Of a DNA stretch of 36,619 bases, positions 1 to 36,619 are shown piece after piece. Origin of the DNA: Chloroflexota bacterium (lineage in GTDB: Bacteria > Chloroflexota > Anaerolineae > Anaerolineales > Anaerolineaceae). The notes beneath the pieces were generated by a model. It worked only from the letters and a program-made list of their open reading frames with translations, was not told where the DNA came from and did no database searches. Made by a program: the position numbers and the translations under genes. Position 1 is the stretch's first letter. Every line of letters begins with the position of its first letter. The stretch is taken from contig JAJUJY010000026.1 of the NCBI GenBank assembly GCA_029265085.1, positions 1 through 36,619 of the forward strand, in the 5' to 3' direction.

Positions 1-767
1 GCCTTTTGAGATTTTTGCAGGCTGACTTGATAAACCCATAACAAAGCAATGACAGGGATTAAAGTTAAGGCAAAGGCATATACCAATAAGGGAAGGTTGG
101 GCAAAACTGGCATTAACCATTCAAAGGCGGTTAAGATCCAAAGATAAATAAATGAGGAGATTGGGCCGCCCAAAACCGTAAGGTAACTGGCCAATAAATT
201 TTGTGAAAGTTCTGGCAAAAGCCTGAATCCGACAAACTCAAAACCACCGCGAACATCTTGAATGGACGAATAACTGGCAAAAGGTAAATTTAAAAAGCTA
301 AAAAACAGCCATACAATTGCAATACGTAAAATTTGATTTTTAGGATAATGCGACTGCAACAAAACCCAACGTGATAATTCCATGCCAATCAGTTGAATTG
401 TAAAATACCACGTGTTGAGAAAACGCACGCCCCAGGTTTTTCCTAAAGGGTTAAGCCCAAAGCCGTACAATAATCCTAAAATAATCACAATTGCTATCTG
501 CCCAAGACCGAAAGTTGCGCCCCAGGACGCCCCAGCACGCTGTTCTGAACCAAATAGTGAAAAATTAAGAGACCTGATATAGACCAATATAAATGCAGTT
601 AAACTAAGCCAAAGGATTGGCTGCACAAGATAAAGAGATAGCGATGGAGCATTAATCAGAGGAGTAATAAAGTTTGAAAAGATATAGATCAGCAATGTGC
701 ATAACAATGTAACAATGCTGGTGATTGAATTAACGGATAGGAGAAATCTTTTAAAATATCGGATCAT
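1..767 (-). CDS. Multi-span membrane protein, unknown function (3' end outside window)
   Basis: An open frame runs from an ATG at 767 off the left edge with no stop, giving 255 visible codons. A TGA lies in frame 30 bases upstream, so this ATG is the first available. The product begins MIRYFKRFLLSVN and is almost entirely hydrophobic, with about six to seven membrane spans. Visible stretches include LYGFGLNPLGKTWGVRF and IQLIGMELSRWVLLQ. The E-x-x-R in a hydrophobic setting faintly recalls intramembrane-protease families, but I do not recognise the family and do not assign one. It follows three SipW-type secreted proteins by 53 bp, so a role in their processing, anchoring or export is a guess from position only. 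No Ser/Lys signal peptidase motif is visible in the part present. Confidence 0.75.
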   Translation of the reverse strand, partial: MIRYFKRFLLSVNSITSIVTLLCTLLIYIFSNFITPLINAPSLSLYLVQPILWLSLTAFILVYIRSLNFSLFGSEQRAGASWGATFGLGQIAIVIILGLLYGFGLNPLGKTWGVRFLNTWYFTIQLIGMELSRWVLLQSHYPKNQILRIAIVWLFFSFLNLPFASYSSIQDVRGGFEFVGFRLLPELSQNLLASYLTVLGGPISSFIYLWILTAFEWLMPVLPNLPLLVYAFALTLIPVIALLWVYQVSLQKSQK

Positions 768-782
768 TATTTTGATGAATGT

Positions 783-816
783 GGGGGGTGATGATCAACC
801 TGTTATCACCACCCCC
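783..816 (-). repeat. Intercistronic GC-rich hairpin
   Basis: The arms GGGGGGTGAT (783-792) and ATCACCACCCCC (805-816) pair over about ten bases, with one bulged A at 811 and a 12-base loop. The hairpin lies between the stop of the third SipW-type gene and the start of the membrane protein. No T-run follows on the minus strand, so it looks more like an mRNA-stability or processing element than a full terminator. Confidence 0.5.
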
Positions 817-820
817 TGAG

Positions 821-1549
821 TTACTGAGCCGTATTAAAGCAGGCGTCTTCAGTGGCTTCTTCATTCCATTGAGCCATGCAGACCGCAAGCCCTAATTTGA
901 ACAGTTCGGCTTCACTTACCGATGATTTGATCAAGAGGTCAAAATCACTGACAAAGGATTCGCCTGGGTTGAGCTGGCTTCCGGTGCCACTGGCCCAAAC
1001 AATGGTAAGTTGATCGCAATCCATTGTCTTTTCTTCAATTCCAGATGAATAACAATTGGTCAGGTTTTCTGATTTTGGCCACAACATTGCTCCGCGGATG
1101 TAAACCGGAATGGTGCCCTGGAGTTGATAATCAAGGTTGCAGTTGATTTGATCGCCTGGCTGCAACCCTTGCATAACCAAAGTAAGGACACTTGGGTTTA
1201 CCGGGTCAATGTTGATCTCCCATTGACTGGTCCCTTCTCCCGATGTGGAGATTCCCTGGCAAGTTGAGGTGTCTGCCCACTGCATCTTGATTGCGCCGGT
1301 ATATATTTCACCCCCAATACCTAATTCATTTACCCATATCCCGTAGGTGATTCCTGTTCCAATGAGGATGCATAAAATCAGACTGGAAAACAAGAAAACC
1401 GAGAGGATAATATCTTTCCAGATCAAAGGGTGCATGGCGTTGTCAAGATGATCCTCATGTGACCAGTTGTTTGGATCGAAGGCTGGTGTCACATGATATT
1501 TCGAATCGGAAGAAGGCAGGGATAGATTCATTGAGAGACGGATAAACAT
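821..1549 (-). CDS. SipW-type surface protein with extended cytoplasmic N-terminus (paralogue 3)
   Basis: This 242-residue protein has about 45 hydrophilic residues, then one hydrophobic segment (about 47-68) running into ITYGIWVNELGIGGEIYTGAI. That is the SipW-dependent signal layout seen in TasA/camelysin-like proteins: hydrophobic stretch, a small [G/A]-Y-x-W/F block, then a TG-x-I strand. The ectodomain has GTIPVYIRGA and a C-terminal CMAQWNEEATEDACF, both shared with the two upstream paralogues. Its several Cys residues suggest disulfides outside the cell. The start at 1549 overlaps the end of the upstream gene by 22 bp; an ATG at 1531 is an alternative, and neither has a clear ribosome-binding site. 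Unlike its paralogues the hydrophobic segment is internal, so it may stay membrane-anchored. Function is likely structural or matrix-related, by inference. Confidence 0.85.
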   Translation of the reverse strand: MFIRLSMNLSLPSSDSKYHVTPAFDPNNWSHEDHLDNAMHPLIWKDIILSVFLFSSLILCILIGTGITYGIWVNELGIGGEIYTGAIKMQWADTSTCQGISTSGEGTSQWEINIDPVNPSVLTLVMQGLQPGDQINCNLDYQLQGTIPVYIRGAMLWPKSENLTNCYSSGIEEKTMDCDQLTIVWASGTGSQLNPGESFVSDFDLLIKSSVSEAELFKLGLAVCMAQWNEEATEDACFNTAQ

Positions 1550-2139
1550 TGATCTAAAGTCGCATCTTCATTCCACTGCCCCATGCAAATGAGCACATCA
1601 AATTCATAGGTGTGCAGCTGTTCTGCAGGTTGTTCGACATGGAATTGAATACTGCCAGATTGTTCGCAGGTTTCATGTGGGCAGGGTTCCATCTGTGTTC
1701 CTACACCGTCCCAATATTTCACCCATAATTGCCCATTATCTGCACCATAGGCAGTGGATGGAGTGAAATTCTTGGGAACCACTTTATACCCGCGAATGAT
1801 GGTTGGAATCGTCCCAGTATTGGCATAGTGGATTTCGCAATTATTCCAATAGCTTGGATATCCATTTTGTACAACAAGGTGCAGGATGGATGAATTCTCT
1901 GGGTCAATCCAGCATACAGTAGATCCGACATCTTTATCCTTTGGCGGGTTAGGAAATGGGTTAGGATCTAATCCCTGGTCCTGGCAGATGCAGCTGGTCC
2001 ATTCTGTATCAATTACGCCGGTATGAACCGTTCCCTCCAGGGTTAAGATCTTTGCCCATAAGCCGTAGCCAACTCCCATTGCGGCAAGTGCTAATAACAA
2101 AAGCGCACTTAAGAGGATCGGAAATTTGGTTCCAGGCAT
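1528..2139 (-). CDS. SipW-type surface protein (paralogue 2)
   Basis: A 203-residue secreted protein. Residues 1-35 form a signal region (MPGTKF, a leucine/alanine-rich core, then GVGYGLWAK) followed by LEGTVHTGVIDTEW, the pattern of SipW-dependent signal peptides. The body carries NTGTIPTIIRGY and ends in ICMGQWNEDATLDQC, so it is a clear paralogue of its neighbours. A proline-rich insert (DPNPFPNPPKDKD) lies near residue 60, and Cys pairs suggest disulfides. The start is secure: AAAGGAGG sits just upstream of the ATG. It is the second gene of a three-gene set, 75 bp after the first and overlapping the third. Related families (TasA, camelysin) form matrix fibres or act as surface proteases; I see no protease motif here. 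Confidence 0.88.
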   Translation of the reverse strand: MPGTKFPILLSALLLLALAAMGVGYGLWAKILTLEGTVHTGVIDTEWTSCICQDQGLDPNPFPNPPKDKDVGSTVCWIDPENSSILHLVVQNGYPSYWNNCEIHYANTGTIPTIIRGYKVVPKNFTPSTAYGADNGQLWVKYWDGVGTQMEPCPHETCEQSGSIQFHVEQPAEQLHTYEFDVLICMGQWNEDATLDQCLSVSQ

Positions 2140-2155
2140 TGAACCTCCTTTCTTG

Positions 2156-2181
2156 GGGGCATGAAACCATTTTCATGCCCC
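2156..2181 (-). repeat. Perfect 11-bp hairpin with tetraloop between SipW-type genes
   Basis: GGGGCATGAAA (2156-2166) and TTTCATGCCCC (2171-2181) are exact inverted repeats with the loop CCAT. It ends about 10 bases before the strong ribosome-binding site of the second SipW-type gene and has no T-run on the minus strand. A role in uneven expression of the first and second genes, by mRNA end protection or processing, is inferred. Confidence 0.65.
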
Positions 2182-2214
2182 GCTATCGACTCAAAGTTTA
2201 CAAGATGGGGTTGT

Positions 2215-2856
2215 TTACGGTCTCCATGGTGGAGCAACAATTTCGTTCCATTGGCGTGCAAAGACCTTCACCTGGAATTGATATTTCGCATTCATCAAGG
2301 CTGGCTGCCGAACATTGATGTGTAAGTTGCAGTAAGCAACTTCTAAGGGTTCCAGCTGAGTTGAATCGGTGTAGCAGGGTGGAGGCCAGGCATTGACATG
2401 CAGTTCTGCTGTGTTGATAGCGCCGCCCCAATAATTCCCATCATAGAAGTAGTCGGGGTGATAAATATGGATCGGAATCGTTCCGGTGTTTTCTACGTTG
2501 TATTTAACAAAGCAGTTGAAGCCCGGATATGCGTTGGTTACCGTAACTTCCATGGTGTACGGATCAAGGATTGCAGCTGTGCACTCTGCGATGTCCTTAC
2601 CCTCTGCTTCCAATTCGTCATTCAGTTCTCCATCTTGGTCGCAATCTTGTCCAATGCTATAGCCGCCTGAAGGACATAAATCGTTGAAATCTTCGTTTTG
2701 GTCGATTTCTTCGATCGACCAGGCGACATCTACGGCACCAGTGTTGACTACCCCATTGAGCACCAGGGTTTTTGACCATAACCCATAGCCCACTCCCAGG
2801 CTGGAAAGAGCCAGCACCAGGATCAGAACAAATGGCAGGAATTTCGATTTGGACAT
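2215..2856 (-). CDS. SipW-type surface protein (paralogue 1, first of operon)
   Basis: This 213-residue protein starts MSKSKFLPFVLILVL and runs into GVGYGLWSKTLVLNGVVNTG, a SipW-dependent-type signal with the usual following strand. An acidic, Cys-containing segment (about 50-90, with DCDQDGELNDELEAEG) may bind a metal such as calcium, although no complete EF-hand-like loop is certain. NTGTIPIHIY and the terminal ARQWNE match the paralogues, but this copy lacks the Cys before QWNE and the tail after it. GGGAGG eight bases before the ATG supports the start. It is promoter-proximal and followed by a perfect hairpin, so it is probably the most abundant of the three. It is expected to be exported and to be a structural surface or matrix protein; this is inferred from family resemblance only. 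Confidence 0.87.
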   Translation of the reverse strand: MSKSKFLPFVLILVLALSSLGVGYGLWSKTLVLNGVVNTGAVDVAWSIEEIDQNEDFNDLCPSGGYSIGQDCDQDGELNDELEAEGKDIAECTAAILDPYTMEVTVTNAYPGFNCFVKYNVENTGTIPIHIYHPDYFYDGNYWGGAINTAELHVNAWPPPCYTDSTQLEPLEVAYCNLHINVRQPALMNAKYQFQVKVFARQWNEIVAPPWRP

Positions 2857-2953
2857 TTTTCGTTACCTCCCAAACGAAAACCAATTGCCCCGCCAGTCCA
2901 AAATCCGTATAATGAGCTTATGCACCGCGGAAGTCTTTGGGCGTCGCGGGGTT

Positions 2954-2989
2954 AAAAGATCCCCATCCGGGCACCAACGGATGGGGATC
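2954..2989 (-). terminator. Rho-independent terminator of the PAS/BTAD regulator gene
   Basis: The perfect 12-bp arms GATCCCCATCCG (2958-2969) and CGGATGGGGATC (2978-2989) flank an 8-base loop. On the minus strand the stem is followed at once by TTTTAA, about 75 bp after the regulator stop. It separates that gene from the SipW-type operon. On the plus strand the stem is followed by ATTTTTATAT after five bases, but no plus-strand gene needs it. In the remaining 2857-2953 stretch I found no convincing promoter for the SipW-type operon, although one is expected there. Confidence 0.8.
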
Positions 2990-3063
2990 AACGCATTTTT
3001 ATATATACCACGCGGCTGCTTAACAACTGCTTAACCAGCGTTTGTTTTTGGTATGGTAGCTGG

Positions 3064-4209
3064 TTATTCAAGCTGCTCATAGAAACTTCTAAAATCTTTT
3101 GCAAATGGATGCGTTCCGAGTAATTCTTTTAAAGCGCGCGTGTGTACTTGATATAAATAATAGGCTTCTGCGTAATCACCTTGTAATTTGCAAAGTTTTA
3201 CGAGATTGATCAAGTTTTTTTCATTGCACGGATCTAAATAAAATAGACGATGATAACATGCACCTGCTTGATCTAATCGTCCAATGTCCAGGTACATTTC
3301 CCCCAGTTGGGCTAATCCTTCTAAATAGAGTAATTGCAGGCGTTGTTGTTCAGTTTCTGCCCAGCGGTTATCGTAGATGATGTCTTTGAGAAAACGATCT
3401 TTATATAGTTCAAGCGCATCTTGAATTAATTCGCGAGATATTTCAGAACTTGTTTGTTTACGAGCGGTGGTGATTTTTTGCTCAAATTCCAATGCATCAA
3501 CCCATATATTTTGATTGGCAGCGAATTGATATTGTTGTGCTGCAAAAATTAAGATATTTGCGCCTTGATCGTCTTTGAAGTTGGCTTGAAGGCATTGGCG
3601 TAAATGATATATATTGGTGTTTAAATTTTTTAATCCGGCTGAGTAATTCAAGTCTGGCCAAAATATATCAATCAGTTGATCACGATGAATGAATTGATCG
3701 TGCTTAAGTGAAAAGTAGGCAAACAATCCACGCACTCGACTGCGAGTCCAATTTGCGTGCTGTAAAAGATTTCCATCCGGCGTATAAACTTGCATCGATC
3801 CCAATAACTTTACCCGCCAGAAACCTGTATCGATGATCGGATAATTAATTTTTCGGCATAAATGAACGGTTGTGAGGGTTGAATGGTGATCTGTCTGAAT
3901 GGGGATGACCAGTGTGCTAACATTTAATAAGATGCGTGAACCGTCTTTATGCAAAAAGGTAATATCAAAGGGTTCGACCGGTTTCCCACGGTGAACTGCA
4001 TTTTGGACGGGGCAAAAATTTTCATTTGTGGTTCGACTTGGATTGGCACTACAAGCAAGAACCTGCTGGCATGGGTTACCAATAACATCTTCTTCTGTAT
4101 ATCCAAGAATGTCGGTAGCTTGTTGATTCCAAAAAACTATTTTTTGTTCTGCGTTAATTGCCCAGGCGCCTTCGCCAATATTGGAGAAAAAATCCACTAA
4201 TTTCTTCAT
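3064..4209 (-). CDS. PAS-domain transcriptional regulator of the BTAD (SARP/AfsR-like) class
   Basis: 381 residues with three parts. Residues 1-125 are a PAS domain (GEGAWAINAEQKIVFWNQQATDILGY, then HKDGSRILLNVS), a likely ligand or redox sensor with several Cys (CQQVLAC, CPVQ). Residues about 130-235 are an OmpR-like winged helix (VKLLGSMQVY... RSRVRGLFAYFSL... DIFWPDLN... NLNTNIYHLRQCL). Residues about 240-381 are a helical TPR-like bacterial transcriptional activator domain (DALELYKDRFL, CYHRLFYLDPCNEKNL). This architecture is known in SARP-type activators; a PAS input in place of STAND/ATPase domains is less usual. It has its own promoter and terminator and lies between the glycan locus and the SipW-type operon, so it may control either. 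The effector is unknown. Confidence 0.9.
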   Translation of the reverse strand: MKKLVDFFSNIGEGAWAINAEQKIVFWNQQATDILGYTEEDVIGNPCQQVLACSANPSRTTNENFCPVQNAVHRGKPVEPFDITFLHKDGSRILLNVSTLVIPIQTDHHSTLTTVHLCRKINYPIIDTGFWRVKLLGSMQVYTPDGNLLQHANWTRSRVRGLFAYFSLKHDQFIHRDQLIDIFWPDLNYSAGLKNLNTNIYHLRQCLQANFKDDQGANILIFAAQQYQFAANQNIWVDALEFEQKITTARKQTSSEISRELIQDALELYKDRFLKDIIYDNRWAETEQQRLQLLYLEGLAQLGEMYLDIGRLDQAGACYHRLFYLDPCNEKNLINLVKLCKLQGDYAEAYYLYQVHTRALKELLGTHPFAKDFRSFYEQLE

Positions 4210-4258
4210 GAACGATTTTTTCTACCTTTTACTTACACTGGTTATTGGCTGTAATTTG

Positions 4259-4287
4259 AGTTTACAAAGGTATATCGCGAAAGTCAA
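4259..4287 (-). promoter_or_regulatory. Sigma70-like promoter of the PAS/BTAD regulator
   Basis: On the minus strand TTGACT (4282-4287) and TAAACT (4259-4264) are 17 bases apart. The predicted start of transcription lies near 4252, leaving about 40 bases before the ATG at 4209. The rest of this 155-bp gap (4210-4364) is AT-rich and holds the inverted repeat at 4341-4369. Confidence 0.6.
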
Positions 4288-4340
4288 TTATATGGGTGAA
4301 ATTCAAAACAAAATCCAAAAAAGCGGCTGATATCAAATAT

Positions 4341-4369
4341 CTTAAATAATTTTGGATCAATTATTTAGG
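4341..4369 (-). terminator. AT-rich inverted repeat at the 3' end of the GmhB-like gene
   Basis: TAAATAATT (4343-4351) and AATTATTTA (4359-4367) are exact inverted repeats around a 7-base loop, extended by a wobble and a C-G pair. The repeat overlaps the stop codon of the phosphatase gene. The stem is weak and only short T-stretches follow, with CTTTTTT about 20 bases later, so termination is possible but not certain. It could also be an operator near the regulator promoter. Confidence 0.35.
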
Positions 4370-4979
4370 AAATTTTTGATAGATTTTCCGTTCGTAATAT
4401 AAAATTTATGGCTTGATCGATCGATTTATAAACGAGAAGATTTTTTTGCAGGTGATGGTTTGTGTGTAAATTAAGCTGTCGATTGCCGCGGCCAGTTTTC
4501 ACCAATATCCGGTTTGGGATTCCCGCCTGTTCAGCCGCCTGGAGGTCGCTAAATGCATCGCCAATCAGTATGGAGAGGGAAAGGTTAAGCTGAAGGTCTT
4601 TCGCCGCCTGGCGAATTAAACCAGGCTGCGGTTTACGACAGGTGCAATTTTCTTGTGGCGCATGCGGGCATACATAAATTCCATCCACACGACCTCCCCC
4701 CAGGCAGATTTGTTCCATTAATCTTGCATTGATCTCATCTACTGTGCTGCGCGCCACCAACCCTCTGCCAACTGCCGATTGGTTCGTAATGATGACGATT
4801 GCATATGGGCTGGCAGCCAGTTTTGCTAATGCTGGTATTGCGTTGGGATATATTTTTACCTGTTCCCAGGTGCGCACATAATTGGCCCGGTTATGAATAA
4901 TCACGCCGTCTCGATCCAGAAATACGGCTGGAAGGTTGTGGTTTGCAGAATTGGCCAATGAATCAATATTTTGGTCCAT
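4365..4979 (-). CDS. gmhB: D-glycero-D-manno-heptose-1,7-bisphosphate 7-phosphatase-like HAD phosphatase
   Basis: The 204-residue length is typical of GmhB. HAD motif I is FLDRDGV (D22, D24), motif II TNQSAVGRG (about 65-73) and motif IV IGDAFSD (139-145). The Cys/His zinc loop CPHAPQENCTCRKPQPG (C104, H106, C112, C114) is diagnostic of the HAD-IIIA GmhB/HisB-N group. The reaction would be removal of the 7-phosphate of heptose bisphosphate in the cytoplasm on the way to ADP- or GDP-heptose. AAAGGGG before the ATG supports the start. It is the last gene of the long glycan operon, 24 bp after the lipoprotein. No GmhA, HldE/HddA or HddC is in the window, so the heptose route would need partners elsewhere. 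A histidinol-phosphate phosphatase role is less likely because no his genes are nearby. Confidence 0.88.
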   Translation of the reverse strand: MDQNIDSLANSANHNLPAVFLDRDGVIIHNRANYVRTWEQVKIYPNAIPALAKLAASPYAIVIITNQSAVGRGLVARSTVDEINARLMEQICLGGGRVDGIYVCPHAPQENCTCRKPQPGLIRQAAKDLQLNLSLSILIGDAFSDLQAAEQAGIPNRILVKTGRGNRQLNLHTNHHLQKNLLVYKSIDQAINFILRTENLSKIS

Positions 4980-5003
4980 GTTGTCCCCTTTGGTTATGAA
5001 CAG

Positions 5004-6473
5004 TTATGGAGATGGGCTGCCCCATATGATTTCCAGCGTTGGGCGAGCTGCTGCGTTCCAATCTCCGGTTTCGGAGGTGACAAAATATTTTCCGCTGTGA
5101 TATGCACCGTCAGCAGAATAGAGCGCTAATCGAAGCGGTGTACCTTGTTGGTATGCCTGTGCAGCTGCATAAGTCAGATCCCAGGTGCGTGGAATCCCCG
5201 GCCACCCAGGGAAGGCATCCAAAGGATCAACCCAATTTTGGCTGACATTTTCCATGGCGAGCGGGGCGCTATTCCAGGATAAACTCTCTTCAGACCAGTC
5301 CTCCTGGATTGTAAAAACCTGAATTAATGAACGATTTGGCGGGATTGGCACATCCGGGCTGGCCTGAGAATTACCAAAGTGGTGCAAAGTTAAGGTTGCT
5401 GAAAGAATTACTTTGCCTGGCGGTACGGCTGACAGGGGGAAAGTGACATAATATTTGGAAAAACAGACGTAATCGGCAATGTCGCGTTGGTTTTGAATAT
5501 TTAAAAATTCTAAGGCCTCGCCGCTGTTATAAACCCGGTTTCCCCATTCTGTCCAATATTCCATGCTGCCGCCGCAGGTAGTATATCCACCCACACTGCC
5601 GTCTGGTACAACCGCACCATTGAGCCCTTCTCGAATGGTGGTTGTACCTTCTTGTGTTCCGGATGGTGTATATGTGGGAAGCCCAAAAGAGATGATGCCC
5701 CAGGTGCTGGCTGGCTGTGCTTGAAATTCGGGCGGCCAAGAAATCACTGGATTCAAGCTAGTTTCATTGTCGCGGTCATTCATACTTACCCCTAAACGCC
5801 ACTCTGTGCCTTCGCTGGGCGGTGCAGAAACTCCCAGGCTGGAAAACGGTATTTCAATAGCTAAATTCCAGCCCTTGTCATCGGTGTAATTGTTGAACCC
5901 ATCTCCCCGCCAGCCGCTGGTCGAGGTAAAGGATAATGCCGTAGATTGCCAACTGGATCCGTTCCAGGCGGCAGCAGTTTGAAATCCAGCCCTCGGTTCC
6001 CATTCCGGGGAGGCTTGAACCATGAATCGATACGATTGATTGCCGGTATCGAGATAAACCGTCACCCCATCCCAATCGGTCAATGTGTTTGTGGTGGGTG
6101 TGGTGTCATACCAGAGTAGCCGGTCAATCGCAGCCGTATAGATATACAACTTTGAATCGTTATATCCAAGCCGCACATCCATATAATTTTCGGTGGGGGT
6201 CACCTTACCAAACCAAAAAACGGCTTGTCGTGAAAAAGCACTGGTGAAGATATTATCCACCTGCAAATAGGGTATGTGAATGCGCGGCGTATTATCAGCC
6301 TCAACGGCGGGCTGGCCGTTGAAAATGAGGGGCAGATAAACGATGGTCTCTTGCCCTTGTTGTTGTACGCCAGTGAGCGGAATGATCAAGTTGGACGCAC
6401 TGCAAGCCTGTGTTCCGGTGATGATAACAATCAGCGCGAGGATCCAGACAGGCTTTGTTCCGATTTTTTTCAT
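5004..6473 (-). CDS. Secreted lipoprotein with CBM9-like and DNRLRE-like domains
   Basis: 489 residues. The N-terminus is a lipoprotein signal (MKKIGTKPVWILALIVIITGTQAC, lipobox GTQAC, C24). A short linker contains VYLPLIFNG, a stretch I associate with exported Chloroflexota proteins. Residues about 70-270 resemble a CBM9/DOMON-type sandwich (DVRLGYNDSKLYIYTAA, WDGVTVYLDTG, GWNLAIEIPFSSLGV, ASTWGIISFG). Residues about 280-485 resemble the DNRLRE/CBM96-like module (TTIREGLNGAVVPDG, KYYVTFPLSAVPPGKVILSATLTL, EDWSEESLSWNSAP, RPTLEIIWG). Both modules are known from carbohydrate-binding extracellular proteins. I see no catalytic module, so it may hold or organise the exported glycan at the cell surface. 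It lies between the chain-length regulator (21 bp) and GmhB (24 bp). Confidence 0.85.
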   Translation of the reverse strand: MKKIGTKPVWILALIVIITGTQACSASNLIIPLTGVQQQGQETIVYLPLIFNGQPAVEADNTPRIHIPYLQVDNIFTSAFSRQAVFWFGKVTPTENYMDVRLGYNDSKLYIYTAAIDRLLWYDTTPTTNTLTDWDGVTVYLDTGNQSYRFMVQASPEWEPRAGFQTAAAWNGSSWQSTALSFTSTSGWRGDGFNNYTDDKGWNLAIEIPFSSLGVSAPPSEGTEWRLGVSMNDRDNETSLNPVISWPPEFQAQPASTWGIISFGLPTYTPSGTQEGTTTIREGLNGAVVPDGSVGGYTTCGGSMEYWTEWGNRVYNSGEALEFLNIQNQRDIADYVCFSKYYVTFPLSAVPPGKVILSATLTLHHFGNSQASPDVPIPPNRSLIQVFTIQEDWSEESLSWNSAPLAMENVSQNWVDPLDAFPGWPGIPRTWDLTYAAAQAYQQGTPLRLALYSADGAYHSGKYFVTSETGDWNAAARPTLEIIWGSPSP

Positions 6474-6494
6474 TTTGTCGATCTCGTGTTTTGC

Positions 6495-8132
6495 CTACGA
6501 GGTACTTGAGCGCTGCAAGTTGACTTCATCCGATTTTTTGAGGGAGTCATTTTCTTTTACAGGCGTTGATGATTTAGCTGCACTGCCGTTCGATTTTCGC
6601 GGTGTGTTGTTGGAATAATAAGAATAATAATACGCTGATTTGGGGGCTGTTCCATTCATTACATATCCCAATACATTCGCATTGGCTCGTTTTAATTGCG
6701 CCAGTGCGCTATTCAAAATATCTCGCCGAGAACGATTGGGATTGAGTACCAGCAGGACCGAGTCGGTTTTTGCGGCGAGCGCCAGGGAATCAGAAACAAT
6801 AAATGGGGGGCCGTCCACGATGATTACATCGGCCACTTCTTTTAAGATGGTCAGAATTCGTGTCATCTCAAAGGAACTAAGCTGTTCCGATGGATTTGCG
6901 GGGGTTGTGCCAACTGGCAGCAAGTAGATTTGACCTTTGAACAAAGGAATCAAATGTTCTTTGCCGACTTTTCCGTCCACCAATAAATCGCCCAGACCTT
7001 TTTGTTTCGGTAAACCTAATTTTTCATTGATGACAGATTTGTAAAAATCCGCGTCAATGACAATCACGCGCTTTTTGGATTTTGCTAAAGCAAGGGCCAG
7101 ATTGATTGAAAGGGTGGTTTTCCCTTCTGAATCACCTGGGCTGGCAATTAAGATCGTTTTTATTGATTGAGCCAGGCCCAGAAATTCCAGGTTTGTCCGC
7201 AAAGAGCGGAAAGAATCTGTGATGACTGAAAACGGTTGGTCATTGACATAACTGATTGCATTGGCGTCTTCCGGAATTCTGGGAATTTCGGCCAGAAGTG
7301 GGGCTTGAATTATCCGGCCAGCTTCTTCTGAGGTTTTTATCGTTTGATCCAGCCATTCAATTAAGTAAGCCCCGCCAGCAGCAAAGCTTAAACCAACCAG
7401 CGCAGCAATCATTATCGTCAGCAGCTTGTTTGGACCAATCGGCCGGGAGGGAATATCAGCCGGTTCAATGACGTTCAGGGTGTTTAATGCGCCTTTCTGG
7501 GTGCTGGCAAGCAGGCTGGCGTAGTTATCCTGAAGTGAGGATAATTTGTTCTCCATTGCTGTGATTTGCCGCTCTGTTTCAGCAATTTGGAAGGCGCTGG
7601 TCAGACTGCCTAACTCGATTTTTAATCGTTCCACTTCACTTTGGGTATTTTTAATGTCACTCTGCAGGAGGTTCAACTGCTGGTCAATAAATTCCTGGCG
7701 ATCCTGTTCACCGGTTTGCATATTGGTTGGTGTGCGGGACATCAACTGGTTGGCAATCTCTGAGGCAACTGCTTGAGCACGAACGGGATCTGTGTCATTA
7801 ACGGTAATCTCTACCAATTGCGTTTCTGGTAAAGCACGAACCGTATAGGTTGGCAGCCAGGTTAGCCCCAGGGCTTCCATGACGCCTTTGCGAACGGGTT
7901 CGCGCGTGCCCATGTCCGCATAAATGGCAGCTAGCTGCTGCTCCAGGAAAAATTGGCTTGAAGAGGGATTCGGATTACTTAAAGATTGTCCGATCATTAA
8001 TGTGGTTCTGGATTGAAAAATTGGTGGCTGCCCAATAGTTGCAACAAAACTGGCTGCTGCAGCGAGGAGAGTAGCCGCCAACAATAACCGCCACCATTTG
8101 ATGAGGGGAGCAAAGTAAGGCTTTAATTCCAT
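6495..8132 (-). CDS. Polysaccharide co-polymerase / BY-type tyrosine autokinase (Wzz-Wzc fusion)
   Basis: 545 residues from the ATG at 8132, which has GGAAAGG nine bases upstream; an ATG at 8159 would add nine residues. A Wzz-like part comes first: a membrane span near 14-36, a periplasmic region with coiled coil (about 145-215), PSRPIGPNK before the second span at about 238-260. A cytoplasmic BY-kinase domain follows: Walker A ASPGDSEGKTT (330-340), Walker A' VIVIDADF (356-363), Walker B VIIVDGPP (436-443), and a tyrosine cluster YYYSYYS at 501-507, the likely autophosphorylation tail. It would set glycan chain length and control export by phosphorylation. A kinase fused to Wzz is the Wzc arrangement. 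It lies next to the GT4 genes and close to the ligase/polymerase. Confidence 0.93.
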   Translation of the reverse strand: MELKPYFAPLIKWWRLLLAATLLAAAASFVATIGQPPIFQSRTTLMIGQSLSNPNPSSSQFFLEQQLAAIYADMGTREPVRKGVMEALGLTWLPTYTVRALPETQLVEITVNDTDPVRAQAVASEIANQLMSRTPTNMQTGEQDRQEFIDQQLNLLQSDIKNTQSEVERLKIELGSLTSAFQIAETERQITAMENKLSSLQDNYASLLASTQKGALNTLNVIEPADIPSRPIGPNKLLTIMIAALVGLSFAAGGAYLIEWLDQTIKTSEEAGRIIQAPLLAEIPRIPEDANAISYVNDQPFSVITDSFRSLRTNLEFLGLAQSIKTILIASPGDSEGKTTLSINLALALAKSKKRVIVIDADFYKSVINEKLGLPKQKGLGDLLVDGKVGKEHLIPLFKGQIYLLPVGTTPANPSEQLSSFEMTRILTILKEVADVIIVDGPPFIVSDSLALAAKTDSVLLVLNPNRSRRDILNSALAQLKRANANVLGYVMNGTAPKSAYYYSYYSNNTPRKSNGSAAKSSTPVKENDSLKKSDEVNLQRSSTS

Positions 8133-8163
8133 CCGATTACCTTTCCATAGATCATCCAAACCC

Positions 8164-9453
8164 TTAAATCGGTCGAATTGTCTCTATATGATTATACGTC
8201 TTATTTGGGTAATATTTGTCTGAATATGTACCGGATTTCTTAGTAATTTCTTCGAAATATACACCTTCTAAATGTGCTGCGGTATTTTCCCAGGAGTGAT
8301 GCTGTTCGACGTATTTTCGACCAGCTTCTCCGATGCTTATTTGTAAAGCCGGGTTGGCCATTAAATCCAGGACACTTCTGGCAAAGTTTTCCGGTGTTGC
8401 GGCCACCAAAAGATCATGTCCGGATCGGGTTTGCAGCGCCGAAACGGCCAACGGTGTTGATACAACAGGAGTACCGCAGGCCATCGCTTCTAATACTTTA
8501 TTTTGGATGCCTGCGCCGTAATTGAGCGGCGCAACGGATAAAGCAGCCCGCTGCAAATAAGACCGCAGGTCGGGTACGGTTCCGGTCACTGTGATGCGGG
8601 GATCCGTGGAGAGTCCGCGAATCTCAGCTCCAGGATCTTGCCCAACGATCCATACATTAACATTAGGCATTTCAGCCCATACCAGGGGCATCACTTCTTT
8701 TACCAATCCAAGCACCATGTTGATATTGGCGTGATAACTCATCTTGCCGCTGATGACCAGGGTGCGGGGTTCGCGCTCAACGGCGGGATCAGGCCGGAAA
8801 TACTCTAAGTCCACGCCATTGGGGATGATGGAGATGGGTGGATTTTCCCAGGCAGGTCCGGCAAGGTCTAGAAAAGCCTGGCGGTCTCGATCAGATGTGA
8901 CCAGGGTACGTTGAAATTGATATGCCATTTGCGCTTCATACGCTTCGGTTCGGCTTAATTCAAATTTCATCATCATGCGTACGGCTGGCTTGGGGTGTTG
9001 TTTGGAAGCCTGGCGAAATAAATGCGAAATCGAATCAACACTATCCCAGACGATTGGCGGCGCAAAGGAGTTTGTGTTTGCATGTTGTTTGGCTTTCAGG
9101 GCATATTGCACTCCTCGCAGATGTTCTACGTGGACTGCATCAAATTCACCAGTCTCCAATAAATGGATCATTTTTTGCGCTAAATTGTTATTCCAGGCAT
9201 AAACAGCCTGAAGAGGGGTGGTTCCCGGCAGGGCAGCAAGGCAGTTGAGGATTGACCGGAAGCGGGGCAGGGGAAATACATGAATTTCCTGGCAAACGGG
9301 TTCTAATCGTTGGATTGCTTCATGATCTGCTTGTGGATCGCCAATCGTCAGTAATGTAATTTGATGACCGCGTTTGGATAAATGGCGAATGAATTGATAA
9401 GGCCGCACGCGGACCAGGCTGGGGACGTAGGGTACGACAAATAAAATTTTCAT
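8164..9453 (-). CDS. GT4-family glycosyltransferase
   Basis: 429 residues with the GT-B fold layout of GT4. The N-terminal half starts MKILFVVPYVPSLVRVRPYQFIRHL. The sugar-nucleotide half contains IIPNGVDLEYFRPD, LVISGKMSYHANINMV, WIVGQDPG, VTGTVPDLRSYLQRAALSVAPL and the donor-binding stretch NKVLEAMACGTPVVST. This is close in style to the PEP-CTERM/exopolysaccharide-associated GT4 group (TIGR03087-like, from memory). It acts at the cytoplasmic face on a lipid-linked intermediate. Its ATG overlaps the stop of the GT-C gene by 4 bp, implying coupled translation. Donor and acceptor cannot be read from sequence. Confidence 0.92.
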   Translation of the reverse strand: MKILFVVPYVPSLVRVRPYQFIRHLSKRGHQITLLTIGDPQADHEAIQRLEPVCQEIHVFPLPRFRSILNCLAALPGTTPLQAVYAWNNNLAQKMIHLLETGEFDAVHVEHLRGVQYALKAKQHANTNSFAPPIVWDSVDSISHLFRQASKQHPKPAVRMMMKFELSRTEAYEAQMAYQFQRTLVTSDRDRQAFLDLAGPAWENPPISIIPNGVDLEYFRPDPAVEREPRTLVISGKMSYHANINMVLGLVKEVMPLVWAEMPNVNVWIVGQDPGAEIRGLSTDPRITVTGTVPDLRSYLQRAALSVAPLNYGAGIQNKVLEAMACGTPVVSTPLAVSALQTRSGHDLLVAATPENFARSVLDLMANPALQISIGEAGRKYVEQHHSWENTAAHLEGVYFEEITKKSGTYSDKYYPNKTYNHIETIRPI

Positions 9454-10805
9454 ATGCTTGACCTGCGTGAAACCAGAGTTTCTGTTTCTGTCGATTGATT
9501 TTTTCGAGAAAAAATTCGCTCTGCCAGATTTTGGATTGCCAGACCCGCAAAAACTAGAAAGACGGCATCAACCGGCAGCCGGTAACGAACCAGGCTCCAG
9601 GTAAGCAAATGAATACCGCTGTAAACCAGCCCAAACAAGAGCAATAAAACCGTTGGACTGGCCAAATTAAATCCTTTTCTTTTCTGCCCGATGATGGATA
9701 GGATGATTCCGTATACCATAAATGGTAAGAGCAAGCCGAAACTAAACAAACGGGAAAGATTGCTGAGCAAAGAGGAATCCGCCGAAGGCCAAAAATTAAA
9801 ATATACCGGAATCCGGCTGAGTGAAAGCAAAATATACCGGCCGGGATCGTCAAATACAAACTGCATTCCCCGGCGCATTAATTCGCTGTCTAATTGCGCT
9901 TCATTCAGGTCTTTAAGTTCAACCGGCAGCAATTGCAAATAATTCGGTTTATCAGATGACAGAATTCCTTCAAATGTTGTTCCATATACCGGGTGATTAG
10001 CCCAAAAGAAGACAAATCCGGCGTTTGTATTCAACAGGACGAAGTGATTAAAACGGACGTAATTATAGTAAGTGAACGGCAGGATCATTGCAGCTACAAT
10101 TCCACCGGAAATCACCAGTGAAGCCAGCATTTTACCTGCCTGTTTGCGCCTGGCCCACAGCATCCAGAGAAATAGAAATGGAATAAACAACAGGAACGCC
10201 TGTCTTAAAAGTACAGTGATTCCTAAAAGTATGCCAAGCAGAGCTGCTAACTGCAAAGATTGGGGCTTTGTTTGCGTTTCATCCTCTTTGGGTGCGGCAA
10301 TTTTTAAGGCCACGAGCAGTACGGCCAAAAGCGCGGTGATGTAAAATGGTTCGGTCATTAAAGTGGCCGAATAATAATTTAAGTAGATGTATCCAGCACC
10401 GAGGCCGGCGGCTGCTAATCCAGCGGCGGGATGAAATATCCGTTTTCCTAACAGGTACAATAAATAGGGTTGTAAAAAACCTACCAGCAAAACTTGAATA
10501 ATTCGGGCAACAATTGGGTTCGGGCCGAATAATGCATATATACCGGTCAGATAAAACGTGTATAAGAAGCTCCAATGTGCGGTAGGTGCGCCTGCCCGGG
10601 TTGCCGGCCACCAGGGTTCTCCAAAGGAAAAGCCATGTCCGGTTAATACTCGCTGCGCAAGGGTATGGTAGGATATCTGGTCCGTTGTTCCGGGAAGGCT
10701 GCCCATCTCATTGCCAATGATTAACACCAGAATCAGCCGGACAGCGATCGAAGCGGCAATAATACTGGCTAAGAACAGCACGTGTTTGTTCCGAAGATTT
10801 TGCAT
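9450..10805 (-). CDS. GT-C (GT39/ArnT-like) membrane glycosyltransferase
   Basis: 451 residues with about 10-11 membrane spans. The first external loop has the acidic pair typical of the fold in the stretch LPGTTDQISYHTLAQRVLTGHGF, followed by WPATRAGAPTAHWSFLYTFYLTGIYALFGPNP. This is the layout of PMT/ArnT-like enzymes, which transfer a sugar or phospho-sugar from a polyprenyl-phosphate donor outside the membrane. A short basic/acidic C-terminus ends the protein. It likely adds a side branch to the glycan after export, or modifies lipid or protein. It is translationally coupled to the next gene (4-bp overlap) and follows the upstream GT4 by 8 bp. Confidence 0.88.
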   Translation of the reverse strand: MQNLRNKHVLFLASIIAASIAVRLILVLIIGNEMGSLPGTTDQISYHTLAQRVLTGHGFSFGEPWWPATRAGAPTAHWSFLYTFYLTGIYALFGPNPIVARIIQVLLVGFLQPYLLYLLGKRIFHPAAGLAAAGLGAGYIYLNYYSATLMTEPFYITALLAVLLVALKIAAPKEDETQTKPQSLQLAALLGILLGITVLLRQAFLLFIPFLFLWMLWARRKQAGKMLASLVISGGIVAAMILPFTYYNYVRFNHFVLLNTNAGFVFFWANHPVYGTTFEGILSSDKPNYLQLLPVELKDLNEAQLDSELMRRGMQFVFDDPGRYILLSLSRIPVYFNFWPSADSSLLSNLSRLFSFGLLLPFMVYGIILSIIGQKRKGFNLASPTVLLLLFGLVYSGIHLLTWSLVRYRLPVDAVFLVFAGLAIQNLAERIFSRKNQSTETETLVSRRSSI

Positions 10806-10813
10806 GTTGTTCC

Positions 10814-12094
10814 CTATCCGGTCACCTGAGTACCTTGAAACTCTTTACTGCCGGGATCAGATTGATGTTGTAACTGGTTGTAAAGGGTTTCTATTTTTCG
10901 AAAAACAACCTGCCAGTCATAATGTTGAATGGCTAAATCCCGCCCATTTTGGGCGAGTTGTTCTTGCAATGTTGGGTCATTCAATAATTGAATCACCGCC
11001 TGGGCAAAATCTTTTGCCTGGTCCGCAACCAGCACGTCCTTTCCCGGTTGTGCATCAATCCCTTCCAACCCGATGGTGGTGGTCACCACTGGCATAGCGC
11101 GGGAGAACGCTTCTAAAATACGCACGCGCATACCGCCGCCTGCGAGGACAGGCACAACCGTCAGCGCAGCTTTTTGGAGGTAGGGTTCCAATTCGGGCAC
11201 ATAACCGGTTATGGTGATTTTCCCAGCGGCTGCTTCTGCAAATTGGAAAAAATCTTTGGGTGGGTTTTTCCCAACGACGGTCAGGGTCGCTTCCGGAACA
11301 AAGGATTGCACCAAAGGAAACACCTCGCGCATAAACCAGCGAATCCCATCCGCGTTAGGGGGGTAATGTAATGTGCCCAGGGTGAGGATATTGAATGAAT
11401 CAGGCTTTCTTTGTACCGGCGCTAACTGTTGAGTATCTACCGCGATTGGAATGACTTGAAGTTTGTTTATTTCTTGGTGCGGTGAGACTGTATGATTTTC
11501 AGCAGCCTGTAATAATGCCTGACGGTCTATTTCGGTCACTGCCAGGGTCTGGTCAAAGGACTGAATCAGTTGACCTTCATAGCGCTTCATGCGTCTTGCT
11601 TCCATTTGCACAATGCCGCGCGCGTACCAGGGCAAGCCTTCAGCAACTCGTTCCAAAAGTACCCAGGTGGCGTTGTGGGCATCAAATATTCGCCTGGGTG
11701 TATGGCTGCCAGGTTGTGGCTGTCCGGCAAATTGTGCCATGCTGATTTGATCCGCGTGAATCAGTTCAAATTCCTGATCTTTGAGTAATTGATTAATCAG
11801 TTTCCGCATGGCCGGTATATCATCCCGCTCTACCAGAAAAGGACGGCCAGTGAACAGGCTTTTTACAAAATACAGCGCATCCTTGATCCGTGAACGCCGC
11901 GTGGGGATGGGATATACCTCAGTGCATAATTCTTGCAGAACCGGTAGGTGTTTTTGTTCTTCAGGACGGACAAATGAAGCCAATACGATTTCATCACCCC
12001 GTTCTGCCAGATAGCGCAATACATGCCAGGTCTTAATTCGGGGACCAGCATCCGGTGGGTATGGCAAAACCTGGGTTAAGAATAAGATGCGCAT
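10814..12094 (-). CDS. GT4-family glycosyltransferase
   Basis: 426 residues, starting MRILFLTQVLPYPPDAGPRIKTWHVLRYLAE. The second Rossmann half has IPIAVDTQQLAP, ILTLGTLHYPPNADGIRWF, LTVVGKNPPKDFF, ITGYVPELEPYLQKAALTVVPVLAGGG and RILEAFSRAMPVVTTTIGLEG. It is a close relative in layout to the GT4 genes at 8164 and 14455, sharing the YPP-N-AD and GGGMRVRILEA-type motifs. It is cytoplasmic or membrane-associated and adds one sugar to the growing repeat unit. Gaps of 6 bp upstream and 8 bp downstream place it firmly in the operon. Donor unknown. Confidence 0.92.
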   Translation of the reverse strand: MRILFLTQVLPYPPDAGPRIKTWHVLRYLAERGDEIVLASFVRPEEQKHLPVLQELCTEVYPIPTRRSRIKDALYFVKSLFTGRPFLVERDDIPAMRKLINQLLKDQEFELIHADQISMAQFAGQPQPGSHTPRRIFDAHNATWVLLERVAEGLPWYARGIVQMEARRMKRYEGQLIQSFDQTLAVTEIDRQALLQAAENHTVSPHQEINKLQVIPIAVDTQQLAPVQRKPDSFNILTLGTLHYPPNADGIRWFMREVFPLVQSFVPEATLTVVGKNPPKDFFQFAEAAAGKITITGYVPELEPYLQKAALTVVPVLAGGGMRVRILEAFSRAMPVVTTTIGLEGIDAQPGKDVLVADQAKDFAQAVIQLLNDPTLQEQLAQNGRDLAIQHYDWQVVFRKIETLYNQLQHQSDPGSKEFQGTQVTG

Positions 12095-12100
12095 GTTGGT

Positions 12101-13024
12101 TTAGAACTCCGCAATCGCTTTTAATAAATTCTGATAGTATCCGGCAAGTTTAAGGTGGCGTTCGCGCAGTGTGGGTGGTTCTAGCCAGGCGATTGAACTG
12201 ATCCCCAGGCGGGCGAGAGAAGCCAACATCAAAATACCTTTATAAACTTTGGCAGAACCCTTGCCGTGATGCTTACGGAAATAGGCAATTTTCGCCCAGT
12301 ACAGCTGCAAGAACATATTGGCTGCCATTTGCTGCGTGGATTGTCCGCCATAATGCACGACCCGGGAAGTGGGAATCCAATATAAATCCCAGCCTGATTT
12401 TTTTAAGCGATAGCATAAATCGACTTCTTCCGAGTACATGAAAAAGTCTTCATCTAGCAACCCAACTTCGTTTAGTGCGGTGTGCCGTAAAGCCAACGCT
12501 GTTCCCTGCACCATGTCCACAGACTTTGGCTGTGTTCGATCCCAACGTTCCATGCGGTACAGGGCTACAGGATAAAGAGTGTCCAGGTGGAACATGCGCC
12601 ATAATTCGCGCCCCAGTGTAGGAAATGGAAAACAAGAGGGCTGCAGGCTGCCATCTGGATTGAGCAGACGGGAACCAACGGCACCGGTTTTTGGATTTTT
12701 ATCTAAAAAATCCACCAGCGGGTCAAGTGCGTTTTCATAAGCCAGTGTATCCGGATTGAGCATGAACACATATCGTCCTTTACATTGGCGGATTGCCTGG
12801 TTATTTGCACTGGCGAAACCAACATTGCCCTGGTTCTGGATTAAGTGCACTTCCGGAAATTGATCGCGAACCATATCGGAACTTCCATCGGTGGAGGCAT
12901 TGTCCACCACCCAAACATCAAATGTGCAGCGTGTTGGGTGCTCAAAAAGACTGGTCAGGCAAGCTTCCAGGTAATTTTTTACGTTGTATGAGACGATGAT
13001 TACCGAAATATCATAATTATCCAC
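12101..13024 (-). CDS. GT2-family glycosyltransferase (rhamnosyltransferase-like)
   Basis: 307 residues with a GTG start preceded by GGTGGTGAATA. A GT-A fold is visible: SVIIVSYNVKNYLEACLTSL, VVDNASTDGSSDMV, NVGFASANNQAI, the DxD-like FMLNPDTL, then VQGTALALRH and EEVDLCYRLKKSGW with HYGGQST near the end. This layout matches the WbbL/RfbF-type group that often uses dTDP-rhamnose, but the donor is not proven. No dTDP-rhamnose genes are in the window. The C-terminus carries amphipathic helices for membrane attachment. Confidence 0.92.
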   Translation of the reverse strand: MDNYDISVIIVSYNVKNYLEACLTSLFEHPTRCTFDVWVVDNASTDGSSDMVRDQFPEVHLIQNQGNVGFASANNQAIRQCKGRYVFMLNPDTLAYENALDPLVDFLDKNPKTGAVGSRLLNPDGSLQPSCFPFPTLGRELWRMFHLDTLYPVALYRMERWDRTQPKSVDMVQGTALALRHTALNEVGLLDEDFFMYSEEVDLCYRLKKSGWDLYWIPTSRVVHYGGQSTQQMAANMFLQLYWAKIAYFRKHHGKGSAKVYKGILMLASLARLGISSIAWLEPPTLRERHLKLAGYYQNLLKAIAEF

Positions 13025-13036
13025 TATTCACCACCA

Positions 13037-14458
13037 TTATTTTGAGGAATGTTGGGCGTAATGATTTGCTAAAAACACCAGACCACCCAAGAAGAGCCAG
13101 GCCAGGACACTGGCACGGTAGCCGTTCATGCCGACGTTGTATACAAAGGGCAAAATCCAATCACCAAACATACCAGATACCAGGGTTCCCCCAAGACCGC
13201 CAATCGCACCGAAGATGTAGGCGCGCGCAAACCCCAAAGGGATTTTTTTATAAATCTTTAGCCCGGTTTTCCCAACTTCAAAGGCAAACCATAAAAATGT
13301 CCCTAACCCAATCAGACCGGTTTGGGCGATGATATCAATATAGTTGTTATGAGAATTGAAAGTGACTGAGTATCCCAAGATTTGATAAAAAGGCGTATAC
13401 CAATAATAATTGGCAGGGCCTAATCCAAAAATTGGGTTTTTGGCAATAATCTCACCGAGAATTTTCCAGGCTTCCAGGCGGGTGAGTAGGCTGTATTCGT
13501 TATCACCACCTAATAAATATTGGCTGGCAATCTGTGAGCCAATCAGGGCGAACAGCCCCAGACCTGCGCCTAAACCAATTGCTAGTTTCGGACGGTCGAG
13601 CAGGACGACCAGGAAGATGGCAAATCCAGCCGGAAGCCAGCCGGAGGTCCAGGATTGGCGGACGAAAAACAGGTTGTAAAGGATGATTACTGTGGCAAGC
13701 CCTGTCAGAAGACGGATGCGGCGCGGTAAATGGGTATTTAAATAGGCCTGGGAAAAAGCCATGACACTGAGCCAGGTCCAAAACAGGCTGTCCACTACAG
13801 CACGCTGGTAAATGCGGTTGATATAAGGCCGGAAGGAAGGAATGATGAACAAAAGCGCGTATAGCGTCCCCAGGATAATAAAGACCCAAACGGTGGCTTT
13901 TAACCAATTTTCGGATTGAAATTGGTGCGCTGCAACGAGGAATGCGCCGACTGACATTATCATTATCAAGGTACCGCCAACTTGGGCAAACAGGGAGGCT
14001 CCTGAGGTCGGGTACCAGTTTAATTGACCAAAACCTAAAGAAAGCAGGGCAGACCCTGCAAATAGAAACGCTGGAATCAGGGCACGAGAGGGGATTAACG
14101 AGACCCGGCGCTGTTTACCGAGCATTTCCAGCAGCCATAATACAATTAATCCCATGACTACTATTAAAGAGCTGTTGATTCGGGTTTGTGTTCCCGTGCT
14201 GATTGAAAGAGGGACCAATAAACTCGAAACGATCAAAAGGGGATAGCCTAAACCCGGCCACCGCAGTAAGATCAATCCGCCAAAACAGGTCAGGATCAGG
14301 CCGATGATGGCAATTGGAATCAGGCTGCTGAAAACACCCAATATCGCAAATCCAGTAGAAAAAATTAAGACAATCGGAATGATCATCCGTTGATTTGGAG
14401 AATCTCCCGGGATTGGTAGAATACTGGAGACTAACGGGAGCATCGATTTGATGTTCAT
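13037..14458 (-). CDS. O-antigen ligase / Wzy-type polymerase family membrane protein
   Basis: 473 residues with about 11-12 membrane spans. The large periplasmic loop carries the family signature ...ILGEIIAKNPIFGLGPANYY, then FNSHNNYIDIIAQTGLIGLG (H-N-x-x-I/L-x-x-x-x-x-x-G), as in the PF04932 Wzy_C group. Such proteins either polymerise undecaprenyl-linked repeat units or ligate the chain to an acceptor; sequence alone does not separate the two. The nearby BY-kinase chain-length regulator favours a polymerase role. The ATG overlaps the stop of the upstream GT4 by 4 bp. Confidence 0.9.
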   Translation of the reverse strand: MNIKSMLPLVSSILPIPGDSPNQRMIIPIVLIFSTGFAILGVFSSLIPIAIIGLILTCFGGLILLRWPGLGYPLLIVSSLLVPLSISTGTQTRINSSLIVVMGLIVLWLLEMLGKQRRVSLIPSRALIPAFLFAGSALLSLGFGQLNWYPTSGASLFAQVGGTLIMIMSVGAFLVAAHQFQSENWLKATVWVFIILGTLYALLFIIPSFRPYINRIYQRAVVDSLFWTWLSVMAFSQAYLNTHLPRRIRLLTGLATVIILYNLFFVRQSWTSGWLPAGFAIFLVVLLDRPKLAIGLGAGLGLFALIGSQIASQYLLGGDNEYSLLTRLEAWKILGEIIAKNPIFGLGPANYYWYTPFYQILGYSVTFNSHNNYIDIIAQTGLIGLGTFLWFAFEVGKTGLKIYKKIPLGFARAYIFGAIGGLGGTLVSGMFGDWILPFVYNVGMNGYRASVLAWLFLGGLVFLANHYAQHSSK

Positions 14459-15660
14459 ACCTGCCTCCCCGGAATGGAATCAACCAGGTCGCAAAATTGC
14501 TGTCCAATGAGTGCCCAATCATATTGTTCGCGCACTAATTTCAAGGCGTTTGTGGATAAATTTTGACAAAGCACCGGGTCCTTCAATAGCTGGATGGTTT
14601 GAAAGGCAAAATCTACCGGCGTATCCGCGATCAATAGATGTTTGCCATTTTCAACTTCTAACCCTTCTGCTCCTTTACTGGTACTGATGACCGGTGTTCC
14701 CAAAGCCATTGCCTCCAGGATTTTGAGCCGGGTTCCCGCGCCCATCCGTAATGGGACAACACAAACCTGTGAACCTGCAATTGTCGGGCGAATATCATCC
14801 AGGTAGCCCGTAAATTGCAAACCGCCATTTACCGCTCTGAGTTCTTGCGTGGGGACACCCTCTGTACGTCCGGTGACTCTCAGCCGGGTGTCAGGCAGTT
14901 CGCGTTGTATCAACGGAAATATTTCTAAAAGAAAATAGCGCACTGCATCCAGATTGGGTTCGTAAGTCAGCGCACCGTTAAAAATCAGAGCGTGTTGGCC
15001 GGGTTTTGCTAATCCAGGCTGGTTAAGGTTCGTATCCACGCCATTTCGGACCAGGCCAACCTGCTCAGGACGAAATGGAATGTATTCCAAAACTCGTTGG
15101 GTATCTCGCGGAGAAACGACCAGGCACAGCTCAAATGGCTGGTAAAGGATGCGCTCATATCTCCTGAATTTCCAATATGCCAGGTAGCGTCTGGCACGCT
15201 GCAGGACACTGCGCGCTTGTAGATAATGCTCATGAAGCATCAAGGTTAGGAGATTGTCTGCATCCACCACGCGCGGAAGCCCTGGTAATTCCAGTGCATA
15301 CGGGGCAGTGACAAAGGTGAGAGCGAACACCATGTCTGGATGCCATTCTGCAGAGATTTTGCGAACCGTCTTGGACATTTCTGGAGAATAGCCAGCCGCT
15401 GCTGCTGCGGGTTTTAAAGAAAATAAACCTGCAATAGATTTCCATCCGCCGGACGCAAACGGTTTTTGCGGGACAACCTGCACAACTTCACAGAATTCTC
15501 GCATATGTTCTATCCAGTCTGGCTGGACCGGTTGGTCCTCAAAGGAAATCAAGGCAATCTGATGACGCTTCGCCAGACCTTTGATCAGGTGGTAGGCGCG
15601 TGTTTTACTGCCTTGATTGCAAGGGTATGGAAACCAGGTGGAGAGAACCAGGATTTTCAT
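14455..15660 (-). CDS. GT4-family glycosyltransferase
   Basis: 401 residues, beginning MKILVLSTWFPYPCNQGSKTRAYHLIKGLAKRH. Motifs in the donor half are LVRNGVDTNLN, IFNGALTYEPNLDAVRYF, TGYLDDIRPTIAGSQVCVVPLRMGAGTR and KILEAMALGTPVISTSKGAEG. It belongs to the same GT4 subgroup as the enzymes at 8164 and 10814; the three are probably ancient duplicates adding different sugars. It sits 11 bp after the sulfotransferase and overlaps the ligase/polymerase start by 4 bp. Confidence 0.92.
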   Translation of the reverse strand: MKILVLSTWFPYPCNQGSKTRAYHLIKGLAKRHQIALISFEDQPVQPDWIEHMREFCEVVQVVPQKPFASGGWKSIAGLFSLKPAAAAAGYSPEMSKTVRKISAEWHPDMVFALTFVTAPYALELPGLPRVVDADNLLTLMLHEHYLQARSVLQRARRYLAYWKFRRYERILYQPFELCLVVSPRDTQRVLEYIPFRPEQVGLVRNGVDTNLNQPGLAKPGQHALIFNGALTYEPNLDAVRYFLLEIFPLIQRELPDTRLRVTGRTEGVPTQELRAVNGGLQFTGYLDDIRPTIAGSQVCVVPLRMGAGTRLKILEAMALGTPVISTSKGAEGLEVENGKHLLIADTPVDFAFQTIQLLKDPVLCQNLSTNALKLVREQYDWALIGQQFCDLVDSIPGRQV

Positions 15661-15671
15661 CTTAATCGCCT

Positions 15672-16517
15672 TTACTCGTTAAAAAACTCCGCCCAGGGGG
15701 TATTCGCAAATTGTTGTTTCAATTCCGAAAAATTTTTTATCGCCTCGGATAAGGGTTTTTGTGACTGTTTATGCGTTTGCGGTTGAACTGCCACTTCAGG
15801 CAGCCCCAAAAAGCGTTGTATGCGGCTGATCTCGCTCTGGTAATTATGTGCAAGTTCTTCATAAATGATCTCTGTTCGCGGATGATCTTTGAAGAATTGG
15901 TCTGCGTCATTCTCCCATCGCCGGGTGCGTTCAAAAACCTCCCGGCATTCATTGAAATCCAGTTCTACCGGTCCAAATTCTTCTTTTTCTCCGGAAGTAT
16001 TGACCCAGCGGCCTGTCTTTTCAGCTTTTTCACGCGAAAGGTGGGTGCGCAAGATATTTCGCCGTTTGATGTGCAAAATATGGATTTCATGGTGCTCTTT
16101 CAGGTAGTCCCATAACTGGTTGAAAGGAGTATCGGTTGCGTGATAATAAAACAGCTTGAAGCCAACCGCCTGAACAGTGAGGGGTGCTTTGCGAAAGACC
16201 CATTCATCCAGAAAACGCACTGGATTGGTCTGGTAAAGGCTTAATGTGCGTGCGCTGCCAGGATACTGCGGGTGATCGAAATCAATATGATCTGCTTCAC
16301 GGAAAATTTCGCCGAGGGTGACTATCCCAGGATGAGAATCCAGTAAGCCGCGCAGAAAATTCGAACCGGTTCGCGAGCGTCCTAAGATAATAAATCGGGT
16401 GTAATCCGTGTGGCTCTTTAAAAGCCCCAGGTCCATCGCAAGATTGCGGGCAGCCGGATTTTGCAGACGAATCACATCTTTTACTTTGTGGAGTGTATGT
16501 TGCAGGTTGTTTTGCAT
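15672..16517 (-). CDS. Sulfotransferase-family protein
   Basis: 281 residues. The PAPS 5'-phosphosulfate-binding loop is visible as ILGRSRTGSNFLRGLLDSHP (about 44-63), the prokaryotic variant of the sulfotransferase P-loop. The 3'-phosphate-binding region is probably HILHIKRRNILRTHLS. Further conserved parts are the arginine-rich FERTRRWENDADQFF and EIIYEELAHNYQSEISRIQRFLGL, as in Stf0/LPS-type sulfotransferases. It would move sulfate from PAPS to a sugar hydroxyl, giving a sulfated, acidic glycan; an acceptor on the pyrrole acyl group cannot be excluded. No PAPS synthesis genes are in the window. It lies 24 bp after a GT2 and 11 bp before a GT4. Confidence 0.87.
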   Translation of the reverse strand: MQNNLQHTLHKVKDVIRLQNPAARNLAMDLGLLKSHTDYTRFIILGRSRTGSNFLRGLLDSHPGIVTLGEIFREADHIDFDHPQYPGSARTLSLYQTNPVRFLDEWVFRKAPLTVQAVGFKLFYYHATDTPFNQLWDYLKEHHEIHILHIKRRNILRTHLSREKAEKTGRWVNTSGEKEEFGPVELDFNECREVFERTRRWENDADQFFKDHPRTEIIYEELAHNYQSEISRIQRFLGLPEVAVQPQTHKQSQKPLSEAIKNFSELKQQFANTPWAEFFNE

Positions 16518-16541
16518 TTGAAACCTTTCTGCGATAACCGG

Positions 16542-17444
16542 TTAAGAGGGACGCATGCCCCAGCGTTTGCGGAAGAAATCCAACAAGCCTTGCAGCATGG
16601 CATCGCGATGAGGCCGCTTATCACGCCACTTGGGCCGCAGGCTCCAGGAAAGCAGGTTGCGTAAGGTCCAACCCAAAGCAAAGATCCAGGCAGACCAGGG
16701 GGCATGATGTTTGTGCAGCAGCATCAACCAGTTGCGTGTCCAGTAGTAGGTCACATTGGGGCCGGGCTGGTAATCCCGTTGTACGCCTTTGTGCCAGAGT
16801 TTGGCTGTGGGAACCACCCATAAACTCCAGCCGCCGCGGCGGGCACGTACACACCATTCGGTTTCTTCCCAATAGTAGAAGAAACGCTCATCGATCATGC
16901 CGACCTGCTCAATGACCTCACGCCGTACGAAAATTGCACAGCCAGAGATCCAATCTACTTGCCTTGGGGCAAAATATTGCCCCTGGTCTGGTTCGTTTTG
17001 TCCGGCATGACTGGATAACCAATGATGGTCCAGAATACCACCAGCAGTTTGGATGATATCAGGTTCGTTGTGATGGTATACCAGCGGACCAAGCATGCCT
17101 ATGTCAGGGTTGTTCTGTCCAATTTCTACCAGGCGTGTGATCGCATCTGCGGCCAGAAAGGTATCTTCATTGAGCACGAAAACCCAATCAGCGCCTTGCT
17201 CAATTGCTGCCTGAATACCTGCATTGTTGTTTCCGGCATAGCCGCGGTTGTCTGTGAGCGAAATGATTTGCACTTCTGGGTAGCGCATGTGGATTGCCTC
17301 CACTGAGCCGTCGCTGGAGGCGTTATCCAGGACGATGACCGCCTGATTGGGATAATCACTTTGTCGCAGTGATTCCAGACAGGCCAGGGTATCATCCCGG
17401 CGGTTGGTATTCAAAATCACAGAGGTTACCCGCGGTAGTTTCAT
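16542..17444 (-). CDS. GT2-family glycosyltransferase (rhamnosyltransferase-like)
   Basis: 300 residues with a GT-A fold: SVILNTNRRDDTLACLESLRQ, IVLDNASSDGSVEA, NRGYAGNNNAGIQA, the DxD-like FVLNEDTFL, GCAIFVRREV and YYWEETEWCVRARRGGWSLW, HKGVQRDYQPGPNVTYYWTRN. The last part is typical of the WbbL-like subgroup with a membrane-proximal amphipathic tail. It starts 3 bp after the epimerase stop, so translation is probably coupled. Donor unknown; it differs clearly from the GT2 at 12101 and likely adds a different residue. Confidence 0.92.
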   Translation of the reverse strand: MKLPRVTSVILNTNRRDDTLACLESLRQSDYPNQAVIVLDNASSDGSVEAIHMRYPEVQIISLTDNRGYAGNNNAGIQAAIEQGADWVFVLNEDTFLAADAITRLVEIGQNNPDIGMLGPLVYHHNEPDIIQTAGGILDHHWLSSHAGQNEPDQGQYFAPRQVDWISGCAIFVRREVIEQVGMIDERFFYYWEETEWCVRARRGGWSLWVVPTAKLWHKGVQRDYQPGPNVTYYWTRNWLMLLHKHHAPWSAWIFALGWTLRNLLSWSLRPKWRDKRPHRDAMLQGLLDFFRKRWGMRPS

Positions 17445-17447
17445 GGC

Positions 17448-18443
17448 TCAACTCAACCAGGCTGATGGAAAATTCTTGGTGACTTCAATATTCCGGAACT
17501 TTTGGCTCTCACGCGCGCCGTGACTGCGCACCCAATCCGCCATGCGTGCCAGCCCTTCCTCCAGATTGTGCAGGCGGCGTTTTCCAAAAATCCTTTCCAG
17601 CTTTTCATGAGAGGAATAAGCATTTTTTACTTCGTTCCGTGCCGGTAAATAAATGATGCTAGGCGCAACGCCCATAGACCGGGCAACGGTCTCTGCTAAA
17701 TCGTTTACTGTATAAGGCTGGTCAGCGCCAATGTTGAAGATCTGGTTATAAGCGGCAGGGGTATCCACCGCCTCCGCTAAAATGGGAGCGATATCTCGTA
17801 TATAGCTAAAGGCACGGGTTTGGGTACCATCACCAAAAATGGTCATGGGTTTGCCTTGCAATATTTGATTCATGAAAATTCCTACCACGTTGCGATATTT
17901 GTCACCAATATTCTGGCGCTCGCCATAAACGTTATGTGGGCGGAAGATGATGTAATTGAGATCAAACATTTCTTTGCAAACCCGCAGTTCTTGCTCAACG
18001 GCCAGTTTTGCGATGCCGTAGGGGTCTTCTGGAGTGGCAGGCGTTTCCTCTGTCATGGGAAGCTGCGGACTGACGCCGTACACTGCAATGGAGGAGGTGA
18101 AGACGAAACATTTCACACCGGTATTTACAGCAGCATTGATCAGGTTGACGCTGCCGATTAAGTTGTTGTTGTAATTAAATCGTTTGATGAAATGGCTCAG
18201 CCCTTCTGCTGCATAGGCTGCCAGGTGATATACCGCTTCAAATTGATTTTGATCGAATAGATCGTTAATTAGATTGACGTCATTGATGCTGCCTTGGATG
18301 AATTGGGTGCCTTTTACCAGGTTGTCAACAAAACCGCCGCTTAAATCATCCAGGACGGTTACATCGAAGCCTTTATTCACCAATTCTTCTGCGACGTGTG
18401 AGCCGATAAACCCGGCTCCTCCTGTGACTAAAACTTTACGCAT
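17448..18443 (-). CDS. NAD-dependent nucleotide-sugar epimerase/dehydratase (extended SDR)
   Basis: 331 residues. The NAD-binding glycine motif is TGGAGFIGSH (about 7-16), followed by VLDDLSGG and YHLAAYAAEG. Catalytic residues are Ser in FTSSIAVYG and Tyr/Lys in DPYGIAKLAVEQ (Y-x-x-x-K). Substrate-domain motifs include FRPHNVYGERQ and GDGTQTRAFSYIRDIA. This is the GalE/WbpP/Gne-like group acting on UDP-sugars in the cytoplasm, most often 4-epimerisation; a decarboxylase or dehydratase role is less likely. The only sugar-nucleotide enzyme besides GmhB in the window, it sits 18 bp after the AT3 pair and 3 bp before a GT2. Confidence 0.9.
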   Translation of the reverse strand: MRKVLVTGGAGFIGSHVAEELVNKGFDVTVLDDLSGGFVDNLVKGTQFIQGSINDVNLINDLFDQNQFEAVYHLAAYAAEGLSHFIKRFNYNNNLIGSVNLINAAVNTGVKCFVFTSSIAVYGVSPQLPMTEETPATPEDPYGIAKLAVEQELRVCKEMFDLNYIIFRPHNVYGERQNIGDKYRNVVGIFMNQILQGKPMTIFGDGTQTRAFSYIRDIAPILAEAVDTPAAYNQIFNIGADQPYTVNDLAETVARSMGVAPSIIYLPARNEVKNAYSSHEKLERIFGKRRLHNLEEGLARMADWVRSHGARESQKFRNIEVTKNFPSAWLS

Positions 18444-18461
18444 ATATACACCTCGGATCGA

Positions 18462-19568
18462 CTAACCAAACTGGTAAGCATAGATTTTGCGCATTGGGGT
18501 CCGTTTAACCAGAGCCATCAGCGCTAATGGAACGGCCAACCCGGCTGAAATTAAGATGGGTTGGAAAATAAACTGCATGGACAGCAAACCCGGGAACAGG
18601 TGATAGACTGCTTTGGCTGCATAGATTAATACCAACGAGTGGACCAGGTAAATGCCAAAACTTTTACTTCCCAGGTCGCTGATTTGTTGTGAGAGAGGCA
18701 GTTTAACCTGGTCAAAGGCGAGGAAACCAAGAATGAAGGCTGCCGAATACAGATGATCCAGGAGGGTCTCTTTTTGGGTCAGCCAACTTTGACCGGATAA
18801 CCGAATTAAGGATTCCCATTCCAAGATCGCCAGGGGAATCAGGATCACTGCAGCAGCGACCAGAGCCCAACGAATTTTCTGCAAAACGGGTTTGATGGTT
18901 GAATAATGAAATCCAATCACGATGCCTAATGAAAACCAGAAGATACTTCCAGGGAAAAACCAGCCCGGGGTGATCAGAGTCAGGAAGTGATCTGTTGGCA
19001 GTGCTCCCAGGGTTGTGGCGTAGCGAACAGCATGTACGCCTAGTTGAAGGATTGCGCTCAATCCAAGCAGAACTTTTGGCTTGTTTTTTGCCAACGGGGT
19101 GAGCAGCGGAGTCAATAAATAAAGCTGCGAGAGCAGGGGGATAAAATAGAAGGCAGGTGTGGCCTGTCCTAATAAAAGCATTCTTAGGATGTCGAGGGCG
19201 TTATATTTCGCTCCATCGATCAGATTAACTGCAATCATGACCACAGACCAGAGCAGGTATGGAATTACCAGGTAGCGGATGCGGGTGCTAATAAATTTCC
19301 ATCCAGGAAAGGATTGGTTTGAGCGGGTTGAAAAAGCGGTAAAAAAACCGGATACAAATAAAAATGTCGAGATGCTGTACATAATGAGCTGTTCGGCAGA
19401 GCGCAGCCCAAAATATTGAAATGAACCCATCTGGCTGAAATTGGGGGTGCTGACGTCCAAATACCGGTGCGTCCACCAAAACATGGCCACATAGCCCCAT
19501 CCCACCGCATGGTTAATGACCACGCCCAGGACTGCCAGACCGTTCAAATACAACAAACGTTTGACCAT
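18462..19568 (-). CDS. AT3-family membrane acyltransferase (tandem copy 2)
   Basis: 368 residues from the ATG at 19568, chosen because the homologous MVKRLL start is shared with the adjacent paralogue; a GTG at 19622 would add 18 unlikely residues that overlap an intercistronic hairpin. About ten membrane spans carry the AT3 (PF01757) signs: NGLAVLGVVINHAVGWG with the conserved His, and FLFVSGFFTAFST. It ends YAYQFG like its twin. AT3 enzymes move acyl groups to sugars across or at the membrane. Directly downstream of the halogenase/carrier cassette, it is a candidate for delivering the (halo)pyrrole acyl group to the glycan. Plain O-acetylation is the main alternative. Confidence 0.88.
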   Translation of the reverse strand: MVKRLLYLNGLAVLGVVINHAVGWGYVAMFWWTHRYLDVSTPNFSQMGSFQYFGLRSAEQLIMYSISTFLFVSGFFTAFSTRSNQSFPGWKFISTRIRYLVIPYLLWSVVMIAVNLIDGAKYNALDILRMLLLGQATPAFYFIPLLSQLYLLTPLLTPLAKNKPKVLLGLSAILQLGVHAVRYATTLGALPTDHFLTLITPGWFFPGSIFWFSLGIVIGFHYSTIKPVLQKIRWALVAAAVILIPLAILEWESLIRLSGQSWLTQKETLLDHLYSAAFILGFLAFDQVKLPLSQQISDLGSKSFGIYLVHSLVLIYAAKAVYHLFPGLLSMQFIFQPILISAGLAVPLALMALVKRTPMRKIYAYQFG

Positions 19569-19595
19569 GAACTTTGAAGCCCTTTCCGGTTGTAT

Positions 19596-19620
19596 GTATC
19601 CATCCAGGCAGGATGGGTAC
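19596..19620 (-). repeat. Intercistronic hairpin between the two acyltransferase genes
   Basis: GTATCCATCC (19596-19605) and GGATGGGTAC (19611-19620) pair with one mismatch around a 5-base loop, in the 63-bp gap between the tandem AT3 genes. No T-run follows on the minus strand. Confidence 0.45.
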
Positions 19621-19631
19621 ACTTCAGTTCA

Positions 19632-20741
19632 TCAACCGAACTGGTATGAATACAACGGGCGAGCAGGTGATTTTTTCACCGCCGCCATCAACAGGAGTGG
19701 AATACCCAATCCAAATAGAATTAATAGGGGCTGTAAAATAATTTGATGAGCCAATAATTGCGGTGCAAAATGATAAATGCCGCGAGAAAGATATTCCATC
19801 ACTGGGGAATGAACTAAATAAATACCAAAGGATTTTGTTCCCAATGCGGATATTTCTTCACTGAATGGCAGTTTAATTTCAATAAAACTGATGATGCTTA
19901 AGATAAATGCGGCAGCATAAAATCCATCTATGATAGTTTCTCTGCCTTGCAGCCAGGGTTGGCCGGATAATCCTTGCAGCCATTCCCATTCAAAGAACCC
20001 AAGGATAAAGAAACCAACCGCCGCTGACAACCAAACGGTACGAAAGCGGGTAATAAACGGTTTGATGCGCGGTAAGTGAAAGCCCACCACCATTCCGGCC
20101 GCAAACCAGAACAAGCGCACCAGAAAGACCCATTTTGGCAGCATTGTATTCAAAGTACTCCAGATGGGAGCCTGCCAATTTAATGTGCTGGAATAGGTCA
20201 GCAGCAAAACCCCGACCTGTAAAATGGCTGTACTGATTAGCAAAGCTTTCCAGTGTTTCCGGGCAAGCGGCACGAGAAAAGGAGCCAACAGATAAAGTTG
20301 AACCAGTAAGGGTACAAAATAATATGCCGGATTCGCTCCGCCGGTCAGGATCATGACGGGAATCTGGCTTAAGGATGGGATTCTTCCCTCCAGAATCAGC
20401 GCAACCATTAATATCCCTGTCCAGAACAGGTACGGAATCACCAGGAATTTGATTCGGGAGAAGATCGTTTTCCATTCCAGGGTTGGCCGGTTTTGACCGG
20501 TGGAGAAAGCCGTAAAAAATCCGGATACAAACAGAAACGCAGCGATGCTGAATTGCACCAATTGTTCGATCAGGCGCAGCCCATAATATCCCAGGCTGCC
20601 AACCTGATCGAACGGGGAAACCGAGGCAGGTAAATAACGGTGCGCCCAGGAAAACATGGCCACAAATCCCCAGCCACCCGCGTGGAAGAGGATTACACAG
20701 ATTATTGCCAGACCATTTAATACCAACAGACGTTTGACCAT
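19632..20741 (-). CDS. AT3-family membrane acyltransferase (tandem copy 1)
   Basis: 369 residues from the ATG at 20741, which has AGGA five bases upstream; an in-frame TTG at 20765 is the alternative. It is a clear paralogue of the next gene, with matching VKRLL-LNGLA, HAxGWG, FLFVSGFFTAFST, LGxKSFGIYLVHS and YxYQFG. There are about ten spans. Two diverged copies suggest two acceptor sites or two acyl donors. It is the first gene after the halogenase (68 bp, with a hairpin), which is why I link it to transfer of the carrier-bound pyrrole acyl group. AT3 enzymes usually use acyl-CoA; direct use of a carrier protein would be unusual, so this link is inference. The carrier may first hand over to CoA. 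Confidence 0.88.
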   Translation of the reverse strand: MVKRLLVLNGLAIICVILFHAGGWGFVAMFSWAHRYLPASVSPFDQVGSLGYYGLRLIEQLVQFSIAAFLFVSGFFTAFSTGQNRPTLEWKTIFSRIKFLVIPYLFWTGILMVALILEGRIPSLSQIPVMILTGGANPAYYFVPLLVQLYLLAPFLVPLARKHWKALLISTAILQVGVLLLTYSSTLNWQAPIWSTLNTMLPKWVFLVRLFWFAAGMVVGFHLPRIKPFITRFRTVWLSAAVGFFILGFFEWEWLQGLSGQPWLQGRETIIDGFYAAAFILSIISFIEIKLPFSEEISALGTKSFGIYLVHSPVMEYLSRGIYHFAPQLLAHQIILQPLLILFGLGIPLLLMAAVKKSPARPLYSYQFG

Positions 20742-20767
20742 ATTTTCCTGAAACTTTTCCGTCAAAT

Positions 20768-20798
20768 CCTGGCAGATATTTGTTATTTGTTTGCCAGG
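20768..20798 (-). repeat. Hairpin between halogenase and acyltransferase genes
   Basis: CCTGGCA (20768-20774) and TGCCAGG (20792-20798) are perfect inverted repeats with a 17-base AT-rich loop in the 68-bp gap between the pyrrole cassette and the AT3 pair. It may set different expression for the two blocks; no terminator-like T-run is seen. Confidence 0.4.
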
Positions 20799-20809
20799 TG
20801 AATTTGCAG

Positions 20810-22132
20810 CTAATCCGCTGTTAGTCCCGGTGCCTTGTCAGGGGCAACTGCATAGGCCGGGATTGGATCAATCGGCACATCAGAAAGCTGCGACTTGAAC
20901 AGGTGATTTTCGGTTGTTTCCACTTTGCGGATATAGTCACGCATCGCATCCAAAACAGGAACCTCTGTGCGGTCAAAAACTTCCCCTTGCAGCAGGCGAA
21001 TGATTTCAAAGCGGTGCTCTTTGGATTGCACAAAATGGGTGAAGAGCGGCAAGAGCTTGTAGTACAACCGGATAAATTCATACCAGACGTTGACCCCGCC
21101 GCGGATTTTCTTTTCATAAGGCATGAAGGCCGCTGTGCTAAAATCGCCGGTTTCAAATGCCTTAATGATGACCTCAGATGCAAATTTGGCACTGTATTGC
21201 GCAATACTTACCCCGGATGAAAAGATAGGATCCACAAAGCGGGCGGCATCTCCAATCAATACCCACCCGTCGCCAACGAACCGATCCATGCTGTAGCTGT
21301 AATCCCCTTCGGTCTTAAATTCACCTACCCGGACCGCATTTTTCATGGCTGCTTCCAATCGCTTGTTGGATTGGATGTATTTGTTGAAGTATCCTTCCAG
21401 GCTGTTCTTTGACTCAGCAAACATTTCACGCTCGGCGACAACGCCAATTGATGTGATTGTCTCCGTAATCGGAATTTGCCAGGCCCAGCCGCGCTGCACA
21501 GGTAAGAAATAGATATGGATAAAATCTGTAGTAGCCTCGTTTTCACTGCGATCTACCCCTTCAAACCAGGAATACACCGCATATTGGTTGAAAATGGGGT
21601 CTTTTTTCTTGAGACCTAACTGGCGTGCCAGGATGGTATTCCGGCCGCTGGCATCTACCACCATTTTGCTTTCCAGATCAATTTCTTTGCCAGCAAATTT
21701 TGCGCGCACACCACAGGCTTTTCCACTCTCATCAAATAAAACTTGCTTTACATGGACGCCCTGATAAACTTCCGACCCGCTCATTTCGGCATGTTTTAAG
21801 AGCAGCGCATCAAATTTTGCCCGATCAACATGATAGGTGTATGGTTGTTTGATATCCGGCAGTGGATATTCGGAGAACCGCATTGGAAATTCCCGACCGG
21901 TAAAATCGTGCCAGGCAGCTCCAAATTTATGGACAAAATTTTCTTTTTCCATGGTTGGAATAAAGCCGATTTCATCCAAAATGCGGGTTGTGGATGCAAC
22001 CAATGACTCACCGACATGATCACGCGGGTGAATTGCACTTTCAAGAATGATGTTTTTGATCCCGGCTCGCGATAAGAAACTGCCCATCACTGAGCCAGCC
22101 GGACCACCACCAATAATAATGACCTCGTTCAT
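20810..22132 (-). CDS. Flavin-dependent halogenase (carrier-protein-bound pyrrole type)
   Basis: 440 residues. FAD motifs: GGGPAGS at the N-terminus and GDAARFVDPIFSSGV (294-308). The halogenase signature WxWxIP is present as WAWQIP (216-221). The Lys of FVHKFGAAW (K69) is at the position I expect for the catalytic lysine that carries the halogenating species. The SSGV loop and overall length fit the PltA/CmlS-like group that works on tethered substrates rather than free tryptophan. The predicted reaction is FADH2- and O2-dependent chlorination or bromination of a pyrrolyl-S-carrier. The gene follows the carrier by 30 bp and has a GGAGG site. No flavin reductase is in the window. A geranylgeranyl-reductase-like role is the main alternative but would not need WxWxIP. 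Confidence 0.85.
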   Translation of the reverse strand: MNEVIIIGGGPAGSVMGSFLSRAGIKNIILESAIHPRDHVGESLVASTTRILDEIGFIPTMEKENFVHKFGAAWHDFTGREFPMRFSEYPLPDIKQPYTYHVDRAKFDALLLKHAEMSGSEVYQGVHVKQVLFDESGKACGVRAKFAGKEIDLESKMVVDASGRNTILARQLGLKKKDPIFNQYAVYSWFEGVDRSENEATTDFIHIYFLPVQRGWAWQIPITETITSIGVVAEREMFAESKNSLEGYFNKYIQSNKRLEAAMKNAVRVGEFKTEGDYSYSMDRFVGDGWVLIGDAARFVDPIFSSGVSIAQYSAKFASEVIIKAFETGDFSTAAFMPYEKKIRGGVNVWYEFIRLYYKLLPLFTHFVQSKEHRFEIIRLLQGEVFDRTEVPVLDAMRDYIRKVETTENHLFKSQLSDVPIDPIPAYAVAPDKAPGLTAD

Positions 22133-22162
22133 TCCTGCCTCCTGTGGCGTAATTCGAAAATC

Positions 22163-22408
22163 TTAGTTCGCTAACCGCGCCTGCACATAGCTGGAAAGCG
22201 CAGCAACACTTTGAAAATTCTCAAGCACAACATCTTCATCTGCAACGTGGACGTTGAATTTATCTTCAATAAAGGCCACTAATTGCAAAATTCCTAAAGA
22301 GTCAATCACCCCTTCGCTTAACAGGTCATCATTCGGATGAATGTTCGACTTGCGGCCTTTGGCCAGTTCGGCCTGGATATAGTCGGTGAGCACAGACTGT
22401 AAATTCAT
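22163..22408 (-). CDS. Acyl/peptidyl carrier protein for prolyl/pyrrolyl thioester
   Basis: 81 residues, all one carrier domain. The phosphopantetheine site is GVIDSLGILQLV, with Ser37 as the attachment residue. IEDKFNVHVADEDVVLENFQSV is the usual helix III recognition region. GAGGAGG six bases before the ATG gives a secure start. Placement between the adenylation enzyme (23 bp) and the halogenase (30 bp) marks it as the tether on which proline is oxidised and halogenated, in the manner of PltL/CloN5/RedO. It needs a phosphopantetheinyl transferase from elsewhere. A DltC-like role in D-alanylation is argued against by the proline code of its ligase and the dehydrogenase neighbour. Confidence 0.93.
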   Translation of the reverse strand: MNLQSVLTDYIQAELAKGRKSNIHPNDDLLSEGVIDSLGILQLVAFIEDKFNVHVADEDVVLENFQSVAALSSYVQARLAN

Positions 22409-22431
22409 TTGTTCCTCCTCGGGTTTTTTCC

Positions 22432-24018
22432 TTACTGAATCGAAAGCTCAATTGCTCGCGCCTGGAGTTCGCGCCGGTTAATTTTGCCGGTGGAAGTGCG
22501 CGGAAAATCGCTGGTAATACTGATCTTGGCGGGAACTGCGTAGGGGGGCAGCCTTCCGGCAAGGTGAGCGATTAAATCGTGATCATTGATTGTAGAAGCT
22601 GGTTTTAAAATCACTGCTGCTTCAATCAGATTGCTGCCCTGATTATCGGGCACCGGATAAACAGCGGCTTCTTCAACCTCTGAATGAGCTAATAAGGCGG
22701 TTTCGATTTCGTCTAGCTCCACCCGGTAACCGCGAGTCTTTATCTGGCGGTCTTTGCGGCCGAGGAATTTATAATTACCGTCGTCCATTTTTTGCACAAG
22801 ATCACCGGTGCGGTAAAAAATATCCTCGCAGTAACCAAAAATTTGCCGCCGGAAAAATCCTTTATTGGATAGCTCTGACCGACCCCAGTAGCCGCGCATC
22901 ACAATCGGACCGCGAATCAATAATTCGCCAATTTCACCTGGCGCAACCGGATTGCCGTCCAGATCAACGACCAAATCTTCAACATTCGCGCAGGCTTTCC
23001 CAATGGATATCGGTTCGTCATTATCTTCAGCCAATTGTGGAACGTGATAATAAGTGCAGACATTGGTTTCAGTCGGTCCGTACAGGTTGCTGAAAAGTAC
23101 ACTGGGCAGCATTTTCATCAAGTCTCGCAGGTGTTTGGTTGGGAATGGTTCACCGGCGAATAAAATCCAGCGCAAGGCTGATAAATCTTTGTTTGCCAGC
23201 CCGCCATGCTCCATTAATTGCATCAGTGCAAAAGGAACCGAATACCAGACCGAGATGCGTTCCTCCGCTACCCATTTTGAAAGACTGGCAGGAAGCTTGG
23301 TTAGCGCTTCAGAAATGATGCAGGTCGTTGCCCCGGCCACCGCCCCAGCAAAAAAATCAAAAGTAGAGAGGTCAAAATGCAGAGGCGCATGATTGCTCAA
23401 ACGGTCTTCTTGCTGCAGCCCGTAAACATCGGCAGCCCATTCTGCAAAGCTCAAACCGGAACGGTGCGTGTGCATAATCCCTTTGGGCGTACCGGTTGAT
23501 CCCGAGGTGTAGAGAATATAGGCAAGATCCTGTTCCGTAGGTTCAGCCTCTTGAGGATAGGAAGCATCCACCTGGGCAAGTTCAGACCAATCAATGCACT
23601 TTGCAGGCAAGTCTGTGTTGGCTGGCAGCCCAATAAGCGTTTCCACTGTTGTTTCTGCCAAAATTTCTTTTAGCGAATCGACCTTGCCCGGTTGGGTGAT
23701 TAACCAGCGGATGCCGCAATCGTTGATGACAAAATTTATTCTCGCTACCGGCGCAAATGGATCTAATGGAACGTAGGCTGCCCCGGCGGTCAGGATTCCG
23801 TAGATTGCCACAGCGGAGTTGATGTTTTTATTCATGTAGATCCCAACCCGATCGCCGCGGCGGACGCCGGCCGCAATCAAGGTGCGGGCTAACTGGTTCG
23901 CCTGCTGAAAAAGCTCCTGGTAAGAAAGCTGTTGCTTTGAGAAACGCACAGCTGGATGATCTGGGGTTTGGGCAGCCCAGGCAGCAACAGGCTGATGGAT
24001 TAAGAACCGCTGTTTCAT
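22432..24018 (-). CDS. L-proline--[carrier protein] ligase (stand-alone adenylation enzyme)
   Basis: 528 residues with all core adenylation motifs: A3 YTSGSTGTPKG (170-180), A4 HFDLSTFDFF (214-223), A5 LYGPTETN (312-319), A7 YRTGDL (402-407), A8 GRKDRQIKTRGYRVELDEIE (420-439) and A10 TSTGKINRREL with K512. Aligning by hand to GrsA PheA, the ten specificity residues are D216, L217, F220, Y259, L286, A288, L312, V320, C321 and K512, i.e. DLFYLALVCK. I recall this as the proline code of pyrrole-forming ligases (CloN4/CouN4; PltF and RedM differ slightly). The enzyme would make prolyl-AMP and load the carrier encoded 23 bp downstream. A strong AGGAGG site precedes the ATG. DltA-like D-alanine ligase is the rejected alternative. 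Confidence 0.93.
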   Translation of the reverse strand: MKQRFLIHQPVAAWAAQTPDHPAVRFSKQQLSYQELFQQANQLARTLIAAGVRRGDRVGIYMNKNINSAVAIYGILTAGAAYVPLDPFAPVARINFVINDCGIRWLITQPGKVDSLKEILAETTVETLIGLPANTDLPAKCIDWSELAQVDASYPQEAEPTEQDLAYILYTSGSTGTPKGIMHTHRSGLSFAEWAADVYGLQQEDRLSNHAPLHFDLSTFDFFAGAVAGATTCIISEALTKLPASLSKWVAEERISVWYSVPFALMQLMEHGGLANKDLSALRWILFAGEPFPTKHLRDLMKMLPSVLFSNLYGPTETNVCTYYHVPQLAEDNDEPISIGKACANVEDLVVDLDGNPVAPGEIGELLIRGPIVMRGYWGRSELSNKGFFRRQIFGYCEDIFYRTGDLVQKMDDGNYKFLGRKDRQIKTRGYRVELDEIETALLAHSEVEEAAVYPVPDNQGSNLIEAAVILKPASTINDHDLIAHLAGRLPPYAVPAKISITSDFPRTSTGKINRRELQARAIELSIQ

Positions 24019-24028
24019 ACCAATCCTC

Positions 24029-25174
24029 CTACAACCCCATCAGGCGCGCGATGATATTGCGTTGGATGTCTGATGTACCGGAGTAGATTACCCCGCCAAT
24101 AGAATCACGCAAATCATGTTCGATACCGGGTTCCGTTAGATATCCCTTTGCTCCGTGAATCCGAATGGCATCCAGACTGGATTCAACAAATGCCTCACTG
24201 AGATACAATTTGGCAATTGCAGCATCCATGGTCGCATTTTTGCCCTGGCTTTTTAGCCAGGCTACTTTGTAAATCATCAACCGTGCAGTTTCCAGGCGGA
24301 CCTTCATTTCTACAACCCGGTTTGAAACCGATTGAAATTTGCTGATCGATTGATTAAATTGTTTGCGTTCGCGCGCAAATTGAACACTTTGCTCAAGCTG
24401 GTATTCCATTGCACCTAAATTGCTGGCCAGGATGCAGCTGCGCTCCCACTCCATGGATCCGGTGAAAAGCTGTGCTCCTGCGCCTTCCGGTCCCAGGCGG
24501 TTTTCCGCCGGGACAAAAACATCCTTTAATTCCAGCGCCCCCATCGGAATTGTTCGCAAGCCCATTTTGTCAATCACAGGGCTGATTTCTAACCCGGGAG
24601 TCCCGCGGTCAATTACGAAAGCGGTAACGCCCCACATGCCTTTTTCTGGGGCAACGCTTGCAAAAACAACGTAGAAATCAGCGACTGGTCCGCTGGTGAT
24701 ATACGTTTTCGAACCGTTTAGCAGGTAGCCGCTGTCTTGCTTTATGGCAATGGTCTTGAGGCTGTAAGCGTCTGACCCAGAGGTCGGTTCAGACATCGCG
24801 TGTGCGCCGATCAGGTCGCCGCGGATCATGGCTGGAAGATATTTTTCTTTTTGCTGTGCTGTGCCGTGGCTGACGATAGGCATCTGAACACTCCACAACT
24901 GGGCGTTCATACCAAAAATCAGTGCATTATCACGGCTGCCGTATCCCAACCCTTCCATAGCCAACAGCGTGTCCAGAATACCTTTTTCGGCACCACCATA
25001 CTGTTTGGGCATAGGCAATCCAAGGATGCCAAACTCAGCGCACTTGCGCCAGTTTTCGCGAGAGAAACGGCCCAGGCGGTCTCGCTCGATAAATCCATCA
25101 TTGAGATTGTTTTGGGCAAACTCAATAACCGATTTTTTAAATTTGATTTGCTCATCTGACCAAGAAAAATCCAT
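24029..25174 (-). CDS. L-prolyl-carrier protein dehydrogenase (acyl-CoA dehydrogenase family)
   Basis: 381 residues, full-length acyl-CoA dehydrogenase fold: N-terminal helices, middle FAD region (AMSEPTSGSDAYSLKTIA at about 126-143, SKTYITSGPVADFYVV) and C-terminal bundle (ERKQFNQSISKFQSVSNRVVEM, ending IYSGTSDIQRNIIARLMGL). The usual catalytic Glu of YEGT is Ser here. Instead E244 in GSMEWERSCIL lies where isovaleryl-CoA dehydrogenase and, from memory, the prolyl-PCP dehydrogenases PigA/RedW/PltE carry theirs. Predicted job: four-electron oxidation of L-prolyl-S-carrier to pyrrolyl-2-carboxyl-S-carrier. It starts after AAAGGAG and ends 10 bp before the ligase. Ordinary fatty-acid oxidation is unlikely because no other such genes are present. 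Confidence 0.88.
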   Translation of the reverse strand: MDFSWSDEQIKFKKSVIEFAQNNLNDGFIERDRLGRFSRENWRKCAEFGILGLPMPKQYGGAEKGILDTLLAMEGLGYGSRDNALIFGMNAQLWSVQMPIVSHGTAQQKEKYLPAMIRGDLIGAHAMSEPTSGSDAYSLKTIAIKQDSGYLLNGSKTYITSGPVADFYVVFASVAPEKGMWGVTAFVIDRGTPGLEISPVIDKMGLRTIPMGALELKDVFVPAENRLGPEGAGAQLFTGSMEWERSCILASNLGAMEYQLEQSVQFARERKQFNQSISKFQSVSNRVVEMKVRLETARLMIYKVAWLKSQGKNATMDAAIAKLYLSEAFVESSLDAIRIHGAKGYLTEPGIEHDLRDSIGGVIYSGTSDIQRNIIARLMGL

Positions 25175-25210
25175 TTGCCGCTTCTCCTTTCAAAGTCAAT
25201 CCATCACAAA

Positions 25211-26419
25211 CTAAGCTGCCTGCAGACAGGTCTGGAAATGGTCTTCCAGATGTTGGGTGGCATTTTCCCAGGTCCATTGTTTGAGAACCAGGTCCCGTCC
25301 CTGGCGGCCGTAATTATTGGCTAAATCGAGATTGGCAGTCACTTCTTGAATCGCTCTTGAAAACAAAGATTCTTCCCGTTCGACCAACATGCCAGTCACT
25401 TGATCAATTACCGATTCAACCAGGCCGCCTTCCCGCACACCGATTACTGGTGTTCCGCAGGCCATTGATTCCAATGCGACCAATCCAAAGGGTTCGCGCA
25501 CGGGAGCATATACGGTTGCCGATGCGCGGTTATACAGTTCCACCAGGGTTTGGTCGGGAATGCCGTTTTTTAAGTGCAAATCAATTCCCAGATTTTGCGC
25601 AAGATCCTGCAAATAGCCGCGTTCTGGCGAGTTTTCAAAGTTGCTGGCAATCCACAGGCCAGGGCGTTCGCTTGCTGGAATTAATCCCAATGCACGCAGG
25701 ATAAAATCAAAGCCCTTTAATGGGGTCAGTGACCCAACGGAAATTACAAATTTCTCTTTGGATAATCCAAGCGGACGGAAAAATTCCGCATCCACACCTA
25801 GATAATTGATTTGCGCATCTACCTGGTAAATTGCTTTAACTGCCTTACGAATATTTTCTGAATTGACCAGGACCAAATTGGCTTTGCGAATATTTTCCTG
25901 GTCTGTTTTGCGCAGCAGCCAGCGGTAATACCTCAGGAATGGATCGATTTTGTCGATCCATTGCCGGTAAGACGCATCCTGCCGGTTGTATGGCCGGGGA
26001 GGCATGGCTTCATATAACAGCCGCAGCGGCTCGTGACAATAAAAAACGCTTGGTGTGCGGCGCAAATACCGCAGAACGGATGGGGAATTTTCAAACTGGC
26101 ACGGCTCTACAAAAACAAGGTCAAACTGGTTGGCATCGATGGTTTGGGCAATCTTGCGGTAAAGAGTGCGTAATCGCTGCAAATCTCCAGCCCGAATCAG
26201 TTGATTAAACCGGCCAAAGGGCGATTTTAACAGGCGGGAAGGATTAAATTCATAGACATGATGTTCATTAACCCAGGGGCGAATATCGCCAAATTCATGA
26301 TTGGCGCTGGAAAGGGTATAAACAGAAAGGTGGTGTTTACCGGACAACCGCCGTGTAAACTCAACCAGGGTCCGTTTAGCCCCGCCAGAGGGAAGATTGT
26401 GGAAAATGGCGATTTTCAC
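25211..26419 (-). CDS. GT4-family glycosyltransferase
   Basis: 402 residues with a GTG start. The sequence begins VKIAIFHNLPSGGAKRTLVEFTRRL, with GGAKR as the acceptor-side loop. Donor-side motifs are YLGVDAEFFRPLG, VISVGSLTPLKGFDFIL, LVELYNRASATVYAPVREPFGLVALESMACGTPVIG, containing the E-x7-E arrangement (E in REPFGLVALE). It is a standard retaining GT4. Placed between the FOXRED2-like flavoprotein (8 bp) and the prolyl dehydrogenase (36 bp), it may add the sugar that receives the pyrrole acyl group; this is inferred only from position. Confidence 0.92.
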   Translation of the reverse strand: MKIAIFHNLPSGGAKRTLVEFTRRLSGKHHLSVYTLSSANHEFGDIRPWVNEHHVYEFNPSRLLKSPFGRFNQLIRAGDLQRLRTLYRKIAQTIDANQFDLVFVEPCQFENSPSVLRYLRRTPSVFYCHEPLRLLYEAMPPRPYNRQDASYRQWIDKIDPFLRYYRWLLRKTDQENIRKANLVLVNSENIRKAVKAIYQVDAQINYLGVDAEFFRPLGLSKEKFVISVGSLTPLKGFDFILRALGLIPASERPGLWIASNFENSPERGYLQDLAQNLGIDLHLKNGIPDQTLVELYNRASATVYAPVREPFGLVALESMACGTPVIGVREGGLVESVIDQVTGMLVEREESLFSRAIQEVTANLDLANNYGRQGRDLVLKQWTWENATQHLEDHFQTCLQAA

Positions 26420-26427
26420 CGCAGCTC

Positions 26428-28014
26428 TTAATCCTGAGACAATTGAACTGCCTTTTCAGCAGAATCAATGGCCATATCCTGATTACCGCTTAACTGCTGG
26501 TTGAAAAATTCACGGGCGGGTTTGATGTACACATCCAATACCCACTCATTTTCCAGATCATCTTGTATATGATGCTCTGTTACTTTTTCCATGCGGTTAA
26601 ATCGGCGAATAATTGGATGCAGGTAAAATGCTTCGTTTCCTTTCATTGGGTCTGGATCGCGTTCGGTGCTAAAGGTAGCGCCGTGTGAATTGCCGTATTC
26701 CAGCGTAAGGGTGTAATAATGTTCTTTATCTTTCAAGAAGGTGTTGTGCAGATTGTCCTTCCGCAGATCGGAATAACAGGATGCGGTACCATCTGAATTG
26801 ATCACAACCACTTCGCTGAGGAAGCTGGGTTGTAAGAAAATGCCTGTGGCATGGTTTGCCCGGTCCAGCATATGCTGCAAGACCGATTCTGGATCTGCTG
26901 AAATTATTTTTGCCTGGTACTGTTTTCCATGGTATTTGTTTTCCAGTATCTGGCTTAAGGCATACACATTGTGGCGAAAACCGTGAATAAAGCCTGACAT
27001 CGTTCTGCGATAATCACAGGCTTGCATGATGGTTCCCGCAAAGTAGAGATTTTTGACATTTGCCGATTCCCATTCGGTGGTTTGGGCAGGGAAACGATCA
27101 TTGATCATCAATTCCGGACGGCAGTTTTCATCAAAAATCGATGCATCAAAGCGGAAGCCAGTGCAGGCAATGATTTTGTCATATTCGTTAACGCGGGTCT
27201 GCCCCATTGCGTGACTGTAGGAGAAATGAGTCAAATAATGATCGCCCTTTTTCTCAACCCAGTCGAGCGTAGCGTCAATGACAGCATTTTGGGATTTCAA
27301 CTGGTACGTGTCCAAAAAATTATTATTGACGGCCCGCAGGTTGCCAACAAAGTGTGTATCCCAGGCAAATTTTATGGAATGCGGGCTTAACATGTGGATC
27401 ACAGCGGCGGAACCGGTCAGATATTCTGCGGTTTCAAAGGCGGAGTTGCCTTTTCCAATGATCAAAACCCGTTTGTTCTTGTACTCTTCCAAATTGAGAG
27501 AGTGTTCTCCATAGGTGTCGATTAATTCAATGCCGGGAATATTGGGAATGTTTTGTTTGGAAACTCCGGTGGCTACAATAAGGCGCTTGGCTGTGTACTG
27601 ATTGTTTTCCGAATCGGTGACGACAAAATTTTGATCATCTCGTTGTACACGGGAAACATTGGTCTGGTAGCGGATTTTTAACCGGTAATATCCGGCAAAA
27701 TCAGCCATATAGCGCAGCAAATCATCAGGAGAGGGGAAATACTTGTCGCTGTAATGAACAAAGCGTAAATCTTCGTTATCGCAAAGCAGCGAATTCCAGT
27801 CATAGCGCATGCGGACGTCCGGATTGGTTTTACCAGTATTCACTTTGTTAATCGAAATCAGCATGCGATGGCGGGGAAAAGTTTTAAAGAATGTACCGGG
27901 GCTGCTGCCGCGTTCTAAGATCAAGTAATCGCGGTTATTCTTCTCGAGGTAATACGCCAATTGCAAACCGGCGGGACCGGCGCCGATGATTAGATAATCT
28001 ACTTGAGTTTTCAT
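26428..28014 (-). CDS. FOXRED2-like FAD-dependent oxidoreductase / monooxygenase
   Basis: 528 residues from the ATG at 28014, supported by AAAGGAG ten bases upstream; the longer open frame to 28287 runs through the promoter and into the next gene and is rejected. FAD Rossmann motif IIGAGPAGLQLAYYLE (9-24), then ERGSSPGTFFKTFPRHRMLISINK and RYDWNSLL, and a second nucleotide-binding motif VLIIGKGNSAFETAEYL (182-198). HMLSPHSIKFAWDTHFVGNLRA and NNFLDTYQLKS are very like vertebrate FOXRED2 (ERFAD) as I remember it. FMO-like enzymes of this group use NAD(P)H and often oxygenate a small molecule. First gene after the promoter and upstream of the pyrrole cassette, so a tailoring role on the acyl group or sugar is possible; the substrate is unknown. 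Confidence 0.85.
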   Translation of the reverse strand: MKTQVDYLIIGAGPAGLQLAYYLEKNNRDYLILERGSSPGTFFKTFPRHRMLISINKVNTGKTNPDVRMRYDWNSLLCDNEDLRFVHYSDKYFPSPDDLLRYMADFAGYYRLKIRYQTNVSRVQRDDQNFVVTDSENNQYTAKRLIVATGVSKQNIPNIPGIELIDTYGEHSLNLEEYKNKRVLIIGKGNSAFETAEYLTGSAAVIHMLSPHSIKFAWDTHFVGNLRAVNNNFLDTYQLKSQNAVIDATLDWVEKKGDHYLTHFSYSHAMGQTRVNEYDKIIACTGFRFDASIFDENCRPELMINDRFPAQTTEWESANVKNLYFAGTIMQACDYRRTMSGFIHGFRHNVYALSQILENKYHGKQYQAKIISADPESVLQHMLDRANHATGIFLQPSFLSEVVVINSDGTASCYSDLRKDNLHNTFLKDKEHYYTLTLEYGNSHGATFSTERDPDPMKGNEAFYLHPIIRRFNRMEKVTEHHIQDDLENEWVLDVYIKPAREFFNQQLSGNQDMAIDSAEKAVQLSQD

Positions 28015-28055
28015 GCGAGAGATACTCCTTTCGGGGTGTTGGCTCAACAATAATA

Positions 28056-28070
28056 AAAATAGTCTATTTT
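28056..28070 (-). promoter_or_regulatory. 15-bp palindrome at the predicted transcription start (operator candidate)
   Basis: AAAATAG-T-CTATTTT is a perfect 7+1+7 palindrome about 11 bases downstream of the -10 element, covering roughly +4 to +18 of the promoter for the FOXRED2-like gene. Its place and symmetry fit binding of a dimeric repressor; the protein is unknown. Confidence 0.45.
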
Positions 28071-28080
28071 GATCAAATAA

Positions 28081-28109
28081 ATCATAATTGTAAATAAAAA
28101 AACATTCAA
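28081..28109 (-). promoter_or_regulatory. Sigma70-like promoter for the long glycan/pyrrole operon
   Basis: On the minus strand TTGAAT (28104-28109) and TATGAT (28081-28086) are 17 bases apart in a very AT-rich 137-bp gap (28015-28151). The start of transcription is predicted near 28074, giving a leader of about 60 bases. Downstream genes from 28014 to 4365 have gaps of at most 68 bp, so this may drive most of the locus. Confidence 0.6.
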
Positions 28110-28151
28110 CTGATTCTAATAAAATACGAATAAATACCCCCAAAAAACAGG

Positions 28152-29228
28152 TTAAATCTTGAAGGGTGAGGTACTTTTCGGCTGTTGAGCGTTTTTTGAA
28201 CGGAATATTAAGAATGTCCGGCAAGCTGTGGGAAATACCCGATAAGCTGCTGCCAGCATTCGACTCTTTGGGTCGGATGGGTTGCATTGAACTGCACGGT
28301 CTAACCAGGACTGGATCGGTGCATTGTTGATCGTATCTCGAAGCGACTGGCTGGCCATTAACCGAAACAGGCGGGATTGGACAGCCGGTGGGAGTTCTTG
28401 AAACTGCGCCCAGGTCGTGATTTGGTTTTGCCGGCCTGGTTGGCCTGTGAGTAAATTAACCAGCAAATCATAAAATACATATTCCCGTGTTGCTAATGAA
28501 AATCGCGGGAAGCTGGCAAGTTGAATGGCCTTTTCACGGCAAATAGCCAGTGATTCGCGCCGCTTAGCAGAGCCTGTGGTGAGGGTAATATTGGACTGGT
28601 GGACACGATAGCGGCAAAGTACACGATCCAGGTAGGTAAATTGGGTAGTTTCGCAAAAATGGATGAAGAAATCCCAATCTGGGCCAATCACAATGCGGGT
28701 ATCAAATTGGCTGTGCATTTCCAGCAGAGCAGAACGGCGGATTATCACACAGATTGGGGGGCCAAACACATCGGAAGCTCGCACCAGCGCTTCGCATAGA
28801 TTACCAGTAAATGGCCCGCGCCGGGTTGAGGACAGCGTGTTCATTTCCTGCCCGTCCTGGTCAATATAAATCCCATCGGTGTAAACCCCATCCAATGTGG
28901 GATTTTCTTGCAATACCTGCACCATTTGCTCTAAAAATTCCGGCATGTATTGGTCGTCTGAATCCAAAAAAGCCAGGTATTCTCCCTGAATCAGTTCAAG
29001 CGCATGGTTGCGCGCGGCCGCTTCCCCCGCATTTTCCTGATGTACAATGCGGATTCGCGGATCATCCAGGGTTTCCAGTATGCTGCGGGTCTGGTCTGTT
29101 GAACCGTCATTAATGACAACCAGTTCCCAATGCGGGTAGGTTTGTTTTTGCACACTTTCAATGGCTGCACCAATATATGCCTGCGCATTATAAGCTGGCA
29201 TCATCACGCTGACCAATGCGGGTGTCAT
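28152..29228 (-). CDS. GT2-family glycosyltransferase
   Basis: 358 residues. The GT-A domain is clear: VSVMMPAYNAQAYIGAAIESVQ, VINDGSTDQTRSILE, NAGEAAARNHAL, the DxD motif FLDSDDQYMPEF, PPICVIIRRSAL and GPDWDFFIHFCE. The last 120 residues are helical with a basic tail, probably for membrane or partner contact. This is the capsule/O-unit type of GT2 acting at the cytoplasmic face. Its ATG overlaps the stop of the upstream GT4 by 4 bp. The gap after it carries the promoter described at 28081-28109, so it is likely the last gene of the upstream transcript. Confidence 0.92.
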   Translation of the reverse strand: MTPALVSVMMPAYNAQAYIGAAIESVQKQTYPHWELVVINDGSTDQTRSILETLDDPRIRIVHQENAGEAAARNHALELIQGEYLAFLDSDDQYMPEFLEQMVQVLQENPTLDGVYTDGIYIDQDGQEMNTLSSTRRGPFTGNLCEALVRASDVFGPPICVIIRRSALLEMHSQFDTRIVIGPDWDFFIHFCETTQFTYLDRVLCRYRVHQSNITLTTGSAKRRESLAICREKAIQLASFPRFSLATREYVFYDLLVNLLTGQPGRQNQITTWAQFQELPPAVQSRLFRLMASQSLRDTINNAPIQSWLDRAVQCNPSDPKSRMLAAAYRVFPTACRTFLIFRSKNAQQPKSTSPFKI

Positions 29229-30484
29229 CGTTTCCCCTTCTCAGCCCTGGGTTCAGGGGCGTTCAGAGCACACAGCTGGTCAAATATTTGGATGATCTCA
29301 CGGGCGGTGTGGTCCCAACTGTGGATGGCTTCCGCTTCGATGCGGGCTTGCTGCCCCAACCTGCGGCGCAGCTCAGTCTCCTTGCACAAGGTTATCATGG
29401 CATCCGCCAGGGCTTCTTCCTCGCAGGGAGGGACGATCCAACCGGTTTTTTGGTGCTCTAAGACTGCGGGCTGTCCATTTTCACCGGAGGCGATCACGGC
29501 TAAACCGGCAGCTTTATAATCAAATAATTTCAAACCGGAATATTCCTTTCGCCCACAATAGGGTGATAAACCGATTTCCGCCTGGGCAAGCAGCGGGGCA
29601 AAGGCTTCCGGTGCAAGCGCTCCGGTAAATTCAACGCGACCGGATAGCCCCAATTGCTGGGTGGTTTGTTGTGCTTCGTCCCAGGCAGGGCCGCTGCCAA
29701 TCATGGTCATCCGGGCAGGAATCCCTGCGTCAATGGCCCGTTTAAATGCCAGAATGGCAATTAATACACCGTGCCATGCATAAAAACCGCCCAAAAAGAC
29801 AATATTAATGGATGAGTTTAGAGTGGGGGGTTGAAATGTGTGCAATTGATCGCGCGATAACATGTCCACTAAGGCGCTGCCGTTTTCAATCACCGTTACC
29901 TTGTGTGGATCGGCCTTCCATTGTTGAATTACATTGTCACGCCATCCATTCCCAGTGGCGATAATTGCATGTGACCGCCGCAGCACCTGCTGCATAATTT
30001 GAATGGAAACGCTGCGTTGCAATCCTTGGGGGGAGATTTTCTTGCTGTCCAAATCAAAGAGCGGGTCGCCGTTAAATTCCATCACCAGCGGTTTACCAGT
30101 CATTGCTGATGCCATCACGCCGCCGCTGCCCATCCAGCTCATGCGTTCAAAAATGACATCGCAATCATTTATAAAAGGCAGGCAAGTTTTTGCGAATCGA
30201 CGGCTCTCAAAATAGGCCAGGTAGGGTAGGCGTAGTTCGCGTTGGATGCGGCGAATCCCGCGTTCCACCCAATGAGCTGGCTCCCGGCTGGTTGGATCGT
30301 CTAGCAGATTAAAATTGATTAAGTCGGTGGTTGTCCATACCTGACCATCCCAGCCTGCTAACAGGATTACCTGGTGACCCTGGCGTACCCACTCCTGAAA
30401 AACATCCCGGACATGATTTGCCGGGCCGTCAAATGGGGGGCGGCGCAATTCAGGCGAGAATTGGATCAGGTAGGCAATTTTCAA
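29225..30484 (-). CDS. GT4-family glycosyltransferase
   Basis: 419 residues with a TTG start that overlaps the upstream stop as TTGA, implying coupled translation. N-terminal half: LKIAYLIQFSPELRRPPFDGPANHVRDVFQEWVRQGHQV. Donor half: VIENGSALVDML, IVFLGGFYAWHGVLIAILAF, MTMIGSGPAWDEA, EFTGALAPEAFAPLLAQAEIGLSPYCGRKEYSGLKLFDYKAAGLAVIASG. The GRKEYSGLKLFDY stretch replaces the more usual E-x7-E region, which places it in a divergent GT4 branch. Cytoplasmic side; donor unknown. Confidence 0.9.
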   Translation of the reverse strand: MKIAYLIQFSPELRRPPFDGPANHVRDVFQEWVRQGHQVILLAGWDGQVWTTTDLINFNLLDDPTSREPAHWVERGIRRIQRELRLPYLAYFESRRFAKTCLPFINDCDVIFERMSWMGSGGVMASAMTGKPLVMEFNGDPLFDLDSKKISPQGLQRSVSIQIMQQVLRRSHAIIATGNGWRDNVIQQWKADPHKVTVIENGSALVDMLSRDQLHTFQPPTLNSSINIVFLGGFYAWHGVLIAILAFKRAIDAGIPARMTMIGSGPAWDEAQQTTQQLGLSGRVEFTGALAPEAFAPLLAQAEIGLSPYCGRKEYSGLKLFDYKAAGLAVIASGENGQPAVLEHQKTGWIVPPCEEEALADAMITLCKETELRRRLGQQARIEAEAIHSWDHTAREIIQIFDQLCALNAPEPRAEKGKR

Positions 30485-31491
30485 GTTGGAATTCCTTGTT
30501 TGTATTTTTCGCCAACTTGCTCTACCAGCTCACGAATTTGAACCTTGATTTTGGTGGAATTAAAATTTTGGGTTACCCGTTCGCGTTGTTTATATCGTGC
30601 GATTTTCCGTTCTTTTTCTTCCATATTTGCATAAGCACGAATGTGTTCTGCCAATTCATTGTCGGTGGTGTAAAGCGCTTCAGGTCCGAGCAGTTCGTCT
30701 GCACCGTCCCATTCATGTGACAGGCAGTAACAGCCTGAGGCGATTGCTTCCATCGGAGAGACCTGCAGTCCTTCAGAGTAACTATTGGAAATAAAAATAT
30801 CAATATTACGATACCAGGCGGCTGGATCTTCCACATTACCATAAAAAATCACTTTTTCTTGCAGTCCAAGACGTTCTACCAGGCGCTGCATGGCCTCATA
30901 ATAATCACCAAAGCGGGGGTGCTTCCCTCCGCCGATATGCAGGCGGTATCCTTCCCATTCCAACCCGGATTGGGTGAAGGCGAGTATTAATTCGTACACT
31001 CGTTTGCGCGGTGTCAGGTGGCACAAGATACCGATGTCTTTTGTAAATGGTTTTTCAGCGGGCGAGAATTTTCCCAGTGAAATTGATTCGGGAATAACCA
31101 CTGTTCGATCGGCGAACAAAGGGAACCGGCGGTTAAACTCTCGTTGTTTGGCCTGGCTCACCAGGATGATCTTGTCCACTTTTTCCCAGTGAATCTTTTC
31201 CACCCACTGGTACATTTCGTAACGGTGCAAGCGGGTGATGATGCCGCAGGTCTTAGGAAAGCGGGTTGCAGAGGCCAACAGGTCGCTTGACCATTCAAAG
31301 AACGCGACATCGTTTGATTTTAAAAAGGTTTGCATATCCCGGCGAAAAATTGCCCGATTGATGCGCTCTTGAAAAAATGGCGACTCGATCTTGTGGGTTT
31401 GAAATTGACTCACCTGATGATGCTGGTTGATCTCATCGTAAACCTCATTAAAAAATGCCCATGTTTCTTTGATCGCTACGCCAACTTTCAT
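30481..31491 (-). CDS. GT4-like glycosyltransferase, short form
   Basis: 336 residues, shorter than typical GT4 enzymes (about 380-420) because the N-terminal Rossmann half is reduced. Starts MKVGVAIKETWAFFNEVYDEINQHH. Motifs seen are FFEWSSDLLASATRF, IITRLHRYEMYQW, VIPESISLGKFSP, IGILCHLTPRKRVYELILAF, IFYGNVEDPAAWYRNIDIFISNSYSEGLQVSPMEAIASGCYCLSHEWDGADEL. The last part, with E-G-x-x-x-S-P-M-E-A-x-A-S-G, is a good donor-binding E-x7-E motif. First gene after a 149-bp gap with palindromes, so it probably starts a transcript. Confidence 0.9.
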   Translation of the reverse strand: MKVGVAIKETWAFFNEVYDEINQHHQVSQFQTHKIESPFFQERINRAIFRRDMQTFLKSNDVAFFEWSSDLLASATRFPKTCGIITRLHRYEMYQWVEKIHWEKVDKIILVSQAKQREFNRRFPLFADRTVVIPESISLGKFSPAEKPFTKDIGILCHLTPRKRVYELILAFTQSGLEWEGYRLHIGGGKHPRFGDYYEAMQRLVERLGLQEKVIFYGNVEDPAAWYRNIDIFISNSYSEGLQVSPMEAIASGCYCLSHEWDGADELLGPEALYTTDNELAEHIRAYANMEEKERKIARYKQRERVTQNFNSTKIKVQIRELVEQVGEKYKQGIPT

Positions 31492-31520
31492 GGTTACTCC
31501 GTGATTTGATTTGGTGAGTA

Positions 31521-31540
31521 TTGGATCAGCTCTGATCCAA
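31521..31540. promoter_or_regulatory. Perfect 20-bp palindrome in the gap upstream of a GT4 gene
   Basis: TTGGATCAGCTCTGATCCAA has 9-bp perfect arms (31521-31529 and 31532-31540) around CT. It ends about 30 bases before the ATG at 31491. The 149-bp gap (31492-31640) also has an 8-bp inverted pair GGATTATG (31550-31557) and CATAATCC (31601-31608). Operator-like, or a terminator for the upstream gene without a clear T-run. I could not place a good promoter: TTGACA at 31566-31571 lacks a matching -10. Confidence 0.5.
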
Positions 31541-31640
31541 AGACCAGGTGGATTATGATTTGGTTTGTCAATTTTATAGGAAAGTTTGTTTCAATCATAC
31601 CATAATCCAAAACATGGACGTTCGCTGTCCTTCCTGTAAT

Positions 31641-33500
31641 CTAATCCAAAAACAGGCGGTGCCAGATTTCAATCGACATTAACGCCCCAATGCGCACTGT
31701 CTGGCTTTTTCCGGCCATGTGATCCGCCACAATCTGGCGAATTCGTTCCGGTTTAAAGTAGCCTCGTTCTAAAGAGCGGTCATTCAACAGGGTCTGTTCA
31801 ACCCAGGGGCGTAAAACACCTCGAAACCAGGATGTGTAATCTTTATACGGCCGTTGGGTTGGTCCTGTCAGGCTGCTGAGCCCCATTCGCTGCAAATGCC
31901 AGCGCAGGAAATGCCAGTTGCGCAGCAAAATCTCGCGGCCGCAGGAAACCATCGGAAGGCCGGTGCGGGCCAGGGGAACCCGTGCAAGTTTTGGGTAGGC
32001 CTGGATAAATGCGCGGGTCATCAAGTCGCGCTCATAGCGCAGCCAGGGTGGGACCGTTAATGCAAATTCAACAAAGTCGTTATCACCAAAAGGTACTCTG
32101 GCAACAGACCGGCTGCGTACCATTTCGACACCGTTTAAAGTCATGCGGGGAACGCGCTGGGTCAGGTCAAAATAAATACGCTGGTTGGCCAGTTGGCGGG
32201 ATCCTGAGGCTTGAAATCCGGCTTTAAAATCATCCATCAATCCGCTGCCTGCCTGGCGTTGGAAGTCTTCAGTAAACAGCGATGGGTGTTCGGGAAGGTC
32301 AAACGTTAGGACATTGTAATCGCGATAGGCTTCAAGGTGTACTTCAGACCGGGTTGTGTCATCATAGTCAGCCCAGAAGCGCGGGCGGATTCCAAACCCC
32401 ATAATGGCATCTCCCATAAATCCCTTATGAATGACCTGGGCAAATTGGGATTCTTCTTTCATGTTTGCCAGGGCATGTAAATTGACAATGTTTCCCATCC
32501 CATCGGTTCTGCGTACACCTTCTTCGCCTAGGTGCAGCAGCCAATCCGGCTTTAATTCAAAAAAATGATGTTGAATGTTTGGGTATAAGCTGGCTGCTTC
32601 ATTTGCGGAGCGGGCATCGTCTGAACCAGGGATCGACCAGGTGAAGGTATGGAGCGGTTTGATACTGCTTTGTTCACCGAAAACGGCCAGCAGCATCCGC
32701 GAATCTAAGCCGCCGCTGAGCATCAACCCGGCTGTTAAATTGTCGCTGTTTTGCCGGTGGACTGCCAAACGAATCGCCTCGATGAATTCGTCCATATATT
32801 CCGCTTCCGGACGCATGGGATAGGTGTCCGGCTGCTCAAATCGATAATAGGGTTGGATCGAAAGAGTATGATTTTGATAGATCAACACGGCTGCCTGCGG
32901 CAAAAGTTGAACACTTTGCAGCAGCGTACGGTGTTGCAGCAGGTGATCAAAGGTCAAAAATTCGGCTAATGCTACCCGATCTACTTCGCGAGAGACTGCC
33001 GGATCTGCCAACAGCGCACGCACACCGGAGCTAAAAATAAATCCTTGCGCGAATTGAGCATAATATAAGGGGAAAAGTCCCAGGCGGTCATTGGTAATGA
33101 GAAGCTTTTGCGAACGTTGATCCCAAATGGCTGCGATAAACGCACCATTGATTTGGGCAGCAAATGTATCACCATCTTCCAGGTACAACTGCAAGAGAAG
33201 TTCAGCCGTATTGTTGGAGCGAAGCACCCGGCCTTTGCCTTGCAGGAATCCTCGTAAAATATCTGCATTATAAACCTCGCCTTCCAGAACGATCCCAACC
33301 GACTGATCATCTGTCCAAACGGGTTGACTTTCCGGGTTAAGAATTTTTAAACTGATTCTGCCAAAGCCAAACCCATTTTCGGTATAAAAATCACTGGAGA
33401 AACGCTCTTCGGTTTCTAAAGCGCTTGCCATACCCGCTAAACGGTGATTAACCTGGTCTTGATTAAGTCGAGGTTGGATCGTTCCAAAAATTCCTGGCAT
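31641..33500 (-). CDS. Asparagine-synthase-like amidotransferase lacking the glutaminase cysteine
   Basis: 619 residues with the AsnB layout: N-terminal Ntn-type glutaminase-like domain (1-about 210) and a synthetase domain with the PP-loop LSGGLDSR (261-268). Active AsnB begins MCGI with Cys2 as nucleophile; this one begins MPGIFG, so Cys2 is Pro and glutamine hydrolysis by the normal route is not possible. The NTAELLLQLYLEDG and NDRLGLFPLYY blocks of the fold are kept. Relatives in glycan loci (WbtH, WbpS-like) amidate uronic acids; others, as in lasso-peptide or antibiotic pathways, form other amides. This enzyme may use free ammonia or another amine to amidate a sugar carboxylate. The ATG is unambiguous, 32 bp after the GT2 stop. 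Confidence 0.88.
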   Translation of the reverse strand: MPGIFGTIQPRLNQDQVNHRLAGMASALETEERFSSDFYTENGFGFGRISLKILNPESQPVWTDDQSVGIVLEGEVYNADILRGFLQGKGRVLRSNNTAELLLQLYLEDGDTFAAQINGAFIAAIWDQRSQKLLITNDRLGLFPLYYAQFAQGFIFSSGVRALLADPAVSREVDRVALAEFLTFDHLLQHRTLLQSVQLLPQAAVLIYQNHTLSIQPYYRFEQPDTYPMRPEAEYMDEFIEAIRLAVHRQNSDNLTAGLMLSGGLDSRMLLAVFGEQSSIKPLHTFTWSIPGSDDARSANEAASLYPNIQHHFFELKPDWLLHLGEEGVRRTDGMGNIVNLHALANMKEESQFAQVIHKGFMGDAIMGFGIRPRFWADYDDTTRSEVHLEAYRDYNVLTFDLPEHPSLFTEDFQRQAGSGLMDDFKAGFQASGSRQLANQRIYFDLTQRVPRMTLNGVEMVRSRSVARVPFGDNDFVEFALTVPPWLRYERDLMTRAFIQAYPKLARVPLARTGLPMVSCGREILLRNWHFLRWHLQRMGLSSLTGPTQRPYKDYTSWFRGVLRPWVEQTLLNDRSLERGYFKPERIRQIVADHMAGKSQTVRIGALMSIEIWHRLFLD

Positions 33501-33532
33501 GATTTATCCTGATACAAAATTCGTAGATGCGG

Positions 33533-34699
33533 CTAAAATAATTTTCCAATTAGGCTTACCGATACTGGGGCTTTAAATAAACTTTTCACCAAGATGGAAA
33601 TTGCCCCGCGGTTGCCAACCCAGGCGGGTTGGTAACGAATCGCACGTAAGACAGCCTGCCGGGCTGTGGCGTAGTCGTTGCGTTGGAAGGATTCAAAAGC
33701 TATTTTCATGGCTGCGCTGCTCAGGTCTGAGCGGCTGCGCTTTTTTAGAATGGAAAGTGCATCGGGAAGATGATTGTAGATATTTTCTAGAAATAATAGC
33801 GGATCATTGGTTTTGGGCAGTTCCGACATGCCTGTTAATTTGTCGGCCAATAATTGTGCCTGGTTGCTGACCAAGACCGGGTTTAGCTTCACCGCCTGCA
33901 TCAAGTTTGATTGTCCCGCTTCATAATCTTTTGCAAGGTAGGAATGAGCAGCGGCGCGTAAATAAGCGTTTGAATAGGCTTCATCATGAAGCGACCGCCA
34001 ACCTTCGGGCAAGCCTGGGTTTGCAAATACTTTTTTCAAGACAGCCAAAGAGGCTGTGGTCATTTGCGCTCCGTTTCTAGTCATTTGTCCCAGGTGGAAA
34101 CGGTACAGGGAAACTGGCCGGTTGACCATTTTCATTGGACAGCCAGATAAGGCTAACCGGATCCACATGTCCCAATCTTCATAAGAGCGGAGGTTTTCGT
34201 CAAAGAATCCCACGCGTTCCTGGCAGCTCCGGCGCAGCAGTACACTTCCTACATGCAGCGGGTTTCCAAGCAGGAGACGTTTATTTTCTTCTGGCAGCCG
34301 GTTGATAAATTGGCGCGGAATCGGTTGATCATCCTGGTCAATCAGAACAGCCTGGCCAGCAACAAAGCCGATTTTGGGATTCTGGTCAAGTACTTCAACC
34401 AATCGGGTAAGCTTTTCTGGCAGGAATTGGTCATCCGAGTCCAGGTAGCTGAGATATTCTCCTTTTGCGGCACGGATTCCGGTATTACGAGCCCCAGACA
34501 ATCCTTTATTTTCCTGACGAATATATTGCAACCGCGGATCACTAAACTGCCGAATGATTTCCGCAGTGTGATCGGTTGATCCATCATCAACTACGATGAT
34601 TTCAAAATCGGGATATGTCTGATTGAACACACTTTGGATGGCTTTTCCTAAAAAATGTGCCTGATTATAGGCGGGAATAATCACACTCACTCGGTTCAT
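33533..34699 (-). CDS. GT2-family glycosyltransferase with C-terminal helical (TPR-like) extension
   Basis: 388 residues from the ATG at 34699, which has GGGAG about nine bases upstream; an ATG or alternative start at 34732 would overlap the previous gene. The GT-A domain covers 1-about 225: VSVIIPAYNQAHFLGKAIQSVF, VVDDGSTDHTAEII, NKGLSGARNTGI, LDSDDQFLPEKL, GSVLLRRSC, SYEDWDMWIRLAL. The rest is helical and repeats the pattern A-x-x-x-Y-L-A-x-x-x-Y/F-x-x-A (SYLAKDYEAGQSNLMQAVKLNP, ESFQRNDYATARQAVLRAIRYQP), like TPR units, probably for protein contacts in a synthesis complex. Confidence 0.9.
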   Translation of the reverse strand: MNRVSVIIPAYNQAHFLGKAIQSVFNQTYPDFEIIVVDDGSTDHTAEIIRQFSDPRLQYIRQENKGLSGARNTGIRAAKGEYLSYLDSDDQFLPEKLTRLVEVLDQNPKIGFVAGQAVLIDQDDQPIPRQFINRLPEENKRLLLGNPLHVGSVLLRRSCQERVGFFDENLRSYEDWDMWIRLALSGCPMKMVNRPVSLYRFHLGQMTRNGAQMTTASLAVLKKVFANPGLPEGWRSLHDEAYSNAYLRAAAHSYLAKDYEAGQSNLMQAVKLNPVLVSNQAQLLADKLTGMSELPKTNDPLLFLENIYNHLPDALSILKKRSRSDLSSAAMKIAFESFQRNDYATARQAVLRAIRYQPAWVGNRGAISILVKSLFKAPVSVSLIGKLF

Positions 34700-34703
34700 T
34701 TGA

Positions 34704-36245
34704 TCAGCTCCCGGGTAGATAAAAAATAACACCGTCTGGGGTGTCCAGGAATATTTGCAGGTTCAGACTCTTTTGCAATTCATCTGATTTGGGTAAACTG
34801 ATGCCCTGAACCTGATCGAACAACACAACGAAGCCTTGTTGATTCGTGATGCGTTTCTGCATCTCTGCTAACTCGGTTTGATATGCAGGGTTGGGAAGAC
34901 GATCCATGAGTTCAATTTTCTTAGGGACGCTGTAGGCAGCGATGCGAGTTAAACTGTACACGGCTTCTGGTGAATTGGTGTAAATGATTTGGTCTTCAGG
35001 CAGCTGGGTTAAGGCAAGCAAGGTGGCTGATTCTCGCCAGGTTGCGTTATGAAAACCAATCCCTTTTTGGTAGGAAGCCTGAATCAGGCCAGCATTCGAG
35101 CGGACCGCAGCGACTGTGTAGATTATGATCAAACCAATGAGTACCAGACTGATTTTTTTCTGGCTAACTCCAGCAAGCAGGTAGCACCGGCTGATACCCG
35201 CTAAAATCAGACTAAATCCAGCCAGGTAAATCGGTGACAGAATGCGATCATCCATCGGAATATTCGCATCAACCAGGGAAAAGGCCAGCGAGATAAATGC
35301 AAGATAACTGATCATAAATAATCCCAGCACTTGCACATACAATGGGGTGCGTTCGCCTGGCAGCTTTTTCCAAAGGAATAATCCAAAAGTCATTCCCACT
35401 ACCAGCAGGATCACAATGATTTTTAGCAGGAATGGGGCTGCAACAGGGACGAAGAACCACGTAGTGATTGTATCGGCAGCCTGGCGCAGTTGTTCGAGGC
35501 CGGGTAAATGCAAACCGATATTTCGGGCTGAGTCTCCGGTGATAAAACCCAATACCAGGAACCATACTGAAATAGGCAGCAGCCCCGGAAAGCCTACCGC
35601 GAGGAACTGGTTTATTTTTTGTGGCCATTTTGATCGAACGATGAGGATCACCAGAAAAGCTGTTCCGAGGAATGCTAATCCACTGAAGCGTGTAAGGGTG
35701 GAGAGTCCCATCAATGCCCCGGACAAAACCAGTACATCTGGACGAGACCGTTCCAACCCAATCGTAAACAATAATAATCCCGTAAATCCGCTCAAGAGGA
35801 ATAAAGGTTCAGAATACGCCATAACATGGATGGTCAGCAATACCCGTGATACCAGCATGGGCACCAATCCAACGACCAGTGACAGCCAAACAGGGAACCA
35901 CGTGATTTTGTGGAGTCCAATCCAAAACACCAGGACATTGCCAACCCATAAGATTGCACCCAGCCAGCGAGCGCTCTGAAAAGGTTCACCCAAAGCTGCC
36001 AGGAGCATTGAATAGAGCGGTGGATAATGTGCCAGCATTTCTCCCATCTGGCTGCCAAATGGTACGGTTAACCCTTTGCCAGCCTGCAGGTTAATGGCAG
36101 TTCCCAGATAAACTACCGAATCAGGTGAGAGTCCGATGCCCCAACGGGTGGAAAGAATGACCAGTCCTGCTCCCATTAGAAATATCACGATCAGGATGAG
36201 CGTGCTTAAGGTTTTTGTATGGGTAGAAAAGGTACCAGTCACCAT
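34704..36245 (-). CDS. GT-C family membrane glycosyltransferase (GT39-like)
   Basis: 513 residues from the ATG at 36245, preceded by GGTGA; a TTG at 36257 is less likely. About 11-12 membrane spans. After the first span the loop has RWGIGLSPDSVVYLGTAINLQAGKGLTVPFG and AHYPPLYSMLLA, the acidic plus YPPLY pattern seen in polyprenyl-phosphate-sugar-using GT-C enzymes. A soluble C-terminal portion (about 400-513) is extracellular. It likely adds a sugar on the outer face of the membrane. It lies 4 bp before the GT2 and 16 bp after the Wzt-like gene. Confidence 0.88.
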   Translation of the reverse strand: MVTGTFSTHTKTLSTLILIVIFLMGAGLVILSTRWGIGLSPDSVVYLGTAINLQAGKGLTVPFGSQMGEMLAHYPPLYSMLLAALGEPFQSARWLGAILWVGNVLVFWIGLHKITWFPVWLSLVVGLVPMLVSRVLLTIHVMAYSEPLFLLSGFTGLLLFTIGLERSRPDVLVLSGALMGLSTLTRFSGLAFLGTAFLVILIVRSKWPQKINQFLAVGFPGLLPISVWFLVLGFITGDSARNIGLHLPGLEQLRQAADTITTWFFVPVAAPFLLKIIVILLVVGMTFGLFLWKKLPGERTPLYVQVLGLFMISYLAFISLAFSLVDANIPMDDRILSPIYLAGFSLILAGISRCYLLAGVSQKKISLVLIGLIIIYTVAAVRSNAGLIQASYQKGIGFHNATWRESATLLALTQLPEDQIIYTNSPEAVYSLTRIAAYSVPKKIELMDRLPNPAYQTELAEMQKRITNQQGFVVLFDQVQGISLPKSDELQKSLNLQIFLDTPDGVIFYLPGS

Positions 36246-36261
36246 ATATTTCACCAATTAT

Positions 36262-36619
36262 TTATGCACTACCGGTTTGTTTCACTTTAACCACACGGAA
36301 GTTTGCCTGTAAATCAGCGACTCCCCGTGCTCCGTCAGGGGAACTTACTGCGAAGTCTAAAATCCGGTCATTCCGGTCGTAGTACCGGGAGAGGTCCTGG
36401 TAGGCCAGGTTGAGACCTAGCTGATAGGTTCCTTGAACCAGGTGGAGGTTGATTTCAAATTCAATTTCTGCACGGATTCCGGCTTGAAAATCAGGTACCT
36501 CCAGTTTGGCCCAGTGCGTTGTAAAGTCGTAAGCCATTTCGCCGTCTGGTTGGCGGATCGAGCAGGCAAAAATGGGGGCTGGGGCATCTTCCAAAAAATG
36601 AACAAAAGCCCGCACACGA
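36262..36619 (-). CDS. Wzt-type ABC transporter ATPase, C-terminal glycan-binding domain (5' end outside window)
   Basis: The frame is open to the right edge; only the last about 118 residues are present. The visible sequence (VRAFVHFLEDAPAPIFACSIRQPDGEMAYDFTT, then AEIEFEINLHLVQGTYQLGLNLAYQD and a final ILDFAVSSPDG...NFRVV) is the beta-sandwich of the Wzt_C type, which recognises the finished end of a polysaccharide before export. The ATP-binding domain should lie just beyond the edge, with Wzm next to it. GTG at 36615 is only an internal codon. This implies ABC-transporter export of a glycan made by, or near, this locus. Confidence 0.82.
   Translation of the reverse strand, partial: RVRAFVHFLEDAPAPIFACSIRQPDGEMAYDFTTHWAKLEVPDFQAGIRAEIEFEINLHLVQGTYQLGLNLAYQDLSRYYDRNDRILDFAVSSPDGARGVADLQANFRVVKVKQTGSA

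What the first reader, a model, noticed from the sequence alone, without database searches (positions are those of the whole stretch)
20810..25174. Complete L-proline to (halo)pyrrole-2-carboxyl-S-carrier cassette inside a polysaccharide locus
Seen: four adjacent same-strand genes, an ACAD-family dehydrogenase, a stand-alone adenylation enzyme, an 81-aa carrier and a WxWxIP flavin halogenase, each with a strong ribosome-binding site. Known: this set (PltE/F/L/A; CloN3/N4/N5; Bmp2-4) builds halogenated pyrrole acyl groups for small antibiotics. Inference: here it is flanked by GT4, GT2, sulfotransferase, Wzz/BY-kinase and ligase genes, so the acyl group probably decorates a surface polysaccharide or glycolipid. 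I know of no described halopyrrole-bearing bacterial polysaccharide.
Basis: partly seen in the sequence, partly recalled or inferred. Interest (0 to 1): 0.93.

Follow-up and report, generated by a model that had tools for sequence, protein, structure and literature searches.

The report
Halopyrrole decoration module in polysaccharide locus
A Chloroflexi gene cluster for a cell-surface sugar polymer carries a plug-in module that appears to turn proline into a halogenated pyrrole and pass it across the membrane onto the polymer, a kind of decoration known so far from small antibiotics.

Summary
The four genes are as reported: prolyl-carrier dehydrogenase, proline-code adenylation enzyme, carrier protein and PltA-type halogenase. 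The module recurs in Anaerolineae polysaccharide loci. Where it is absent and both border genes are neighbours (four loci), they lie 5-133 bp apart, against 5.6-8.0 kb in three measured loci with it. AT3 genes were found in 8 of 8 surveyed loci with the module, 0 of 14 close and 2 of 7 distant loci without it. The module's AT3s keep the TMH1 histidine but lack an arginine that is essential in characterised relatives (0 of 21 aligned have it; 43 of 46 background AT3s have Arg/Lys), suggesting a carrier-bound donor. Best reading: a Dlt-like system placing (halo)pyrrole-2-carboxyl esters on a surface polysaccharide. The final transfer and the acceptor are inferred; no glycan was analysed. Two of 11 loci lack a halogenase, and two lack a linked dehydrogenase. 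A cultured type strain, Bellilinea caldifistulae, carries the locus, so the prediction is testable.

The parts
24029..25174 (-). L-prolyl-S-carrier dehydrogenase (ACAD fold), 381 aa; catalytic Glu244
   Evidence: PDB 4irn prolyl-ACP dehydrogenase 443 bits; best chain named acyl-CoA dehydrogenase 250, though 6cxt_B, named butyryl-CoA dehydrogenase and paired with a carrier, scores 326; NCBIfam PigA 442 and RedW 383 vs AcrC 293, all below curated cut-offs; tree 100/100; Glu column kept in 22 of 22 rows
22432..24018 (-). stand-alone L-proline adenylation enzyme, 528 aa; code DLFYLALVCK
   Evidence: 6o6e, an L-proline--carrier ligase, is top hit for the core region (205 bits) and shares 8 of 9 code residues; 9 of 10 glycan-locus enzymes incl. 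window share the code, the tenth is DLLYLALVCK
22163..22408 (-). carrier protein, 81 aa, phosphopantetheine site Ser37
   Evidence: PF00550; best solved relative 2my5 (PltL by recall), 39 bits; Ser37
20810..22132 (-). PltA-type FADH2-dependent halogenase, 440 aa; Lys69, WxWxIP, FVDPIFSSG
   Evidence: PltA 418, ChlB4 407, 5buk (Mpy16 by recall) 403 bits; next 191; tree and motifs; Lys69 and both Trp kept in 120 of 120 nearest database proteins, window's own included
19632..20765 (-). AT3a: membrane acyltransferase (PF01757), proposed acyl-carrier-to-glycan transferase; true start probably at 20741 (Met9)
18462..19622 (-). AT3b: second membrane acyltransferase (PF01757); true start probably at 19568
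   Evidence: PF01757 E 6.2e-25; same residue pattern
25211..26419 (-). GT4 glycosyltransferase; upstream border of the module
   Evidence: PF00534; lies 5-133 bp from the epimerase in four loci without the module
17448..18443 (-). NAD-dependent sugar epimerase; downstream border of the module
   Evidence: PF01370; 72-83% identity in 15 of the 22 survey loci with marker identity of 59% or more
26428..28014 (-). FAD/NAD(P) oxidoreductase that travels with the module; role unknown
   Evidence: PF13738 on the longer ORF 26428-28287; in 6 of 8 surveyed loci with the module and 0 of 21 without it; start with GGAG at 28014
15672..16517 (-). sulfotransferase of the glycan locus
   Evidence: PF13469
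13037..14458 (-). Wzy_C-type polymerase/ligase
   Evidence: PF04932
6495..8159 (-). Wzz/BY-kinase chain-length protein
   Evidence: NCBIfam eps_fam 122 bits, over its cut-off of 108
31641..33500 (-). AsnB-like amidotransferase of the glycan locus
   Evidence: PF00733, PF13537
16542..17444 (-). GT2 used as the survey marker of the glycan locus
   Evidence: PF00535

Best explanation
The locus makes a surface polysaccharide, and the six-gene stretch 18462-25174 is a plug-in module that decorates it with pyrrole-2-carboxyl groups, usually halogenated. Steps: (1) the adenylation enzyme loads L-proline onto the carrier protein; (2) the dehydrogenase oxidises prolyl-S-carrier to pyrrolyl-2-carboxyl-S-carrier; (3) the halogenase puts Cl or Br on the tethered pyrrole; (4) AT3a/AT3b take the acyl group from the carrier's phosphopantetheine arm at the cytoplasmic face, pass it through the membrane pore and esterify a sugar hydroxyl on the exported or lipid-linked glycan. 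It works like Dlt D-alanylation (recalled), but with a (halo)pyrrole as the acyl group and AT3 instead of MBOAT/DltD. Steps 1-3 are inferred from close family membership with active-site residues kept. Step 4 and the glycan as acceptor are inferred from synteny, co-occurrence and AT3 residues. No step has been shown by experiment.
For: Family identity and residues of all four enzymes. Module behaviour: GT4-to-epimerase gap 5, 59, 88 and 133 bp in four loci without it, against 5,596, 6,768 and 7,952 bp in three with it. AT3 genes in 8 of 8 survey loci with the cassette, 0 of 14 without it at 59% or more marker identity, 2 of 7 at 45-49%. An AT3 also lies beside the cassette in an unrelated NRPS context (L055). 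In two loci without the module a hexapeptide acyltransferase follows the same GT4 (L086, L088). Cassette AT3s: TMH1 Arg 0 of 21, Asp 0 of 21, His 22 of 22, TMH3 Arg 23 of 23; background Anaerolineae AT3s: Arg/Lys 43 of 46; two cassette AT3s left out of that alignment also read Asn. The Arg is essential in OafB, OacB and HGSNAT, and the superfamily's conserved residues mostly contact the adenosine and phosphopantothenate parts of CoA (PMC12423673). HGSNAT-like fold.
Against: No biochemical or glycan data. Bellilinea and G002 have no dehydrogenase in the locus, an antiporter gene in its place; the nearest candidate is unlinked and 46% identical. Two of 11 loci have no halogenase. The halogenase needs O2 (recalled), yet Bellilinea is described as strictly anaerobic (title), although its genome encodes COX1 and cytochrome bd. 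Arg loss does not prove a carrier donor: GWT1, whose solved structure holds palmitoyl-CoA (title), is described as lacking a DxxR motif, and the passages I read do not say that the Arg contacts the nucleotide end. The Arg rule has exceptions here: two carrier-linked AT3s keep Arg (L129, L146) and five Arg-less AT3s show no adenylation gene in the stretch held, one of them on a 3.9 kb contig. Loci are related, and the pair test that respects the tree has one supported pair and so no power.
Confidence: 0.6

Rival explanations
1. The cassette makes a small diffusible halopyrrole or pyrrolyl glycoside (an antibiotic, as in clorobiocin), and its place among glycan genes is incidental; the AT3s acylate that small molecule.
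For: All characterised relatives known to me serve small molecules (recalled). Related genes occur with NRPS-like genes in this class: L055 by Pfam, L065, L067 and L068 by adenylation-domain BLAST hits only. CloN7 transfers a pyrrole acyl to a sugar of a small antibiotic (PMC11218499 passages).
Against: In 11 loci the cassette sits among the glycan genes, and a Wzy relative was found in 9 of 11; the other two, G132 and UBA11857, are on short contigs. No NRPS or PKS domain other than the stand-alone enzymes was found among the 30 window ORFs scanned with Pfam.
Confidence: 0.2
2. The AT3s are ordinary O-acetyltransferases of the glycan, and the pyrrole is added by another, unrecognised enzyme.
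For: AT3s of glycan loci are often O-acetylases; several database relatives are named OafA/YrhL or O-acyltransferase. GWT1 shows that an AT3-fold enzyme without DxxR can use acyl-CoA.
Against: AT3s were not found in the 14 close loci without the cassette, some of them short, and one lies beside the cassette in an NRPS context (L055). The TMH1 Arg is lost in 21 of 21 aligned cassette AT3s. No other acyltransferase family was found in the 30 window ORFs scanned.
Confidence: 0.13
3. The halogenase-like protein no longer halogenates here, or works elsewhere, so the decoration is plain pyrrole-2-carboxyl.
For: Two of 11 loci have no halogenase in the locus (L044, L056); Bellilinea is described as strictly anaerobic.
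Against: The three motifs read are intact in the window, Bellilinea and the other close relatives, and Lys69 and both Trp are kept in 120 of 120 nearest proteins, window's own included. Three loci carry two close copies (L036, L049; L004). The two genomes lacking it in the locus carry one elsewhere (L040, L045).
Confidence: 0.15

Closest known systems
Pyoluteorin/clorobiocin/prodigiosin prolyl-carrier pathway (PltF/L/E/A, CloN4/N5/N3, PigI/G/A; gene names partly recalled)
   Same: adenylation enzyme, carrier, dehydrogenase and (Plt) halogenase; code and catalytic residues match where compared
   Different: here embedded in a polysaccharide locus and followed by two membrane AT3 acyltransferases; dehydrogenase and halogenase are optional between loci
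Dlt D-alanylation of teichoic acids (and AlmEFG; recalled)
   Same: logic: stand-alone adenylation enzyme plus carrier feeds a membrane acyltransferase that modifies a surface glycan
   Different: proline is oxidised and halogenated on the carrier; AT3/TmAT fold instead of MBOAT DltB, and no MBOAT or DltD family among the 30 window ORFs scanned
AT3 O-acyltransferases of glycans (OafB, OacB, OatA; HGSNAT fold relative)
   Same: Pfam PF01757, HGSNAT-like fold, TMH1 His, TMH3 Arg
   Different: DxxR is LxxN in 20 of 21 aligned cassette members and LxxS in one; linked to a carrier protein
CloN7-type transfer of pyrrole-2-carboxyl to a sugar (clorobiocin)
   Same: pyrrole ester on a sugar hydroxyl
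   Different: small antibiotic, acting with a second carrier CloN1; CloN7 is not a membrane AT3 (recalled, not tested)

Membership tests
prolyl-carrier to pyrrolyl-carrier pathway | stand-alone adenylation enzyme with the proline code | tested here: met
   DLFYLALVCK; solved ligase 6o6e shows DLLYLALVC at the first nine positions
prolyl-carrier to pyrrolyl-carrier pathway | ACAD of the prolyl-dehydrogenase clade with Glu base | tested here: met
   tree 100/100 against two acyl-CoA dehydrogenase rows; Glu244 aligns with a Glu of 5zw0 that is Ala in chain 6af6
prolyl-carrier to pyrrolyl-carrier pathway | free carrier with phosphopantetheine Ser | tested here: met
   Ser37; 2my5 best solved relative
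prolyl-carrier to pyrrolyl-carrier pathway | activity: proline to pyrrolyl-S-carrier | not testable with these tools
   needs enzyme assay
PltA-type carrier-dependent flavin halogenase | WxWxIP, active-site Lys, PltA clade | tested here: met
   motifs intact; Chloroflexi clade sister to PltA/ChlB4/5buk with moderate support 83/74
PltA-type carrier-dependent flavin halogenase | pyrrole rather than another acyl as substrate | tested here: inconclusive
   ChlB4 scores almost as well as PltA; ChlB4's substrate is recalled to be not a pyrrole; the substrate follows from the neighbouring genes
AT3 / TmAT acyltransferase | PF01757 and HGSNAT-like fold | tested here: met
AT3 / TmAT acyltransferase | TMH1 DxxR with essential Arg | tested here: not met
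   Asn or Ser in 21 of 21 aligned cassette AT3s, two more read Asn; it is an AT3 by Pfam family, fold and other motifs but lacks this residue, so CoA use is not claimed
AT3 / TmAT acyltransferase | TMH1 His, TMH3 Arg | tested here: met
   22 of 22 readable and 23 of 23
Dlt system | MBOAT DltB and DltD | tested here: not met
   no such Pfam family among the 30 window ORFs scanned
Wzx/Wzy polysaccharide locus | polymerase/ligase and Wzz/BY-kinase | tested here: met
Wzx/Wzy polysaccharide locus | flippase and initiating phosphosugar transferase | tested here: inconclusive
   34704-36257 has about 11 hydrophobic segments but no Pfam family; no initiating transferase among the 30 ORFs scanned, and the window ends nearby

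The most novel reading that the evidence does not exclude
A new class of surface-glycan decoration: carrier-protein-fed AT3 acyltransferases, marked by loss of the otherwise essential TMH1 arginine, move amino-acid-derived aromatic acyl groups such as halopyrrole across the membrane onto bacterial polysaccharides. A second adenylation/carrier/AsnB/AT3 system in or near sister loci would use the same trick with a different acyl group.
Probability: 0.4. Interest if true: 0.88.

Novelty: new variant of a known kind. Interest (0 to 1): 0.76.

Why it matters
Halogenated heteroaromatic groups are known on antibiotics; I found no report of one on a bacterial polysaccharide (searches; open-access library only, hits mostly seen as listings). 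If true, antibiotic chemistry has been recruited to modify cell surfaces in an environmental phylum, such loci could be misread as small-molecule clusters, and AT3 proteins gain a carrier-protein donor. A cultured type strain, Bellilinea caldifistulae GOMI-1, has the locus.

Tried and rejected
Window genome: none held, so the rest of the chromosome could not be checked. Predicted structure of the flavoprotein 26428-28014 was poor (mean pLDDT 59.7) and was not used. Sequence search of AT3a in solved structures gave nothing; Foldseek had no match with E under 0.001, and the second-look aligner found HGSNAT and GWT1. Considered and rejected: the dehydrogenase as a beta-oxidation enzyme; the ligase as DltA or a fatty-acid ligase (by score and code, no tree). 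The tree-aware pair test of AT3 against cassette had one supported pair, so it has no power. Literature searches gave no halopyrrole glycan: searches returned nothing; some searches were seen as listings only; one search was about Bellilinea, and passages of two of its papers were seen.

Rows dropped before counts: of 55 AT3 places, 47 entered; three are Bellilinea's own cassette AT3s and five are fragments. One row of the 47 had a gap at the Arg column, and 2 of 23 cassette AT3s were cut at the N-terminus. Two further cassette AT3s (G132 and G365) were not in that alignment; both read Asn. One ACAD (L063) could not be pulled out as an open frame and is missing from the tree. In one search halogenases of 330 aa or less were left out. 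The 2x2 count of Arg loss against a nearby adenylation gene (7 of 9 against 5 of 49) mixes two samples, related rows, and some short contigs. Of the 14 close loci without the cassette, four stretches are under 15 kb (5.7, 14.6, 4.4 and 10.3 kb), so a missed AT3 is possible there. Direct GT4-epimerase neighbourhood was seen in 4 of the 21 loci without the cassette; the others lack the GT4 relative in the stretch held, have other genes between, or end too early.

Full report
Observation. The four ORFs are present exactly as described, tightly spaced, each with a GGAG-containing site upstream. Two more genes of the same run, 19632-20765 and 18462-19622, are membrane acyltransferases of family AT3 (PF01757). 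The rest of the window is a polysaccharide locus: ten GT2/GT4 glycosyltransferases, a PMT_2 protein, a sulfotransferase, an AsnB-like amidotransferase, an epimerase, a Wzy_C polymerase/ligase and a Wzz/BY-kinase.

Enzymes. PDB chains are named here as the tables name them; PltF (6o6e), PltL (2my5), Mpy16 (5buk) and Bmp2 (5bul) are names recalled. The dehydrogenase scores 443 bits against the solved prolyl-ACP dehydrogenase 4irn, 326 against 6cxt_B (named butyryl-CoA dehydrogenase, solved with a carrier), 321 against 5zw0, and 250 or less against the remaining chains. NCBIfam gives PigA 442, RedW 383 and AcrC 293, all under the curated cut-offs. In a tree of 27 rows it lies with 4irn, 6cxt_B and 5zw0, split 100/100 from two acyl-CoA dehydrogenase rows; the catalytic Glu is kept in 22 of 22 rows aligned. 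The adenylation enzyme carries DLFYLALVCK; 6o6e has the same residues at 8 of 9 aligned code positions. Over the whole protein LgrA scores highest (427 bits, two stretches summed), 6o6e 337. Among ten glycan-locus enzymes incl. the window, nine share the code and one reads DLLYLALVCK. The carrier keeps its Ser and is nearest to 2my5 among solved chains. The halogenase scores 418, 407 and 403 bits to PltA, ChlB4 and 5buk, and 191 to the next. Its Lys69, WxWxIP and FVDPIFSSG motifs are intact, and Lys69 and both Trp are kept in 120 of 120 nearest proteins, the window's own included. Because ChlB4 scores so close (its substrate, recalled, is not a pyrrole), the pyrrole substrate rests on the neighbouring genes.

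Related loci. A genome scan gave nine loci, all with Chloroflexi-type titles, the best in Bellilinea caldifistulae GOMI-1 at 71%. In Bellilinea and in G002 the gene order of most of the window is kept. In a sample of 396 genomes of the class, the halogenase (E up to 1e-60) is in 13, the dehydrogenase (E up to 1e-125) in 18, and the glycan marker GT2 16542-17444 (E up to 1e-85) in 29. I read the neighbourhoods of all 29 marker places and all 19 dehydrogenase places, as far as the fetched stretches reach.

The module. Of the 29 marker loci, 8 carry adenylation enzyme and carrier of this type; all 8 also carry AT3 genes. Of the 21 without it, AT3 genes were found in 0 of 14 with marker identity of 59% or more, and in 2 of 7 at 45-49% (Fisher 8/8 against 0/14 p 3e-6, 8/8 against 2/21 p 1e-5; loci are related, so these are not true probabilities). 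The 14 stretches are 4.4-20 kb long, four of them under 15 kb. In four loci without the cassette the flanking GT4 and epimerase are 5, 59, 88 and 133 bp apart; in the window, Bellilinea and G005 they are 6,768, 7,952 and 5,596 bp apart, with the cassette and AT3 genes between them. In two loci without the cassette a hexapeptide acyltransferase follows the same GT4 (L086, L088). Among dehydrogenase places outside glycan loci, an AT3 gene was found in one of 12 (G171, L055, an NRPS context). On the marker tree the cassette needs six changes on the best tree, but supported branches force only one.

Variation. Counting the window and two further loci (G002, UBA11857), 11 cassette loci are known here. 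Nine have at least one PltA-type halogenase and two have none (G005, G380); those two genomes carry one elsewhere beside a TauE permease (L040, L045). Eight have the dehydrogenase. Bellilinea and G002 do not; an antiporter gene stands in its place (Na_H_Exchanger by Pfam in Bellilinea; 86% identical in G002). Their unlinked dehydrogenases are 46% identical but fall in the prolyl clade and keep the Glu. The eleventh contig starts inside the adenylation gene.

Oxygen. Flavin halogenases need O2 (recalled). Bellilinea is called strictly anaerobic in the title of its description, seen only in reference lists, yet G001, the genome that holds L001, encodes COX1 and cytochrome bd, so some O2 use is plausible.

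Comparison. Loading, oxidation and halogenation are the known pyoluteorin-type route. Pyrrole esters on a sugar are known from clorobiocin (passages of PMC11218499). A carrier-fed membrane acyltransferase acting on a glycan is the logic of Dlt (recalled). The combination, and AT3 as the carrier-fed transferase, I could not find in the library searched, which lacks most subscription journals.

Verdict. A real, recurrent module; chemistry up to halopyrrolyl-S-carrier very likely; transfer to the glycan likely but unproven.

Noticed in passing
L037, L039, L049, L129, L136, L139, L142, L143, L146: A second adenylation/carrier/AsnB-like system lies in or near such glycan loci, with an AT3 in the stretch held in all but L049 of these, and an NAD_synthase-like gene seen in L136. 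The adenylation code reads DYYPTTMRTK in the three members read, L037, L039 and L049.
   Followed up: partly
window 26428-28014 (- strand): A Pyr_redox_3 flavoprotein with a C-terminal extension travels with the cassette: 6 of 8 surveyed loci with it, 0 of 21 without. It could supply reduced flavin or modify the acyl group.
   Followed up: partly
L001:5584-6873, L003:11379-14550, L050:2059-3345: Na_H_Exchanger-type antiporter genes sit beside halopyrrole-type genes in three different settings (those of L003 by BLAST only).
   Followed up: no
L040:15061-17621 and L045:8370-10976: PltA-type halogenase next to a TauE-family permease, away from the cassette, in the two genomes whose glycan cassette lacks a halogenase.
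   Followed up: partly
L112:9173-12326 and L118:2043-4455: Arg-less AT3s with no adenylation gene in the fetched stretch, each beside a DUF362 protein.
   Followed up: partly
L036:11819-12853: A 344-aa ORF without a Pfam family stands between the border GT4 and the dehydrogenase.
   Followed up: no
G001 (Bellilinea caldifistulae): COX1 and cytochrome bd genes in an organism described as strictly anaerobic.
   Followed up: no
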